A stretch of DNA of 64,000 nt from contig NZ_CP036349.1 of assembly GCF_007753265.1 (NCBI RefSeq), forward strand, positions 2,451,363-2,515,362, written 5' to 3'. Every line of letters starts with the position of its first letter. Within the stretch, counting starts at the first letter, position 1. Below the pieces are notes generated by a model. That model did not search any database, had not been told where the DNA came from, and worked only from the letters and a program-made list of their open reading frames with translations. Position numbers and translations under genes: made by a program. Of the stretch, positions 1-64,000 are shown piece by piece. Source of the stretch: Botrimarina mediterranea (lineage in GTDB: Bacteria; Planctomycetota; Planctomycetia; Pirellulales; Lacipirellulaceae).

Positions 1-923
1 AGGGCGCCGTCTAGATCGCAATAATCCAGGAGCGGCAAGAGCTGCGTCGCCGCGGAGATGCCAATCGAACTTTCGACCATACAGCCCACCATCGTCCGGA
101 GGCCAAGCGATCGTGCTTCTTGCAACATTTGTACTGCCGGCGTTAATCCGCCGCACTTGCAAAGCTTGATGTTGACGCCGTGGAAGAGTTCCGCACAGCG
201 CTCGATGTCGGCGGGAACGCAACAGCTCTCGTCGGCGATGATCGGCAATGCGGATTCCTCTCGCACCCATTTATGCTCGGAGGGGGGGGCGTTGGCGGGG
301 AGCGGCTGTTCGATGAACTCCACCCCCAATTGACTAAGCGCCTCCGATTTTTCGACCGTTTCTCTTGAACTCCAGGCGCAGTTGGCGTCAACACGGATGA
401 GCGCGTCCGTGTGCCCACGCAATGCGGCGATGACCTCCAAATCCTGTGAAGTTCCCAGCTTGACCTTGTAGATTCCCCAGCCCGGATTGAGCTGAAACTC
501 TCTGACGACCTGACTAGGAGTCCCGACGCTTAAGGTCCAACTCGAAGGCGGAGGACTGCCCCACGACAGCCCTAGGGTTTCCCAGCAGCACTGCCCCGCT
601 GACTTGGAAAACAAATCGTGTGCGGCCATGTCCAGAGCGGATAACGCGAACAGATCGCCCGCCAAAGTCTCGTTCAGCTCCTTCCAAAGCTGATCACCCG
701 AGGCAAGTGAACACGACTCAACCTCTCGATTGACGCTTTTAAGCGAAGCGACGATCGATTCGACCTTATGCCCGTAGTAGTCGCTTTCGTTGACTTCGCC
801 GTAGCCGACGACTCCCAACAGCTCGAGCCTAACGATCACCGTCCGCTGACTAGTGATCGTGCCACGCGAGATGGTGAAGGGGCGCGCCAGGGGTGAATCG
901 AGGACCTGGATTTCTAACTTCAT
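1..923 (-). CDS. dgcA: Enolase-superfamily racemase/epimerase, DgcA-like (3' end outside window)
   Basis: Reading the minus strand from the ATG at 923 gives an open frame to the window edge (307 codons seen). It shows the muconate-lactonizing/enolase-superfamily pattern: IYKVKLG, IRVDANCAW, FIEQPLP, IIADESC and NIKLCKCGG, that is the metal-binding Asp, Glu and Asp plus catalytic lysines. General annotation would call it a dipeptide (L-Ala-D/L-Glu) epimerase. Its start overlaps the stop of the DUF1611 gene upstream by ATGA (920-923), so the two are translationally coupled. That pairing is known from the DgcN-DgcA route, in which DgcA racemizes N-acetyl-D-glutamate to the L form. The family is certain from motifs; the substrate is inferred from the neighbour. 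Dipeptide epimerase stays possible because a peptidase-like serine hydrolase lies nearby. Confidence 0.85.
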   Translation of the reverse strand, partial: MKLEIQVLDSPLARPFTISRGTITSQRTVIVRLELLGVVGYGEVNESDYYGHKVESIVASLKSVNREVESCSLASGDQLWKELNETLAGDLFALSALDMAAHDLFSKSAGQCCWETLGLSWGSPPPSSWTLSVGTPSQVVREFQLNPGWGIYKVKLGTSQDLEVIAALRGHTDALIRVDANCAWSSRETVEKSEALSQLGVEFIEQPLPANAPPSEHKWVREESALPIIADESCCVPADIERCAELFHGVNIKLCKCGGLTPAVQMLQEARSLGLRTMVGCMVESSIGISAATQLLPLLDYCDLDGA

Positions 924-2029
924 TGGAGTATCTCGTCTCGGTAACTCAGGACAGCGTCGACTAGCACACCCGCTCCGTCTCGATACACGTCGCATGCTGG
1001 AAGCTGAAGCGATTCAGAGACCCTGACGCATTCATGCGCGGCTTCGGATTCACTAAGGCCGTGGCTGTTGATTGCTATTCCGATGACCTTGGCGGCGGCG
1101 CGTACGCTCGCGATCCTCTCGTACAGTTCCACCAAACGGATCAGTGGCACAAGCTGCGCGTGAGGAAGACCGAGAACCGCTTTCCGAGCGGGCGCGTAGC
1201 ACATCACTAGCCCTTGCGGCGCGCAGCCGTGCAGCAGTCCGAGCGTCACACCAGAGAAGCTCGGGTGCGCCAGACTCCCTTGCCCCTCGATCAGTACAAA
1301 ATCGTGATGCTGTTCCGCGACGACTTGCGATTCGATCGCCCCGCTGATGAAGTCAGCGACCACGGCGTCGACAGGTATGCCTGCGCCGTCGATCATGATT
1401 CCCGTTTGGCCCGTGGCCACAAAGCTAGAATCATGGCCGCGCCGTTTAAGTTCACGGTCGATTTCGATCGCCGAGACCATTTTTCCAACGCTGCAGTCTT
1501 GTCCGACCGTGTGGATACGCAGATTAGACCTGCGGAAGGCGACGCCGCCAGCTACCCGCGAATGCCCGTTCTTGCGGATGTCGATGATCCGAACATCGTG
1601 CCGTTGTGCGAGTTCAGCAAACTCCGGATCTTCGGAGACGAACTCGTGAAGACCGGAGACGATGTCGATCCCACGCCGCAGGCAGCCAGCGATCGCAGGC
1701 CGCCACTCGATGGGGAGCTTTCCGCCGGCTGGGGCGATACCGATGAACAGAGCATCTGCCGGGGGGATCTCATCAAGACTACCACAGATCGGAGTTTCAC
1801 CCCCGGCTCCAAATACCTCCTGACAACGCTTCCCAGCGACGCTGCTGTCGAGGACGGCAGTGACGTGCTCTTGACGATAGCGCAACAAACTAATGGCGGT
1901 CTTCGCGAATCCCGAGTTGGCCTGCCCCTCGGTGAAAACGATAATTCGCTGGTAGTTGCGGAGCACCTCCGCCATAACGCCTGACTCAGCACAAGTCCTA
2001 AGGGGCGCGTTACCGACTATCTGAGACAT
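920..2029 (-). CDS. dgcN: DUF1611 family protein, probable D-glutamate N-acetyltransferase DgcN
   Basis: A 369-residue protein of the DUF1611 family, often mis-annotated as an NAD-dependent epimerase. A Rossmann-like N-terminal half is followed by a P-loop-like segment, GQDCSVGK, at residues 176-183, then TGQTGIMIDG and LIEGQGSL motifs typical of the family. Known members called DgcN acetylate D-glutamate with acetyl-CoA, and the product is racemized by DgcA. The gene overlaps the enolase-superfamily gene downstream by four bases, which supports a two-step D-glutamate pathway. D-glutamate is a peptidoglycan and environmental D-amino-acid product. The first Met is used here; Met19 (start at 1975) is an alternative and neither has a strong ribosome-binding site. 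The function is inferred from family and context. Confidence 0.8.
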   Translation of the reverse strand: MSQIVGNAPLRTCAESGVMAEVLRNYQRIIVFTEGQANSGFAKTAISLLRYRQEHVTAVLDSSVAGKRCQEVFGAGGETPICGSLDEIPPADALFIGIAPAGGKLPIEWRPAIAGCLRRGIDIVSGLHEFVSEDPEFAELAQRHDVRIIDIRKNGHSRVAGGVAFRRSNLRIHTVGQDCSVGKMVSAIEIDRELKRRGHDSSFVATGQTGIMIDGAGIPVDAVVADFISGAIESQVVAEQHHDFVLIEGQGSLAHPSFSGVTLGLLHGCAPQGLVMCYAPARKAVLGLPHAQLVPLIRLVELYERIASVRAAAKVIGIAINSHGLSESEAAHECVRVSESLQLPACDVYRDGAGVLVDAVLSYRDEILQ

Positions 2030-2341
2030 TCGCAGTGATTACTTCGAAGGGGGGCAGACACGGGGCAACCTATACGCGGCGCCGTCGATATCCTTGAAGA
2101 TGACGTTAGCAGAGCCGTACGGCGAGGACGCTATGCTGCAGCGCAAATCTCCTGTAATCCGCGCCCACATTACACGGCGAGGACATCGCACCGTGCTATA
2201 AGACTGGGGACACGCTATGGCGGGGAAGCTCGCTCTCACGGGGAGCCCACCTCGACTTTCCCCGTCGGATTTCTCGCAAATCTCAGCCTAGTCACGTGCG
2301 GTGCTTTACTATCAAGAATTCGATGTCCCTCTTTATGCTTT
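2030..2341. other. Intergenic, no gene seen
   Basis: Divergent intergenic region between dgcN (minus) and the serine hydrolase (plus). A 66-codon open frame on the minus strand (2039-2239) has no recognisable domain or ribosome-binding site and is not annotated. Promoters for both genes should lie here, but no convincing -10/-35 pair was identified. Confidence 0.5.
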
Positions 2342-3703
2342 ATGGTTGAGTTCAAGAGGCTGTTTCGACTCTCCGTCATCCTGCTGGCTGCCCTAGCGCC
2401 GCTGGCATGCCTGGGCGATCAAGAGAGTGACAAGAACATCGATACTCCGTCGCCGCTTTCCAGGGACTCGACTACCGCGACTCCACAAGAACGCATCTGG
2501 AATGAAATACCCGATGATTGGGAGCCCCCGTTCGAGAAGTATCTTCTCAATCAGTTCGCCAAGCACCAGATCCCCGGCGCATCGATGGCGGTCGTTCGCG
2601 ATGGGAGGGTGCTATACGCGCGAAACTTTGGATGGGCCGATGTTGGAAACAAAACACCGGTTCAGTCGTGCAGCCTGTTCCGAGTCGCCAGCCTCTCGAA
2701 GCCACTGACGGCCACGGCTATCTTCCGTCTCTCTGAATCGGGGAAGCTGGATCTCGACGCCCCTGTGCTTCCCTTGCTGGAAGATACCGACTACTTCCCG
2801 CAACAGAACGCCTTGAGTGACGCACGTCTCAAAGACATCACGGTCGAACTCCTCCTTCAACACCGCGCAGGATGGGACCGCGGCATCTCGGGAGATCCTA
2901 TGTTCGAGTCGGCCCGTGTCGCTCAGGCATTCCGAAAGCGACCACCCGCGAGTCAAATCGACACGATTCGCTACGTGCTGAGCAAGCCACTCGACTTTGA
3001 GCCGGGCGAGCGGTACTGCTACTCCAACTTTGGCTATCTACTGCTCGGAAGGATCATTGAGCAAGTGAGCGGCATGGATTACGAAACGTTTGTGCGAGAT
3101 GAAATCCTTGCTCCGGCAGGCGTCACCGACATGCGGATAGGACACACTTTGTCACAAGGCAAAGATCCGCGAGAAGTAAAGTACTACGACCCCGGGGTTG
3201 GCCCGTCGGTCTTTGACCCCGATAGTCAGACGCTAGTTCCCGAACCCTATGGGGTGTGGAACCTGGAAGCGATGGATGCCCACGGGGGATGGATTGCGAC
3301 CGCCACGGATATGGCGAAGTATGCGTCGACCTACTATGCCGACGCGGTTGGCCCTCCGCGCTCAAACGCGTTGCTCAACGCGACCGTCGCCCGCCCCTCG
3401 GGCGCAGCGGGATACGATCCTCAGGGCGCGCCGACCAAGGCGTACTACGGACTGGGGTGGAAGATTCTCACCGACGATCAACATGAGTGGACGCACCTCA
3501 CCCATCTTGGGTCCCTGCCGGGCTCCAGCACCATGCTGATTTGCCAGAGAGATGGCGTCTGCTACGCGCTGCTCTGCAATGCGAGGAAATCGCCATACAC
3601 AGATCACTTCTGCAACTCGATCTTCGACGACCTCGTCGCCTTGGTGCAAGAAACCGACTGGCCCACTCCTGCAGAGCTTCCGGCGTCAACTAGTCCGAGA
3701 TAG
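2342..3703 (+). CDS. Class C beta-lactamase-like serine hydrolase, exported
   Basis: A 453-residue protein with an N-terminal hydrophobic export signal (residues 7-24) ending in LACLG, a weak lipobox. The serine hydrolase signature is complete: SLSK (Ser117-Lys120) is the SxxK nucleophile/base pair, YSN near residue 226 is the YxN motif, and HLG near residue 386 stands for the KTG/HxG element. Such beta-lactamase/DD-peptidase-like enzymes act on D-amino-acid peptides, esters or cell-wall fragments. Lying next to the DgcN/DgcA pair, it could release D-amino acids outside the cell, but that is inference. Its 3' end overlaps the convergent regulator gene by 18 bases. Confidence 0.85.
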   Translation: MVEFKRLFRLSVILLAALAPLACLGDQESDKNIDTPSPLSRDSTTATPQERIWNEIPDDWEPPFEKYLLNQFAKHQIPGASMAVVRDGRVLYARNFGWADVGNKTPVQSCSLFRVASLSKPLTATAIFRLSESGKLDLDAPVLPLLEDTDYFPQQNALSDARLKDITVELLLQHRAGWDRGISGDPMFESARVAQAFRKRPPASQIDTIRYVLSKPLDFEPGERYCYSNFGYLLLGRIIEQVSGMDYETFVRDEILAPAGVTDMRIGHTLSQGKDPREVKYYDPGVGPSVFDPDSQTLVPEPYGVWNLEAMDAHGGWIATATDMAKYASTYYADAVGPPRSNALLNATVARPSGAAGYDPQGAPTKAYYGLGWKILTDDQHEWTHLTHLGSLPGSSTMLICQRDGVCYALLCNARKSPYTDHFCNSIFDDLVALVQETDWPTPAELPASTSPR

Positions 3704-4921
3704 ACCGTGCAACTTAACGGATCTCCCTGCTCGCAGATCGCTAGGCGTCTTTCCATAAACTTTACGGAAGACGCTCGTTAGGTAGGGGCCACTCGAGAAT
3801 CCGCATGCAGCGGCTACCCCCGAAACGCTCATCGACGAATTCAGCAGCATCTGACGCGCCTTTTCGACTCGTACACGCCGGATCTCTTCAGCCGGGCTTC
3901 GGCCGAACACCTCTCTAAATCGCAACTCCATGGAACGCCGAGACATCCCGGCGACGCGTACCAGGTCTCTTATCTGGAGTTGCCCCGTCGCGTGTTGCTG
4001 AATATACCGTTGAACCGACTCCATGCAGGAGTCGCCGATCGCGTTATGGTCGGTCGATCGCCGCGCACAAATACCAAGCGGCGCCAGCAGCTGCGGCTGG
4101 CTCGGTGGAGTTCCCGTTCGAACCATCGAGTCAAGGATCTTGCAGGCTTCCCACCCGATCCGATGGCTTGCCAGCTCAATGCTAGACACCGATGGAAGAA
4201 TCAGGTTGCACAAGAGATCGTCTTCGTCGCCAGAAAGCACAAGGACTTCGCCCGGGACATCGACACCGTGCGACTGGCAGGTTTCGACGAGCTCTCTCGC
4301 CGGGTACGGGTCCGACACAAAGACCCCGACGGGCTTCGGCAGGATGCTAAGCTTGGCGGCGATACGTTGACGATCACTTGACCTTTCGGTTCTCGCCGCA
4401 TCTGCTTCTGAGACGAGGACTTCGCAAGGATAACCTCGGCTGTGCACATAACGCACAAACTCTTCCCCGCGAAGGTCCGCTTCCCGACGAAGCGAGGGGC
4501 AATAGGTGGCGAAGTGCGTCACTCGCAAACTTGAGAAGTGCTCGTAAGCCAGACGGGCCCTGGCAAAATTGTCCGTCGCCACGTGCCCCAGCCAACGAGC
4601 GTTGTGGAACATACCCGAGATGTTGACGGTAGGCATTCCTCGTCGCCGTAAGTGCTTCAACAGTGAGACGTCTCGTACGAGAGCGATCACGCCATCGCCA
4701 CTCCATTCCTCTGGTATCCGCAGGCGGCGCTCGGCGTCCCGCGGCGCAATTAAGAGCTCCCAATTTGCCTGGCTTGCGAACCGGGCGATCGCTTGAAGTA
4801 CGCTTCTTCCCCACGCGTCATCGGCTTCGATCAGGACGGTGATTTGTCTCTTGCGATCGTCAGCATTCATGCCCGACGAGGGGCCTGGAGATTGCGAGTC
4901 AGTCATCTTATGCCTCGACAT
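3686..4921 (-). CDS. XylR-type AraC family transcriptional regulator
   Basis: A 411-residue regulator. Residues about 25-290 form a periplasmic-binding/LacI-like sugar sensor (QITVLIEADDAWGRSVLQAI at the start; GVFVSDPYPARELVETCQ and VLVLSGDEDDLLCNL later). Residues about 300-405 form an AraC-type double helix-turn-helix (IRDLVRVAGMSRRSMELRF; VSGVAAACGFSSGPYLTSVF). This is the architecture of XylR, which senses xylose and activates pentose genes. It lies directly downstream of a paralogous regulator on the same strand with a 66-base gap, so they may be co-transcribed. Internal Mets at residues 6 and 18 are possible starts. Target genes are probably the local pentose or glycan genes, but that is not shown. 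Confidence 0.88.
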   Translation of the reverse strand: MSRHKMTDSQSPGPSSGMNADDRKRQITVLIEADDAWGRSVLQAIARFASQANWELLIAPRDAERRLRIPEEWSGDGVIALVRDVSLLKHLRRRGMPTVNISGMFHNARWLGHVATDNFARARLAYEHFSSLRVTHFATYCPSLRREADLRGEEFVRYVHSRGYPCEVLVSEADAARTERSSDRQRIAAKLSILPKPVGVFVSDPYPARELVETCQSHGVDVPGEVLVLSGDEDDLLCNLILPSVSSIELASHRIGWEACKILDSMVRTGTPPSQPQLLAPLGICARRSTDHNAIGDSCMESVQRYIQQHATGQLQIRDLVRVAGMSRRSMELRFREVFGRSPAEEIRRVRVEKARQMLLNSSMSVSGVAAACGFSSGPYLTSVFRKVYGKTPSDLRAGRSVKLHGLSRTS

Positions 4922-4987
4922 ATCGAGTCAACACCTGGGCGATGGGATCACGGCTAATTGGCAAGGAAAGAAATGTGCGCCGGTAGG

Positions 4988-6145
4988 TTAGCTGTAGCTG
5001 TTGCGGTACTTACCTGGTGACAAGCCCATCTCCCTTTTGAACATGACGCCCATGTACTCTGTGTGTTTGAAGCCGGCCAGCCTCGCGATGCCTTCTAGCG
5101 ACAAATCGGTCATCCGTAGAAGCTCCTTGCATCTGGCGATCTGGACGTTCCTTATTTCGGCTTTGGGTGAGCGGCCGAAATGCTCTCGGAATCCCCGTTC
5201 GAGCCAGCTTCTTGAGACGTTCATGTAATCCAGAACGTCCTGGACGGTGACGCCCTCGCAAGCGTGCTCTCTGATATAGCGCAGTGCACGGGCGATTTCG
5301 GGATCGGGCACCGCGAAGATATCCGTGGACCGCCGCACCACAATGCCGCGTGATGGTATCTCTGTTACTTCCTCTTCTGCAGCATCAGCGCCCCCCCCGG
5401 TCATGATCTGATCTAGTTTTTTCGCCGCCTCAAAGCCGATACGTTCTGGATCGAGGACAATGCTCGACATGGGGGGGTTAGTTAGATTGCATAAGAGTTC
5501 GTCGTTGTCGACTCCTAGGACGGCGACCTGCTCGGGAACCATCAATCCAGCGCGCCCACAAGCATCGAGGACGTGGTGCCCTAGTAGGTCATTTGTGGCG
5601 AGCACTCCAACGGGCTTCTCTAATTCGGCAAGCCACTCGGCGAGCCGATTCTGATCTTGGTCCCATTTCTGCGCCTGGACTCGGAACGGCTGCTCATAGA
5701 CAGCGCAGTCGTGGTTTGAAAAGGCTACTTCGCGGGCGTATCCCTCGGCTCGCTGCTGTGACCAATACTGCCCCCGGTAACTGCAGCAGGCGAAATGTTT
5801 GAAGCCCCGCTCGATGAAGTGTTGGGCTCCCACACGCCCGCACGCGCTGTCGGCCGAACAGATGCGAGGAAGACCCATACTCGGCTGGAAATTGCTCAAA
5901 TCGACGGCGGCAATTCCTAAGCTTTGGATGGCCTCTTTTGCGTCGCTGGTGAGCTGACGGGTGATGATCCCGTCCCCGCCCCAGCGTGAGAGAAGACGGC
6001 GCACATCACCACCGATCTCGTGTTGCTCGATGTAGATCGACCAGGGTCGGCTGGAAACGAGATAGCTGGAAATCCCCTTCAAGATTCCTCGTCCATAAAC
6101 ACGGGAAGTCTCGACATCAAGGGCAACGCGGGGACGTGGAGCCAT
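4988..6145 (-). CDS. XylR-type AraC family transcriptional regulator
   Basis: A 385-residue paralogue of the downstream regulator. The sensor domain begins PRVALDVETSRVYGRGILKG, typical of XylR-type proteins, and includes GVLATNDLLGHHVLDACGRAG and VLGVDNDELLCNL. The C-terminal AraC domain (about residues 280-383) includes VQDVLDYMNVSRSWLERGF and LEGIARLAGFKHTEYMGVMF. It faces away from the PEP-CTERM gene across a 560-base gap that carries a perfect hyphenated palindrome 91 bases upstream of the start, a candidate operator. The family is certain; the sugar sensed is unknown, though a nearby arabinofuranosidase and pentitol-type dehydrogenases suggest a pentose. Confidence 0.9.
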   Translation of the reverse strand: MAPRPRVALDVETSRVYGRGILKGISSYLVSSRPWSIYIEQHEIGGDVRRLLSRWGGDGIITRQLTSDAKEAIQSLGIAAVDLSNFQPSMGLPRICSADSACGRVGAQHFIERGFKHFACCSYRGQYWSQQRAEGYAREVAFSNHDCAVYEQPFRVQAQKWDQDQNRLAEWLAELEKPVGVLATNDLLGHHVLDACGRAGLMVPEQVAVLGVDNDELLCNLTNPPMSSIVLDPERIGFEAAKKLDQIMTGGGADAAEEEVTEIPSRGIVVRRSTDIFAVPDPEIARALRYIREHACEGVTVQDVLDYMNVSRSWLERGFREHFGRSPKAEIRNVQIARCKELLRMTDLSLEGIARLAGFKHTEYMGVMFKREMGLSPGKYRNSYS

Positions 6146-6705
6146 TGCTGTGGTCTCTCTGCCAAGTCTTACGAAGGGGGATTGTCGCGCGTCCTAGACG
6201 CTGTGCGGCGACATTCCTGGATCAGATGCGGCCGGGAGAATAATTCTCTAGCGAAGAGAGTAAAAGATCTCCGCTGACATAGCAATGCATTCCGAGCGGC
6301 CAGCCCGAGCACGCCAGCCACCCAAGCCGCGACCCGCCTATATACGCTGCTTTTTACAGGACGATCGTGACAGTTGCTGCCCGGCGATCCGCTCCATCTC
6401 CTTCCTGGCACCTCTGCAAAGAAACTCATGCACCCGGGCACAAAAGCTCCTTTGCTTTCTCCAGGTCGCTTGATACGGTTGGGGGCGTGACGCACGTCTG
6501 CCAAGATCATTCGCTTTTCCAGACACGCAATCTCATGGCGGGCGTCCATCTGCGATCCAGCATGGATAGAGACGCTCGCCGGGCTTGAGTTGGCCATGTC
6601 GCCGCGTTCGGCGGTGACCGGTGAGGGGGCTATTTCAAAAACGGCCCGCTAGCGCCGGAGCTGTCGGCTACTTTTCTTTTCGGACTAATCAACTAGGAGT
6701 CCTCG
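6146..6705. other. Divergent intergenic region, no gene seen
   Basis: 560 bases between the second XylR-like regulator and the PEP-CTERM gene. Short open frames in it have no recognisable content. It holds a palindrome at 6236-6248 and must contain promoters for both flanking genes. A clear ribosome-binding site, AGGAG, sits 7 bases before the ATG at 6706. Confidence 0.5.
6236..6248. promoter_or_regulatory. Hyphenated palindrome, candidate operator
   Basis: GAGAAT-A-ATTCTC is a perfect inverted repeat with a single central base. It sits 91 bases upstream of the regulator start at 6145 and about 460 bases upstream of the PEP-CTERM gene. Its size and position fit a dimer-binding operator for autoregulation. 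No second copy near the sugar genes was found by eye, so its role is speculative. Confidence 0.35.
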
Positions 6706-8154
6706 ATGCTTCGAGAAACGCTTCGCTGTGGGTCACTAGCGACCCTGTTGCTTACGGCAATCCCAGCAGCCGACGCCGCGAACCCCATTTCGATCCTGGA
6801 CGCCTCCTTCGAGTCTGTCACTGTCGATCCCAATACCGAGGTGATCGATGGTCCAAGGGAATGGGGAAGAGGTTGGGGAGGCGGATTTGCGTCCTTGTTC
6901 GAGACCCCTAGCCCGCTTTACGCCAATCAGGATGGCAACTACTTAGGCAATATCTTTGTAACGGCAGAAGCGGGATTCGCCGCTCTGTACCAGGATGTCG
7001 CCCGGATCGAAGAGGGCACCTATAGCTTTACCATCGGTGTCGGACACGAGCCGGGAGCCGAACCGACCACCGCTCCTTTCAACATCAACTTCGAAGCAGT
7101 CGGCTATGGTCTTGGCACTGTGCTGGTGCAAGAAAATTCCTTTCCCACTGGTACATTTAACAGCACCGCTTTGACAGACGTCACGGTCGAATTGGAATTT
7201 CCTTCGGGTCACCCGGAGATCGGGAGAACCTTACGCCCTGTCCTACTCGCGACGGGGGCTGATGGTGGGTCTAATCCCGAGGATCCGCGGGCTAGCTATA
7301 TGATGGATAACGTGCGGGCTACCTTTACTCCAACCTCCGGCCCCGCACGATCTGTCCAAGTGGGCGAGCACTCCTTCGATCCACTCGATTGGAAAGTGCC
7401 GGCATCCGGTGGGGCCAACGCAACGCAGTATCGTCCCGCTGAGCCACTTTTCAGCAACCAAGATGGAGATCAGTTTGGCGCCTTAACAGTGCGCGCTGAT
7501 AGCGGTTGGGGCGCGGCGTTCTACCAAGATACGACGACCATCCAGGAGGGCCTTTACAGCTTGACGGTCGGTGTCGCCCATTTTCCGGGCTACGAGCCCA
7601 CGACCTCGCCATTCCAAATTAACTTCGAGTCCGTTGCGGCCAACGGCAGTGTGACCCTGCTAGGTGAGAACATTTTCGCCGTGGGGGCGGCGAACAGCGT
7701 CGAGTTGACTGATTTGACCGCGACACTCGAGATCCCGCAGGGGCTGCCGAACATCGGCGAGACGCTCCGCCTAGTCCTCCTGGCCACCGGCGCCGACGGC
7801 GGATCCAACCCCCTCGCCGACGACCCTCGGGCGATCTATCTGCTAGACAATGTCCGACTTGAGCACGCCCCCGCCTCGGCAGGCCCCCTCGCAGGCGACT
7901 TCAATGGCGATGGGTTTGTTAACGCCGCCGACTATACCGTCTGGCGTGACAATCTAGGAGCCGCCGATGAAGCGGCCATCAACGGCGCCGGCAACGGCGT
8001 CGATGGCGTCGACCCGGCCGACTACACCGTGTGGCAGGCGAACTACGGGTCCTCTGCGGCGGTTCAGTCACGGGAGATCAGTATCCCAGAACCGGCCGCA
8101 TTAGCAACGCTTTCGATCGTCATGCTGACGATGGTCGGATACCGCCGCCGTTGA
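6706..8154 (+). CDS. Secreted PEP-CTERM protein with duplicated domain and dockerin-like repeat
   Basis: A 482-residue exported protein with a signal peptide (about residues 1-26). Two homologous domains of about 170 residues follow: the first contains [12 protein letters not shown] and the second [12 protein letters not shown], each preceded by an NQDG motif and followed by (F/I)NFE(A/S)V and a [17 protein letters not shown] stretch. Then comes a dockerin type I-like calcium repeat pair ([20 protein letters not shown] and [14 protein letters not shown]). The last 25 residues are a PEP-CTERM sorting tail: IPEP, a hydrophobic helix, then YRRR. Such proteins are processed at the membrane for surface or extracellular-matrix display. 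The duplicated domain is unknown, possibly carbohydrate-binding. The start is fixed by AGGAG 7 bases upstream. Confidence 0.88.
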
Positions 8155-8346
8155 TACTTCGATCGATTCAAGTTTGGCGGAGTCGTCGTCCAGCAGCCGG
8201 GCGACTTCTAAGATCGTCATCTGCCGCGATCGCTGGTCTCTGCGGTTCGGGGTGGCCGTAGAGACCATGCGATTGCCCGAGTTGCCCGGCGCGTAACGTC
8301 GGGGGCGGGGCAACGTCTACCACGAAATGCCGAAGGGAGAGTTACC

Positions 8347-9375
8347 TTGAAGGACACTTGCAAGACTCCGACACAGTTCTGGAGCGAGCACGAGCGATTG
8401 CCTGCTGCAAGACCACCAGCCGCCAGCGGGCGTCGGAGGGCGATGGCGTTCACTCTTGTCGAGCTGCTTGTCGTCATAGCGATCATCGGGATCCTGGTCG
8501 CCTTGCTCTTGCCCGCCGTCCAAGCCGCGCGTGAGGCCGCCCGACGCACGCAGTGTATAAATGCTCTGAAACAGGTCGGCCTAGCTCTACAGAACCACCA
8601 CGCCAGTAAGCAGCACTTTCCTCCAGGCTCGCAGGCAGACAACGAGGCGGAACGTACCGTCGTCCATCAATGGACGATCTACTTGATGCCCTATCTGGAG
8701 GAGGCCGCAATCGCCGATCGTTACGATTGGGACTACGGCGATCGGAGTGCAGGCTTTGCGGATAGGAATGGTCCACTATTCCGGACCGACATCAAGGCGC
8801 TGCAGTGCCCCAGCGACCAGCACGGCTACGTGAAGGACTGGGGCTGGTCACACTCCAATTACGTCGCCTGCTTTAGCGCGGACGGTTCGTGGGTTGAGCC
8901 GGGAGGCTGGTCGGCCGACAACAACATCAACCATCCCTACTACAACCCTTCTGTCGATTCACAACTACGCGCACTGTTCAACTTCAACCGCAGACGGTCC
9001 ACCAAGCACGTAGTAGATGGCACATCGCACACGTTCGCTTTCTCGGAAGTAATCAGCGGCGCTGACGGCGAGCCGGACTTCCGCGGCACATGGGCGGTGG
9101 ACCACGGCGTCGCCTACACCCATCGCTTGGGTCCTAATTCGACCCTCGACGACAAGGACGCCTACGGATGCCCCACACAGAAGCGTCCCGAGGCCCCTTG
9201 CTCCAGATCGCCAAGCTTTGGCACCGCCTATTGGGCGGCGCGGAGCTTGCATCCAGGTGGCGTAAACGGCGCCCGTGTGGATGGCTCGGTCGCGTTTGTG
9301 TCCGACAGCGTCGACACACAACTTTGGATCGCGCTAGGGAGCATCAACGGCGGCGAGGCCGACACCAGCCTATGA
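8347..9375 (+). CDS. DUF1559 type II pseudopilin-like protein
   Basis: A 342-residue protein with the type IV pilin/pseudopilin N-terminus FTLVELLVVIAIIGILVALL followed by LPAVQAAREAARRTQC, the hallmark of DUF1559 proteins, which are greatly expanded in planctomycetes. Prepilin peptidase would cut before the Phe. The TTG at 8347 is used because AGGGAGAG lies just upstream; it gives a long leader of about 33 residues. The ATG at 8443 would give a very short leader and is the alternative start. C-terminal features (HPGGVNGARVDGSVAFVSDS) are typical of the family. It overlaps the lipoprotein gene downstream by ATGA. Family members are thought to be secreted or surface proteins; the exact role is unknown. 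Confidence 0.9.
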   Translation: MKDTCKTPTQFWSEHERLPAARPPAASGRRRAMAFTLVELLVVIAIIGILVALLLPAVQAAREAARRTQCINALKQVGLALQNHHASKQHFPPGSQADNEAERTVVHQWTIYLMPYLEEAAIADRYDWDYGDRSAGFADRNGPLFRTDIKALQCPSDQHGYVKDWGWSHSNYVACFSADGSWVEPGGWSADNNINHPYYNPSVDSQLRALFNFNRRRSTKHVVDGTSHTFAFSEVISGADGEPDFRGTWAVDHGVAYTHRLGPNSTLDDKDAYGCPTQKRPEAPCSRSPSFGTAYWAARSLHPGGVNGARVDGSVAFVSDSVDTQLWIALGSINGGEADTSL

Positions 9376-9836
9376 ACGTACGACACCCACTAGTAGTTGT
9401 CTCCACGACCGTTCAGCGCTTTCTGGGCGCCGCTCTGCTCTCAGCTATCATCGGTTGCGGCGGCTCACCGGTACGGCAGATACAAGGGGTCGTCACTTTG
9501 GACGGCCAGCCGTTGGAGTCCGGCGAGATCCAGTTTACGCCAACGGCCGGGAGTGTTGGTCCCACCGCTGGATCCTCGATCTCCAATGGCAAATACGTCG
9601 TCCCAGCCGTCGAGCAGGGAGTACGCGCCGGAGGCGAGTATCGGGTTTCGATCACATCGATGGCTGCCAGCGGACGTATGGCGCCTGATCCCAATTCGCC
9701 GACGGGCCAACGTGAACTGCTCGAGAACATCGTTCCTGATCGCTACAGCACGGGATCGACTCTGTCGATAACGGTCGCCTCGAGTAGCTCGGACAACACT
9801 TTTGATTTCCCCCTCACTACTTCATCAGCCGAATAA
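9372..9836 (+). CDS. Small lipoprotein with carboxypeptidase-regulatory-like fold
   Basis: A 154-residue protein starting at an ATG that overlaps the DUF1559 stop (ATGA, 9372-9375). The N-terminal hydrophobic segment ends in IIGCGGS, a good lipobox with Cys at about residue 28. The mature part (IQGVVTLDGQPLESGEIQF, GKYVVPAVEQGVRAGGEYRVSI) is the transthyretin/carboxypeptidase-regulatory-like beta-sandwich seen in many planctomycete lipoproteins encoded beside DUF1559 genes. The constant pairing suggests the two work together at the cell envelope. No enzymatic residues are evident. Confidence 0.85.
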   Translation: MNVRHPLVVVSTTVQRFLGAALLSAIIGCGGSPVRQIQGVVTLDGQPLESGEIQFTPTAGSVGPTAGSSISNGKYVVPAVEQGVRAGGEYRVSITSMAASGRMAPDPNSPTGQRELLENIVPDRYSTGSTLSITVASSSSDNTFDFPLTTSSAE

Positions 9837-9888
9837 GGCGCCAGCCTTACTGAGCCTGACGCTCTGCCGCGTACTGCATTACCAATCA

Positions 9889-12153
9889 ATGTTTATGACC
9901 GATAAGTCGTGTTCGCGAATCGCTCGGCAGGAGAATACCCCGGCTGGTTCGAGGCTCGTCGCAGCGCGATGGCTCATCGCCGGAGCGCTCGTGATTGCCG
10001 AGGCTTCGGCCTTTAGCCCCGCGCACGCGGAGACGAAGCCCGTCTTCACGCCGGCGGAAACTGCTCGGCTAGAACTTTCTGGACCGGTCGATGAGTTTGT
10101 GCAGGCGGTCGTCGAGAACTGGCTGCTGCGGGTTCCCCGCGACAACCCCGCCATCCTGACGATGTTCGCCGATCGTGACCAACGTCCCTACCGCAACCTA
10201 CTACCTTGGTCTGGCGAGTTCGCGGGCAAATACCTGACATGCCTGTCACAAGTGCTCCGTCTCTCGGATGACACGAGATTAGAAGAACTAGGCGGCGATT
10301 TTGTTGAACAACTCGTTTCCCTCCAAGCCGAGAACGGCTACCTAGGTCCCTTCCCTGAGTCATGCCAGCTGACCGGCGTGAACGCCGAGGGAGGAAGAAC
10401 TTGGGACGCTTGGGGCCACTACCACGTGATGGTTGGGCTGTTGTTGTGGTACGACCGCACCGGTGATGAGAAGGCGCTCGCTTGCGCAAGCCGGATCGGA
10501 GACCTGTTTTGTGAGAAGTTCCAGAGCGCGGACGAGAAAATCTCGTCCATTGGGAGCGCCGAGATGAACCAAGCCGTGGTCCATTCGTTGGCGATGCTCT
10601 TCACGCGTACAGGAGAGCCTCGGTACCGCGATCTCGCCAACGAGATCGTCCTGGACTTCTCGGCGCCGAACGCGGGCAACTACCTGGAGGCCGGACTGGA
10701 AGGGCTGGAGTTCTACCAGATCCCCAAGCCGCGATGGGAAAGCTTGCACTCGCTGATGGGCATGGCGGAACTTTACTGGAACGGTGGCAACAAGGACTAT
10801 CGCGACGTCTTTGAACACTTCTGGTGGAGCATCGTCAAACTCGATCGTCACAACAACGGCGGCTTTTCCTCTGGTGAGCGGGCCCACGGCGACCCATACC
10901 ACCCCGGCCCCATCGAGACCTGCTGCACCGTCGCGTGGATGGCGATGAGCGTCGAGATGCTCAAAATGAGCGGTGATTCACGGGTCGCGGACGAGCTGGA
11001 ACTCTCGACACTGAACCAAGCACTTGCCACACACGCCCCCAGCGGCGAGTGGAGCACTTATAACACGCCGATGGATGGTCGTCGCATCCCCAGCACCATC
11101 GACATCGCGTTCCAGGTGCGCCCTGGGAGCGAGGGATTGAATTGCTGCAGCGTAAACGCCGCGCGGATGTTCGGCATGATCTCTGATTGGGCGTTGATGC
11201 GCGACCGCGGTGGCCTGGTGCTCAATTGGTACGGACCGTCCAAGTTTGCGGAAGAGGTTAACGGGCAGACGGTCACGATCACTCAAGACACCACTTACCC
11301 ACGCGATGGATCGGTCAAGGTCCGCATCGATTTGCAAGAACCGAGCCGCTTCGGTTTAAAGCTGCGCATTCCCCACTGGTCGGCGAAGACGCAAGTCTCA
11401 GTCAACGGCGAGCGGATGGCGGTTGAGCCGGGCGCCTACTTGGAGATCGATCGGGAATGGAACTCGGGAGACGTCATCGACGTCGGGTTGGACATGTCGC
11501 TCCGGTGCTGGACAGGACAGAAGGCCTACGATGGAAAAGCGTCGATTTATCGCGGCCCTCTCCTGATGGCCTACGAAGAAACCAATTCGGCGGCGGTTGA
11601 TTTTAGCGAGACTTGGCAGGCCTACGGGCACTTCCGAGCGGCTGCTGAAAAAGGAGCGAGCGTCAGCATCGCGTTCCAAGGCGAAACCCTCGAATGGCGT
11701 GGCTTCTATATGGACGATGCTGGCAAAGCGAAAGTAACGGTGGATGGTAAAGAAGTCGCCGTTGTCGATCAGTACGGCCCCAAGAGAGATCGGCCTTTTG
11801 AGTGGAAGCTTGATGGCTTAGGTCCTGGCAAACATGTCGCCAGAATCGAGGTCCTCGCCGAACAAGCCACCGATTCAAAGGGCTGTTGGATCAACGTTCA
11901 AGATCTGAAGTCAACGGCTGATATCCCCCCTCTCGACGCGTCCACACTCTCGAAGTGCGTGGTCAAACCTTCTCGCCCAGGATTTTTACTGCTTGAAGTA
12001 GGCGGCGGTGAGACTGCTACCGTGCAGTTGAGAGACTACGCCACCGTTGGTCAGGGTGGCGCATCCTACTTCTCATGGCTCCCAGCCGTGGGCCTACCGG
12101 AGACGCCTTTCAGCAGCGACAACCCGTCACGCACCTCGACGATTTCGCCGTAG
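9889..12153 (+). CDS. GH127-type beta-L-arabinofuranosidase, exported
   Basis: A 754-residue glycoside hydrolase of the DUF1680/GH127-GH146 clan, which releases beta-linked L-arabinofuranose. An export signal (about residues 15-45, ending SPAHAE) precedes an alpha/alpha-barrel with the zinc/cysteine catalytic signature: GPIETCC (Glu-x-Cys) and GLNCCSVN (adjacent Cys pair), matching the Glu/Cys zinc site of the HypBA1 family. Near residues 585-670 an inserted beta-sandwich (FRAAAEKGASVSIAF, GPGKHVARIEVL) looks like a carbohydrate-binding module. The ATG at 9889 is chosen because the export signal follows it; ATG 9895 is also possible. Neighbouring permease and pentitol-type dehydrogenases fit an L-arabinose utilisation cluster. 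Confidence 0.88.
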   Translation: MFMTDKSCSRIARQENTPAGSRLVAARWLIAGALVIAEASAFSPAHAETKPVFTPAETARLELSGPVDEFVQAVVENWLLRVPRDNPAILTMFADRDQRPYRNLLPWSGEFAGKYLTCLSQVLRLSDDTRLEELGGDFVEQLVSLQAENGYLGPFPESCQLTGVNAEGGRTWDAWGHYHVMVGLLLWYDRTGDEKALACASRIGDLFCEKFQSADEKISSIGSAEMNQAVVHSLAMLFTRTGEPRYRDLANEIVLDFSAPNAGNYLEAGLEGLEFYQIPKPRWESLHSLMGMAELYWNGGNKDYRDVFEHFWWSIVKLDRHNNGGFSSGERAHGDPYHPGPIETCCTVAWMAMSVEMLKMSGDSRVADELELSTLNQALATHAPSGEWSTYNTPMDGRRIPSTIDIAFQVRPGSEGLNCCSVNAARMFGMISDWALMRDRGGLVLNWYGPSKFAEEVNGQTVTITQDTTYPRDGSVKVRIDLQEPSRFGLKLRIPHWSAKTQVSVNGERMAVEPGAYLEIDREWNSGDVIDVGLDMSLRCWTGQKAYDGKASIYRGPLLMAYEETNSAAVDFSETWQAYGHFRAAAEKGASVSIAFQGETLEWRGFYMDDAGKAKVTVDGKEVAVVDQYGPKRDRPFEWKLDGLGPGKHVARIEVLAEQATDSKGCWINVQDLKSTADIPPLDASTLSKCVVKPSRPGFLLLEVGGGETATVQLRDYATVGQGGASYFSWLPAVGLPETPFSSDNPSRTSTISP

Positions 12154-12359
12154 GGACGCGGTCGCCCGAACGGTTTCTCCTCCAGTGGCGCACCGCCTGA
12201 TTACAGCCAGGAGATCGGGAAGCCGTTAAAACTGCTGCCGACAACAACCCAAGCAGCTCCCAGGCAGTTGTGTAGCGATTGCTTGAGTACGGCTCGGCAT
12301 CAGCTGCGCGACTGCTCGGCTGTTCCGTGAACATCCTTTAAATCAGCCTATCGACCGAG

Positions 12360-13844
12360 ATGAGCCTGTTTGGCCCGTCCCGGAAAGAACCATTTGGCAC
12401 AAACGCGGACGTTATGCACCAAGCTGTTGACGCTACTCTGGCTGACGCCGACTACCAGCGGACTCCGGTCCCGGAGAAAGCGCAGTTAGGCTTCAAGAAC
12501 TTTGTCGGCATGTATGCGGGAGAGCATACGGCTGGCACGGAATTGATGATTGGCCCTCTGTTCGTCGCGGCTGGCGTTAGTGCCTTCGACATGCTTCTTG
12601 GTTTGTTGGTAGGCAATCTTCTAGCGGTCCTCTCCTGGGTTCTCTTCACGGCGCCGATTGCCACGCGTGAACGACTAACGCTCTACTACCAACTCGAGCG
12701 GATTTGCGGTCGCAAGCTTGTCGTTGTCTACAATTGCGTCAACGGCGTCATGTTCTGCTTGTTGGCGGCTTCGATGATTACCGTCGCCGCAACGGCGGTG
12801 GGTGTAGCGACCAATATTTCGATGCCACAGCTGGATGACGTCTACCCCAACAGCCTCGGCTGGGTGTTGGCTGTGGTGTGCATTGGGGCTTTGATCTCGG
12901 CCGTCGCCGCCTACGGATACGAGACCGTATCGCACTTTGCAAACATCGCAGCGCCCTGGCTAGTGGCGGTTTTTCTTGCCTTAGGGATTATCGCGCTGCG
13001 GCAGTTCATCACCGCTACGGGAACCGAGATCGGGTCATTCTCCGACCTTTGGGCGCTAGCAAACAACGATATTTGGAAAGGAGGCGAACCGCTCGCTGGC
13101 AAGACAAAGTTTACGTTCTGGCATGTGATGTTCTTCGCCTGGTTTTGCAATATCGCCATGCATCTGGGAATGTCTGATCTGACAGTTTTGCGATTTGCAC
13201 GCAAGTCGTGGTACGGATTTGCAACGGCCTCGGGGATGTACCTGGGTCACTTCGTCGCCTGGATCGCGGCTTCGCTCTTGTATTCGTTGCAGCTATATGA
13301 GGATCCAAGTAACACCGAGGTGCTGCCAGGCCCCATGACCTACAAGGTGCTTGGCGTCGCGGGGGTGATATGCGTGGTGCTCGCCGGCTGGACGACCGCT
13401 AATCCAACGATCTACCGAGCGGGTCTCGCCTTTCAGTCGATTGTTCCCCGGGCGTCCCGCTTCTCAGTCACCCTGTTCGCAGGCGCCCTCGCGACCGTCG
13501 CCGGTATGTTCCCAGCGATCGCGATGCGGTTTCTAGAGTTCATAGCATTGTACGGATTGCTGCTGATGCCTGTTGGCGCCGTAATCTTTGTCGACTTCTG
13601 GCTCAGTGACCGACTCGGCTTTCGGAGCAACTATGCCGAGCGGACCGGCAGGTCCTTCAATCCTGCCGTAGCGATCGCGTGGATCCTCACGTTGTTGCTC
13701 TGCTTTGCGAGCGTCATCTGGGGTGGCGTCCAGATCTACTTCATCAGCCTGCCCGGCTGGCTAATAGCGGCAGTGCTCTATGCCGTTATGAGCCGAATTC
13801 TCTATCAGAGCGACAAGGCAGCGCACGCCGCCGCTAACGCGTAA
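12360..13844 (+). CDS. NCS1/purine-cytosine-permease-like transporter
   Basis: A 494-residue integral membrane protein with about twelve hydrophobic segments, including FDMLLGLLVGNLLAVLSWVL and AGVICVVLAGWTTANPTIYR. These patterns resemble the NCS1 (cytosine/purine/allantoin, cation-coupled) family. The cytosolic N-terminus carries EHTAGTELMIGP. Context (arabinofuranosidase upstream; small membrane protein and two sugar-alcohol-type dehydrogenases downstream) suggests uptake of a sugar or pentitol rather than a nucleobase, but that is inference. It is followed after 6 bases by the 66-residue membrane protein, so they are surely co-transcribed. Confidence 0.72.
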   Translation: MSLFGPSRKEPFGTNADVMHQAVDATLADADYQRTPVPEKAQLGFKNFVGMYAGEHTAGTELMIGPLFVAAGVSAFDMLLGLLVGNLLAVLSWVLFTAPIATRERLTLYYQLERICGRKLVVVYNCVNGVMFCLLAASMITVAATAVGVATNISMPQLDDVYPNSLGWVLAVVCIGALISAVAAYGYETVSHFANIAAPWLVAVFLALGIIALRQFITATGTEIGSFSDLWALANNDIWKGGEPLAGKTKFTFWHVMFFAWFCNIAMHLGMSDLTVLRFARKSWYGFATASGMYLGHFVAWIAASLLYSLQLYEDPSNTEVLPGPMTYKVLGVAGVICVVLAGWTTANPTIYRAGLAFQSIVPRASRFSVTLFAGALATVAGMFPAIAMRFLEFIALYGLLLMPVGAVIFVDFWLSDRLGFRSNYAERTGRSFNPAVAIAWILTLLLCFASVIWGGVQIYFISLPGWLIAAVLYAVMSRILYQSDKAAHAAANA

Positions 13845-13850
13845 TCACCT

Positions 13851-14051
13851 ATGAAGACTATTTCCCAGTTCCTGTCACTGGTCGCCATAGGCGGGGTCCT
13901 CGCGCCATCGATGTTGTATTTCACTAACGTTATCGATCTGCCCCAAGTCAAGTCTCTCACCTTGATTGGTACGGTTGCTTGGTTCGTAGTCGCACCGCTG
14001 TGGATGGGGCTGAAGAGCACGGCTCCTTCCGGATACCAGGAGGAAGCATGA
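13851..14051 (+). CDS. Small two-helix membrane protein paired with the transporter
   Basis: A 66-residue protein with two predicted membrane helices (about residues 7-25 and 35-54). It starts 6 bases after the transporter stop and overlaps the dehydrogenase start by ATGA (14048-14051). No enzyme motif is present. Tight coupling on both sides suggests a transporter accessory subunit. It is real rather than spurious, because its hydrophobic pattern and junctions are clean. Confidence 0.75.
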
Positions 14052-15100
14052 GTGGTTCGGAAATTCCTATGGCGCTCGTCTTGGAACGAGCGGGCGAACT
14101 TAGCCTGCGTCCGTTCGAGATCGACGAAGAACTCGGGCCGAACGACGTGCGGATAGTCATCCATACCGTTGGGATCTGCGGTTCCGATGTTCATTACTAT
14201 CAGCATGGCAGGATCGGACCCTTCGTCGTTGAAGAGCCGATGGTTCTCGGGCACGAGGCATCGGGTGTTGTTGCCGAGGTCGGCTCGCGAGTGCAGCATC
14301 TCGGTGTCGGCGATCGGGTATGCATGGAGCCGGGTATCCCGGACCCCGAGAGCCGTGCGGCTCGACTGGGGATGTACAACCTCGACCCGAAGGTGCGGTT
14401 CTGGGCAACCCCGCCAGTGCATGGCTGCTTGCGGCCATCGGTGGTGCATCCTGCCGCGTACACCTTCAAGGTTCCGGACAACGTGAGCTTTGCCGAAGGG
14501 GCAATGGTCGAGCCACTGGCTGTAGGTCTTCACGCTGCAAACAAGGCCGGCCTACGAGCCGGCGACCTAGCCGTTGTAATTGGGGCCGGCCCGATTGGGA
14601 TCGTGACCGCCCTGTCGGCGATCGCAGCGGGAGCGAGCCGCGTGATTATCTCAGACGTGCAGCAAGAAAAGCTCGACCTCGCCGAGACGCTAGGCCCAAT
14701 CACTGCCGTGAATGTTGCAGAAGTCTCACTTGCCGAAGAGGTCAATCGGCTGTCGGACGCTTGGGGCGCTGACGCGGTGTTTGAAGCGAGCGGCAACGAG
14801 CGCGCAGCGGCAAGCGTGTTTGACTATCTGCGACCCGGTGGGTGCGTGGTCTACATCGGTATGCCCGCAGGCCCTATTCCCTACGACGTGATTGGCGCTT
14901 CGGTTAAAGAGGCGAGAGTCGAGCATGTCTTCCGCTACGCGAACGTCTATCCACAGGCCCTCTCTCTGTTAGGCAGCGGAAGGATCGACGTAAAACCGCT
15001 GATCACCGACCGGTTTACGTTCGCCGAGAGTGTCGAAGCCTTCGACTATGCCGTCGGCATGCCGGCAAGCAGCGTAAAAGTGCAGATTTCCCTCCAGTAA
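14048..15100 (+). CDS. Zinc sorbitol/xylitol/L-arabinitol-type dehydrogenase (MDR)
   Basis: A 350-residue medium-chain dehydrogenase closely patterned on sorbitol and xylitol dehydrogenases. [16 protein letters not shown] (Cys44) and GHEASG (His69, Glu70) supply the catalytic zinc ligands, [16 protein letters not shown] is a sorbitol-dehydrogenase-specific stretch, and [15 protein letters not shown] is the NAD-binding loop. The Asp in ISDVQQEK after the second Rossmann strand favours NAD over NADP. The structural-zinc cysteine cluster is missing, as in animal sorbitol dehydrogenase. The reaction is probably oxidation of a pentitol (xylitol to D-xylulose or L-arabinitol to L-xylulose). The partner SDR just downstream is L-xylulose-reductase-like, which favours a linked oxidoreductive pentose route. 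Confidence 0.85.
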
Positions 15101-15270
15101 TTCCGTCGCGACTCTATCCAAGCGTGGCGCCTTCAGGCTCGCGCGCCATTGCTCAGCCAGAAGACAAGACTCTCCCTCCCCCGCCTTCCCTTGCTATGTC
15201 CATCAAGCTCACCGAATGCGCCCAAACGCACGCCGCCCCCCGCCCCCAGGGTGCTCCCCGAACCAGCGGC

Positions 15271-16002
15271 ATGACAATTGACCTTTCGGGTAGGCGGGCG
15301 TTGGTTACCGGCGCCGGGAAGGGAATCGGGCGAACCATCGCCAGTCTACTTTCGTCGTGCGGGGCGGAAGTGGTTGCGCTGAGTCGCACCGGAGAGGACC
15401 TCCACTCCCTGGCAGAAGAGATCTCTTGCGAAACCCTCGTGGTGGACCTGGAGAACCCCGTGGCGGCGGCTCAGGCGACTCGAGAGGCGGGGGACATCGA
15501 CTTGCTGATCAACAACGCAGGGATCTCGATACCACAATCGTTTCTCGGGACGACGATCGACGCGTTCGATCGCACGATGTCTGTCAACTTGCGTTCGGTT
15601 CTGATTGTCAGTCAGATCGTCGCCAAGGGCATGGTTGAACGCGGCGCTGGCGGCTCCATCGTCAATGTGTCGAGCCAGGCGTCCCTGGTCGCCATAGCGG
15701 ACCACGCCGCGTACTGCGCATCGAAAGGCGCGCTCGACCAGCTCACGCGTGTAATGGCCCTAGAGCTCGGCCCTCACCGCATCCGGGTCAACGCTGTGAA
15801 CCCAACTGTCACTCTGACTCCGATGGGAGAAGAGGCGTGGAAAGACCCCGCCAAGCGGGACGGGATGCTCGCAAAAATACCGCTCGGTCGTTTTGCCAAG
15901 CCGAATGAGATCGCCCAAGCGGTCGCTTTCTTACTCAGTAACCAGAGCGAAATGATCAATGGCGTCACGCTGCCTATCGACGGTGGCTACCTCATCGCCT
16001 GA
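15271..16002 (+). CDS. SDR closely resembling L-xylulose reductase (DCXR)
   Basis: A 243-residue short-chain dehydrogenase when started at ATG 15271, almost the same length as human DCXR (244). TGAGKGIG (13-20) binds the nucleotide, NNAG is at 81-84, and the catalytic Ser135, Tyr148 and Lys152 lie in VNVSSQ and YCASK. Long stretches parallel animal L-xylulose reductase: VNLRSVLIVSQIVAKGM, YCASKGALDQLTRVMALELG and HRIRVNAVNPTVTLTPMG. Arg39 in ALSRT favours NADP(H). The longer frame from 15124 adds a proline-rich stretch absent from the family and is rejected. Expected reaction: NADPH-dependent L-xylulose to xylitol (or dicarbonyl reduction). The substrate is inferred from similarity and from the neighbouring xylitol/arabinitol-type dehydrogenase. 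Confidence 0.82.
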   Translation: MTIDLSGRRALVTGAGKGIGRTIASLLSSCGAEVVALSRTGEDLHSLAEEISCETLVVDLENPVAAAQATREAGDIDLLINNAGISIPQSFLGTTIDAFDRTMSVNLRSVLIVSQIVAKGMVERGAGGSIVNVSSQASLVAIADHAAYCASKGALDQLTRVMALELGPHRIRVNAVNPTVTLTPMGEEAWKDPAKRDGMLAKIPLGRFAKPNEIAQAVAFLLSNQSEMINGVTLPIDGGYLIA

Positions 16003-16028
16003 AGAACACCTTCACAGGATTGATAAGA

Positions 16029-17105
16029 ATGCAACTCCGGAGCATCAAGCAGCTTAAGTTTGCCTACCCCTTCGCCACGTTGGTTACGCTTCTAGCGGCA
16101 GGGACACAAGGTGCAGGTGCGCAGACGCAACTGGTGTGGCCTATGGGAGGAACTCCCTTCCACGACTGGGTCATTGGCAACTACGTCGATATCGATACTC
16201 GTCCTATAGCCCGAGGTGACTACCGCGGCGGTAAGCTTACCTACGACGGGCACGACGCCTTGGACATCGGGCTTGCCCACTTTCGTGCGATGGAAGAAGG
16301 GGTCGATGTCTATGCGGCCAAGTCGGGGACCATCACCTCTGCAAACGACGGGGCTTATGACCGCTGGTCAGCCATGAACCCAGCCCCCCCCGGCGAGGCC
16401 GGAAATCTGGTTGTCATCGATCACGGGAACGGTCTGACGACTCTCTACGGCCACCTGAAGAAGGATTCCGTAGCAGTAAACGTGGGCGACATCGTTGCCG
16501 CGGGGCAGGTGATCGGTCAGGTGGGCAGCTCTGGGCAGTCGACAGGCCCACATTTGCACTTTACCGTGCGACAAAACGGCAAGGCGGTTGAGACGTTTGA
16601 ATCGCCGGACGAATGGTGGGACAACCCGCTCCCCTACACTGGCGATGTCGCCGGCGTCCTCGATTCGGGTGTGGCGAGTGAGTGGCCGACCCAAGCGGAA
16701 ATCGAATACGGCGTCGTTCACGAAGCGTTTCTGGCGTCAGATGGATCAACGGGGCGACTTGCCGTTATGTGGAACTACGTCCACGGCGTCTCGGAGGGAT
16801 CCCAGGTCAATGTGGTCTTCCGGCGCCCCGACGGCGGCATCCACGCCAACTACGCCTGGATCCAGGATCGCACCCTCGGTGTCGGCTACTGGCAGCACGG
16901 CACGGTGATATCCGGATCGCAAGTAGGGACGTGGAACGCCGAGTTACGCGTTAACGGGATAGTGATATCGAACAAGCAGTTCTTACTGGCTCCGGCCATC
17001 CCAGAGCCAGTATCGATCACCCTGGTCGGAACGATATCAATTTTGTTTTCGTGTTTGGCATCTGGTCGATTTCGACGTCTGAATGATAGGCGTAGCTGTT
17101 TTTAG
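16029..17105 (+). CDS. Exported M23 (LytM-type) peptidase with PEP-CTERM-like tail
   Basis: A 358-residue protein. A signal peptide (to about residue 34, GAGA) is followed by an M23 metallopeptidase domain: YDGHDALDIG supplies the first His and Asp zinc ligands, GLTTLYGHLKKDSV is a core strand, and GPHLHFTV gives the HxH. The second half is a beta-rich domain without clear family. The C-terminus has IPEP, a hydrophobic helix and FRRLNDRR, a PEP-CTERM-like sorting tail. M23 enzymes cut peptidoglycan cross-links or glycine-rich peptides. Combining one with this tail suggests a membrane-processed surface enzyme. A TTG at 16020 in the same frame is an alternative start. Confidence 0.82.
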   Translation: MQLRSIKQLKFAYPFATLVTLLAAGTQGAGAQTQLVWPMGGTPFHDWVIGNYVDIDTRPIARGDYRGGKLTYDGHDALDIGLAHFRAMEEGVDVYAAKSGTITSANDGAYDRWSAMNPAPPGEAGNLVVIDHGNGLTTLYGHLKKDSVAVNVGDIVAAGQVIGQVGSSGQSTGPHLHFTVRQNGKAVETFESPDEWWDNPLPYTGDVAGVLDSGVASEWPTQAEIEYGVVHEAFLASDGSTGRLAVMWNYVHGVSEGSQVNVVFRRPDGGIHANYAWIQDRTLGVGYWQHGTVISGSQVGTWNAELRVNGIVISNKQFLLAPAIPEPVSITLVGTISILFSCLASGRFRRLNDRRSCF

Positions 17106-17169
17106 ACGCCGCATCTGTCGCGCGACCCTCTGCCCCTTTTCAATTCCAAGCAACACACGCTACTTCTGC

Positions 17170-18879
17170 ATGAGTATTCCCTCTAGACGTCACGCCAACT
17201 TTCTCGTTGTGACACTCATTGGTTTCATCCTCTCTACCGGTCAAGCACGAGGGTCTGACACCGAGAGCCCCGTGGCGGAGAGCCCGCTGGCCGTGCTAGC
17301 TCCTTTAGAATGGGAAACTGATGCACTGCGTGAGGGCGCAAGAGCCTTCCTGGATGTTGACCTCCGCTTCAACAGCGTGCCGAAAGAACTTGCTGGAAAG
17401 AGCTTTCTACGCACCCATCTCCTAGGGACACGCAAAGTCTGTCTTCAGGCGGGAATCGTTTATGCCATTACTCCTAGCCCGACGGTCAAGGAATACACTC
17501 AGGCGCCCGCTCTCGAACAACTCGGCTTCCGCCGTGTCGAAAGCATTGCTGAGTTCAACGCGTTTGAGGGACAGTGGGAAGAACTCCCATGCTCTGTCTA
17601 CTCCAAAGAGATTGCCGAGGGCGAGCGGATCGATATTCCTTCGGCACAGATTGTTCTCAAGTCCTATCCGCCCGAGGAGGATGTCCGTTCGGTTCCGTAC
17701 AAGCGACATAAGTGGGTTGTACTTGTTGCCAATGCGCCACGGTCGAACGGAGAAATTGGAGACCTTTCGCCCGAACCCCGCTCTCTATTTAGCCCGCCGC
17801 TCGCTCAAGACTACACCGTCGCTGCGCAAACGCCAAACCTGGCCTACTTCATCCACGATCCGGGGATGATACGGCTACCCAACGGAGACCTGCTCTCATT
17901 TAGCCCCTGCTGGAAACGGCCATCTCGCGTTGGAAAGGCCGAAGGCGGCTACTTGATTATCACGAAGAGTACGGATGGCGGAGGAACTTGGCGACGATTG
18001 CCTGACCTCCCTTACGCCGAGGCGACCCCATTCATCGCCCAGGGCAAACTCTACCTCTTCACCCAGATGAAGCAACACGAGGATGTCTATTTCACTCGGA
18101 GCGATGACGGAGGCGAGTCGTGGGCCAAGCCCGTGAAGGTGCTAGAAGGACCTTACTGGAACTGCCAGACTAACTTCGTCGAGAAAGATGGCTACATCTA
18201 CTGGGTTCTCGACCAACGACATCAAGGCGTCGTGGCCATCGCCGGGGATCTATCGGAAGACCTGCTCGACCCTAAGGCCTGGAGGGCGTCCAATGTTCTT
18301 GAAGCGGTCATGACCCCTCCCGAATTCCGCCCCTCGGGGACTCGCCTCTACGCCACAAAAGAACGTGAACGTTTCCACGACTGGAATCTTGAAGGCAACA
18401 TGATGCTGGTTGGCGACCGCTTGCGTATTGCCGCGAGGGTGAACCCCAGCCCTGGCGACACACCTGGAATTGCGGCGCTCTTTGACCTCACCGACAAAGA
18501 CGGCCATCTGATCCTCGCGTACGACCAGCACTACCCTTGGCCTGGCGGTCAGAGCAAATTCGCGATCCTGCACGACCCGGTTACGAAGCTCTTTTGGATG
18601 ACGTGCAACGTGGCGGCTGGGCCTCTCAAGAAAGGTGTGTCCCCCGATCGGCGCTTTTTGATGCTCTACTTCGGGCATGACGGCAAGAACTGGCTGCCGG
18701 CGGGGTGTGTCGCTTTCACTGCCACGCCCAGTCAGTCATTCATGTACCCCTCGATGGTGATAGACGGGAATGATCTGGCCATCCTTTCACGTACCGGTAG
18801 AGAGTCTGGCCACTTCCATGACGCGAATCTGTCGACCTTTCATCGCGTCAAGGATTTTCGATCACTGGCCTGGTTCTAG
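17170..18879 (+). CDS. Exported sialidase-fold (BNR/Asp-box) glycoside hydrolase-like protein
   Basis: A 569-residue protein with a signal peptide (about residues 1-30). An N-terminal domain of about 190 residues is unrecognised (ALREGARAFLDVDLRFNSVP; VVLVANAPRSNGE). Then a beta-propeller with Asp-box repeats follows (STDGGGTW, SDDGGESW) and an opening FIHDPGMIRLPNGDLLSFSP typical of exo-sialidase-like proteins in planctomycetes and Bacteroidetes. No complete arginine triad can be confirmed by eye, so activity on sialic acid is not claimed; other glycans are as likely. ATG 17170 is chosen because the signal peptide starts there. It is the last left-flank gene before the mobile island. Confidence 0.75.
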   Translation: MSIPSRRHANFLVVTLIGFILSTGQARGSDTESPVAESPLAVLAPLEWETDALREGARAFLDVDLRFNSVPKELAGKSFLRTHLLGTRKVCLQAGIVYAITPSPTVKEYTQAPALEQLGFRRVESIAEFNAFEGQWEELPCSVYSKEIAEGERIDIPSAQIVLKSYPPEEDVRSVPYKRHKWVVLVANAPRSNGEIGDLSPEPRSLFSPPLAQDYTVAAQTPNLAYFIHDPGMIRLPNGDLLSFSPCWKRPSRVGKAEGGYLIITKSTDGGGTWRRLPDLPYAEATPFIAQGKLYLFTQMKQHEDVYFTRSDDGGESWAKPVKVLEGPYWNCQTNFVEKDGYIYWVLDQRHQGVVAIAGDLSEDLLDPKAWRASNVLEAVMTPPEFRPSGTRLYATKERERFHDWNLEGNMMLVGDRLRIAARVNPSPGDTPGIAALFDLTDKDGHLILAYDQHYPWPGGQSKFAILHDPVTKLFWMTCNVAAGPLKKGVSPDRRFLMLYFGHDGKNWLPAGCVAFTATPSQSFMYPSMVIDGNDLAILSRTGRESGHFHDANLSTFHRVKDFRSLAWF

Positions 18880-19279
18880 CCGGTGGTACAGGTTTCGGCT
18901 CCACTCACTTGGCGTTATTGACGCTGTCCGAATGGCGGGAAGATCGCCAAAAACGATCGTATCACGGCGGTAAACTATGCGACTTGAGCACGAGGCCGTC
19001 CCCCACGCCCACGACCTCGCCAGCTAGCGCTGCAAGGACTCCGCCACACCTCGCTGTGCCTCAGCGGGGCGTCTCTACTACGCGGTTCGACGCCATGGGC
19101 GACCATCGACGGGACGAAGCAGCAGAAAGCTGCCTGCCAAGAACAGAGCTACGCAAAGGCGTCTCGCTACATAAGGTTAGATCGACTTCTGCAAGCGGCT
19201 CTTCGGCGCGTTGTGTAGAACGGTAGCTACCGCACTTAAACAAACGATATTATCGCGTATTAATTCTACTACCTCTTTT

Positions 19280-19301
19280 TCGCTCGCAAAAGTGCGAGCG
19301 A
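19280..19301. repeat. 9-bp perfect inverted repeat upstream of integrase
   Basis: TCGCTCGCA, a four-base spacer AAAG, then TGCGAGCGA. It is preceded by a T run and its right arm forms the first unit of the phased repeats. It could be a protein-binding site or a terminator-like hairpin; on the minus strand the bases after the hairpin are A-rich in the + sense (T-run before it), compatible with a minus-strand terminator. Confidence 0.6.
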
Positions 19302-19341
19302 TTGCGTCAACTTGCGAGATTTTGCGGGTGTTTGCAAACAA
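19292..19341. repeat. Five helically phased 10-bp repeats (TTGCG units)
   Basis: Units start at 19292 (GTGCG), 19302 (TTGCG), 19312 (TTGCG), 19322 (TTGCG) and 19332 (TTGCA), exactly 10 bp apart. The first four or five bases of each unit are conserved and the rest varies. Equal spacing near one helical turn puts all sites on one DNA face, as in iterons or recombinase/excisionase arm sites. The array is 120-170 bases upstream of the recombinase start. Confidence 0.6.
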
Positions 19342-19461
19342 GAATAGAAGGGTGTAAGATGCGACGAAACACGTTCATGCAAGGCAGATAGGACTTAATT
19401 AAGGGCTGTCTCATAACCTCGAGGTCGTCGCTGTTTGGTTTCCAATCAGCAGGTTTCCGCC

Positions 19462-20688
19462 GTGCCCAAACTCCTCAGCCGCCCGCCCAAGTACCGCCTC
19501 CACAAGAGCACCGGCCAAGCCGTTGTCTCCGTGCATGGCAGGGTCATCCAGCTGGGCCCTTTCGGCTCCGCTAAGAGCCACGCCCGCTACCAGGAAGAGA
19601 TCGCCAACTGGCGGTCCGCCCGGCAGAAGCGTTGCGTCGAAGAGGCCGCCGAGCCCGAGGTCTCGCTCAAGGAGCTGCAGGCCCGCCGCCTCCGCGGCTA
19701 CCCCGTTACGATCGACGAGCTGGCCCTGGCGTACCTCGATTTCGCCCGCGGCTACTACAAGAAGAACGGCCGCGTCACCCGCGAGGCCGAGATCATCGGC
19801 GACGCGCTCCGCGTCTTGGTCCGCCACCACAGCGGCGAAGCGGCCGACGAGTTCGGCCCGGTGAAGCTCAAGGAAGTCCGCGAGCGGATGATCGACGAGG
19901 TCGATTGGTGCCGCAAGCACATCAACAAGCAGGTCTCGCGGCTCACGCGGATGTTCAAATGGGCCGTGTCGAACGAGTTGATTGGCCCGACGGTCTATCA
20001 GGCTCTCACCACCGTCCCCGGCCTCAAGCGGGGCCGCAGCGAGGCCCGGGAGACCGGGCCCGTGCTCCCGGTCGATGACGCGGTGGTCGCCCAAACCCTG
20101 CCCCACTTGCCGCGGATCGTCGCCGACATGGTCCGCCTGCAGCGGCTCACCGGCATGCGGCCCGGGGAGGTGTGCTCCCTGCGCCCGTGCGACCTCGACC
20201 AGTCGGCCGACGTCTGGGTCTACGAGCCCGGCGAGCACAAGATGGAGCACCACGACACCCGCCGGCTGGTGATGATCGGCCCCAAGGCCCAAAAGCTGCT
20301 CACGCTGTACCTCGACCGTCACCCGATGGCCCCCTGCTTCCTCGGCGACGAAACCGTCTGGCTCTCCCGGCGTCGCGGCGACGAAGCCGACATGCCGCTC
20401 AACAGCGACCTGATGCAGCGAGCCCACCGCTTCGCTATCGGCCGTGGGAAGCTCGAACCCTACAACGTCAACGCCTACCGGATCGCGATCCACCGGGCGT
20501 GCGAGAAGGCGGGGCATGCGAAGTGGTCGCCCAACCAGTTGCGGCACACGGCGGCGACGGAGGTGCGAAAGCAGTTTGGATTAGAGGCCGCTCAGGTGAT
20601 CTGTGGGCATCAGTCGACGGACGTGACGCAGATCTACGCCGAGCGAGACGTGACCTTGGCCAAAGAAGTGGCTCGCTCCGTTGGTTGA
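19462..20688 (+). CDS. Tyrosine recombinase/integrase
   Basis: A 408-residue site-specific recombinase from the GTG at 19462 (AGG lies upstream). The N-terminal DNA-binding part is of the type common in planctomycete islands (residues 1-60: KYRLHKSTGQAVVSVHGR), and a core-binding SAM-like domain lies at about 80-190. The catalytic domain has TGMRPGE (first Arg), LRHTAATEVR (His-x-x-Arg), CGHQS (His) and IYAERD (Tyr nucleophile), so the active site looks complete. It sits at the left edge of about 42 kb of defence and conjugation-type genes and is the likely enzyme that mobilised them. Confidence 0.93.
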   Translation: MPKLLSRPPKYRLHKSTGQAVVSVHGRVIQLGPFGSAKSHARYQEEIANWRSARQKRCVEEAAEPEVSLKELQARRLRGYPVTIDELALAYLDFARGYYKKNGRVTREAEIIGDALRVLVRHHSGEAADEFGPVKLKEVRERMIDEVDWCRKHINKQVSRLTRMFKWAVSNELIGPTVYQALTTVPGLKRGRSEARETGPVLPVDDAVVAQTLPHLPRIVADMVRLQRLTGMRPGEVCSLRPCDLDQSADVWVYEPGEHKMEHHDTRRLVMIGPKAQKLLTLYLDRHPMAPCFLGDETVWLSRRRGDEADMPLNSDLMQRAHRFAIGRGKLEPYNVNAYRIAIHRACEKAGHAKWSPNQLRHTAATEVRKQFGLEAAQVICGHQSTDVTQIYAERDVTLAKEVARSVG

Positions 20689-20819
20689 GGGCCGCGATCG
20701 GCAGCGCCGTGGCTTCCACGGCAACCGTCTCAACGCCAAAAAAGTTGAGCGAACCTGGCCTGGTCAAAGGCGGTCGTGCTTGGCTCTGAACCCTATCCAA
20801 AATAGTCAGGAGGTGTGCC

Positions 20820-20891
20820 ATGCGACCTTACATCGAAGGGAGCCCATCGTTTCGAGCCGATGAGCAAGCGACGTCGAGGCTACCCCTCTGA
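20820..20891 (+). CDS. Possible 23-residue leader ORF
   Basis: ATG at 20820 has a perfect AGGAGG six bases upstream (20808-20813), the best ribosome-binding site in this stretch. The frame runs 23 codons and ends at 20891, overlapping the SEC-C gene start (20860) in another frame. It could be a leader that couples translation into the SEC-C gene, or the relic of a frameshifted longer gene. The peptide has no recognisable feature. Confidence 0.3.
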
Positions 20892-21027
20892 GAGCAAGGT
20901 CAAGATCGGCGTCCGCGTCGTCCACGGCGACAAGCTGCTCGAAGAGAAGCTCGGCCGGCGGGACCTCTGCCCGTGCGGGAGCGGCAAACGCTTCAAGCGG
21001 TGCTGCCTGAAGCGAGGCCGCTTTTGA
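20860..21027 (+). CDS. Small SEC-C zinc-motif protein
   Basis: A 55-residue basic protein ending in a SEC-C motif, [21 protein letters not shown] (Cys-x-Cys, then Cys-Cys, binding one zinc). SEC-C motifs occur at the end of SecA and in many small or modular proteins, often as a protein- or nucleic-acid-contact module. Only the motif and a charged N-terminus are present. It lies between the integrase and the RNA-repair operon and is followed by a terminator-like hairpin. ATG 20860 is used; an in-frame GTG at 20815 lies too close to the AGGAGG to be served by it. Confidence 0.7.
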
Positions 21028-21077
21028 CGGGTCGCTGCGGGACCACTACTTTTAGGGACGGGTAGACAAACCCTCGC

Positions 21078-21106
21078 GAGGCCCGCGCCACGCAGGCGCG
21101 GGCCTC
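21078..21106 (+). terminator. Hairpin terminator/attenuator before RNA-repair operon
   Basis: A 12-bp perfect stem, GAGGCCCGCGCC with loop ACGCA and GGCGCGGGCCTC, is followed by TTTC. The stem is very strong but the T tract is short. It lies 51 bases after the SEC-C stop and only 28 bases before the first ATG of the RNA-repair operon, so it may act as an attenuator. Confidence 0.75.
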
Positions 21107-21134
21107 TTTCGTAGAGCGATCCGAGGCCGGCGCT

Positions 21135-22481
21135 ATGACCAATTGGTTCTCACCACTCTTTGCCGCCGGCTCAGCGCGAGTGCGCCTGTTCGCCCATCTC
21201 GGCCGTGAGGCCGCTCGGTCGCCTGTCGTCCGTCAGGTGTTCCAAGAGTACGAACGCCCCAATCTGCACTTGGCGATTGAGGCGGTTCTGGCGAAGTCCC
21301 AAGCCCCGTCGCCGATCGGCCTCGTCGAGAGACAGACGAGCGCGACTCTGTCGCAGATCGTCCATTCGACTTTCGGGACGAGCTTTCCCATTGGGCCCGT
21401 CGAGTACGTCGATGTCAGCCTGGGTGACGGCGAACGCATCGCCTGCGTGAAGCGTGGGCTTTATTTGACCGCCGACGACGCCGGACGCCCGATTGCGCTA
21501 TTGATCGCCAGCGACGGGGATTCGTACCCGCCCAAGATCCTCGTTGAGGTGATGGCGAACGAGCGCGCCGTCGCCGAGCAATTCCTCCGTCGCGTCACCG
21601 AAGCGGTCCAGCACGGCAAGGCGTATCGCGGCCGTGTCTTCTCGTTGGAACGCAACTGCTACGGCGAGGTCGAGGTCAAGTTCCATCGGCTCCCGGCGAT
21701 CTCTCGCGAGCAGATCATCCTTCCCAACGAGCTACTGGAACGGATTGAGCGTCATTCGATCAGTTTTTCACGCCACGCCGAACGGCTTCAGAAGTGCGGT
21801 AGGCACTTGAAGCGAGGCCTCCTCTTGCACGGCCCCCCGGGGACCGGCAAGACCCTCTGCGCGACGTACTTGGCGACGCGTCTGGAGAACCGCACCGTCA
21901 TCCTTCTTACCGGAGGAGGAATGGGCTCGATCGAGGCGGCCTGCCATCTCGCGAGGCTGCTCGCCCCGACGACGGTGATTCTAGAAGACGTCGACTTGAT
22001 TGGCGCCGAGCGGGAAAACCAAACGGTTGGGGCGAACGCGTTGCTCTTCGAGCTGCTCAACCAGATGGACGGTCTCAACGAGGACTGCGACGTCCTCTTC
22101 ATCCTCACGACTAACCGGCCTGATGTGCTCGAACCCGCTCTGTCGGCGCGGCCCGGTCGGATCGATCAAGCCATTGAGATTCCGCTCCCTGGCGAACCGT
22201 GCCGGTCGCGGCTTATTGAACTCTACGCCGAGGGACTAACGCTCGCCATCGACGACCGGTCCGACTTCGTCCGCCGGCTCGAAGGCGCCAGCGCCGCCTT
22301 CATCAAGGAACTGCTCCGCAAAGCGGCCGTGCTGTCCGCCGAAGAACACGACGGCCCGGATATCGTCGTGGACTACGGCTGCCTCGACCGGGCGCTCAGT
22401 GAACTGCTCGTCGCCGGTGGCTCACTCACACGCACGCTGCTGGGCGCGAAGATTTCTCCGAAAGAGCCCGCCGCCAATTGA
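21135..22481 (+). CDS. AAA+ ATPase, first gene of RNA-repair operon
   Basis: A 448-residue classical AAA ATPase. The unrecognised N-terminal half (1-200) may be substrate-binding. The AAA module has Walker A GPPGTGKT (about residues 233-240), Walker B VILEDVD (about 280), sensor LFILTTNRPDVL and an arginine-finger segment ARPGRID, in the FtsH/Cdc48-like style, so it should form a hexameric remodelling machine. It is 7 bases upstream of hen1. AAA ATPases are recurrent partners of Hen1/Pnkp loci; remodelling of the repair complex or removal of damaged RNA-protein complexes is inference. Confidence 0.85.
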   Translation: MTNWFSPLFAAGSARVRLFAHLGREAARSPVVRQVFQEYERPNLHLAIEAVLAKSQAPSPIGLVERQTSATLSQIVHSTFGTSFPIGPVEYVDVSLGDGERIACVKRGLYLTADDAGRPIALLIASDGDSYPPKILVEVMANERAVAEQFLRRVTEAVQHGKAYRGRVFSLERNCYGEVEVKFHRLPAISREQIILPNELLERIERHSISFSRHAERLQKCGRHLKRGLLLHGPPGTGKTLCATYLATRLENRTVILLTGGGMGSIEAACHLARLLAPTTVILEDVDLIGAERENQTVGANALLFELLNQMDGLNEDCDVLFILTTNRPDVLEPALSARPGRIDQAIEIPLPGEPCRSRLIELYAEGLTLAIDDRSDFVRRLEGASAAFIKELLRKAAVLSAEEHDGPDIVVDYGCLDRALSELLVAGGSLTRTLLGAKISPKEPAAN

Positions 22482-22488
22482 ACCCGCC

Positions 22489-23901
22489 ATGCTCCTGACC
22501 ATCTCTACAACGCACCAGCCGGCGGCCGATCTCGGTTACCTGCTGCACAAGCACCCGGACCGCTGTCAGTCGTTTGACCTCAGCTTCGGCGAGGCGCACG
22601 TTTTCTACCCGGAAGCGAGCGCGGATCGCTGTGCCGCGTGCTTGCTGCTGGACGTTGATCCGGTCGGGCTGGTGCGGGGCAAGGGCAACTGGAAGAGTGG
22701 GCCGCTGGACCAGTATGTCAACGACCGGCCCTACGTCGCGTCGTCGCTGATGAGCGTGGCGATCTCGCAGGTCTTCGGCTCGGCGTTGGCGGGGCGATCA
22801 AAGGAGCGTCCCGAATTGCTGGGGACGCCCATCCCGCTGACAGCTCGGATTGACGTGCTGCCCGTTCGTGGGGGTGTGGAGCTGCTGCAGCGGATGTTCG
22901 GGCCGCTTGGCTACGAGGTCACCGCCGCGCGGCATCCGCTCGACGAGAAGTTTCCCGAATGGGGAGAAAGCCCTTACTACTCGGTCACGCTTTCGCAGAC
23001 CACCACCGTCGCCCAGCTGCTTCAGCACCTCTACGTGCTGATCCCAGTCTTCGATGGCAAGAAGCACTATTACATCGGGCCCGATGAGGTCGAGAAGCTG
23101 CTCTCGAAGGGACAGTCATGGCTGGCGGACCATCCCGAGCGTGACCTCATTACCCAACGCTACCTGCCTAGGCGATATAGCCTCATCCGCCAAGCGTTGG
23201 CGCAGCTTGTTCCCGAAGAAGCGGTCGAGGAGGAAGCCCTTGAGCAAAAAGTTGAGACGAACCAACCGACACCGTCGCAAGAGCGCGAGTTGAGCTTGCA
23301 CGAACAGCGGCTCGGCGCCGTGCTAGCCGCGATCCGATCGTCGGGAGCCAAACGGGTCGTTGACCTGGGCTGCGGTGAAGGGAAGCTGCTCCGGGAGTTG
23401 CTCGCCGACAAGCAGTTTACGGAGATTGTCGGGATGGACGTGTCGGTGCGTTCGCTCGAGATCGCCCATCGGCGATTGAAGCTCGATCGGCTGCCCGAGC
23501 GGCAACGGGAGCGGATCCGGCTTATTCACGGAGCCCTAACCTATCGAGACCAGCGGCTCGCCAACTTCGACGCCGCGGCCCTTGTTGAGGTCATCGAGCA
23601 TCTCGACCCGGCGCGGCTGGCCGCGCTGGAGCGGGTCGTCTTCGAGCACGCGCGGCCACGGACCGTCGTGCTGACGACGCCCAACCGTGATTACAACGTC
23701 ATCTGGGAATCGCTCGCCGCAGGGGAGATGCGGCATAGCGACCACCGATTCGAGTGGACACGAGCGGAGTTTGAAGCCTGGGCCGGAGGTGTCGCGGAAC
23801 AGTTTGGATACGCCGTTCGGTATCTGCCGGTCGGTCCCGAGGAGGCAGGCGTTGGTACTCCTTCGCAGATGGCGGTGTTCGAAGTGCTGGGGGTGTCATG
23901 A
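22489..23901 (+). CDS. hen1: 3'-terminal RNA ribose 2'-O-methyltransferase Hen1
   Basis: A 470-residue bacterial Hen1. The N-terminal domain begins TTHQPAADLGYLLHKHPDR and FDLSFGEAHVFYPEAS, diagnostic of the family, and pairs with Pnkp. The C-terminal SAM methyltransferase has VVDLGCGEGKLLREL (SAM loop) and the metal site EVIEHLDP (Glu-x-x-Glu-His) with a further His in HSDHRFEWTR. It marks the 3' end at the break with 2'-O-methyl before ligation, so that repaired RNA resists re-cleavage by ribotoxins. ATG 22489 is chosen by homology; the longer frame lies inside the ATPase gene. It overlaps the next gene by ATGA. Confidence 0.95.
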   Translation: MLLTISTTHQPAADLGYLLHKHPDRCQSFDLSFGEAHVFYPEASADRCAACLLLDVDPVGLVRGKGNWKSGPLDQYVNDRPYVASSLMSVAISQVFGSALAGRSKERPELLGTPIPLTARIDVLPVRGGVELLQRMFGPLGYEVTAARHPLDEKFPEWGESPYYSVTLSQTTTVAQLLQHLYVLIPVFDGKKHYYIGPDEVEKLLSKGQSWLADHPERDLITQRYLPRRYSLIRQALAQLVPEEAVEEEALEQKVETNQPTPSQERELSLHEQRLGAVLAAIRSSGAKRVVDLGCGEGKLLRELLADKQFTEIVGMDVSVRSLEIAHRRLKLDRLPERQRERIRLIHGALTYRDQRLANFDAAALVEVIEHLDPARLAALERVVFEHARPRTVVLTTPNRDYNVIWESLAAGEMRHSDHRFEWTRAEFEAWAGGVAEQFGYAVRYLPVGPEEAGVGTPSQMAVFEVLGVS

Positions 23902-26030
23902 ATCAGCTTGATAGTGCCTATGCCGACTACGCCCGCGAACACGGTCTTAACCTCTTCGAGGTTCCGGGCGGTTGGGGCATACGCTTCAGCGACGGCTACG
24001 ACGTCTATTGGATGCTGCCGGACGAGCGATGGCACTACTTGCAACGGTCCGATGCTACCGGTGATGCGGGTCGTTTGTCCGTACTCGACGAGCGACGCGA
24101 GCGTGTTGTCGACGCGATTCGTCGCTACTTGGCAAAGCAGAAGGTAGCCATTCAGCGAATGCCGAACGGAAACTGGCTGTGCATGCGTGAAGGGGCGACG
24201 AGCGAATTCTCGGTGGGAGCGAACCTCACACAAGATTTGGTAACTGATTCTGACCTAGTCGCAATCATGCGGCGTGCGTTCGAAGGCACCTACCTGCGTG
24301 GTCCGAGTGAACGACGTGCTCAGCGGCACTTGGGGGAGTTCGGTGAGCCGTTCGAGGAGCGGCCGTGGCCGGATGACGAGGAGTCTATTGGTGCGACTTC
24401 TGATTCACCGCTCACCGCACTCGGCTGGATGGGGCTCTGCAAAGCCCTGAAGAACGAGTCCAGCTTTGAGTCCCCCGAAGCGTTTGCCGCCGCGGTCGAG
24501 CCGAAAGGTCGCATCGGACGGGCACTCTTGAAGGTCGCCCAACGCCTGCCTAGTAGTAAGGCCTCAATGGAGCTGCCGGATGGCTCGATGCTGATTGAGT
24601 TCAGCGACGAGTACGACTCGTTCAAGATTGCTCCGAAGTCGCGGGAGCTTCGCGACCTACTTCACGCCATGACTCCAGAGGAGGCCGGCGACCATCTTGC
24701 AGACCAGTACGAAAGGCTGAACTCTTCCAGAAGCCGTGTTCTCAAAGCGGTTTTCGGGAGCTTGAGCCAACGTGGATACTACCTCGACTCGAACACGGTG
24801 CTGGTCGGCCTGGAGGCCAAGCAAATGGTGGGACGGAACGTTCGAGAGTTCGCCGTGGAGCTTGGGGAAAGCGTCACCAATGCGATCATCGAGTCTGGCG
24901 AGGAGGACGCCGTACGCCGAGCTCTCGCTGACGACGAGAAGCTTGCCGACAAAGCCGTCGAACTCCTGGGCAACTCGGGAGACATCTGGCGTCTTGATGA
25001 GCGTCCGCTTAGGCCCAAAGTCCCCCCTAAGCGAGAGCTGCCGGTCCCGTCTGCCGAGCAGCTCTCCCTGCTGGATAAGCATGCCGACATGCTCCTCAAG
25101 AAGTTTATGGAGTCGGACGACGCCCTGCTCGCCTACGGCAACCCGTTGATGTGGGATGCTCGGTCCGACAGTTGGGCGGACGCCGGTCAGTGGACAGCAC
25201 TCGCCCAACAGCACGTGCGTGGTGACTACCCTCGTTGCGACGCAGAGATGATTCTCATCGATCACGGCGACTCAGCAGCTCGTAAGCGGTTCATGGCAAA
25301 GCTACAAGTTGCGGAACCGCACCATGAAGTCTGGGACCAAGAGGTCGAAATGGTTTGGAACCTGCGTCATGAGTCGCCAGAGCTCGCAGAAAAGTGGTTC
25401 GGCCCACGACAGCATGAAGACACGCCGTACGCAGAGGTAAGGGCTCGGCTCGGAGACCCGATTGCCGCGTGCTATGTCCTTGGGGGCATCGGGCCACGCG
25501 GACATAGTGAGAGCCCCGTACCAAGTGTCCTGAAGTGGGTTCCGTCAAATCTGGTCCCCGTATTTCTTGGGGCCTCTCAAGTCGAAGAGTGGCGACAAGC
25601 AGCACTGCAGTGGGCCGATGAGTGCTGGGAGTGGAACTGGGGTGGTGACGGCGAGGTACTGGCCGTTGCGGCGAACATGTGCTGGCCAGAGGTCGCCAAC
25701 CGGCTGGAGTCCAACCCGTTCCTGATACCTGGCTTGCTCGATTCAGCCGAGGGCGACCCCGGCGTTCTGTTCGCGGAGCAGCTGTTCCTGGCTTGGTCAA
25801 AGCTCGCTCCATCAGCATTTTTGATGAGGCTGGTCGGTCACGTCTTGAGCTTGGACCTCGAAAGAGTTTCTGAGTCACTGGCTCTCCGTTGTCTTGGATC
25901 TGAGGATCTCGCCAAAAAGCATCCGACCATGGCTGGTGAAATTTCGGACACGTGGCTTGGGAAGATAGGCGTCGCCCTTGCAATCAGCTGGCATCGTTGC
26001 AGAAACCGAACGCAGCAAGAGTCCGTATGA
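23898..26030 (+). CDS. Unknown 710-residue protein in RNA-repair operon
   Basis: No family was recognised. The protein is acidic and Trp-rich, without signal peptide or membrane helix. Apparent parts are an N-terminal region with WGIRFSDGYDVYWMLPDERW; a second similar stretch MELPDGSMLIEFSDEYDSFKI at about 225-245, suggesting an internal repeat; a Pro/Lys linker at about 370-390 (RPLRPKVPPKRELPVP); and an alpha-helical C-terminal half with many Trp, possibly helical repeats. It overlaps hen1 (ATGA) and the downstream nucleotidyltransferase gene (ATGA), so it is an integral operon member. A damage sensor or scaffold role is only a guess. Confidence 0.8.
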   Translation: MNQLDSAYADYAREHGLNLFEVPGGWGIRFSDGYDVYWMLPDERWHYLQRSDATGDAGRLSVLDERRERVVDAIRRYLAKQKVAIQRMPNGNWLCMREGATSEFSVGANLTQDLVTDSDLVAIMRRAFEGTYLRGPSERRAQRHLGEFGEPFEERPWPDDEESIGATSDSPLTALGWMGLCKALKNESSFESPEAFAAAVEPKGRIGRALLKVAQRLPSSKASMELPDGSMLIEFSDEYDSFKIAPKSRELRDLLHAMTPEEAGDHLADQYERLNSSRSRVLKAVFGSLSQRGYYLDSNTVLVGLEAKQMVGRNVREFAVELGESVTNAIIESGEEDAVRRALADDEKLADKAVELLGNSGDIWRLDERPLRPKVPPKRELPVPSAEQLSLLDKHADMLLKKFMESDDALLAYGNPLMWDARSDSWADAGQWTALAQQHVRGDYPRCDAEMILIDHGDSAARKRFMAKLQVAEPHHEVWDQEVEMVWNLRHESPELAEKWFGPRQHEDTPYAEVRARLGDPIAACYVLGGIGPRGHSESPVPSVLKWVPSNLVPVFLGASQVEEWRQAALQWADECWEWNWGGDGEVLAVAANMCWPEVANRLESNPFLIPGLLDSAEGDPGVLFAEQLFLAWSKLAPSAFLMRLVGHVLSLDLERVSESLALRCLGSEDLAKKHPTMAGEISDTWLGKIGVALAISWHRCRNRTQQESV

Positions 26031-26977
26031 AGTCCCGCGTCCACAACAGCCCGAACCTCATCTACTCGGCGGGGACTCAAGTCGTCGTCCTTAAGTCGGT
26101 CCAGGGTTCGAACGGCCGAGTCGCCCACCCCGCCGGCGCCGTCGGCGTGATCGTGCGGTCGCCGCAGGACCGTCATCACTCCTACCGCGTTCGGTTCGTG
26201 GACGACTTCGAGGCGGCGTTACATCACGACAACCTGATGCTGCTGGCCGAGTACAAGCAAGGAGCCATCAACGACACCAACCAAGTCCTCTCGACCCACG
26301 GTCTCTTCGACCGGGTCATCTACCGCTGCGTGGTGGGGTCACGTGCCTTTGGACTTGGGACTGAAGAATCGGATACCGACCGCCGTGGGGTCTACCTTCC
26401 GTCAGCGGACCTCCACTGGTCGCTGTACGGCGTGCCTGAGCAGCTCGAAAACGAACGCACGGAAGAATGCTACTGGGAGCTGCAGAAGTTTCTCGTCATG
26501 GCCCTGAAGGGAAACCCAAACATTCTTGAATGTCTCTACACGCCGTTGATTGAGTTCGTGACGCCGCTTGGACAAGAACTTCTGGCGATGCGGGAGGCGT
26601 TCCTCTCTCGGCTGGTCTACCAGACGTACAACGGCTACGTCATGTCGCAATTCAAGCGGATGGAGGCCGATCTGCGTAATCAGGGCAAGGTGAAGCCCAA
26701 GCATGTGATGCATCTGATCCGGCTTCTCTTGTCGGGCATTCACGTGCTCCGTGAGGGGTTCGTCCCCGTCGACGTCGGCCAGCACCGGGAGCGGCTCTTC
26801 GCCATCAAGAATGAAGAGATGGCTTGGGACGACATCGAAGCGTGGCGGAAGCAGCTGCATGCCGAGTTCGATCGGGCGTTGGAGGAGACCAACTTGCCAG
26901 AGCGGCCGGACTACGAACGTGCGAACGAGTTTCTCGTGAAGGCACGACGGCTCGCCGTGGCGGAGAAACTGCCGTGA
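26027..26977 (+). CDS. RlaP-like Pol-beta superfamily nucleotidyltransferase with SH3-like N-terminus
   Basis: A 316-residue protein from ATG 26027 (overlapping the previous stop, ATGA). Residues 1-75 resemble an SH3/KOW-like barrel (GTQVVVLKSVQG; GVIVRSP; YRVRFVDDFEA). The catalytic domain has GSRAFGLGTEESDTDRRG (104-121), the GS...SDxD signature of Pol-beta nucleotidyltransferases of the YcgL/RlaP group, followed by an all-helical C-terminal half. RlaP proteins have been linked by genomic context to RNA ligases and RNA repair, where they could add nucleotides to ends. A second, diverged RlaP-like gene lies two genes downstream. Confidence 0.82.
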   Translation: MKSRVHNSPNLIYSAGTQVVVLKSVQGSNGRVAHPAGAVGVIVRSPQDRHHSYRVRFVDDFEAALHHDNLMLLAEYKQGAINDTNQVLSTHGLFDRVIYRCVVGSRAFGLGTEESDTDRRGVYLPSADLHWSLYGVPEQLENERTEECYWELQKFLVMALKGNPNILECLYTPLIEFVTPLGQELLAMREAFLSRLVYQTYNGYVMSQFKRMEADLRNQGKVKPKHVMHLIRLLLSGIHVLREGFVPVDVGQHRERLFAIKNEEMAWDDIEAWRKQLHAEFDRALEETNLPERPDYERANEFLVKARRLAVAEKLP

Positions 26978-27747
26978 CGACTAATGAAGTTGTGCCAGAC
27001 AGCAGCCGAGGGAAGTTAACGCGAGTTCTACCCGTCGTCGTAGGGCTGCTCGTCTTTGTTCTTCTTGGAGTTGTCGCCGCATCCATGATTGCGAGCGCTC
27101 GACACTCTGTTGATGAGACGCTGTGCCATTCGAACCTCGTTAAGCTACGGCATGCGCTGGTGGAGTACGCCTCTGTGCACGGCTCACTACCGCCAGCAGT
27201 CCTTCCAGGGCCTGATGGCAAGACGGCTCACAGCTGGAGAGTTTTGATACTTCCTTACCTCGATTCCTGGGGAATCGACGGCAGAGCCATCTATGAAGCC
27301 TACGATATGGCCGAGGAATGGAACGCTCCCGGCAATCGTCGACTTTTTAAGCTCGTTGCACAGAGCAGGTTCGCTTGTCCCTGCGGTCCTGAAGAAGACA
27401 CTACGCTGACGAGCTACGTCGTAATCGTAGGCGGCAACACGCTTTTTCCTCCGGGCGGCACGGTATCCGCCTCAAAGCTGCCGAACAATGTGGACCCGAT
27501 TCTGGTCATAGAAATATCCAGCTCGGATATCGAGTGGCCAGAGCCGAGGGACCTCTCGGTTAGCGAGCTATCCAAGTCTAGTCGGTTGAACTCGATAGCA
27601 TTGTTGAAGCCACACGGTGGGGTGATCCGTTACATCACGCTCAGTGGCAGGTTGGGCGTACTAGCCGGCGATATGAGTGTGGATGAAGTCAATCGGCTCG
27701 CTAGCATCGACGGTCAGGCTGCAAATGCTGACGAGGAACTGCCATGA
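26974..27747 (+). CDS. DUF1559-like membrane-anchored protein inside RNA-repair operon
   Basis: A 257-residue protein from a GTG that overlaps the previous stop (GTGA). One N-terminal transmembrane helix (about residues 16-38) is followed by a DUF1559-like ectodomain: ETLCHSNLVKLRHALVEYA, GSLPPAVLPGPDGKTAHSWR and VLILPYLDSWG, then FACPCGPEEDTTLTSY and a WPEPRDLS-type segment. The family is normally an envelope/pseudopilin protein, and the classic FTLVELL motif is absent here. It overlaps the next gene by ATGA. Finding it in the middle of a cytosolic RNA-repair operon is odd; it may have been captured, or it may tether the system to the membrane. Confidence 0.75.
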   Translation: MTTNEVVPDSSRGKLTRVLPVVVGLLVFVLLGVVAASMIASARHSVDETLCHSNLVKLRHALVEYASVHGSLPPAVLPGPDGKTAHSWRVLILPYLDSWGIDGRAIYEAYDMAEEWNAPGNRRLFKLVAQSRFACPCGPEEDTTLTSYVVIVGGNTLFPPGGTVSASKLPNNVDPILVIEISSSDIEWPEPRDLSVSELSKSSRLNSIALLKPHGGVIRYITLSGRLGVLAGDMSVDEVNRLASIDGQAANADEELP

Positions 27748-28511
27748 ACGCTCAAATCATCCCGCACGAACTGCTTCAGCGGCAGGTCGAAGCCCACCCG
27801 TACCCGCTCGTCTTCGCGACGATCAGCGGTGCTCACCTGTATGGCTTCCCATCCGCCGACTCCGACTTCGACCTCCGAGGCGTGCATCTACTGCCGCTCG
27901 ACCAGGTCGTCGGTCTTGAAGTGGGTGAAGAGACCGTCGAGAAGTCGGGGGTGAGGGAAGGCTTCGAGATGGACCTCGTGACCCACGACGCCAAGAAGTT
28001 CTTCACCCTGATGCTAAAGAAGAACGGCTATGTGCTTGAGCAGTTGCTCTCACCTCTGGTCGTCCATACGACACCCGAGCTTGAGGAACTGAAGGCGATT
28101 GCGAAGGACTGCATCACTCGCCATCACGCTCACCACTATCTTGGGTTCGCAGAGACCCAGTGGCGTCTGTTACTCAAGGAGAAGCCGCCTCGCGTCAAAC
28201 CGCTGCTGTACGTCTATCGGGTGCTGCTGACCGGCATCCACCTGATGCGTACCGGCGAGGTCGAAGCCAATCTTCTGAAGCTCAACGAGACGGCTCAGCT
28301 CCCCTACATCGTCGAGCTCGTGGAACGGAAGCTTGCTGGTCCTGAGAAGGGAAGACTCGACGAAGCTGACGTCGCCTTCCACGAGAGAGAGTACAGGCGA
28401 TTGGTCGCGGATTTGGAAGTCGCGATGGAAGAGTCAAGGCTGCCGGATCGACCAAGCAGCGAGCCGGCGCTCAATGACCTGCTCGTGCGATTGCGGGTCA
28501 AAAATAAGTGA
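27744..28511 (+). CDS. RlaP-like Pol-beta superfamily nucleotidyltransferase
   Basis: A 255-residue nucleotidyltransferase with SGAHLYGFPSADSDFDLRG (28-46), the GS-like loop and SDxD metal motif, then a helical C-terminal domain (KPLLYVYRVLLTGIHLMRTG parallels KHVMHLIRLLLSGIHVLREG in the upstream paralogue). It lacks the SH3-like N-terminus. The two are therefore diverged paralogues that may handle different ends or nucleotides. The small kinase gene begins 7 bases downstream. Biochemical activity is inferred from motif only. Confidence 0.83.
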   Translation: MNAQIIPHELLQRQVEAHPYPLVFATISGAHLYGFPSADSDFDLRGVHLLPLDQVVGLEVGEETVEKSGVREGFEMDLVTHDAKKFFTLMLKKNGYVLEQLLSPLVVHTTPELEELKAIAKDCITRHHAHHYLGFAETQWRLLLKEKPPRVKPLLYVYRVLLTGIHLMRTGEVEANLLKLNETAQLPYIVELVERKLAGPEKGRLDEADVAFHEREYRRLVADLEVAMEESRLPDRPSSEPALNDLLVRLRVKNK

Positions 28512-28518
28512 GGAAGGC

Positions 28519-28968
28519 ATGGAAACTGTCGTGCTCATCGGCTTACAAGCTTCGGGCAAGTCGTCCTTCTGCAGAGAATATCTGTTCGAATCGCACGTCC
28601 GAATCAACATGGACATGCTTCGGACTCGGTATCGAGAGAAGCTGCTCATTGCCGCCTGCCACGAGGCGAAACAGCCTTATGTCGTCGACAATACGAACCC
28701 GACGCGCGCTGAACGTGTCGGCTACATTCAGGCGGCTAAAGCAGCGGGCTTCCGCGTGGCTGGGTACTACTTCGCATCGAAGGTCGAAGATTGCAAGCTT
28801 CGGAACAGCCGTCGACCAGCAACGAAGATCGTGCCGCTCAAAGGGCTCCTGGGTACTTTCAGCAAGCTCCAACTGCCAGAGAAGGAGGAGGGATTCGATG
28901 AGCTGCACTACGTATCGATCGCAGAAGATGGGGGATTCGCTGTAAGCGTTTGGTCCAATGAAGTTTGA
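28519..28968 (+). CDS. Small P-loop polynucleotide kinase-like protein
   Basis: A 149-residue AAA_33/T4-Pnk-like kinase: METVVLIGLQASGKSSF holds the P-loop (8-15), NMDMLRTR is the following strand, and YVVDNTNPTRAERVGYI resembles the VDATNVQRESR segment of the Pnkp kinase domain encoded downstream. RRPATKIVPLKGL may be the lid. It could phosphorylate 5'-OH RNA ends. The ATG at 28519 follows a GAGGAAGG site. It overlaps the Thg1-like gene by 11 bases. This is the second 5'-kinase of the operon, so its substrate likely differs from that of Pnkp. Confidence 0.82.
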   Translation: METVVLIGLQASGKSSFCREYLFESHVRINMDMLRTRYREKLLIAACHEAKQPYVVDNTNPTRAERVGYIQAAKAAGFRVAGYYFASKVEDCKLRNSRRPATKIVPLKGLLGTFSKLQLPEKEEGFDELHYVSIAEDGGFAVSVWSNEV

Positions 28969-29731
28969 CGACCTCGACACCCGGATGCGTGTTTTCGAGA
29001 CCGGGCACGACCACTGTGTGCTTCCGGGCATCTACATTGTCGCACGTCTCGACGGAAGAGGCTTCACCCGGCTCACGAAAGAGGTCCACAAATTCGAAGC
29101 CCCGTTTGACGTGCGGTTCCGCGATTTGATGGTCCAGACGGTCCAACACCTGATGGACTGCGGATTCCAGATTGTCTACGGCTACACGGAGAGCGATGAG
29201 ATCTCATTGCTTTTGGACCTCGAAGCCGACGCGTTCAGCAGAAAGACTCGTAAACTCAATTCGGTTCTGGCAGGCGAAGCAAGTGCTAAGTTCTCACTGC
29301 TGCTGGGCGGTATCGCTTGCTTCGACTGCCGCCTCTCACAGTTGCCGAGAGCCATCGATGTCGTGGACTATTTCCGCTGGCGGAACGAAGACGCTCACCG
29401 CAATGCCCTCAATGCCCACTGCTATTGGCGACTCCGCAAGGAAGGTCAGGACGCGAACCAAGCGACAACAGCGTTGATGAAGTTGTCGGTTGCCGATAAG
29501 AACGAGTTGCTCTTCCAACGGGGGATCAATTTCAACGATCTGCCAGGCTGGCAGAAGCGGGGCATCGGTGTCGTGTGGCGGGAGTTCGAGAAGCAAGCCG
29601 TTAATCAGATGACGGGCGAGCCCGTGACAACGACTCGACGACGGCTAGAGACCATCTTGGAACTACCGATGCGAGACGATTACAGCGATTTCGTGTACGG
29701 GCTGCTGAGAGGCGCAGACCAACGTGCCTAG
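28958..29731 (+). CDS. Thg1-like 3'-5' RNA polymerase (tRNA-His guanylyltransferase family)
   Basis: A 257-residue member of the Thg1/TLP family. The two-metal catalytic motifs are ARLDGRGFTRLT (Asp32, Gly33) and GYTESDEISLLL (Asp80, Glu81), and SRKTRKLNSVLAGEASAKFS is a further family block. Members add nucleotides to 5' ends in the 3'-5' direction; bacterial TLPs repair 5'-truncated tRNAs using the 3' strand as template. In this operon it would refill lost 5' nucleotides before Pnkp ligation. It overlaps the kinase gene upstream by 11 bases and pnkp downstream by 8. Confidence 0.92.
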   Translation: MKFDDLDTRMRVFETGHDHCVLPGIYIVARLDGRGFTRLTKEVHKFEAPFDVRFRDLMVQTVQHLMDCGFQIVYGYTESDEISLLLDLEADAFSRKTRKLNSVLAGEASAKFSLLLGGIACFDCRLSQLPRAIDVVDYFRWRNEDAHRNALNAHCYWRLRKEGQDANQATTALMKLSVADKNELLFQRGINFNDLPGWQKRGIGVVWREFEKQAVNQMTGEPVTTTRRRLETILELPMRDDYSDFVYGLLRGADQRA

Positions 29732-32327
29732 TTTCTCCATCCCGAATTTGTCTCTGGTTGTCCTGATCGGCCCCAGTGGCTCCGGTAAGAGCACGTTCGC
29801 ACGCAAGCACTTCCTGCCTACGGAAGTGCTGTCGAGCGACTATTGCCGTGGCCTGGTGAGCGACGACGAGAACAATCAAGCGGCGACAAACGATGCCTTT
29901 GACGTGCTCCACTTCATCGCTGCCAAGCGACTGGGGGCAGGTCGGCTCACCGTCGTTGACGCCACCAATGTGCAGCGAGAATCACGTCAGCCCCTGGTCG
30001 CCCTTGCGAGGGTTTACCACACGCTTCCGGTCGCCATCGTCTTCAACTTGCCCGAGGACGTCTGCCAAGAACGCAACCGGGGACGATCCGACCGGGACTT
30101 CGGCCCCCACGTCATCCGCAACCAGCGTTCGCAGCTGCGTCGATCGCTCAAAGCGTTGAAGCGGGAGGGATTTCGGCACATCTTCGTCTTCGATTCCCCC
30201 GAGCAGGTCGAAGCGGCCGTCATTGAACGGACGCCTCTCTGGAACGACAAGCGATCCGAGCGGGGTCCCTTCGACTTCATTGGCGACGTTCACGGCTGCT
30301 GCGACGAGCTCGAGGAGTTGCTCGTTAGTCTTGGCTACGAACCGCAACCGCTTGCCGACCCCGGCCCAGGATGGACCGACTACTGCTTTGCGCACCCCGA
30401 GGGCCGTAAGGCGGCGTTCGTCGGTGATCTCGTGGATCGTGGGCCGCGGGTGCTCGATACGCTAAGCCTCGTGCGGAACATGATGGCGGCCGGCTCGGCG
30501 ATTTGCGTCCCGGGCAACCACGACGCCAAGCTGCTCCGCAAGCTCCGCGGCAAGAACGTGCAGCTCACGCACGGCCTCGCCGGGACGATGGAAGAGATCG
30601 AGGCGGTCGCCGCAGAAGAGCAAGACGCATTCCGCAATGAACTCTCGACGTTCCTCGACAGCCTAGTCAGCCACTACGTGCTCGACGACGGCAAGATCGT
30701 GGTCGCCCACGCCGGGATGAAGGAGTCGATGCAGGGCCGCGGCTCGGGCAAGGTTCGCGAGTTCGCCCTTTACGGCGAGACGACCGGTGAGACCGACGAG
30801 TTCGGCTTGCCTGTCCGCTACCCGTGGGCGAGCGAGTACCGTGGCGGGGCGATGGTCGTCTACGGTCACACGCCCGTACCGACGGCCGAGTGGCTCAACA
30901 AGACGATCAACATCGACACCGGCTGCGTCTTCGGAGGAGCCCTGACGGCGCTGCGCTATCCTGAGCTGGAAACGGTCTCGGTCAAAGCGAAGCGGACCTA
31001 CTGCGAGCCCTCGCGGCCATTCCTGGAAGACAATGCCAAATCGCCCGCGCAGTCGTCGCAGCAAGCAAACGACGACCTGCTCGACTTGGCCGATGTCACC
31101 GGCAAGCGGATCGTCTCGACCCGATTGCGCCCGAACATCACGATCCGCGAAGAGAACGGCGTCGCCGCCCTCGAGGTGATGAGCCGATTTGCCGCCGACC
31201 CGCGGTGGCTCGTTTACCTGCCGCCCACAATGTCGCCATCGGAAACCAGCACGAAGGAGGGCTACCTCGAATACCCCGAGGAGGCGCTGGGATACTTCCG
31301 CAGCCAAGGCGTGCCGACGGTCGTGTGCGAAGAGAAACACATGGGCTCACGAGCCGTGGTCGTGGTCTGCCGTGACGAAGAGGTTGCGGCCAAACGGTTC
31401 GGCGTTCAGGGCGAGGCCGGCGTCATCACCACTCGTACCGGGCGTCGCTTCTTCAACGACTTGGCCATGGAAGCGGCTCTGCTCGAACGAGTCCGAGCTG
31501 CCTTGTCGGCCGCGGGTTTTTGGGAAGAGCACCAGACCGAATGGGTCGTGCTCGACTGCGAGCTGATGCCTTGGTCCGCCAAGGCCAAAGAGCTGGTGAA
31601 GTCGCAGTACGCCGCCGTGGGCGCCGCCGCCAAAGCGGCGCTGCCGCCGGTGGTTGACGCCCTGCGAACGACCGCCAAACGGCTCAACGGCGAAGCGTCG
31701 GAGTTGCTCGAGGGGCTCGCGGAGAAGTTTGGCGGGCAGCGGCAAGCGGCCAGCCGTTTCGTCGACGCTTATCGCCATTACTGCTGGCCGGTCGAGTCGG
31801 TCGAGGACTACAGGCTGGCGCCCTTCCACCTCCTCGCGACCGAGGGCCGGGTCCACGTCCAGCAGAACCACGAGTGGCACATGCAGTCGCTCGCCAAGGT
31901 CTGCCGGCAAGACCCGCGAGTGCTACTCGCCACGCCCTACCGCGTGATCGACGTGACGGACCCCGAGCAGGTCAACCAGGCCGTGCGGTGGTGGACCGAG
32001 CTGACCGAGGCCGGCGGCGAAGGCATGGTCGTCAAACCGCTCGACTTCATCTCCCGCGGCAAGCGGGGCCTGCTCCAACCCGCCGTGAAGTGCCGCGGCC
32101 GCGAGTACCTGCGAATCATCTACGGCCCCGACTACACGAGCGGGGCCAACCTGACCCGCCTCCGCAGCCGTGGGCTTGGCGCTAAACGGTCCCTCGCCCT
32201 GCGCGAGTTCGCCCTGGGCATCGAAGCCCTCGAACGCTTAGTCCGCCGCGAGCCTTTACGACGGGTTCACGAGTGCGTCTTTGGGGTGCTCGCCTTAGAG
32301 AGCGAACCGGTGGACCCTCGGCTATAG
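29724..32327 (+). CDS. pnkp: Bacterial polynucleotide kinase-phosphatase-ligase Pnkp
   Basis: An 867-residue three-module RNA end-healing and sealing enzyme, nearly the length of Clostridium thermocellum Pnkp (870). The kinase has GPSGSGKST with Lys22-Ser23. The metallophosphoesterase (about 185-430) has GDVHGC, GDLVDRGP, GNHDAK and YGHTPV. The ligase-type adenylyltransferase (about 480-865) has EEKHMGSRAVVV (motif I lysine), WVVLDCELMPW, EGMVVKPLDF and QPAVKCRGREYLRI. It heals 5'-OH and 2',3'-cyclic phosphate ends and seals with Hen1. GTG 29724 is used, overlapping the Thg1 stop. It is the last gene of the operon. Confidence 0.95.
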   Translation: MPSFSIPNLSLVVLIGPSGSGKSTFARKHFLPTEVLSSDYCRGLVSDDENNQAATNDAFDVLHFIAAKRLGAGRLTVVDATNVQRESRQPLVALARVYHTLPVAIVFNLPEDVCQERNRGRSDRDFGPHVIRNQRSQLRRSLKALKREGFRHIFVFDSPEQVEAAVIERTPLWNDKRSERGPFDFIGDVHGCCDELEELLVSLGYEPQPLADPGPGWTDYCFAHPEGRKAAFVGDLVDRGPRVLDTLSLVRNMMAAGSAICVPGNHDAKLLRKLRGKNVQLTHGLAGTMEEIEAVAAEEQDAFRNELSTFLDSLVSHYVLDDGKIVVAHAGMKESMQGRGSGKVREFALYGETTGETDEFGLPVRYPWASEYRGGAMVVYGHTPVPTAEWLNKTINIDTGCVFGGALTALRYPELETVSVKAKRTYCEPSRPFLEDNAKSPAQSSQQANDDLLDLADVTGKRIVSTRLRPNITIREENGVAALEVMSRFAADPRWLVYLPPTMSPSETSTKEGYLEYPEEALGYFRSQGVPTVVCEEKHMGSRAVVVVCRDEEVAAKRFGVQGEAGVITTRTGRRFFNDLAMEAALLERVRAALSAAGFWEEHQTEWVVLDCELMPWSAKAKELVKSQYAAVGAAAKAALPPVVDALRTTAKRLNGEASELLEGLAEKFGGQRQAASRFVDAYRHYCWPVESVEDYRLAPFHLLATEGRVHVQQNHEWHMQSLAKVCRQDPRVLLATPYRVIDVTDPEQVNQAVRWWTELTEAGGEGMVVKPLDFISRGKRGLLQPAVKCRGREYLRIIYGPDYTSGANLTRLRSRGLGAKRSLALREFALGIEALERLVRREPLRRVHECVFGVLALESEPVDPRL

Positions 32328-32396
32328 GCGATCGCTCAATTTCTTCAGGGGGGCAGCCGGTGACCCATCCTACTTCCACAGCCCGGTTCATGGATC

Positions 32397-32481
32397 AGCC
32401 CCCCCGCTCCCGCAACTCGCGGAAGACGCGCAAGGCGGCGCCATTTGGACAGTTTGCCAGCTTCGCGTACTCGGCAACTCG
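32397..32481 (-). pseudogene. Remnant of Fic protein C-terminal winged helix
   Basis: On the minus strand this reads AEYAKLANCPNGAALRVFRELRERGG then stop, aligning with AKYAKLAKCSSDTALRDIRELLERG near the end of the intact Fic protein (57593-58711). Only this piece survives, about 100 bases before a small-protein gene, in the same relative order as in the intact module. Confidence 0.7.
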
Positions 32482-32541
32482 CACCACAAGCGTGGAGGCA
32501 GAAGAGAAACCGCTTGACTCTCGATGGCTCCCTGCGCTACC

Positions 32542-32575
32542 CCTTCTGCTATAACCACAAAAACAGAAGGAGTGA
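32542..32575 (+). promoter_or_regulatory. Inverted repeat overlapping RBS of small protein
   Basis: CCTTCTG (32542-32548) and CAGAAGG (32564-32570) form a 7-bp inverted repeat whose right arm runs into the AAGGAG ribosome-binding site of the gene at 32580. The loop contains TATAAC. It could hide the ribosome-binding site or bind a regulator. Confidence 0.35.
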
Positions 32576-32579
32576 CGTG

Positions 32580-32855
32580 ATGAGCAACAACGGCAATCAA
32601 CCGGTCCAGGAGGTGCGCGACGGCGGACTGCGGATCGCGATCTTCCGCAACGAGCCGAAGCAAGAAGGAGACCGCCCCCGCTACTCGGGCAAGCTGACGC
32701 GGAGCTACCGCGACGCTCAAGGGGAGTGGCGTGACACTGAGTACCTCTCTGGGACCGAGTTCCTCCGTGCGGCGCGGCTCATGGAGAAGGCTTACGACGC
32801 CGAGCAGGCTCAGAAAGCAGCCGATAAGGCGGAACCGCCCGAACCGACCGCGTAG
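32580..32855 (+). CDS. Small mobile-element-associated protein, copy 1
   Basis: A 91-residue protein with core DGGLRIAIFRNE, YSGKLTRSYRDAQGEW, then LSGTEFLRAARLMEKAYD. It is a paralogue of the 90-residue protein at 59353 and of a broken copy at 53766. Similar small proteins (Trp/Phe-Asn-rich strand, then YKD...SGTxLL) are common beside conjugation and plasmid-maintenance genes. The fold looks like a short beta-sheet followed by a helix, reminiscent of PC4-type ssDNA-binding proteins, which is speculative. ATG 32580 follows AAGGAG. Function unknown. Confidence 0.8.
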   Translation: MSNNGNQPVQEVRDGGLRIAIFRNEPKQEGDRPRYSGKLTRSYRDAQGEWRDTEYLSGTEFLRAARLMEKAYDAEQAQKAADKAEPPEPTA

Positions 32856-33370
32856 CGGCACACACCGTTGAGTTCAACCGCGAAACAGCCGTGACGAGCG
32901 CCGTTCATTGAGCGTCAAGCTGACTTCGGCTTGTCGGTTCGACGCAGGTCTGAGCGGCGAGCCAAGGCCGTATACGCCTTGGGAACTTCTAAGTCTGCAC
33001 AGCTGCATGAGTCGAATTGCCACGTGAGGATCGGCGAACGGCTAGCCCTATTTTTGAATGACAATGCTCTGATAGCATCGGCCGAAGTTGACTTGGCGTG
33101 CTCCGCTTACTCACTTCCTCTCTCTTAGTTGCGGGGCGACTTTCGGCGTGAGTCACGTCGCCGTGGGCAGTCACAGCGTGGCGAGACTATAGGGAGGGCG
33201 AGCGCCAGATATGTGCAACTCATCGAACCTGCTGGCTCCCCGGCTACCGACCCGAGCAAGCCTAGACTCATGCTGTGCATGAATAATGGCGGTCTTAAGT
33301 CATGGACGTGATTTCCAAAGTCGGCGCAAGTCGCCCAACTAGACCTGCACCGACTTCTGCGTACTTGAAA
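32856..33370. other. Intergenic, nothing recognised
   Basis: About 515 bases between the small protein gene and the minus-strand four-gene operon. Short open frames have no recognisable content, and no tRNA, repeat or convincing terminator was seen. Confidence 0.5.
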
Positions 33371-33781
33371 CTAGCCGCCGACTAGCAAGGTCAGCTTAAC
33401 GAACGCCACTTGCGACCCCGGTCCGAGAATGAGCACCTCGTCGAGATCTTCGACCTGGTGGTCGTTTACCAGGATCAAAAAGCCGTTCGCCTGGAAACCA
33501 CCCAGCGCCTTCTCGTATTGATCCTTCCAGTCAATCTGACGACGCCCTTTGAATCGAAATTCGGCTCTCGCACCATTCAAAGTGCGCTCGGTGTCGTTTG
33601 GTTGCACCAAGCCGCGGAAGACTTCGGCGTCACGCGTGCGATTGAAGTCTTGCACTTCCTGGTACACCCGTTCTCGGATGAGGTCGCGGACCGTGATTCG
33701 TTCGCTCGGAAACACGAGCGGAATCTCGTTGTAGGCCTCTCCTACAGCGGTCTCGTCACGAACCGTCAATTCGATAGCCAT
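33371..33781 (-). CDS. MoaD/ThiS-like beta-grasp (ubiquitin-like) protein with C-terminal Gly-Gly
   Basis: A 136-residue protein from the ATG at 33781, which has AAGGGG upstream. The last 37 residues (GFLILVNDHQVEDLDEVLIL, then GPGSQVAFVKLTLLVGG, stop) match the end of MoaD/ThiS: a strand with ILVN, an LD..L loop, a strand with VAF, and a free terminal Gly-Gly. The N-terminus (MAIELTVRDE, then ITVRDLIRERV) fits strand 1 and the tV-dLl helix of that fold. An insertion of about 45 residues (QDFNRTRDAEVF...) separates helix and strand 3. It follows the DUF4132 gene by 35 bases. Gly-Gly ends are adenylated or conjugated in known relatives, but no E1 gene lies beside it. The fold assignment is inference from sequence pattern. 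Confidence 0.6.
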   Translation of the reverse strand: MAIELTVRDETAVGEAYNEIPLVFPSERITVRDLIRERVYQEVQDFNRTRDAEVFRGLVQPNDTERTLNGARAEFRFKGRRQIDWKDQYEKALGGFQANGFLILVNDHQVEDLDEVLILGPGSQVAFVKLTLLVGG

Positions 33782-33816
33782 CTGGACACCCCTTGAGGCC
33801 TGCGCCATTTCGCTAG

Positions 33817-36800
33817 TTAACGATTGATTTGTCGGAGAATCGTCGTGTCTTGGATATTCTTGTCGGCCGCCAGCATCAACGCCTTACTCAGGATAATCGA
33901 TAGCGTCCTGTCTCCCTCGAACGGCAAGTAGACCTCTTCTTCTTTTGCTCGGCTCCGGGAATCCGGGACGATGCAGAGGTACTCGTCGTTCGGCTCCATC
34001 AAGATGTTCCCCGAACCGAGGTGGATCTTGTAGGTACGGAGGTCGCCTTGGACGACAAGGAAACGATCAGTGAAGGAACACCGGCTTGCGATCTTGAGGC
34101 GAGGAACCAGGCGTTCCAGCACCTCCTTCCTAGTGGCGGCAGTCGCGGACAGGTCGCCGAACGAGTAGGACGTCCAGTAGTTCTGGTATCGCCCATCGGG
34201 ACCCCCATCGTTCCAGTTCGGATCGTTGCCAACAGACGCCACGCCAACGAAGAGGTCAACATCGCGCATTACCTCCGAGAACACCAGCGGAGGAATCTGG
34301 TCGAGCGGCAGGGGCTCGTTGACGCCTTGTTCGCCGGCGTCGGCGGCGGCTGTCGTGTAGCCGCCGCCGCCCGCGTGGGCCCAATTCTCGGCGGCCCCGT
34401 CCCGATAGAAACGGACTTGATCCGTTGCCAGGTAGAGGTAGCTCCCCGACTCGTTCGTGTCCGTCTCGTACTCTTCGCCGATCCCTTCCACCCAGAACTC
34501 CGCTCGCAAGCCCCAACCTGGCAACCGCTTGGTCGGCGGCGCGTAGCTGTCATCCACCATCAGCCGCAATTGGTTCTTCCAACCACGGGCGCTGCACAGA
34601 GCATTGAACTGGTGCTGCCGAAGGACGTGCGCCGCGAATCGGTTAGAATACGTGCGGGTGTTCTCCTCGGCGGCCGTCAACAGGTAAACCTCGCGGTGCG
34701 CCTGTTTAAACGGCTGCGTAATCCGCAGTTCTTCCAGACGTCGCCGCCAAGCAACCACTTCCTCGACCGGCCGCCCTACCGGATGCCACAGGGTGATCTC
34801 GGCCGTGGCGCCGTGGCCAACCACCGAGCCGTCGAGGTCGGTCGCGACGCCTTCGATGAAACTCACCGGCTCGCCATCGACACACCAGATCAGACGCCCG
34901 GCAATCGTCCCTACCAGGGGGTGTTCGAGGTACCTTTCTCGCCACGCCGAGATCGGCCACGTCCGCTGGGCGAGGAACATCGAATCGATCCGGTCTCTTT
35001 GAGCCGGTAGGATCGCCTTGATGTCCTTAAGGGACTGCCGCAAGTCCTTCAACTCGTCCGCGTGCTCCTTACTCACCTTCGCTGGCACGGACTTCAATGG
35101 TTTCCCATGGCGGTCGCGCCACGCCAGACACGCGTCGGCACCGGTGACCTCAATCTCGGCTTCATACTCTCCGAATTCTTCAATAAGGCGTCCCACCTCC
35201 GTCAGGCCGTAGGACGGGACGCCCATCTCCTCGATCTCGTCCCGTGGCAGACCGAGGGACGCGGCGGTCTTTGTGAACGCTTTCTCGATCTCCTTCTGGG
35301 CGGTCCCGAACTTGACCCTCACTTTCAGTACGGCGAGTTGACCAACGGCGTCGATGGTTCCCATCTCGGACAACGCATAGACGCCGGCGTTCCCCACCTT
35401 GACGGCCCTCGGCCCGACGCCGGGGACCTTCTTGTAGGCCGAGAGCGTTACCTCGGAAATCAACCGCGTCAGTCGCTCGCGGTCGCCGAGGGTTGGCATA
35501 AGCCACAACAGTCCGCGGAGAGCTAGGGCGTTCTCGTCCTGCATCGTATCCGCAGCCCCGCGGGCGTCGCCCGCGTAGTAGCCGAACTGACTCACCGTCC
35601 GACCCCGCGCCACCTCGGGAAGCCATCTCGACAGGTGCTCCAAGAGCCGCGTTTCTCCCACCAAGGCGACCGCCTCGGACGCGCTCTTCAGCCACTTACT
35701 CGATGGCTTCGAAGCCGTCGCTGTCAGCAGGTGCGAAAAGAAGGAAACCCACCGTTTCTGTTCACGCAGCGACCACCGCGAAAAATCTTGATTGACGGCG
35801 TCCGACCACGCCTCTCCGGGCGCTAAGCAGAACGCAGCGCCATCGCCAACTAGGTCCGTCACGCGTCGCACATGGTCCGAGACGCTTCCGAGGGCGGGCC
35901 CAGCGACAAGCGTCATTCGAAAGCGATGCAGTGCGAACCGCTCGCCTTCAGTCAGCGCCTCTTCCTCGGCGTAACGCTCTACCAACTCGATCAGCTCGCC
36001 GAGGGTCTGATCGCCCACCGGTCGCGACTCGGGCCTTCTCGTTGACAGGTACAGCAAGGCGTCGAATGCCTCACCACGTGTCCAGGGAATACGCAGCCTT
36101 CGGACAATGCCGATCATCGCGTTGGCGGCATAGCGGGCCTGCCACTCGGCAGGATTTCCCAGATCACCTTCGGGCTCGAGCAAGGTCTCCATCTGCCTCT
36201 CGGCAGCCGCCAGGAAGAGTGAGGCGGCTCGGTCATCGGGAGGGTGCGAGAGCTGCTTGCCGTGCTTCAGCTTCTGCGGATTGGGGCTGTGGTAATCACC
36301 GGTTCCAGTAACTTCTTCTAAGACGCCGGTCAGGAGGCGGTGCTCGTCCGCCAGCGGCGAGTCGCTCCGCAAGGCAAATGCGTCGGGGCCGGTCGGTGAC
36401 GTCTCGCACGGGAGGTCTGCATGAAGGACGCCAAGATGCTGCTTGAGGCGAGTGAGGACCGCTTCGGTCCCAACGGGAGCGGGCCGCGGCGTCGGCCGCC
36501 ACTCGGCCATGTTCGGCTCGCTTTCTTCGTCGTCCGCTGCGGAAGCAGCCATCTGCTCCACGACGGTTGCGTAGCGCTTCGTGTCTTTGTCGTAGACCCC
36601 GCGCAACTGGCTCGCGAAGCCCTGCAAGGCGCTGATGAACTCAGCGTCGAGCTCCGTCTCCTCGGCGAACCGCTGCAAGGCGCGGACAATGTTGCCAATC
36701 GGGTACCAACGCGAGTTCAGCTGGTTGCTTTCGGCGCACCACTGCAATGCCAGCAGTAGGTCAGCCCTTTCGAAAGGGAGCTTGCGTCGAGTCAGCGTCT

Positions 36801-37149
36801 TCACGACCGTCGCGGCGGCAATGCGTTTCCCCCAAACCTCTTCCCATCCTGGCAGGTGGTGCGCGTTGATTCGCGCCAGTTCATTCTCCCCTTGGCTACG
36901 AACCCTTTCCGCCATGCGGTCCCAATGACGCACTTGTTGGACGGCGGCGAGCACAAACTTCCGCGCTGCCTCGGGGCTTGCGCCTAAAAGCGACCTCCCG
37001 GCTGCAATGCTCTTCAAGTCGAGGTCTTGGTAGTAGCGCTGACGGGTGGCGTTCACCTGCTCGATGAATGCCGCGATCAGGGCCTGTTCATCGGCCAGAT
37101 CGTCCCCAGCGTCCGCCACAAACGGTTCGATCCTGGGCGTCTTGCTCAT
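33817..37149 (-). CDS. Large DUF4132 (MolR-like) domain protein
   Basis: A 1110-residue cytosolic protein. Residues about 500-1105 carry the DUF4132 pattern, including VKVGNAGVYALSEMGTIDAVGQLAVL, ITLWHPVGRPVEEVVAWRRRL and the hallmark ITQPFKQAHREVYLLTAAE near residue 810, with RFAAHVLRQHQFNALCSARGW after it. The first 450 residues are helical and unassigned, with an acidic linker (DDEESEPN). DUF4132 occurs in MolR and in several predicted ATP-dependent conflict systems; its activity is unknown. The gene overlaps the helicase gene upstream by ATGA (37146-37149), so expression is locked to it. Confidence 0.85.
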   Translation of the reverse strand: MSKTPRIEPFVADAGDDLADEQALIAAFIEQVNATRQRYYQDLDLKSIAAGRSLLGASPEAARKFVLAAVQQVRHWDRMAERVRSQGENELARINAHHLPGWEEVWGKRIAAATVVKTLTRRKLPFERADLLLALQWCAESNQLNSRWYPIGNIVRALQRFAEETELDAEFISALQGFASQLRGVYDKDTKRYATVVEQMAASAADDEESEPNMAEWRPTPRPAPVGTEAVLTRLKQHLGVLHADLPCETSPTGPDAFALRSDSPLADEHRLLTGVLEEVTGTGDYHSPNPQKLKHGKQLSHPPDDRAASLFLAAAERQMETLLEPEGDLGNPAEWQARYAANAMIGIVRRLRIPWTRGEAFDALLYLSTRRPESRPVGDQTLGELIELVERYAEEEALTEGERFALHRFRMTLVAGPALGSVSDHVRRVTDLVGDGAAFCLAPGEAWSDAVNQDFSRWSLREQKRWVSFFSHLLTATASKPSSKWLKSASEAVALVGETRLLEHLSRWLPEVARGRTVSQFGYYAGDARGAADTMQDENALALRGLLWLMPTLGDRERLTRLISEVTLSAYKKVPGVGPRAVKVGNAGVYALSEMGTIDAVGQLAVLKVRVKFGTAQKEIEKAFTKTAASLGLPRDEIEEMGVPSYGLTEVGRLIEEFGEYEAEIEVTGADACLAWRDRHGKPLKSVPAKVSKEHADELKDLRQSLKDIKAILPAQRDRIDSMFLAQRTWPISAWRERYLEHPLVGTIAGRLIWCVDGEPVSFIEGVATDLDGSVVGHGATAEITLWHPVGRPVEEVVAWRRRLEELRITQPFKQAHREVYLLTAAEENTRTYSNRFAAHVLRQHQFNALCSARGWKNQLRLMVDDSYAPPTKRLPGWGLRAEFWVEGIGEEYETDTNESGSYLYLATDQVRFYRDGAAENWAHAGGGGYTTAAADAGEQGVNEPLPLDQIPPLVFSEVMRDVDLFVGVASVGNDPNWNDGGPDGRYQNYWTSYSFGDLSATAATRKEVLERLVPRLKIASRCSFTDRFLVVQGDLRTYKIHLGSGNILMEPNDEYLCIVPDSRSRAKEEEVYLPFEGDRTLSIILSKALMLAADKNIQDTTILRQINR

Positions 37150-40100
37150 TTCCGGGCCTCCGTAAGCTCACGAACCAACTCGGCGACGACCTCGCCAGGC
37201 TTCTCGAAATAGTCCTTGGCCAACACTTGCGAAATGCGCCAGCCGAACGCGCGAAGCAAACGCGGCCGCATCATGTCCCGTTCGATCAGGTCGGACTGCT
37301 CGTAGTAGGCGTCCGAATCGATCAACACGCCGAGCCGATAGCCTTCGTCTCCCTCGCAAGCAACCGCCAAGTCGCAGCGGAAGTGCGATTGTCCAACGGA
37401 AAGATCAACGCGGTAACCACGTTCTCTCAGCTCCTCTGCTAGACGGCTGGCGACGGCGCCATCCCCCGCGGATTCGCTGCTGCTATCGTCTCGCCAGCGG
37501 CTCAAGCCGCCCAGGATGCGTTTGGCGGTCTCGACGTCACCAACGGAGGCGGCCTCGGCGTAGCGGAGGTAATTTTTCAGGCAGTTGGCTCCATCGTTGT
37601 AGTCGTTGGTGACCTCCGCCGAGGCGATCGAGCTCACGAGCGCCATGTGCCGCTTCGCCCTTGAGAACGCGACGTTGAGCCGTTTTTCGCCACCGCTCTT
37701 ATTGATCGGTCCAAAGTTCATCCGCATCTTGCCGGCCAGCGGGCGGCCATAGCAGACGCTCAAGATGATGAGGTCCCGCTCGTCTCCCTGGATGTTCTCC
37801 AGGTTCTTTACCAGGAGGCCCACGTACTGCCCGCCTTCCTCGCGCTCGTACTCCGCCTCCAGGCGCTTGGCAAATTCGTTGTCCTCTTCGGCGAGCCGGT
37901 TCAGCGCCTGCTCGATCTCGTCCTGCTGCGCCTCGGAAAAAGCGACGATCCCAATCGTCGGGCTTTGGTCGCCGATCAGGCCGCGAACCATTTCCGCAAT
38001 GTACTCCGCCTCGCCCCGGTTACGGCTCTTGTCGTAGGTCGCGTAAGGGACGGAGTGGAAGCTGACGGGACGCCGCAGTATCTCCCCGGCGCCGGCCCGC
38101 CCATCGGTCGCCGTGCTTGCGACGATCGGCGTTCGCTGCGTGCCGGGCAGCGACTCCTCGGGAACCGTGAGTAGTCGGCCATCGTAGAAGGCCCAGTTGG
38201 AGAAACTGATCAGCGACTCGCTCCGGCTGCGGTAGTGCCAGCCGAGCATCGTCGACGGGAGATTTTTGGCGACGTGGCTCAGGAAGCTTCCCGAGTCGAG
38301 GTCGTATCGGACAAGCTCTCCGTCGGACTCCACAAGCGTCTCATCGTCTTCGCCCGCGGATTGCTTGGCGGAAAAGAAGTCGGTCGGTGGCAGCTGCATC
38401 TCGTCCCCAACCACGATGGTCTGCGGGGCGCGACACAGCGCGGGGGCGGCCTCTTCGAGGGTCACCTGACTCGCCTCGTCAAAGATCACCACGTCAAAAC
38501 GCCCGCCATCTAGGGGCAACGTGTCCGACACGCTTAGCGGACTCATCAGCCAGACCGGCTTGAGGTCATTGACGACCTCGCCGGACTCGCCCGACACCAG
38601 CTCCCGGATCGGCTTGTAACGCATCTGCTTGCCAAACTCGTGCTCCAACTCGCGGCGGCCACGCGTGTAGACTTTTTTGAACTCCTTCTGCTCCGAGGTG
38701 AGGTTCGCCGCCGACGTCTCGGAGATGGCGAGGTTGTCGAGAAAGCGCCGCTGCACCCGTGAGCAAACCTCGCGGGCGTTCTCGCCGAGCCAGCGGTCGA
38801 AGTGCGACTCGATCTCCGACGCGTGCCCGCGGAGCGCCGCCGCATTGAATCGTTCCGCTTCGCGGTCCAAGCGGAGGGCGTCCGCAAGACTGCGTTCGGC
38901 GACCGCCGCCTCGATCTCCGCCACCGGGTGGGGCAACTCGCGAAGGACGCCGCGCATGGACGGCGGCACGGCTTCCAGGTCGCGCAGCGCCTTGAGGAAA
39001 TCGGGGACGACACCCGCGTTCTCAGCGGCGAATCGCAGCGAATGACGAAGCTCCGAGAGCGTCATCTCAGTGAGCCCTTCGGCGACGCCGTCCAGCTCCG
39101 CCAAGGCCGAGGCGAAAGGAGCGGCCGCTTTGTTCACGCGGGCGATGATCTCCCCTCCCCGCGGGTTGCGTAGCACGGCGGCGTGCAGTTTTTGGAGCCA
39201 GGGCGGCTGACGAAGCAACCACTCAGCGACCTGCTGCACCGTCGCCGATAAATCGGCCGCCCGGCCGGGCGCCACTCCTAGCGCGTCGCCCGTCTCGGCG
39301 AGGCTGCGATCGTAGACCTGCCGGGCATCGTGCTCTTCCTTCAGTTGCGTGAGGACGCGTGACCACGTCGGACGCACCTTGTGGGCTTTAAAATCGTAGC
39401 ACTTCTTCAGGACGCCACGCAGACGCCACCACCCGGGCCGAAGCCAGGGCAGTAGCGCCTTTTCTAGCGTCTTGGCCTGATCGAGCGCTACATCGGTCTC
39501 ATCAGTGCTGAGGCGGTCGGTCCAATTGGCGTTGGCCGACTCTTTCGCTGCGAGGGCCGCCTTCGCTTGGGCGAGCCGCTTGGCGACCTCTTGGTATGCC
39601 AATGATCGCTCGTGTACCGGGTCCATAACGCACTGGGCCCCCACCTCGCTTAGCGGCGTCAGACGCACCGAGTAGTCGGTCAGTAGTCCGGCTTGCCGCA
39701 CCCCTTCCCACTGCTCCCTCGGCACGCCGCAACGCTGGAGCTCCGCTTCCGCCCGCTCTAGGCACGGCTCGGCGGCTGCGACCGCCTGCAGCAGCCGATC
39801 GAGAGGACGTTCCTCGTCGGCCAGTTTGCCGCTCAACAGACGCAAGGGGTGCGTCGCCAACACCGCGCCGCCTCCCACGTACCTCAGGTTATTGACGAAC
39901 CGGCCAATTACCGCCGAGTTCTGCGACCATTCGGCGTAGGTAGGGAGCCTTTCCGCCGCCAGCAGATCGAGTGGAGGCGCCAGCCCCCGCATCTCGACAC
40001 ACCGGTCAATCAAACGCCGCACGGTGAGTCCGATCCTGTCCGGAGTCGACTGCATCACCCGGTCGAACCGCTCCAGCGGCGCCAGGTTGTCGTGCACGGC

Positions 40101-42296
40101 CGCGAGCGTGGCGTCACGTCGATTCTTGCCGCCTGCGTCGGCGCCGCCTGCCAACGCAAACCGTTCGTAGGTCTGCTTGAGACCCATCACGAACGCTTTC
40201 TTGTCCGCCTGGGAGTCGTGGATCAAGCAACAGAGGTCGTCGAGGCCAACCTGCTTCAGCCGTGCGTAGACGACATCGATCGCCGCCCGCTTTTCGCACA
40301 CGAACAAAACGCGCTTGCCCCGGGCGACGAAGTCGGCGATGAGGTTGGTGATCGTCTGCGACTTACCCGTCCCCGGCGGGCCTTGGATGATGTAGCTCTT
40401 GCCGCCGGCTGCGTCCGCGATCGCCATGGCCTGCGTTGGGTCGCAAGGGACCACGTCGAAGCGGTCGCCCAGCGGCCTGGGATCGGTTGGTTTGCTGCTC
40501 CGTGGGCGCGGCACGAGCGAGAAGACCGCTTCGAACGCGGGGTTCTCGTCGTCGGTCGCCAGCAGCGCCTCGTAATCCCGGACCAGCGACATCCGGCGAT
40601 ACCTGAAGTTCGCTAGGGTCACGCTGCACAGGTCGAAGGTCCAGTCGTAGGGACTGGCCTCCGCGCCCGACTGGAGGACATAAGTCTGGCGTTCCTTCTC
40701 GGCCGATGGCGTCGAGTCGGGGACGGCGAAAGTCCTCGGGCGAGGCGATTCCTCGACAATGGTCCGCAGGTGGGTCGCGGGAGGCTTGACCATCGCACTG
40801 AAGAGTTTCACGCCCAGCGGGTGGTAATTCGCCGCGTCGTAGCTGTAGTCGAGGTCGAGGAATTTGCTGACGCCCCGGCCAGCGAGCCGGGCCTTCTTGC
40901 GGTACTGGTCGAGCTTGCGTTTCGCTCTCTCGTGGATCAGCTGGATGCGGGGGCGGTCGACTTTGCCGAGCGAGACGGCGGCCTGCGAAGCCTCAACGCG
41001 TCGCTTAAGGTCTTCGTAAAAATCGTCAAGACGGGCTTCGGCGAGGTCGATCGTTTCCGGCAGATCGATGTCGTAGAGCTGCTTAAACTGATGCCGGACG
41101 ACGGGATTGACCTCGGCTTCGGTCCCGATCGGCTCCAGCGAGTAGGTGTCGCGGATTCCCTTCTTCTTTTTCAGCTCGACGGGCACGAGAACCAGCGGCG
41201 ATTCGTACTGCTCGACCGGCTTCTCCTTCAGGTTCGCCCAGTGGAGGAAGCAGACGACCAATCGCAGCTGCACGAACCCGAACTCGGCCCGGTCGCGGCG
41301 CGCCTCGGCGATCAGCCGCTCGAGCTGGCTCGGCAGGTACAACACCTCCGAGAAGTTGAGGTACTTGTTCAGGGAGACCGTCGCCCCCTTGCTGACGTCG
41401 CGTTCGAATTGGCTGCTCCACGTCAGCACTTGATCGGGTCGAATACTCTCGACATTGAACGCCAACGGCACCGAAGCGTGCGTGAGGTTCACGCTCTGCA
41501 TCGTGGGCTGGAAGTGCAACAACCGATTGCGACGCGACAGCTCGAACAGCCGCTCGCGGAGCTTGGTCAGCACCACGGTCCGCTTATCCTGCTTGGGCCG
41601 CTCGGCGAACCCGTCGGTCGCCGCTAAGTCGTAGTCGAAGTCGATTTCTTGATCGCGGTAGTTTTCGAGCGCCCCAACGAGCGACGCCAAGTCCGAGGGC
41701 CGCCGGCGACGATCGAGTTCCGTCATCCGGACGATAACGCGAGCCACCACGGGGTGCAGGCCACTCGCCAAGGCGAAGAGGTTCTTGCGGCTAGCAACAA
41801 ACCGCTCCAGCGACTCTTTCTCCGCCAGGTCGAGTCCACACGCCAGACTCGCCAGCAGCATGCCGAGACTGAAGACGTCCGTTAGCGGGTCGTGCCTGCC
41901 GAGCCGGTGCTCCCACGCCTCGTAGGCGGGCAAGTAGACAGGCCGGGTTACAGGGCCTTCGCCATCGTCAACCGCCAGATCTAGGACCTGGGTGACGCCG
42001 TCATCAACGCTCGTCGAGACGCGCTGCTCCGCGACCACTTCAAACACCGCCCGCCCAGACCGCTCGACGCGCTCGAGGCCCTCGCCGGCCGTAGGGCGTC
42101 GCCGCTTCGACTCCTCAAACCAAAGCCGCACGCCGTCGACACGGAGATCGTTGACCCCGCAGAGGGGCGCCACCCACCCCCCCGCGTGGGTTTCCGCGAC
42201 CTCTCGAGCCAGCGGCAAGAAGCTGGCGAGCGCGTCTTCGGTCGAGAAGCCGCCTGCGTCGAGGCGTTCGTTTAGGAACTGAGTAAACTCGCTCAC
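37146..42296 (-). CDS. Giant pseudokinase-DUF4011-SF1 helicase-endonuclease, Hhe-like
   Basis: A 1716-residue multidomain protein. Residues about 10-225 look like a protein-kinase C-lobe with a broken catalytic loop (HAGGWVAPLCGVNDLRVDG in place of HRDxxxxN; later PLTDVFSLGMLL). DUF4011 follows at about 245-430 (ELSRRNRLLHF). An SF1 (COG1112/Upf1-like) helicase starts with GPPGTGKSQT (about 640), has DEAS near 1268, and ends with GGEKRLNVAFSRAKRHM. The last 100 residues are a Vsr/MTES_1575-type nuclease fold (FRCDLAV, LGVLIDSDAY), with Leu where Glu is usual. DUF4011-helicase-Vsr proteins are recalled as the single-gene Hhe defence system. The gene overlaps both neighbours by four bases. Confidence 0.88.
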   Translation of the reverse strand: MSEFTQFLNERLDAGGFSTEDALASFLPLAREVAETHAGGWVAPLCGVNDLRVDGVRLWFEESKRRRPTAGEGLERVERSGRAVFEVVAEQRVSTSVDDGVTQVLDLAVDDGEGPVTRPVYLPAYEAWEHRLGRHDPLTDVFSLGMLLASLACGLDLAEKESLERFVASRKNLFALASGLHPVVARVIVRMTELDRRRRPSDLASLVGALENYRDQEIDFDYDLAATDGFAERPKQDKRTVVLTKLRERLFELSRRNRLLHFQPTMQSVNLTHASVPLAFNVESIRPDQVLTWSSQFERDVSKGATVSLNKYLNFSEVLYLPSQLERLIAEARRDRAEFGFVQLRLVVCFLHWANLKEKPVEQYESPLVLVPVELKKKKGIRDTYSLEPIGTEAEVNPVVRHQFKQLYDIDLPETIDLAEARLDDFYEDLKRRVEASQAAVSLGKVDRPRIQLIHERAKRKLDQYRKKARLAGRGVSKFLDLDYSYDAANYHPLGVKLFSAMVKPPATHLRTIVEESPRPRTFAVPDSTPSAEKERQTYVLQSGAEASPYDWTFDLCSVTLANFRYRRMSLVRDYEALLATDDENPAFEAVFSLVPRPRSSKPTDPRPLGDRFDVVPCDPTQAMAIADAAGGKSYIIQGPPGTGKSQTITNLIADFVARGKRVLFVCEKRAAIDVVYARLKQVGLDDLCCLIHDSQADKKAFVMGLKQTYERFALAGGADAGGKNRRDATLAAVHDNLAPLERFDRVMQSTPDRIGLTVRRLIDRCVEMRGLAPPLDLLAAERLPTYAEWSQNSAVIGRFVNNLRYVGGGAVLATHPLRLLSGKLADEERPLDRLLQAVAAAEPCLERAEAELQRCGVPREQWEGVRQAGLLTDYSVRLTPLSEVGAQCVMDPVHERSLAYQEVAKRLAQAKAALAAKESANANWTDRLSTDETDVALDQAKTLEKALLPWLRPGWWRLRGVLKKCYDFKAHKVRPTWSRVLTQLKEEHDARQVYDRSLAETGDALGVAPGRAADLSATVQQVAEWLLRQPPWLQKLHAAVLRNPRGGEIIARVNKAAAPFASALAELDGVAEGLTEMTLSELRHSLRFAAENAGVVPDFLKALRDLEAVPPSMRGVLRELPHPVAEIEAAVAERSLADALRLDREAERFNAAALRGHASEIESHFDRWLGENAREVCSRVQRRFLDNLAISETSAANLTSEQKEFKKVYTRGRRELEHEFGKQMRYKPIRELVSGESGEVVNDLKPVWLMSPLSVSDTLPLDGGRFDVVIFDEASQVTLEEAAPALCRAPQTIVVGDEMQLPPTDFFSAKQSAGEDDETLVESDGELVRYDLDSGSFLSHVAKNLPSTMLGWHYRSRSESLISFSNWAFYDGRLLTVPEESLPGTQRTPIVASTATDGRAGAGEILRRPVSFHSVPYATYDKSRNRGEAEYIAEMVRGLIGDQSPTIGIVAFSEAQQDEIEQALNRLAEEDNEFAKRLEAEYEREEGGQYVGLLVKNLENIQGDERDLIILSVCYGRPLAGKMRMNFGPINKSGGEKRLNVAFSRAKRHMALVSSIASAEVTNDYNDGANCLKNYLRYAEAASVGDVETAKRILGGLSRWRDDSSSESAGDGAVASRLAEELRERGYRVDLSVGQSHFRCDLAVACEGDEGYRLGVLIDSDAYYEQSDLIERDMMRPRLLRAFGWRISQVLAKDYFEKPGEVVAELVRELTEARK

Positions 42297-43498
42297 TTCG
42301 ACGCCTCCGTTCTAGCCACGGCCACAATTTTGTCGCGGTTCTTGGCGAGCTCTTCAAATTGCTTCTTTCGCAGCCGGAACTCTTTCATCGCGACTTCACC
42401 GAACCGGTCGGCGAGCCCGAGCGATTCCGCCACCGACAGCGCGTACGCGAGGGCCGCCTCCTCGAGGTCGCTGTCAGCCGATGCGAGATCCATCAGGACG
42501 TAGCAGAAGTAATCACGCACCGTGCTATCGCAATCCGCCACCACATCGTTGTCGAATTGCCCGGCAGCCGTGGCCGCCGGCTCGTAGTCGTCGAAGAAGA
42601 GGCGGGCGTGAGCAAGCAGCAGGTCGGTGCGGGCCCATTTCTCGATGAAGAAGGCGTCGAGCAGCGATCTGGTTTGCCCCGCCAGTCGATGCTGGGCCGT
42701 GAAGTCGAGTCGTCCCAGTGGCGGCGAACCCTGGATCAACTGGGCGATTTTGGCGTCGGCGGCAGCGGGGTCCTGCCTCCAGAGATCGAGCACTCTCGCC
42801 CGGATGTACTGCTCCGGATGCGTCTGTCCCTCCGACGCCCCCGGCGATCTTCTCAGCACCTCCTCCGCCTGTTTCAGGTATCCCCTGGCGTCGACCGAGT
42901 CGAGCCCGGTGGCGACCTTCACGAGCATGGAGATGACGGTGTCGGTGTCGCCCTGGACGGCTCTCGCACCCGTGCGGTCGCAATAGACCTCCTGGTAGAG
43001 GTCGAAGAGCCGCATCGTTTCATAGTGAGGCGTGTCGGCCGACCGGTCGTTGGTCATCGCCGTGAGGACCTGCGAAGCCACCAGCAGGTCACCGTTCTCA
43101 ACTTCGTAGAGCAGCACGTGCCCCAGCTCGTGCGCGAACAGCGCCTGCAGCTCCTGCTCGTTGAGCCGAGTCGACACGGGCCCCGCCAGCACGATGTGGG
43201 CCTCCTCCGGTAGATAGGCGATGGAGGCGTTTAGTCCCTCGGAATTCTGCGCTTGATAAAGCGTTACTTCATGCTCGACGCCAAGAGCTTCGGCCGCCGA
43301 CTCTGCGATCCGGTAGAGGTCCGGATGGTTGTCTCGGCCGATGCGGTAGGTGCGCTTTAGCAGGTCGAACCGGACTGCCTCGGCATGCTCCTTTTGGACG
43401 CGATTGGACGCGAACCAGTCCCAAACTTGCCTCTCTTCGCGCCGCAGGTACGCGAGGACGTCGGCGTGATATGGCAGGATCGAGGCGTCGAACGACAT
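42293..43498 (-). CDS. Cytosolic M48-type zinc metallopeptidase
   Basis: A 401-residue protein from the ATG at 43498. HELGH (His123, Glu124, His127) and the third-ligand segment EVYCDRTGA (Glu170) are the M48 pattern. There are no membrane helices, unlike HtpX or Oma1, so it should be soluble. The C-terminal half is helical and resembles tandem helical repeats (TDLLLAHARLFFDDYEPAATAA; FCYVLMDLASADSDLEEAALAYAL). It is the first gene of the four-gene operon and overlaps the helicase gene by ATGA. A longer frame back to 43573 exists, but the added residues look non-native. Peptidases in conflict operons often process a toxin, a sensor or a ubiquitin-like partner; none of this is shown here. Confidence 0.85.
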   Translation of the reverse strand: MSFDASILPYHADVLAYLRREERQVWDWFASNRVQKEHAEAVRFDLLKRTYRIGRDNHPDLYRIAESAAEALGVEHEVTLYQAQNSEGLNASIAYLPEEAHIVLAGPVSTRLNEQELQALFAHELGHVLLYEVENGDLLVASQVLTAMTNDRSADTPHYETMRLFDLYQEVYCDRTGARAVQGDTDTVISMLVKVATGLDSVDARGYLKQAEEVLRRSPGASEGQTHPEQYIRARVLDLWRQDPAAADAKIAQLIQGSPPLGRLDFTAQHRLAGQTRSLLDAFFIEKWARTDLLLAHARLFFDDYEPAATAAGQFDNDVVADCDSTVRDYFCYVLMDLASADSDLEEAALAYALSVAESLGLADRFGEVAMKEFRLRKKQFEELAKNRDKIVAVARTEASK

Positions 43499-44028
43499 AA
43501 GAGCGTTGCTTCCCGTGGCGATTGGAGCCCATAGGATAGCCAGAAAACCGGGCTTGCGACTATTTGTCTTCAAAGCCGCGTTAGTCGGCCCTTCATCAAT
43601 CCCCGCGAGTCTGTCGCGGCCGTTGTCCTTGTGCCCTGCGGACCCGGAGACCGAGACGTCGCCACTCCGTTGAAGCCCGGCGTCCGTAGTACGGCGACCT
43701 CGCCGCGACGGGCGCCTGTGAGCCGCTGAAACCGCGACATGTCCATGGCAATCTCTGTCGTGGCAGGCAGCGATTTATCGTAGGTCTCATCATCGATTCA
43801 TGTCGATTCATGTCTCGCCGCGCGTCTCGCGGGTTTGCGTTCTACCTTTCTTAAGACCACCCACGGCGGCCGCTTGTAGGTGAGTCGTTGGCGTACAAGA
43901 TTCTCAATTTACTTCCCACTTGAACGAGACGCCGGTGACAGCCGTCTGTCAACCGTGCAGGTGAAACGCGCTCCGCAAGTACCCGCTACAATGACTATGT
44001 TTTCGACGCTTCATTCCGAGGATGAGCT
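43499..44028. other. Divergent intergenic region with a 10-bp tandem repeat
   Basis: About 530 bases between the M48 gene and the peptidase/dehydrogenase fusion gene. TCGATTCATG occurs twice in direct tandem at 43793-43812. A TACAAT (43987-43992) lies about 37 bases before the ATG at 44029, a possible -10 box for that gene, without a convincing -35. No gene recognised. Confidence 0.5.
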
Positions 44029-45939
44029 ATGCGGTTAAAGCTTTGCGGAGGTGTAGGCCTGCTACTAATCGCTTTGGCGTGCTTGCCTGCGAACGCCCAG
44101 ACAGACCTGGGCGGCGGGAACAGTGAGGCGGCGCTTCTCTCGCTGCAGGACCGACAGCGACGCGGTGACGACGCGTTCGTCCTCCAAAGCGATCTGAATG
44201 CCGTAATACGGCAAGGCGGCGGCGGGGCATGTGCGAGCGCGGCGGCGATCGACGCGGTACAGGCGCTAAGACTCATGGCGGGGCTGGAGCCGATTGAGAA
44301 CCCGCACCGGGCAGCACTGGAAGCATTTGCAGTTCAAGATGAGTTACTGAACGGCCGGGTGACAAACGAGCAGCTGATCAGGCTGCTGCAAGGCTACGCC
44401 AAGAAGCATTTGCGTGGCTGGGAGCTTCGCGTCGAAGTGGCGTCCACGCCGCATCGGCCTTTCTCACCTCAAGCGGAGCCATGGGCCACAGACGAGGCGC
44501 CAGACCTGACGCTTGAGCCCGGCACGCTCAAAATTGTCACCTACAACGTTACCACGAGCGAAGGTGAGTTGCTCGGTCGTCACTTCGTTCTGCTGAAGAG
44601 CGTCGATGGCGACACGCTCTACGCAGTCGATCCGCAAAGTCCGCTACGCAGCACAAGCTTCACCTTAGAGCCTCGCGACACTGGGAAGTGGGGTAATCGG
44701 ATTTTCCTGATCCCACCGGCGAAGGCAAACGCGACCAGTACGAACGAACTCGACACCGTCTTCACGCTCTTGATGCGGAAGTCGGAAGCGACGGTAGGCG
44801 CCCCCGCTACGTTGGAACAATTCAGGGCGAGCATCGACCGAACCGCCTATGCGCTCCGTGAGGAGGGGAATCTCCGTTCGCCGCGTGAATGGCGAAAGCG
44901 GAGCGCCGCGTTCGGCCTCCCTGGGCTTGACCTGCCGGAAGAGCTGGGCGGCTCGGCATGGCCGCCCTCAAAAATGCTGGAAGTCTTTATCCACGCCGGA
45001 CGGCACAACCTCAATTCTCGCGACGTGGTCGGCGGCGCTCACGTCCGCCCACTACTGGTAAGCCAGGACGAACGCGTACGCGGTATTGTGAAGCAGGTCG
45101 CCCGAGGCGAAGGCTACATGGCCATCACCATGACCGAGCCGCACGCGGGCAGCGACTACTACGCCATCAAGAGCACCGCCCGGCAAGTGGATGGCGGGTA
45201 CCTGCTTTCCGGCGAGAAGCGTTACGTCGCAAGACTGGAGCAAGCGACCCACGTCATTATCTTCACGCAGCCGGCCAACGGTCTAAAGAAGGGGCTCAGC
45301 GCGTTCGTGCTGCCGATCGACGCCCCGGGCCTAGAGCGATACTCTTTCGAAGCCCACGGTCTGAAGGGCAACTCCTTCGGAGGATTGCGGTTCAAGGATA
45401 TCCGCGTGGAGAACTGGCAAATGCTCGGGGGCAACGGAGAGGGCAGTCGCCTCTTCATTGAGCATTTCCGCTGCTGGCGGCTAATGCAGGTTGCCGCGGC
45501 CTTGGGAACTGCCGAGCAGGCGCTCGAACAGATGGCAGAGCGGCTCACGACCCGCGAAGCCTACGGAGGTCCCATAGGCCGCTTTACGCACCTTCAGCAG
45601 CAGCTCGGTCAGCGTACTACCGAGTTACGAATGGCTAAGGCGTTAGCCAGGGAAGCTGCAGAAATGCTCGACCGCGGCGATGGCGAAGCGGCCGATCCGC
45701 TGATCAACGGCCTGAAGGCTGAGGGCGTAGAGATCGCCTTAGCGGCAGTTGACGCGGCGACGCGAGCGTTCGGCGCGGAAGGCTACTCCGGCAACGTCGA
45801 TCTCGGCGAAAGGTTACAGGACCTCAACGGCCTGCGGATTGCGGACGGAACGACGGATGTCATGCGAATGGACGTGGTGCGGCGGTCTTACCAAAACGGC
45901 AAGGAATTGTGGGACTTGGCGGTCAAGCGAAAGCCGTGA
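44029..45939 (+). CDS. Exported C39-like cysteine peptidase fused to acyl-CoA dehydrogenase
   Basis: A 636-residue fusion. A signal peptide (1-23, LPANA) precedes a papain/C39-like domain with a full catalytic set: Gln62 and Cys68 (QGGGGAC), His185 (GRHFVLLKS) and Asp201 (AVDPQSP). After a short linker (230-260) comes an acyl-CoA dehydrogenase: TMTEPHAGSD, LSGEKRYV, GLRFKDIRVEN, a four-helix bundle with ATRAFGAEGYSG, and IADGTTDVMRM near the end, where the usual catalytic Glu position reads Asp. Acyl-CoA dehydrogenases are cytosolic FAD enzymes, so a secreted one is unexpected. GAGG precedes the ATG. No frame break is visible between the halves. Confidence 0.8.
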   Translation: MRLKLCGGVGLLLIALACLPANAQTDLGGGNSEAALLSLQDRQRRGDDAFVLQSDLNAVIRQGGGGACASAAAIDAVQALRLMAGLEPIENPHRAALEAFAVQDELLNGRVTNEQLIRLLQGYAKKHLRGWELRVEVASTPHRPFSPQAEPWATDEAPDLTLEPGTLKIVTYNVTTSEGELLGRHFVLLKSVDGDTLYAVDPQSPLRSTSFTLEPRDTGKWGNRIFLIPPAKANATSTNELDTVFTLLMRKSEATVGAPATLEQFRASIDRTAYALREEGNLRSPREWRKRSAAFGLPGLDLPEELGGSAWPPSKMLEVFIHAGRHNLNSRDVVGGAHVRPLLVSQDERVRGIVKQVARGEGYMAITMTEPHAGSDYYAIKSTARQVDGGYLLSGEKRYVARLEQATHVIIFTQPANGLKKGLSAFVLPIDAPGLERYSFEAHGLKGNSFGGLRFKDIRVENWQMLGGNGEGSRLFIEHFRCWRLMQVAAALGTAEQALEQMAERLTTREAYGGPIGRFTHLQQQLGQRTTELRMAKALAREAAEMLDRGDGEAADPLINGLKAEGVEIALAAVDAATRAFGAEGYSGNVDLGERLQDLNGLRIADGTTDVMRMDVVRRSYQNGKELWDLAVKRKP

Positions 45940-46150
45940 CTGGACGTCGAAGCACTGCAGAAGGCTCCGAGTAGCGAGATTCCGCCCTTAGATCCTGCCC
46001 CTCCGATTACGTAATCGCACGCAGAGATCAACGGACTTGGAGAAGACCTCGGCGTGTCGGGCCGACGCAGATTCGAATCGAATCGAAACCGCAGTGGCTT
46101 GGTCACCTCAGCGATTTTGACTCGTAGGTAAAACACGCATCCGGACTGAG

Positions 46151-48088
46151 TCATAGAGTTCCGTTTGCGGCACTTGATAGCATTCTCCGGACCTTCTCAC
46201 TCAAGGGATGTGAAGGCCATTTCTCAATCGCTTCGGTCCACAACTGAATCGCTTTCTTTCTTGATCCATAATTCCAGCAAACGCCACCGAGGTTGAACAT
46301 CGCGAGCTCGTAGTCGGGGTCTAACTCGGTAGCTTTCTGATAAGAAGCTATGCAGCCATCTGTGTCGCCAACTCCTTCTTGAGCGACGGCGACTTGGAAC
46401 CAACTCGTCGCCTCCGGCTGGTGCTTTGTCGCCTGCTCTTGAAGGATAGGCAATGCTTCATCGAATCGATCTAGATGGTTCAGGGCCGCTCCTAAGCAAT
46501 AGCCATAACGGTTTGGCTCAAGGTTGTATGCTTTGCGGTAGTGCTCTTCGGCTCTTTGCCAATCGCCGTCCGTTTGAGCCCAATGGCCCACGCGGTCCCA
46601 CAGGTGAGCAGCGTTGGCGTCATTGGGTTCTAGGTATTCCATCACTTCTTTTAGGAAGCGATCGTAGTCGATCGACACCGGTTGCCCATGCATTTTCGAA
46701 TGCGCTAAGCAGAGCAAGCGTTCCTTCTGAGCACGCCTGTCCGTAGGTCTCTTTTTTAGATACGCTTGCCAGAACGTAATTGCCCGCGGTACCGATGAGT
46801 CGTCAGTCCGGGCGTAGTTGTAGACTTGCAGCGCGCACCGTTCGAGTATCCAAGGGTGTCTCTCACTATGCGGCAGAATGAACGCTATGTCGTCGTACGC
46901 CTTGTCCATCATGCCAAGCTTGAAGTAAATCTCGATACGATGTCCTCTCGTCGCTATGATCGAATCAATGTCATCGACTGCCCATATCACTTGATCGTAG
47001 TGGCCTAGAGCCTTCTCTAAGTTGCCGGAAGTGCGTTCCGAATAGGCCAGCGCCATGCGGGCTTCTAGCAGATCAGGCGTAAGTTCAATCGCGTTTTCGT
47101 AGCATCGCTTGGCCTCGGCGAGGTCTCCCTGCTTCTCTAGGGCGGTTCCATAATTCTTCCAGCATTGCGCCAGCAACTCAGAGTCTTCTTCGCCACCTTT
47201 TCGGATCGCGTCCGTATACAGCTTTTTCGCGACTTCGGTTTCTCCCAAAGCGCTGTGAGCATTCGCGAGGCAATAGAGCACATCGCAGCAGTCGTCCGAT
47301 CCCGACGCTCTAATGAACTGGATGCCGGCGAGAACACGATCACGATTAAAGTGGCTTCCGCGCATGCCGAGATTGATCTCGGCCAAATAGGCAAAGACCA
47401 GCCCAGGTTCGTCCGGCCCCAGGCAAGCTCGCAATTGCTCAAATGACTTGGATATGACGGCGTCTTGCCCTTTGTCGTATAGCCCTTTCAGCACAGCAAA
47501 GGCTTCCTTTCGTGACTCTGGCACGCTTATCGGCATTACGCCAATAACGACCGCTTCGGGAAACCTTTCTGAGGGCGTCGCTGCCCATGCCAGCCGCTCG
47601 TCACGGTTTGCTGACACTCCTGCAAGCGTTTGTGCATGAAGACTGGATTGAAAATCTGCGTCGAAAGGAGCGTAGAAGCGAACCGTCAAGCTGTCCTGCG
47701 TACGCCACTCCACCCCAGCGTGTTCGGCTTCCCGGAATACGTCCATGGTCGTGCGTGCAAGGAGCCTGCCAGTCGGGGCGTGGTAGCAGACGTAGATTGA
47801 ATGCGGCTGATTCAGAAGGTAGTTCAGGTTGGTGCGAGGGACGGAGATGCTGATCGAGCCGTCAAGGTTTGCCTTCTTGTTGGTTCCCTTTAGTTGCACG
47901 TGCACACGGGAGTTGGTCATTCGCCCTTCACGGCTGGCCTCGATTTGGAAGTCCGTTCCATAGTCTTTCCGATCTCGTTGCTGTGTTAAGAACAGCCCGG
48001 TCGTCGCTACCGCGTTCTCGAACGCTTGCTACGCTTCCGTTTCAAGTTCGTGGTTGCTGTCCCGGGCTGGAAGGTCATTGATCGACAC
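46151..48088 (-). pseudogene. DUF4365 nuclease-TPR protein interrupted by an amber codon
   Basis: From a GTG at 48088 the frame reads SINDLPARDSNHELETEA, then TAG (48029-48031), then QAFENAVATTGLFLTQQRD and KDYGTDFQIEA, which joins the uninterrupted 589-codon frame from ATG 47920. Across the TAG the sequence matches a DUF4365 N-terminus. The PD-(D/E)xK-like residues are Asp in YGTDF and Gln-x-Lys in VHVQLKG. The rest (about 200-589) is tetratricopeptide repeats (GDLAEAKRCYENAIELTPDLLEARMALAYS and others). Translation from 47920 would lose the catalytic Asp, so the nuclease is probably dead unless the TAG is read through or is an assembly error. Confidence 0.75.
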
Positions 48089-48345
48089 TGGTCTGCTTGG
48101 CGGCTTGAGTTGAAGGGTGATCGTTTCGAAGGGCAGCCAACTCTCGATCATTGCGTCAGATATCCGACCATCCCACCGCAGGCCTGACAGGTGACTGTCA
48201 CTGGTGGTCGATCTGGGTCGCGCCGACGAAGGTTCGTGCGTTAGCACCTCGGCTGGCCATCTTAATCCGGACGGGGTGTCTTCTTCGACCCGATGGATTT
48301 AGGTATCTCTACTAGCGTTCGATTCAGGTGAAGGGAATCTCCGCG

Positions 48346-51300
48346 ATGCAATGGAACCAGCTACGTGCCCCGCAAGAACATTCGTTCGAGGAGCTTTGCT
48401 GCCAACTGGCCGCTTGTGAGCCGGTAGCCGATGGAGCTCGCTTTATCCGTAACGGAACCCCAGACGCGGGCGTCGAGTGCTATTGGCGCCTCGCCACCGG
48501 CGACGAATGGTGCTGGCAGGCCAAATGGTTTCTCAGTTCCCTGGGTAGCAGCCAGTGGAACCAGCTAAGCAGTTCGTTCCAGACGGCGTTTGAGAAGCAC
48601 CCAAGGCTCCGACGGTACTACGTTTGCCTGCCGCAGGATTTTTCTGACGCCCGTGGCCAGGGGAAGAAATCGGCACAAACTAAGTGGGAGGCGTGGGTAA
48701 AAAAATGGACGACTTACGCTGAGAAGCAAGGGCGTCAGATTCAGTTCGAACTATGGGGCTCTCACCAGTTGACGGCGCGGCTCACCCAGCCAAGCGCCCG
48801 CGGCGCTCATTGGTACTGGTTCAATGCTACGGTGATGACGCCGGCGTGGTTCGCTAAGCTTGCCGAGCAGAGCGTCGCCAACGCCCACGACCGATACACG
48901 CCATGGCTCAACGTCGATACGCAGACAAAAGTCAGTCTTGAAGTTGGCAAGAGGTCGGAGCCGTTCTGGCAAGGGCTTTCGGATAGCCTACGAGACTTGC
49001 GGACGACTGAACCATCTGGGAGCCATATTGGGGAGCATCCATCTATTGACGTAGCCTACGAGCAGCTGCGTAGCGTGTTCCAACGCCTCGTCGACTCATT
49101 GAGCGAGTGGACGCTAGCGCAGCATGAAGGAGATACCTGGACACAGATCGGAAACGTCTCGCTAGACGATTGGGAACAGATTGTGTCCGAGACACTCGAT
49201 GCCATCGACACTTGTCGCTCCAGCTTAAGTGAAGCTGAGGAGAAGCAACAGGCGGAACAGGGAGCGTCGCAACGCCCCGAAACGCACGGCAATCCATTCC
49301 GCGACGCAGCACACCGTTTGAGCAAGTTTGGTACTGCCGTATACGGCTTTCGCAACTTTGTCATCAATGCCGAACGTTGCGGCGTCAACAGTACGAATCA
49401 CCTGTTGGTTGGAGAAGCTGGCCAAGGTAAGACACATCTCTTGTGCGACTTGCTTCTAAGGGATATCCAGCAGGGCCGACCTGCAATTCTCTTCCTCGGA
49501 GAGCAATTCAACAACTCCGACCCCTGGGGACAGATGATCTCTTTGGCCGGATTGAACTGTGACCGAGAGCAGTTCCTCGGCGCCTTGCAAGCAGCCGCTC
49601 AAGCGAGTGGCAAGCCGGCAATTCTCTACTTCGACGCTTTGAACGAGGGTGAAGGGCTGCGTCTTTGGAAGAAGCACTTGGCCGGCCTAGCGGCTGAGAT
49701 CGAGCTTTGGGATTGGCTCCAGTTGTGCTTGTCGGTACGAGACGTTTACGAGGGACAAGTGGTCCCTGACGAGGTCGCCAAACGATGCTGTCGGATCGAG
49801 CACGAAGGCTTTTCCGAGAACACATATGCCGCAGCGAGCCACTTCTTCGCTGTGTTTGGAATCGAACCCTCAGCGCCGCTCCTGGAGCCCGAGTTTGACA
49901 ACCCGCTGTTTCTCAAGCTGTTTTGCAAAGGCATCCGCGACTCGGGTCAGACACGCGTCCCTACCGGTCTCCGCGGGGTATCAGAGGTTTTTGGCTTCCT
50001 CGTCGATGCGTTGGACCGGAAGCTCTCGCAGCCCGACTGCCTCGACTACGACGCAAAGGATCGCGTCGTGCGCCAAGCGGTTGATCGCTTGGCCGACAAG
50101 ATGGTAGAGCTTGGTGACGACCACGTTCCCAAGGCGGTTGCTAGGCAGCTGCTTGACGACTTGCTGCCACGTGTCGGGCACAGCAATTCACTCCTTGGCC
50201 GGCTGTCGGCGGAATCGTTGCTGACGGTGACGACCGACTGGCAGGCGTGGAACTCTGAGTCACCGGAAGAGGTGGTGCGATTTGCTTATCAGCGAATGTC
50301 AGACCATTTCTTCGTGCAGCGGGTCCTCACTAACTATGTCGATCGGCACGAACCGGAAGTTGCCTTTCGCGAAGGCGGGCATTTGGACGAATACGTCAGC
50401 GAGGACGACGCTTGCTGGGACCACGGTGGCATCATTGAGGCGTTGGCGATTCAGCTGCCGGAGCACTGCGGTCGGGAGTTGCCCAATCTTGCTCCTCAGG
50501 TCGCGACGAATGACATTGTGCAGACCGCGATGCTCGAAAGCCTCGTTTGGCGAAACGCCAACGCTTTTAGCGATGAGAGCTTTGACTACATCAACGGTAC
50601 GTTGATGGCGAGCCGCCAAGGCGACGTTTTCAACGCGATGGTTTCGCTCGCACCAATTCCCGGCCATCCTCTGAACGCGGACCGGCTCCATCGCGTGCTT
50701 GCTTCGATGCCGATGCCTGATCGAGATGCGCAGTGGTCGCTGTTCCTGAATGGCGAATGGGGCGAGAAGCGAGCCGTTGAGCGGCTGATCGACTGGGCAC
50801 AGAATCGCGGCGCCGCACTCGCCTTTGGGAATGAAGTGGTCCGTTTGGCCGCCGTTGCCTTGACGTGGTTTTTGACCTCCTCGGACCGGCGGTTACGAGA
50901 CAGGGCGACGAAAGGTCTTGTGCGACTGTTCTCGTGCCGGCTTGCGTTACTGAAGCCGCTCATTGAGCACTTCGCGGATGTCGATGATGACTACGTCACC
51001 GAAAGGCTGATGGCCGTCACATTCGGGGCCGGCTCTCGCAGCACTGCGAATGAGGACCTTTGGGGCTTGGCTCGCTATCTCTACGAGCGAGTCTTTGCGG
51101 ACGGGGAGCCGCCTGTCCACATACTCATCCGCGATTATGCTCGCCAAACGGTCGAGCTGGCGCTCCTTCGCGGAGCTGACTTCGAAGTTAACCTGAGTCT
51201 TCTCCGACCGCCCTACAACAGTCGTTGGCCCGAGGACTCTGAGATTCCTTCCCGTGAAGAGGTCGCCAAACTCTCGGGAACATCGTTCCACGCCCACATC

Positions 51301-52854
51301 TACAGCGACTACGGCAACTTTGCGAAATATGTGACCGACTTCAGCGAATGGTGCAATACGCCCCTCGATGGTTCAAAGCCAAGGCTCCCTAAGCGTGAAC
51401 AACAGGAATTCCAGGCGTCTTTAACGAGCAGGCAAGCCGATAGTTTCGCGTTCTTGCTCCGAGTTCACAGGAACTACCGGCGCATACAGCGGCGGAGGTC
51501 CACCACGGAAGCGGATTTCCGCCAAGAATCGCGAGCAGAGAAGCGATTTGAAGCAGCACTGGAAACGTTCCTTGCCACGCTTCGCCTCGGCAGTAAAAAG
51601 CGACTACGGTTTGAAGCCTATTTGGCTGACTACTTTGAAGCCCCGTGGGACTTTGATCACGCGAGAAAGATCAACTATCAGGCCGCGCGCCGGTGGATGG
51701 TGAAGCGGGTCGCAGAACTTGGCTGGACGGCGAAGCGGTTCCAGTTGTTCGATCAGGATTTTCGCACTGACATCGAAGCGGTTAACTCGCGCGAAAGCAT
51801 CGGGAAAAAGTACTGCTGGATTGCCCTCTACGAAATGCAGGCGCGATGCGCAGACACGTACCAAAGAAAGGATCAGAACTTTGATAATGGCGGTGTCTGC
51901 GAGGGGCCGTGGGAGATCGGCTATTGTCGCGACATCGACCCCTCCTTGCTGGTTGCTTCGACCGGACGGCAGGTCTATCAGAACTTCACCCGGACGTGGT
52001 GGTTCGATGTCCCCTTCGATGCTTGGCAATCGCCCGTCGACGATGTCGAGTGGTTGGAAACGACCGGTAACCTACCTGATCCGAAGGACCTTTTGACGGT
52101 TGTCGGCCCAGACGGAGTGCGTTGGGTGACGCTTGACGGATATTACGAGTGGGAGCAGCCGACTCGCCCTGGCTATCGCCACTGGGAATTGCCTACGCGT
52201 CACGTCTGGTACCAAGTGCGGGGGTACTTCGTCCGGAAAGCAGACCTTCCAAACTTGCTTGAATGGTCGAAAACGAAGAAATGGGAGGCGGACGCGATGC
52301 CAAGTCGCGACAACTGGAACTACAGCGTCTTCCTTGGCGAGATCTACTGGGGTCGTTCTTATGCCTACTCGGCCTGGGAAGAAGATCAGGACGAACGCTG
52401 GACTCGAGGCAGCTTCGATTCCTGCCCGGTGCCAGTCATTATTGCGACCTCTCGCTACCAACAGGAGCATACAGCGTCGGACTGTGCGCTAGACGATGGA
52501 GTCTACTTCGATTTGCCGTGCAAGTACCTCGTTGATCAACTGGGTCTATCGACGGGTGGGGAAGATGGGCACTGGTACGACAAGGACGGCCTGCTAGTGG
52601 CTTTCGACCCGTCAGTTACCAACGAAGGGGCTTCGACACTGCTGTTCCGAGAGGACAGCCTTCACCGTATTCTTCGGGAAGGAGACCTTGTGCTTTTCTG
52701 GGCGCTGAGCGGCAAGCGGGGACGGTCGGGAGGCCCTGACCCCCATACGGAATACCTCGGGCATACGTCGATCCGTGGGGTCTATCTTCTTCAAGATGAG
52801 CAGCTGACAGGTAGCTATGACACGACCTTCCATACGCGGGGCTCAGGATCGTGA
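48346..52854 (+). CDS. Avs-like STAND NTPase with N-terminal nuclease domain
   Basis: A 1502-residue protein. ATG 48346 has AAGGGA upstream; an in-frame GTG at 48328 is the alternative start. The N-terminal Mrr/Cap4-like nuclease has Asp40 (GTPDAGVE) and Gln58-x-Lys60 (CWQAKWF). The STAND NTPase follows with GEAGQGKTHLL (about 354-364) and ILYFDALNEGEG (about 427), where DALNE is typical of STAND proteins. The remaining 900 residues are helical-repeat sensor sequence ending in a Trp-rich domain. Avs proteins bind phage terminase or portal proteins, oligomerize and cut DNA. The subtype cannot be fixed by eye; Avs2 or Avs4 are the nearest by layout. It stands alone, as Avs genes often do. Confidence 0.8.
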   Translation: MQWNQLRAPQEHSFEELCCQLAACEPVADGARFIRNGTPDAGVECYWRLATGDEWCWQAKWFLSSLGSSQWNQLSSSFQTAFEKHPRLRRYYVCLPQDFSDARGQGKKSAQTKWEAWVKKWTTYAEKQGRQIQFELWGSHQLTARLTQPSARGAHWYWFNATVMTPAWFAKLAEQSVANAHDRYTPWLNVDTQTKVSLEVGKRSEPFWQGLSDSLRDLRTTEPSGSHIGEHPSIDVAYEQLRSVFQRLVDSLSEWTLAQHEGDTWTQIGNVSLDDWEQIVSETLDAIDTCRSSLSEAEEKQQAEQGASQRPETHGNPFRDAAHRLSKFGTAVYGFRNFVINAERCGVNSTNHLLVGEAGQGKTHLLCDLLLRDIQQGRPAILFLGEQFNNSDPWGQMISLAGLNCDREQFLGALQAAAQASGKPAILYFDALNEGEGLRLWKKHLAGLAAEIELWDWLQLCLSVRDVYEGQVVPDEVAKRCCRIEHEGFSENTYAAASHFFAVFGIEPSAPLLEPEFDNPLFLKLFCKGIRDSGQTRVPTGLRGVSEVFGFLVDALDRKLSQPDCLDYDAKDRVVRQAVDRLADKMVELGDDHVPKAVARQLLDDLLPRVGHSNSLLGRLSAESLLTVTTDWQAWNSESPEEVVRFAYQRMSDHFFVQRVLTNYVDRHEPEVAFREGGHLDEYVSEDDACWDHGGIIEALAIQLPEHCGRELPNLAPQVATNDIVQTAMLESLVWRNANAFSDESFDYINGTLMASRQGDVFNAMVSLAPIPGHPLNADRLHRVLASMPMPDRDAQWSLFLNGEWGEKRAVERLIDWAQNRGAALAFGNEVVRLAAVALTWFLTSSDRRLRDRATKGLVRLFSCRLALLKPLIEHFADVDDDYVTERLMAVTFGAGSRSTANEDLWGLARYLYERVFADGEPPVHILIRDYARQTVELALLRGADFEVNLSLLRPPYNSRWPEDSEIPSREEVAKLSGTSFHAHIYSDYGNFAKYVTDFSEWCNTPLDGSKPRLPKREQQEFQASLTSRQADSFAFLLRVHRNYRRIQRRRSTTEADFRQESRAEKRFEAALETFLATLRLGSKKRLRFEAYLADYFEAPWDFDHARKINYQAARRWMVKRVAELGWTAKRFQLFDQDFRTDIEAVNSRESIGKKYCWIALYEMQARCADTYQRKDQNFDNGGVCEGPWEIGYCRDIDPSLLVASTGRQVYQNFTRTWWFDVPFDAWQSPVDDVEWLETTGNLPDPKDLLTVVGPDGVRWVTLDGYYEWEQPTRPGYRHWELPTRHVWYQVRGYFVRKADLPNLLEWSKTKKWEADAMPSRDNWNYSVFLGEIYWGRSYAYSAWEEDQDERWTRGSFDSCPVPVIIATSRYQQEHTASDCALDDGVYFDLPCKYLVDQLGLSTGGEDGHWYDKDGLLVAFDPSVTNEGASTLLFREDSLHRILREGDLVLFWALSGKRGRSGGPDPHTEYLGHTSIRGVYLLQDEQLTGSYDTTFHTRGSGS

Positions 52855-52969
52855 TTATGCGAGCTAGAAGGTTCTTCTGCGGTCGCGATCTGCACAGGTC
52901 GTAAACTTCTCGGGAGTTTCGAGGTCGCACTCGTTCTGCCGAGCCGCCCCGGACTGAGGGGTCGACAGT

Positions 52970-53512
52970 CGCTGATGTTCTCGCGCGAGGCCATTCGGTA
53001 GCTGGTGCTGCGGCCGCGGGCGGGGTTCTGGATCAGGGCGGCCCACTCTACGAGATCGCGGGTGTCGGGCAGCGCGGTGTTGGCCGAGCATTTCGTCACC
53101 TTCGCGTACTTCACCGGGCTCAAAAGCCTTCAAAGCCATCCAGCATCCGGTTGAAGACGGAACGTTGCCGTTCGTTGACCGGTCGGCCTTGTAGTCACCG
53201 ACAGATGCGTGCTTTGTTGAGGACGGGGGCCAGTAGGTCGTCGCTGCTGTCGATTGCGCGGCCGAGGCAGCCTAAGAACCAAGCCAGCCACTTCGTGACG
53301 TCGAGCTCGCCGCGCCGCGCGATTTCGAGCTGCAAGTAGGAGTCCTTGCACTGGTCCTCAATCTGAGACGACATGCTGTAGAAGCGGTCCTTCGCGCCGT
53401 CGGTGCAGGCGAGCGACAGGTGGGCAATGGCGCGGGCGATCCGGCCGTTGCCGTCCCCGAAGGGGTGGATAGCGAGCCAGAAGGACGCCTGGGCCGCACG
53501 TTGTCCGGCCGC
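52970..53512 (-). pseudogene. Fic protein pseudogene (C-terminal half)
   Basis: On the minus strand the frame reads AQASFWLAIHPFGDGNGRIA, the Fic motif, and continues in step with the intact Fic at 57593-58711 through RFYSMSSQIE, WLAWFLGCLGRAIDSSD and VLNKAR. It then meets a TGA, resumes with NERQRSVFNRMLDGFEGF, meets another stop, and needs a frameshift to read PVKYAKVTKCSANTALPDTR and RGRSTSYRMA. The N-terminal half is missing. It is clearly a decayed paralogue. Confidence 0.85.
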
Positions 53513-53765
53513 AACGGCTCATCGCGATGTAAGGCGGCACAGGTCTTCGAACCGTTCCCGGACTGCTGCCTGATGCTGCTTTAAGTTGAGGAGGCTGACT
53601 GAGGACGTGGCCTGGCCGGTCGACCGGTCATCGGCACATCGACAGGGCAGCGCAGCGGTAAGGATCGACTGACTCCTGCCGGCCGCTCGCGATAGCGCGT
53701 GCAAGATCGCCATCTGAAACATTGAAAGAAGCGACTGATAGAGCAATAGCAACAACTGACCCGTC
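53513..53765. other. Unassigned sequence between two pseudogenes
   Basis: About 250 bases between the Fic remnant and the small-protein remnant. An open frame on the minus strand (53519-53800) ends LLNLKQHQAAVRERFEDLCR, faintly like a transposase or other fragment, but too short to assign. Confidence 0.3.
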
Positions 53766-54013
53766 CGCGCGTTGCGTGACGGCGGCATGCGGATCGCCAT
53801 CTTCTACTACGAGCCCAAGCAGAAGGGGACCGGCCCCGCTACTCTGGCAAAGGGACGCAGAGCTACCGCGACGCCCAGGAGGAGTGGCACAGCACGGAGT
53901 GCCTGCCGGGGACCGCGTTCCTCCACGCGGCGCTGCCTATGGAGAAGGCCTACGACGCCGAGCTGGTGCAGGGGGCGGCGGACAAGAGCGACGCGGCTGA
54001 GCCGATCGCGTAG
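53766..54013 (+). pseudogene. Frameshifted copy of the small mobile-associated protein
   Basis: RALRDGGMRIAIFYYEPKQK is followed, after one frameshift near 53830, by RPRYSGKGTQSYRDAQEEW and LPGTAFLHAALPMEKAYDAE, ending at a TAG at 54013. It is closest to the copy at 32580 (RPRYSGKLTRSYRDAQGEW). No start codon remains. With the Fic remnant it forms a degraded copy of the 57.6-59.6 kb module. Confidence 0.8.
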
Positions 54014-54186
54014 GGACTTTGCCTCTTATCCGAATGCCGCGTCTGCCTACCTCCGCTTTTTCGACGCCTCTCCTACTTTGCACCGCACCCAATCTATCGA
54101 TGTCGGCTCCATGCCAAGGGGCGGGTCGGCATGAAGTCTCTCATCCACGACGCTGTCTACAAGTACTGAGCTATCGCAGGACAGCT

Positions 54187-55224
54187 CTAACTCAGGAGAC
54201 GCAACAGCCCGTTGTGGATGTCTGACCATGGCCGGTCGAGGTCGATGCTCTTGATACCAATCCGGTGACCGAGCAACTCAAAATCTAAGTCGAGCTGGTG
54301 ATTCACCGCAGGGTAGAGCAAGATCCCCTCAACTGTTGCCCACCCCTGATCACGGGACTTGTTCTGCAGATATGCCGTGAGCTGATAGAGGTGCGAGGAA
54401 TGCAAGCGGTACCGATCATTTCTAGAGACCAGGGCGTGCTTGTAATACTTGCAGTCGAGGATCGTCTTGCGATCTGGTCGATTAAGGGTCACGTCGGTTT
54501 CCATGATTGGCAGTACAGCTCCCACCTCTTCCTCCCACTCGCCATCCCAAACAATCTGCATAGCGCTAACCTTCGCATCACGACAATGCCGCACTGCGAA
54601 CTGTCGGACAAAGTTCTCGAACAGCTGGTGCATGACTGTTTCGTCTTCGAGGATGTTCTTGAAGCGGCGCCCGCCCGCCTGCTCGGAAGGAAGGTGGACG
54701 TCGTGCAGTAGCCGGCAGACGTGCATCAATAAGCGGTAGTGCCGGTTATTGCGGTGCAGCTGGAACCGACGGAAAAGCCGTGACTCGATCCGCACCGGCT
54801 CAACGTCGTGTAAGAGACGCAGAGAGTAACGGATGAGCTGCCGGTTCTCGACGGTGAGCTGCGAGCCGGACGCGAGAAGTCGCTCGCAAGTGCTCTTCAG
54901 GATCCGGTTGGGAAGCGTGTTGGCGGTTAGTTCGTCGAACTCGCAGATCATCCTGCCGGAGACGTGCGTCATCCGGCGATGGCTCTCCAGCACTTCGACC
55001 CGCCCGCGTAGCTTCGCGGTCGTTTCCCGAACGGCGTGGTAGTGCTTATCGATGCCGCGCGTCGCTAATCTGCGAACGCCATTGCCCAGCAGCATCGCCA
55101 GCAGGTTGTGGATATCCGGGCACTGGGTCGGATCGATGTCGCACTCTTCACCGCCGTGGAAGTGGTCCCACGCGTAGGCGAGTAGGTAGTAGATGTTCTG
55201 GATCGGAATCTTTGAGACGCTCAT
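54187..55224 (-). CDS. mcrC: McrC-type restriction nuclease subunit
   Basis: A 345-residue McrC homologue beginning IPIQNIYYLLAYAWDHF, a typical start of the family. The PD-(D/E)xK site is METDVTLNRP then ILDCKYYK (Asp, Asp-x-Lys) at about residues 242-262. McrC is recruited by the McrB GTPase to cut methylated or otherwise modified DNA. The stop of mcrB and the start of mcrC overlap by one base (TAATG at 55222-55226), so translation is coupled. Confidence 0.9.
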   Translation of the reverse strand: MSVSKIPIQNIYYLLAYAWDHFHGGEECDIDPTQCPDIHNLLAMLLGNGVRRLATRGIDKHYHAVRETTAKLRGRVEVLESHRRMTHVSGRMICEFDELTANTLPNRILKSTCERLLASGSQLTVENRQLIRYSLRLLHDVEPVRIESRLFRRFQLHRNNRHYRLLMHVCRLLHDVHLPSEQAGGRRFKNILEDETVMHQLFENFVRQFAVRHCRDAKVSAMQIVWDGEWEEEVGAVLPIMETDVTLNRPDRKTILDCKYYKHALVSRNDRYRLHSSHLYQLTAYLQNKSRDQGWATVEGILLYPAVNHQLDLDFELLGHRIGIKSIDLDRPWSDIHNGLLRLLS

Positions 55225-57365
55225 TACTCGAGGACCTCGAGCGCCAACCTCAAAAGTTTGGGATCGTCGCAGTAATACTCTTCAAGTAGAGGCTTAATCT
55301 CATAGGAGAGGACATTCCTTAACCATGCTTCGTCGGTAGGCTCTCCGTCCGTGCGGCAGAAGAAGCTATGGCCGATGCGGTAGCCGCGGCCAAGGTTCGC
55401 CTCGTCCGACGCGATCATCTCGTTGAGTCGCTTCATCCTCTCCCGAACGTCGGAGATCAGCTCGGGGGACGCGCCGGCTCTTACGAGAACTTGCCCAAAG
55501 GTATCCGATCCAAACCCCGGGTCGAGTTCCACGAACGTGAACCGACGCCTGAGCGCGTAGTCCACCATCGAGAGCGAGCGGTCCGCGGTGTTCATTGTCC
55601 CGATCAGGTGGACATTCGGCGGGACGTAGAACGTGGCGTCGCGGTCCGACGAGTAGCTCAGCGGGATTGCGAAGTCCGACGAGCGTTTGTCGGGCTCGAT
55701 CAGCATCATCAACTCGCCGAAGACCTTCGAGAGGTTGCCGCGGTTGATCTCGTCGATGACGAAGACGAAATCCATGTCGGGCTTCGCTAGCGCCGCGTCG
55801 ACGAAGTTATGAAAGGTCCCCTTCTCCAGCTTGAAGTGCCCCTCCCCGCTCGGTTTGAAGCCCTGGACAAAGTCCTCATAAGTCAGCGACTGGTGGAACT
55901 GGACCATTTGGACGCGGGACTCGTCCTTCTCGCCCATCAGCAAGTACGCAAGACGCTTGGCGACGAACGTCTTTCCAGTCCCTGGGGCGCCTTGTAGGAC
56001 GAGGTTCTTCTTGCGGCGGAGGAGTTCGACGCATGTTTCCACCAGCTCGGCGCTCATGAACAAATCGTCCATCGCGTCGGACATGCCGTAGGGGGCGTGC
56101 GTAGGCTTTGCAGGCGATGGCTTTGGCGGTTCAGTGGCGATGCTTTCCGACTCAAGCCCTGGCACGTCTCCGTACTGCTGGGCCAGTTGGCTAAGGTACT
56201 TCGTTTTGGGAGTCATCCGCGTGATCGTCTTCAGCGGGAGCTGGACCCCTGTCGGCATCGTCTTTTCGACGCCGCTCTTCCAATCAATCTTTCGGAGGTT
56301 GTGGTAAGGCTCCTGGCTGTCGTCGTGCTCGTAATCGCCGGTGACGATCCCCCAGCCGCAGGTCTTCCAGAGGCCATGCTTAGCGAAAACGATATCCCCT
56401 GGCTTCATCTCACGGGAGAATGCCCAAAGCATTTGGGCCACATGAACTGGGCCTGAGTCTTCGAGGACCTTAGGGAGATACTCGGCCATCGCCTCCTTTG
56501 AGTCGTAGTCTCGAAGGTCGCCCATCGCGTTCCAGCCGATCGCCCCGATCCCCTCGGCGTACCAGTTGTCCCAGAGCCTTGCCCCCTCGCCCGGCGCCAG
56601 CAGCCAGTAGGAGCGGACCCTATCGTCGGAAAGATCGGCCTGGTCGGCGTTCGGTGACACGCTTGCGTTGGGTTCCGGAGAAGCCTTCCCTTTAAGCGTG
56701 TTGAGATGCGCCTGAAGGGAGAATTCGCACGTCGATTTGTCCGATCGATCCCTCACCTCACGCAGCCAGGCGAGATACGTCTTTCCGTCTTCGGGAACAC
56801 TCATTACGCCAAGCGACCGCGCGTAGCTACGGTTCTTGCTGTCCGCGGCGATCCAGAAATCGGGACGGCTCCAAAACATCCCCATTGTCAGCGACGCGAC
56901 GCCGACTTGTAGGAGCTGGCGGCAGGCATCGAATAACTCGGTGTCCATTTGCTCGACAGAATCAATCTTTTGGCAGTGCTTATAGAACCGCCAGAGCGTC
57001 GCCACGTGGTTGTGCTCACGCTTCTTCTTGTAGGGCATGAACCAGCTGTTCTGGGGGTTCATGACCGGTAGGGCGTCGAAGTCGGTCGGCAGATCGGACC
57101 GCAGCCCCCACGCTTCTTTCAGCGCCGAGAGGATCGACCGCCGGTTGTCATCGCTGGTGCCGCGATTGAAGTTGACGAAGAACGTAAAAGGGTCGATCTC
57201 CGTCAGCTGGAACCGGGCGTCATCGACGTCTTTGTCAGTGACGCCCGATGGCTTGAGACCGGCGTCAATCCAGTCCGCCATCAGAGCGACCAACTCTCCT
57301 TGTCGATCTTCAAACCCGCATAGAGCCTCAGCAATCTCCACGTACAACGGCTTCCAGGAAAACAT
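55224..57365 (-). CDS. mcrB: McrB-type GTPase with EVE-like DNA-reader domain
   Basis: A 713-residue protein in three parts. The N-terminal 220 residues resemble the helical domain found in front of many McrB-like AAA proteins (ADWIDAGLKPSG, IDPFTFFVNFNRG). An EVE/YTH-like reader lies at about 255-345 (YWLLAPGEGARLWDNWYAEG, MKPGDIVFAKHGLWKTCGWG), which in related systems binds modified bases. The AAA GTPase module has LQGAPGTGKTFVAKRL (about 463), FVIDEINRGNLSKVFGE and the McrB-specific GTMNTADRSLSMVDYALRRRF. Together with McrC it forms a modification-dependent restriction system. The EVE domain predicts which modified DNA is recognised, but the base is unknown. Confidence 0.92.
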   Translation of the reverse strand: MFSWKPLYVEIAEALCGFEDRQGELVALMADWIDAGLKPSGVTDKDVDDARFQLTEIDPFTFFVNFNRGTSDDNRRSILSALKEAWGLRSDLPTDFDALPVMNPQNSWFMPYKKKREHNHVATLWRFYKHCQKIDSVEQMDTELFDACRQLLQVGVASLTMGMFWSRPDFWIAADSKNRSYARSLGVMSVPEDGKTYLAWLREVRDRSDKSTCEFSLQAHLNTLKGKASPEPNASVSPNADQADLSDDRVRSYWLLAPGEGARLWDNWYAEGIGAIGWNAMGDLRDYDSKEAMAEYLPKVLEDSGPVHVAQMLWAFSREMKPGDIVFAKHGLWKTCGWGIVTGDYEHDDSQEPYHNLRKIDWKSGVEKTMPTGVQLPLKTITRMTPKTKYLSQLAQQYGDVPGLESESIATEPPKPSPAKPTHAPYGMSDAMDDLFMSAELVETCVELLRRKKNLVLQGAPGTGKTFVAKRLAYLLMGEKDESRVQMVQFHQSLTYEDFVQGFKPSGEGHFKLEKGTFHNFVDAALAKPDMDFVFVIDEINRGNLSKVFGELMMLIEPDKRSSDFAIPLSYSSDRDATFYVPPNVHLIGTMNTADRSLSMVDYALRRRFTFVELDPGFGSDTFGQVLVRAGASPELISDVRERMKRLNEMIASDEANLGRGYRIGHSFFCRTDGEPTDEAWLRNVLSYEIKPLLEEYYCDDPKLLRLALEVLE

Positions 57366-57592
57366 CCGCAGGTCTCGCTATCTCAGAGGGGATGAGAGTG
57401 GGCGTCCCGTCGCTCAGGCGTGAGGCAACTCCCGTTGGCGGGACGCCTTCGTCTGCGCGTCAGCGTGTGTGATCGTCTATTATGACAGACGGACGGCTCG
57501 CTCACACTTGCAGTACGAGGGGCATTTGCGACCGCTGCAACACGCCCGCGGTTTCAAGAACGTCCTGCGAACACCTATCGGCAAGCCGAGCC

Positions 57593-58711
57593 TCACTCGA
57601 CAATCGCCTCCGGCGGCGCCATCCGGTAGCTGGTGCTGCGGCCGCGGCCGGGGTTCGCCACGAGGACGCCCCGCTCCAGCAGCTCGCGGATGTCACGCAA
57701 AGCCGTGTCGCTGGAGCATTTCGCCAGCTTCGCGTACTTCGCCGTGCTCAAGTAGCCGTCAAAGCCATCGAGCAGCCGGTTGATAACGGTGCGTTGGCGC
57801 TCGTTGACCGAGCGGGATTGTAGCCGCTGCCAGACACGGGCCTTGTTGAGGACTCCTGCCAATCGTTCGTCGCTGCTATCGATCGCGCGGCCGAGGCAGC
57901 CCAGGAACCAAGCCAGCCAGGACGTGACATCGAGCTCGCCGCGCTGCGCCAGTTCGAGCTGTCGGTAGTAGTCCTTGCGCTCGGCCTCGATCTGAGACGA
58001 CATGCTGTAGAAGCGGTCCTTTGAACCATCGGCGCGGGCGAGCGACATGTCGGCAATCGCGCGTGCGATGCGCCCGTTGCCGTCCTCGAAGGGGTGGATG
58101 GTGACGAACCAGAAGTGAGCCATCGCGGCCTTCAGAACCGGGTCGGTCGCTGACCTCCCGTTGAACCACGCGAGGAACTGTTCCATCTCCTCTGGTAGGC
58201 GGTCCGCTACTGGCGCCTGAAAGTGAACCTTCTCTTTCCCTATCGCCCCCGAAACGACCCGCATCGGACCATCGGCGTCGGTCCGCCACTGGGCGACCTC
58301 GATCTTATGGATGCCGCTGTGGGCCGTCGGGAAGAGAGCGGCGTGCCAGCCATAGAGGCGCTTGGCGGTGAGCGGCTCATCGAAACGCTGCGTGGCGTCG
58401 AGCATCATCTCCACGACGCCGTCCACGCTACGGCTGGGCAGCGGCAAGCCGGCGGCGTCGAGCCCCAGCCGGCGGGCGATCGACGAGCGGACCTCGTGCG
58501 GGTCGAGCCGCTCCCCTTCGATCGCCGAGGAGTTCACGACATCGGCCGTGAGCACAACGAGGCTCGCCTCGCTCCGCAGGTCGAAGCCGAGCGTCTCCAT
58601 CTTGCCTAGCAGCCGGCCCTGTTGGCAGCGGACCGCCGCCAGCGGGGCCGCTAGCTCGTCGTTGTCCCAGGTCAGCTGGGGCCAGCCGGTTTGTTCATGG
58701 ATATATGCCAT
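57593..58711 (-). CDS. Fic family AMPylase-like protein with C-terminal winged helix
   Basis: A 372-residue Fic protein. The DUF4172/Fic_N-like N-terminus (IHEQTGWPQLTWDNDEL) contains the inhibitory-helix motif SSAIEGERLD (S/TxxxE/DG-like). The Fic core has HPFEDGNGRIAR, the full catalytic motif, preceded by HFWFVTI. Residues about 310-370 are a winged helix (STAKYAKLAKCSSDTALRDI, GRGRSTSYRM). Fic enzymes transfer AMP to proteins; this class often autoregulates. A TATAAT box and two direct repeats lie just upstream, consistent with self-binding. Two decayed paralogues are in the window. Confidence 0.92.
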   Translation of the reverse strand: MAYIHEQTGWPQLTWDNDELAAPLAAVRCQQGRLLGKMETLGFDLRSEASLVVLTADVVNSSAIEGERLDPHEVRSSIARRLGLDAAGLPLPSRSVDGVVEMMLDATQRFDEPLTAKRLYGWHAALFPTAHSGIHKIEVAQWRTDADGPMRVVSGAIGKEKVHFQAPVADRLPEEMEQFLAWFNGRSATDPVLKAAMAHFWFVTIHPFEDGNGRIARAIADMSLARADGSKDRFYSMSSQIEAERKDYYRQLELAQRGELDVTSWLAWFLGCLGRAIDSSDERLAGVLNKARVWQRLQSRSVNERQRTVINRLLDGFDGYLSTAKYAKLAKCSSDTALRDIRELLERGVLVANPGRGRSTSYRMAPPEAIVE

Positions 58712-58713
58712 CT

Positions 58714-58765
58714 ATTCGCCGCATCTCCTGCGGTGATTATAGCACGGATTCGCCGCACGGCGCAA
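58714..58765 (-). promoter_or_regulatory. Fic promoter with two operator-like direct repeats
   Basis: Reading the minus strand, TATAAT (58741-58736) lies about 25 bases before the ATG at 58711, with a poor -35, TTGCGC (58765-58760), 18 bases upstream. TGCGGCGAAT occurs at 58723-58714 and again at 58757-58748, bracketing the -10 box. A CACCGCA just downstream of the -10 box (58736-58728 region) gives a partial inverted match. This is a plausible autoregulatory operator for the Fic winged helix. Confidence 0.6.
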
Positions 58766-59352
58766 GCTCGGGCGGACGGGGTACCCCGCAGGGCCTGCGA
58801 AAACCGGGGATTCCGCGGGCCGGATGACGGACTCCCACCGCGGCGGCCCTCTCGCCGTGGCGGTCGCTGCCCTCGCCGGGCGGTTCGCAGCGGATGGGGG
58901 GTAAGGGCGGAATTGCTCTTCAGACGACACGGCTCTCGCTATCCGGGGGTCTCTGTCGGCCATAACTCCACTTCCTGGCAGCGGCGCTGCTCCGCGCCGG
59001 ACCCGTCACCCGCGGTTGCTCCCCGCAGGTATTCCGCGCTCCGCGGCAGAAGGGCGTGAAAGGGGCGACGCGGCTGGTCGAGCCCCTTCGTTCGCGATCT
59101 CGTCCAGTGGGCCTTACGGTGCGCGAGTGGTCTACGGGGAGGCGATTGGACATGGCGCCTTCTGCTTTCAAGTCAGGTTGACTAGCGCGATCCTGTCCCC
59201 CGCAGCGGACGCATCAAACGCCAAAAACAATCTCACGAGACGCTCGCGCTTGAGATTCTTTTGTGGTCCCTCCGGGCAGACGTTGGACACGCCCGCTTCG
59301 CGGTGGACCCAAGGGGATGCGTAGGTCAACTAACCATGAAAGGAGTAAGACC
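58766..59352. other. Intergenic, nothing recognised
   Basis: About 590 GC-rich bases between the divergent Fic and small-protein genes. Open frames exist because of the base composition, but none has a recognisable domain. AAAGGAG precedes the ATG at 59353. No tRNA or oriT could be identified by eye. Confidence 0.45.
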
Positions 59353-59625
59353 ATGACAAACCAAAACCCTACCCCTAACGAACCCGTCGCCCGTCTCAAG
59401 GACGGCCTCTTGCAGATCGCCATCTGGAAGAACCAGAGCGAGAACGGACGCCCCTTCTACTCGACCTCGGCCCTGCAGCGGAGCTACAAGGACGACGCCG
59501 GCAGCTACCAAGAGACGACTTCTCTGAGCGGGACCCAGCTCCTGCAGGCCCAGAGGCTCTACGCCTTGGCCTACGAGAAGGTCCGCGAGCTCGAAGAAGC
59601 CGACTACCTAGCGAGCAAGGAGTAA
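59353..59625 (+). CDS. Small mobile-element-associated protein, copy 2
   Basis: A 90-residue protein: DGLLQIAIWKNQSENG, FYSTSALQRSYKDDAG, then LSGTQLLQAQRLYALAYEKV. It is a paralogue of the 91-residue protein at 32580. AAAGGAG lies ahead of the ATG. It is divergent from the intact fic gene and is followed by a strong hairpin terminator. Homologues sit in conjugative and plasmid regions; function unknown. Confidence 0.83.
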   Translation: MTNQNPTPNEPVARLKDGLLQIAIWKNQSENGRPFYSTSALQRSYKDDAGSYQETTSLSGTQLLQAQRLYALAYEKVRELEEADYLASKE

Positions 59626-59646
59626 CCCCTCCCCTCGTATCCCCAA

Positions 59647-59675
59647 GAGCCGCCCGGAGACGGGCGGCTCTTTCT
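59647..59675. terminator. Rho-independent terminator between convergent genes
   Basis: A 10-bp perfect stem, GAGCCGCCCG, loop GAGA, CGGGCGGCTC, is followed by TTTCT. It lies 22 bases after the small protein stop and just past the stop of the convergent DUF1580 gene. Confidence 0.82.
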
Positions 59676-59681
59676 GGCGCG

Positions 59682-60017
59682 TCAGCGTTGCCGGCGGTCG
59701 AGCGGTGAGCGCCGCGTGTCGGCCGGCTTCCGCGGGTTGGTGAGGCCGCGCTCGGAGAGCGTGGCGCGGATGCGGGCCAGCCGGCGGGCCTCGATCAGCT
59801 CCGCCGGGCTGGTGCCCATGAACCGCTGTAGCGCCTCTAGGCTGGTGTAACGCACGCCCCCGAGCATGGCGGAGTCGAGCACCTTGACGCGGGCGCCCTT
59901 GAGCACCCAGCGGTAGACGGTCGACATGTGCAGCCGCTTGCCGTGGCGGGCGGGCAAGAGCGTTGGGACTTCGCTGATGGCGACCAGTTGCTCGCCGTCG
60001 AGGGTGGGCTTGTTCAT
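59682..60017 (-). CDS. DUF1580 helix-turn-helix protein
   Basis: A 111-residue protein of the planctomycete DUF1580 type: LVAISEVPTLLPARHGKRLH followed by STVYRWVLKGARVKVLDSAML, a MerR/excisionase-like winged helix, then VRYTSLEALQRFM. Such proteins sit in integrated elements and resemble recombination directionality factors or small repressors. It lies in a minus-strand set with the 131-residue protein and the relaxase remnant. Confidence 0.8.
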   Translation of the reverse strand: MNKPTLDGEQLVAISEVPTLLPARHGKRLHMSTVYRWVLKGARVKVLDSAMLGGVRYTSLEALQRFMGTSPAELIEARRLARIRATLSERGLTNPRKPADTRRSPLDRRQR

Positions 60018-60074
60018 GGGTCGGCTCTCGCAAGTTAGGTGAGGAAGGGCGATAGGAAGAAGGGTTTTTTTGGG

Positions 60075-60470
60075 TTACTCGTAGCCGGTGAGCGTCTCGA
60101 CGGTGATCTTGTCGATCGACGGGCTCGCCTCGGGGCGGTCGAACGTGCGGGGGCCCAGCTCGGTGAAGGATTTGATCTTGCCCGCGGCGATCAACTCGGC
60201 GAGCTCGGTGAGGTGGCGGCCGCTGATCGAGATCAACAGCTTCTCCATCCCCAGCAATCCCAGCTGCACGAGGCCCGCGTCACGCACGCGGATCTCTCGC
60301 AGGTCGCAGTAGGCGTAGCTGGTGGCCCCGCCGTGGCAGAAGCGGACCTGGAACATCACCGGCGCCCCCTCGGTCGGCATCGTCTTCTGCCAGGGGGCGG
60401 CGCCGACGCCACCCATCACGGCGTGCCCGCTCGCTTGGTTCTCGTTGGACGGAAACGGCAGACTGCCCAT
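60075..60470 (-). CDS. Small conjugation-region protein, unknown
   Basis: A 131-residue protein from the ATG at 60470, which has GGGAGG upstream. Visible stretches are VMFQVRFCHGGATSYAYCDL, REIRVRDAGLVQLGLLG and LISISGRHLTELAELIAAGK. No motif was recognised. It begins two bases after the stop of the relaxase remnant, so it belonged to the same conjugation operon. A longer frame back to 60614 lies inside that remnant and is rejected. Confidence 0.7.
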   Translation of the reverse strand: MGSLPFPSNENQASGHAVMGGVGAAPWQKTMPTEGAPVMFQVRFCHGGATSYAYCDLREIRVRDAGLVQLGLLGMEKLLISISGRHLTELAELIAAGKIKSFTELGPRTFDRPEASPSIDKITVETLTGYE

Positions 60471-60472
60471 GG

Positions 60473-61345
60473 TTAAATCCTCCCTAGTTGTGGTGTTGGC
60501 TGGTGGCCCGTGGCGGGCGGTCGGAAGCCCGCTCGCTTGGCGGCCCCGCGCACGACGGACGACCCGCGCCGCCGCCACCACTGCCGCGCCCGGTCGATGA
60601 CCGCCTCTCGCCACGTCGCGTGGCCGATGGTCTTCGGGGCGGGGCGTCGCGGATGGGCCTGCCGCGAAGGCGCCTGTTGCGGGCTTGCTCGTTGCTCCTT
60701 AACCATCTCGGTGGCCGAGAGCTGCCGGCCCGCGCTGTGGATCGCCCGCCGCACCGCCGCCTTGTCGTCGACGTAGAGCGTGACGTCTTCTTTGCCGCGG
60801 GAGGCGGTGACGTAGAGCTGCTTGGCGTTGATCGCGGGCAGCGACTGCGCGCCCATCGCGGCGATCGCCTTGGGGGCGTCCTTGCCCTGGGCGGTTTGGC
60901 TGGTGATGACGAAGCCGTAGTCGAGGTGGCCGTAGTCCTTGGCGACTACCAACCCGCTCTTGAGGCGGACGTTCCCCGCCCGGTCGAAGCCGGCGACCTC
61001 GTCGATACGTCCGTTGCTGATGCGTCGCTTGCCGTCGAGGGCGGTCCCGCCGAGGCAGAAGCGGACCCGGTCGCCAACCGCTAGGCCGAGCCGCTCCTCG
61101 CGGTAGACCTCGAAGCGCTCCGGCGCGCCGTGTGGGAGGGGCTTCTTCGGTCCGCCACGGAGCGGGGCGAGCACCGGCTGCCCCTGCTCGCCCGACTCGA
61201 CACGGTACCGCTCCCCGCGGACGTAGCCCCCCTTCACGTTCTGGTGGAACTGCACGACTAGACCCGCTTGGCGGAAACTCTCGGGCGCCCCCGCTCCGCG
61301 TCGCTGAGGTTCAGCGACTTCAGCTTCAACAGCTCGCGCTCTTCT
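60473..61345 (-). pseudogene. C-terminal remnant of a MobF (TrwC/TraI) relaxase-helicase
   Basis: The intact frame 60473-61255 reads VQFHQNVKGGYVRGERYRV and ends with FVITSQTAQGKDAPKAIAAM and QLYVTASRGKEDVTLYVDD, the last helicase motifs of MobF relaxases. Upstream, a frame change near a GGGGGCGCCC run (about 61290) is needed to reach ELLKLKSLNLSDAERG, the expected preceding segment. The relaxase and the first helicase motifs are missing. It is a truncated leftover of conjugative transfer at the right side of the island. Confidence 0.82.
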
Positions 61346-61471
61346 TTACCTATCGCCCCCCCCGCTGCCGCAGTCTCTCGCGGAAGTACATCGTCACCGC
61401 GTGTCCTTCGATAGTGGTCTGATAGCGGCGCCTGCTGCTACCGTCATCGGCCATCGGCTAGGGGGGTGCCG

Positions 61472-62920
61472 CTACGGACCCGGCTCATCGTAGATGCCGA
61501 TCTCTGAGATATGTGCCGAGTTGCGATTGGACTTGTTCTTGATTGACACGCGCACGCGGTCGGCCTGCCTACGGGTGAGGGTGGCGATTCGGACGGTGTC
61601 CGACGAATTTCCTGCGGCGACTTCTGTCCACTCACCTCCCTTAAGGCCTTCGATCTTGTAACTCTCGATACGACTTTGCGCATAGTCGTCCCATCGCCCT
61701 ACGGGCTCAACGAACACGACCCGATTGAATTCAGACTTTGGCGCCAGATCGACCTCGATCCAGCCGTCGGTCTGGCCGCTGGGGGGATACCAAGTGCTGC
61801 CGAACGAACCGTCATTGGCGAGATCGGGGCCCATTGTGTCGGGGGAGTCGCTGGCGCGGATGGGTCGTCCGGTCGCTAGATTCTTCGCCGTAATCACGGG
61901 CACGTGGGTGGCGCGCGGCATCGGTGGCAGATCGCCCTTGGACGCGATGCGTTCGCCGATCTCCTTCAAACGCGAGATGAGATTCGGTGAAAGTCGACCT
62001 TCGGAGTTCGGCGCAGCGTTGCAGATCAAATTGCAGAACCGTGCGTTCAGCGGCAGAAGCCACTCGTCAACGACTTGTTCGGCTGACTTCAATTCGGCCT
62101 TGTTGTCCCACGATTTCCAGAACCAGCCGTCGCTGAGTGTGACGCACGAAAGCGCCGGCAGGCGGCTGTCCGTCGGGACATTCTGTCCTGCGTTCTGTTC
62201 GTAGGCTTTGATATCGCTGTAGTAGAGAGCTGATGAGGGATAGACTCCGGCATTGAGTTCGGCGACGAGACAGTCGGGTTGAAGTCGCTTGATGTGCCTG
62301 TAGATGTCGTCGAAGGGGACTTCCTCGTAGGTAATTCGACTCCATGGAGCGTCCCACCCGTCGAAGATTAAGAAGTCAATCGGACCGTAGTCGGTGAGGA
62401 GTTCGGTCAGCTCGAACTTGATGCGTTCGATGTCGGCCGGTTCGACGTTGTGGTGACGAATATCACCCCTCAGATCGAGAATGGAGTAATACAGTCCGAC
62501 ACGCAGGCCCTTTGCGCGGAACGAATCGACATAGGCACGGACGATGTCGATCTTCTTTGGCGTGTCACGAACGCTGTCACCGCCCGACTCTGTCGGCCAG
62601 AGGCAGAAACCGTCGTGGTGTTTGGTTGTCAGGCATCCATAGGTCATGCCTGCGGAGCGCGCCGCCTCGGCCCACTGATCGGTGTCGAGCCTTGTGGGAT
62701 CAAAGGCCTCGGTTGGTCCCTTGGGATCGCCCCATTCGCGGTCTTGATAGGTCGCCATGTTGTAGTGGATGAACATGCCGAACCTCAGGTCGACAAACCG
62801 CTGCTGCAGCGTATGCAAATCAGTCTCGGATCGGTACGGCTCCGGTGGGCCGGCTTCCACGGTTTGATGCGTCATGCAGCTTGCCAAGGCCAGCGTCACA
62901 GCCCAAATCGGATTGCGCAT
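61472..62920 (-). CDS. GH29 alpha-L-fucosidase with F5/8-type C domain, exported
   Basis: A 482-residue enzyme from the ATG at 62920, chosen because a signal peptide follows (MRNPIWAVTLALASC, ending VEA). The barrel shows FGMFIHYNMATY, YGCLTTKHHDGFCLWP and FLIFDGWDAPWS, where the Asp of FDGWD matches the GH29 nucleophile. The C-terminal 130 residues are a discoidin/CBM32-like domain (GRPIRASDSPDTMG, WIEVDLAPKSEFNRVVFVEP). It removes L-fucose from glycans outside the cytoplasm, in keeping with algal or mucin polysaccharide use. It is the first right-flank gene after the island. Confidence 0.9.
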   Translation of the reverse strand: MRNPIWAVTLALASCMTHQTVEAGPPEPYRSETDLHTLQQRFVDLRFGMFIHYNMATYQDREWGDPKGPTEAFDPTRLDTDQWAEAARSAGMTYGCLTTKHHDGFCLWPTESGGDSVRDTPKKIDIVRAYVDSFRAKGLRVGLYYSILDLRGDIRHHNVEPADIERIKFELTELLTDYGPIDFLIFDGWDAPWSRITYEEVPFDDIYRHIKRLQPDCLVAELNAGVYPSSALYYSDIKAYEQNAGQNVPTDSRLPALSCVTLSDGWFWKSWDNKAELKSAEQVVDEWLLPLNARFCNLICNAAPNSEGRLSPNLISRLKEIGERIASKGDLPPMPRATHVPVITAKNLATGRPIRASDSPDTMGPDLANDGSFGSTWYPPSGQTDGWIEVDLAPKSEFNRVVFVEPVGRWDDYAQSRIESYKIEGLKGGEWTEVAAGNSSDTVRIATLTRRQADRVRVSIKNKSNRNSAHISEIGIYDEPGP

Positions 62921-63255
62921 TGTCGAAGTGGTGATTTGTGGACAGGGAGGGGGGCTTCTCCGCGATGATAGCAACCCGCTCGAGTCGCACGTAAGCATGA
63001 TTCGAGTTGGTCGCGGCTTCGCCTGGACACGAGAATTGGGGCGGACTCCAAAGTCTGCGGCTTGGTTACACGCAAAGTTTCTAGGGCTAAAAGGGGTGAC
63101 GAACCCCCCTCTCGCTTACTACGCTGCGACTATCCGCGGTGAGCGAAGGATGGCTCACTCCGGGATTCTCGTCTCTCTTCAAGTTCGGCGAGCTGATCGA
63201 AGTCCACAGGATCGGTCGGTTCCACCCTAGATCGACACCCTTTGAGTGGTCATCA
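62921..63255. other. Divergent intergenic region, no gene seen
   Basis: 335 bases between the fucosidase (minus) and the lamin-tail protein (plus). A hairpin GCGGACT-CCAA-AGTCTGC (near 63050) looks tRNA-like at first but does not fold into a tRNA. Promoters for both genes are expected here. Confidence 0.45.
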
Positions 63256-64000
63256 ATGCCATCCACTCCGTTGCGCCGTCGTCAGGCCAATTCCCTATCG
63301 CTCGAGCGGCTCGAAGACCGGATGGTCTTCAACATCGGACCGATCATCACAGAGTTTGTCGCCTCGAACGATAACTCGCTCGAGGATGGTGACGGCAACA
63401 GCAGCGACTGGATCGAGGTCTACAACCCGACAAGCGAGACAATCGATTTGGCGGGCTGGCATCTGACCGACCGCGCCAATAACCTCGACAAGTGGACGTT
63501 CCCGAGCGTTCCACAGTCGATACTGAGCCCGGGCGAGTACTTGATCGTCTTCGCGTCGAGCCAGGAGACCGAGACCTATATCGACCCGGCCGGGTACCTC
63601 CACGCCGACTTTGCGTTGGGCGCCGATGGGGAGTTTCTGGGGCTGACGGACCCGAACGAGAATATCGTTTCGTCGTATGCCCCAGCTTTCCCGCAACAAC
63701 TCACCGATGTCTCCTACGGCGTCAACGTACCTGTGGTGAGCCTCATCGGCGATTCATCGACGACCTCGGCGCTCGTGCCAACCTCGGGAGCGCTAGACAC
63801 CGGAGCCTCGCCGATTTGGACGCAGATTGGGTTCAATGACGCGTCCTGGGCGCAGAGTGAGGCTGGACCGGCGGTGGGATTCGACACGGACCCGGGTCAC
63901 CAGCCGGGGCCGGCGAACGGGATCGAACTCAATAATCTTCGCGGCAGCGACCTCACCGACCTGAATAATGATGGCGTCCTAGATGTCGCCATTTCGGCCG
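63256..64000 (+). CDS. Lamin-tail-domain large secreted protein (3' end outside window)
   Basis: ATG 63256 opens a frame to the window edge (248 codons seen). It begins PSTPLRRRQANSLSLERLEDRMV, the LExLExR-type leader common in giant planctomycete surface proteins. A lamin-tail domain follows (IGPIITEFVASNDNSLED, SDWIEVYNPTSETIDLAGWH, LSPGEYLIVFAS). The next part (IWTQIGFNDASWAQSEAGPAVGFD) matches repeats usually found after lamin-tail domains in such proteins. They often continue with CotH-like or dockerin modules, not visible here. Confidence 0.82.
   Translation, partial: MPSTPLRRRQANSLSLERLEDRMVFNIGPIITEFVASNDNSLEDGDGNSSDWIEVYNPTSETIDLAGWHLTDRANNLDKWTFPSVPQSILSPGEYLIVFASSQETETYIDPAGYLHADFALGADGEFLGLTDPNENIVSSYAPAFPQQLTDVSYGVNVPVVSLIGDSSTTSALVPTSGALDTGASPIWTQIGFNDASWAQSEAGPAVGFDTDPGHQPGPANGIELNNLRGSDLTDLNNDGVLDVAISA

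Follow-up and report, generated by a model that had tools for sequence, protein, structure and literature searches.

The terminal Gly-Gly of a small ubiquitin-like protein, here called UBL, and a single cysteine (C1059) in the DUF4132-DUF7737 protein encoded beside it are conserved together across bacterial loci and, in nearly every case, lost together. UBL is paired with this partner in most loci, is predicted to adopt a beta-grasp fold and carries a conserved tail, and the tail is co-conserved with C1059. Judged from sequence comparison, the co-loss of Gly-Gly and C1059 points to an undescribed ubiquitin-like reaction of UBL and its DUF4132 partner. We put the probability that the UBL tail and C1059 react at roughly 55%; from this we infer thioester chemistry, an activator and targets, as set out below. 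The C1059 link is a new result that goes beyond the first-pass annotation of this DNA.

The window, meaning the whole 64,000-nucleotide stretch of Botrimarina mediterranea DNA that was analysed, carries UBL as the last gene of an operon that runs M48 peptidase, DUF4011 helicase-nuclease, DUF4132-DUF7737, UBL. The first two joints of the operon are 4-base overlaps, and 35 bases separate the end of the DUF4132 gene from the start of UBL. The features discussed here are as follows.

33371..33781, minus strand: UBL, ubiquitin/MoaD-like beta-grasp protein (by predicted fold), 136 aa, ending ...FVKLTLLVGG
33374..33379, minus strand: terminal Gly-Gly codons of UBL (GGC GGC), directly before the stop codon TAG (33373-33371)
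33817..37149, minus strand: DUF4132-DUF7737 protein, 1110 aa, the recurring partner; residues ~440-643 modelled as helical repeats
34579..35106, minus strand: DUF4132 domain (residues 682-857), PF13569, E 1.6e-52
33826..34137, minus strand: DUF7737 domain (residues 1005-1108), PF24879, E 5.6e-42
33973..33975, minus strand: C1059 codon (motif YLCIV), co-conserved with the UBL Gly-Gly
34021..34023, minus strand: H1043 codon (motif YKIHLGSGN), His in 56/58 loci, possible helper of C1059
37146..42296, minus strand: DUF4011/SF1 helicase with MTES_1575 nuclease domain, operon member, 4-base overlap
42293..43573, minus strand: M48-family metallopeptidase, first gene of the operon, 4-base overlap

The first-pass annotation had placed the UBL gene correctly and had read its terminus, exactly LLVGG, as it stands; the coding strand is the minus strand. 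It is present in a single copy in the genome, and its product has no match in Pfam, NCBIfam or PADLOC. The helicase-nuclease of the operon is close to PADLOC PDC-S37 and to the NCBIfam anti-phage models ProA and Hhe, scoring below the NCBIfam cut-offs. Convergent with the operon is an RNA-repair cluster (21135-32327, plus strand) encoding AAA, Hen1, a 710-aa protein of unknown type, two RlaP nucleotidyltransferases, an AAA_33 kinase, Thg1 and a Pnkp kinase-phosphatase-ligase.

UBL is a real gene, with 18 homologues that are 38-64% identical in the first alignment. Of 392 Planctomycetota genomes searched by profile, 20 have a UBL match, as do 23 of 400 genomes of Chloroflexota, the phylum of Ktedonobacter, and a plasmid collection added loci from Nonomuraea, four Deinococcus, Bacteroides finegoldii and Novosphingobium. 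The total came to 78 UBL loci (72 plus 6 added later), some of them close kin. Dropped before counting were L009 (from the same genome as L025), short loci superseded by longer stretches, and L103 and L104 (weak matches, E 8.8e-4 and 4.4e-3). The near-identical L065, L156 and L158 were retained, as were, through the piece bearing the end, L095 (UBL with an internal stop), L102 (30 UBL residues at a contig edge) and the loci with a broken DUF4132 gene (L051, L092, L102, L160 and L163). L014 (a 35-residue remnant) and L099 (a fragment) are counted among the 78 and stand outside the 64-locus table described below, as does L100, whose DUF4132 is cut before its end (Cys present).

A DUF4132 gene lies beside UBL on the same strand, or is fused to it, in 65 of the 78 loci, which supports this protein, one of two named in the first-pass annotation for a pull-down, as the likely partner. 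UBL comes first in 57 of these loci and last in 7, including the window, and one is a fusion; gene order was scored in 70 loci, the other 8 having no adjacent DUF4132. The 13 loci without DUF4132 comprise two in which a contig edge falls inside the DUF4132 start (L012 and L013), one on a 3.3-kb contig (L018), the fragments L014 and L099, L062 (none on 12 kb), and L166-L172, which have no DUF4132 in stretches of 14-15 kb. The intact pair, with both Gly-Gly and Cys, was seen in five bacterial phyla.

The M48 peptidase, the other protein named there, did not hold up as a partner of UBL. Neither it nor the helicase has a BLAST match at E 1e-3 in any of 20 homologous stretches (L009-L028, with L009 and L025 drawn from a single genome and only short sequences for L012, L013 and L018). 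The neighbours of DUF4132 do include a dissimilar M48 peptidase in L022 and, in L058, one of the M10 family. No other gene family recurs beside the pair in more than 4 of 20 loci, save the antisense shadow of UBL itself (6 loci), and four of 10 adjoining genes scanned have a Pfam match (M48, FAD-binding, epimerase and M10), the other six having none. These observations bear on the idea that M48, helicase, DUF4132 and UBL form a system for defence against phage, with UBL marking the proteins that the peptidase is to cut. The resemblance of the helicase to defence models, the tight overlap of the operon genes and the presence of metallopeptidases among two of the 10 scanned neighbours would fit such a system, but the 20 homologous stretches lack the M48 and helicase genes by BLAST, DUF4132 and UBL match no PADLOC or NCBIfam system model, and no phage record matches the C-terminal part of DUF4132 at E 1e-5, making it very improbable. 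Searches of viral contigs, using patterns that detect close relatives only, found no relative of UBL.

The AlphaFold2 model of UBL (pLDDT 78.9) has the order beta-beta-alpha-(insert)-alpha-beta-beta-beta and a floppy tail, with residues 133-136 scoring under 50. The insertion noted in the first-pass annotation is real and amounts to 36 residues between helix 31-48 and helix 85-97, of which residues 51-80 are poorly modelled (block means 68, 55 and 50). The best Foldseek rows were ISG15, LUBAC Ubl domains, MOCS2A and SUMO, with a best E of 0.013 and none significant alone; lower rows include staphylococcal superantigen-like proteins. VIA-align superposed the model on MOCS2A (5mpo_A) with Z 7.8 over 78 residues at 2.8 A, and on ubiquitin and ISG15 with Z 7.0-7.4 over 71-78 residues at 1.9-2.9 A. 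A Z below 8 may mean only a common arrangement; the rows listed were nearly all ubiquitin-fold domains, as judged by their titles, and some ubiquitin alignments extend to ubiquitin residue 76. UBL is thus predicted, from the model, to be a beta-grasp protein with MOCS2A/MoaD and ubiquitin among its top matches, in agreement with the earlier proposal. At the sequence level, the MoaD/ThiS model PF02597 did not match the window UBL at E 1 and matched one of 19 homologues at E 0.022, hhalign of UBL against the MoaD and ThiS of its own genome gave ~1% (a weak test, with single sequences), and a PDB sequence search had no match for UBL or DUF7737.

That no E1 adjoins UBL had been noticed from the window, and the observation extends to all 24 UBL genomes: no ThiF/E1 is linked, there being none within 0.29 Mb of UBL on the same contig (several contigs being short). 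ThiF proteins are present elsewhere in all 24, and 16 of the 24 have a Prok-JAB match, none of them less than 0.9 Mb from UBL on the same contig. The genome of the window encodes a MoeB-like ThiF, a ThiS (...TLVGGG) and a MoaD (...MVSGG), the last with a neighbour that we take to be MoaE-like. Since this genome encodes ThiF proteins, a housekeeping E1 is on hand, and UBL may use it.

A rival reading is a sulfur carrier, in which a MoaD/ThiS-type UBL is thiocarboxylated by housekeeping MoeB/ThiF, C1059 accepts sulfur (as persulfide) or acyl, and DUF4132 makes a thio-product. MOCS2A/MoaD is among the best fold matches, the UBL tail is like those of ThiS and MoaD in its own genome, ThiF is found in every UBL genome, and a role of DUF4132 in molybdopterin biosynthesis is suggested as possible in the accessible text of PMC8533742. 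UBL shares with MoaD/MOCS2A and ThiS the beta-grasp fold and the exposed C-terminal Gly-Gly, but differs in the 36 residues between its modelled helices, in the lack of a linked E1 and in its partner, which is DUF4132-DUF7737 rather than MoaE or ThiG. It also has no significant sequence link to ThiS or MoaD (partly a matter of single-sequence comparisons, a weak test), the host already has both of these proteins, and DdrO depletion leaves moeA and moeB unchanged in the accessible part of PMC8533742. We regard a sulfur carrier as possible, if unlikely.

All 19 rows of the first alignment (A1) end in Gly-Gly. Among the other genes called in the window and the 19 first stretches, 303 are 100 aa or longer, and 3 of these end that way. 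Across the 78 loci the tail is exactly Gly-Gly in 60, is followed by 1-2 residues in 4 (GGA, GGSA, GGAP and GGCR) and lacks Gly-Gly in 14. The earlier expectation that homologues would keep the motif therefore holds for 64 of 78 and fails for the remainder, where its absence is non-random. Five of the 14 have a separate DUF4132 and all five of these lack C1059; the others are seven loci without DUF4132 in the stretch, one fusion (Cys present) and one fragment. The seven UBL relatives without a nearby DUF4132, all tail-less, are L166-L171 (one lineage) and L172, and the beta-grasp of L166-L171 seems to have a tail-free second life. L166-L171 end in FIRLYQR or FMRLYQR, and L166 adjoins a protein kinase and a helicase-exonuclease. 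The 1-2 residues beyond Gly-Gly in L096, L100, L161 and L165 (A, SA, AP and CR) are reminiscent of ubiquitin and SUMO precursors.

A terminal Gly-Gly could in principle arise by chance or as a by-product of a Shine-Dalgarno sequence for the next gene, given that 57 of the 65 paired loci are UBL-first, an order that places GGNGGN near the DUF4132 start. This is hardly credible. In seven loci, the window among them, UBL comes last, so that a Shine-Dalgarno role for DUF4132 is impossible, and Gly-Gly is retained in 6 of these 7; GGCGGC, a poor ribosome site, is used in six exact-Gly-Gly loci; and the background frequency is low, as given above. The glycine codons vary synonymously, with 14 of the 16 possible codon pairs among 59 exact-Gly-Gly loci. 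The codon variation and the UBL-last loci indicate that selection acts on the protein, and a Shine-Dalgarno origin was rejected.

The partner scores 178.5 bits for DUF4132 and 142.4 bits for DUF7737 in Pfam, against a curated cut-off of 27. A model of residues 425-1110 starts with helical, HEAT-like repeats; a fold search of the DUF4132 part returned helical-repeat chains, with a best Z of 11.2, which is weak for repeats, and gave no fold for the remainder, which it barely covered. A PDB sequence search with the DUF4132 part gave eight weak matches, the best (E 1.5e-6) being a "circular tendon repeat protein" aligned over the helical repeats. The Cys region of DUF7737 is modelled at low confidence (block means 44-76). 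Residues invariant in the first 31 sequences include H789, K815, Q816, R819, E820, E828, R837, E959, R962 and D965, and the larger set has single exceptions at those columns, such as H789Y in L066 and K815R in L102. C1059 is present in 54 of 58 loci, against 40 of 58 for the runner-up among the Cys columns of the window protein. DUF7737 is absent from all four scanned DUF4132 proteins of other type (E. coli YehI and L070-L072, of which L070 and L071 are 5-kb contigs), which have no UBL in reach. The DUF7737 region and Cys occur without an adjoining UBL in L063, L064, L067, L180 and L181; the notion that such orphans share a UBL encoded elsewhere was dropped, as the genomes had been picked for holding UBL. 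L164 (3589-7143, minus strand) encodes a natural UBL-DUF4132-DUF7737 protein of 1185 aa with LIGDK at the junction and Cys present, a candidate fusion or a sequence error.

The cysteine tracks the tail closely. In a first set of 58 loci with both UBL and the C-terminal part of DUF4132, C1059 was present in 53 of 53 Gly-Gly loci, in none of four with degraded tails (LAGA twice, LSG, and the L098 tail without Gly-Gly), and in the fusion L164. In the final table of 64 loci, all 58 with Gly-Gly have the Cys (three of them carrying 1-2 residues past Gly-Gly), and of those without Gly-Gly one has it (L164) and five do not, giving a Fisher p of 8e-7 that ignores relatedness. Among 30 columns conserved at 95% or more, C1059 alone is lost in all five degraded-tail loci, where it is replaced by F, F, F, P and A. 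On the tree there are 4 inferred Cys changes and 5 Gly-Gly changes, and every Cys change pairs with a Gly-Gly change. A sign test on the paired changes gives p 0.125, being unable to reach 0.05 because the independent losses are too few. Random placement by branch length never yielded full pairing in 60,000 draws and gave three or more of the four pairings in 93 of them, a result that is weakened by correction for the 30 columns. A single origin of the losses in L059, L060 and L061 is weakly rejected (AU p 0.041), suggesting three to four co-loss events. L059-L061 retain the other conserved residues where aligned, except for one Leu-to-Phe in L061, so their losses cannot be put down to general decay. 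The branch leading to L098 is long and decaying, and L177 carries four additional changes, near the Cys.

Cases retrieved after the link was spotted agree with it. The four Deinococcus loci and Novosphingobium have both Gly-Gly and Cys, Bacteroides has the tail LSGRLW and Cys replaced by Ala, and in Acetobacter no UBL was found and the Cys is Phe. The degraded-tail clade gained no new members in a further 16 and 1 genomes. Counter-cases are the fusion L164 (LIGDK, no free Gly-Gly), which has the Cys, L062 (VAGG), which has no DUF4132 on 12 kb, and the five DUF7737 proteins named above that have the Cys but no adjoining UBL.

The joint loss could also reflect a UBL that acts as a non-covalent subunit, its Gly-Gly tail docking in a C1059-lined groove of DUF4132-DUF7737, with tail and Cys lost together as a result of the groove closing. 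UBL still adjoins DUF4132 in the five degraded-tail loci, and so seems functional without the tail; one natural fusion lacks Gly-Gly; and the Deinococcus radiodurans homologue DR_A0165 is reported to co-precipitate proteins whether its tag is N- or C-terminal (PMC9650054, accessible text). A docking groove does not sit easily with a Cys at one position in all 58 Gly-Gly loci that gives way to F, F, F, P or A in five others, or with the retention of an exact two-residue Gly-Gly terminus across phyla, and we consider it unlikely.

The reading we prefer, a reaction between the UBL tail and C1059, can be laid out as a two-part ubiquitin-like system made up of UBL and DUF4132-DUF7737. UBL, with its beta-grasp core and flexible ...L[VAI]GG tail, would be synthesised with Gly-Gly already exposed. 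A housekeeping ThiF/MoeB-type E1 would most likely activate the C-terminal glycine, and is proposed because no dedicated E1 is linked. C1059 of DUF7737 would then take over or process the activated glycine, probably through a thioester in the manner of an E2 or E3, perhaps with the assistance of H1043, and the final transfer may be to a target or to DUF4132-DUF7737 itself. By analogy with divergent Deinococcus relatives, the system may act in stress response. If the Cys does carry UBL, bacteria would have a Ubl system that works through a new type of enzyme and lacks a dedicated E1.

A bolder and quite unlikely version would let DUF4132-DUF7737 both activate and conjugate its own Ubl, as a complete enzyme unrelated to ThiF. 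Here ATP binding and adenylation of the tail would fall to near-invariant polar residues in the DUF4132 region (H789, K815, R819, E820, E828, R837, E959, R962 and D965), and C1059 would carry the tail. If true, ubiquitin-like activation would have a second chemistry, of independent evolutionary origin.

The closest known counterpart is the pair DR_A0165 (SEP068184)-DR_A0166 of D. radiodurans, which is homologous, belongs to the other main branch of the tree and has an LTALAGG tail beside a DUF4132-DUF7737 protein with the Cys. Its DUF4132 protein differs from that of the window in having a long DUF5724 N-terminus. The thioredoxin gene trxC lies directly upstream of this UBL (L173, 3489-3917) and is presumably the DR_A0164/Trx1 of PMC9650054, whose product and UBL are reported to bind. 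In its accessible text, PMC9650054 describes DR_A0165 as a predicted MoaD-like, cytoplasmic protein found only in Deinococcus that binds thioredoxin Trx1, co-precipitates 157 proteins with all four of its tag forms, and when deleted leads to higher survival under oxidative stress. The drA0165-drA0166 genes are reported to be DdrO-controlled, and DRA0166 to be up after mitomycin C only with IrrE (PMC8533742, accessible text). The RDRM motif is disputed between the available texts, with none according to PMC9650054 and one at -83 according to PMC8533742. The accessible parts of both papers make no mention of Gly-Gly, of a reaction with the DUF4132 protein or of relatives in other phyla, and a search of mainly open-access journal articles found no prior description of a UBL-DUF4132 link. 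Two domains annotated without function, DUF4132 and DUF7737, are now tied to a ubiquitin-like protein, and the terminal Gly and C1059 are two named residues whose shared role is directly testable. D. radiodurans suits such tests, as the available texts report that DRA0166 is induced by DNA damage and that a DR_A0165 knockout exists (PMC8533742, PMC9650054).

CBASS offers a parallel. The accessible text of PMC10097602 reports that operons encoding Cap2 and Cap3 are the only ones in which the C-terminal Gly or Ala of the CBASS cGAS is conserved, and that Cap2 forms a thioester with the cGAS C-terminus. UBL-DUF4132 follows the same evolutionary logic, with a tail that is co-conserved with the Cys of its partner. 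In contrast to CBASS, which has Cap2 (with E1 and E2 domains) and the isopeptidase Cap3 in the operon, the UBL locus has neither linked, and its modifier is a small beta-grasp protein, unlike cGAS. As a terminal Ala is tolerated in CBASS, LAGA tails alone are no proof of a loss of function; the case for such a loss in the LAGA loci arises because the Cys is lost too.

A YukD-type Ubl-ThiF-JAB-FHA locus offers another comparison, as it encodes a bacterial Ubl with Gly-Gly, like UBL. Unlike UBL, this locus (L107) comes with a dedicated E1 and JAB; the Gly-Gly of its Ubl is internal, 12 residues short of the end, and the locus is unlinked, ~0.95 Mb off. It lies in the genome of the window, near 1.53 Mb (L107 5976-10113), where it encodes the YukD-type Ubl, a zinc-ribbon/DUF4190 protein, a ThiF E1, a JAB protein and an FHA protein, and it is a candidate second Ubl system of this genome.
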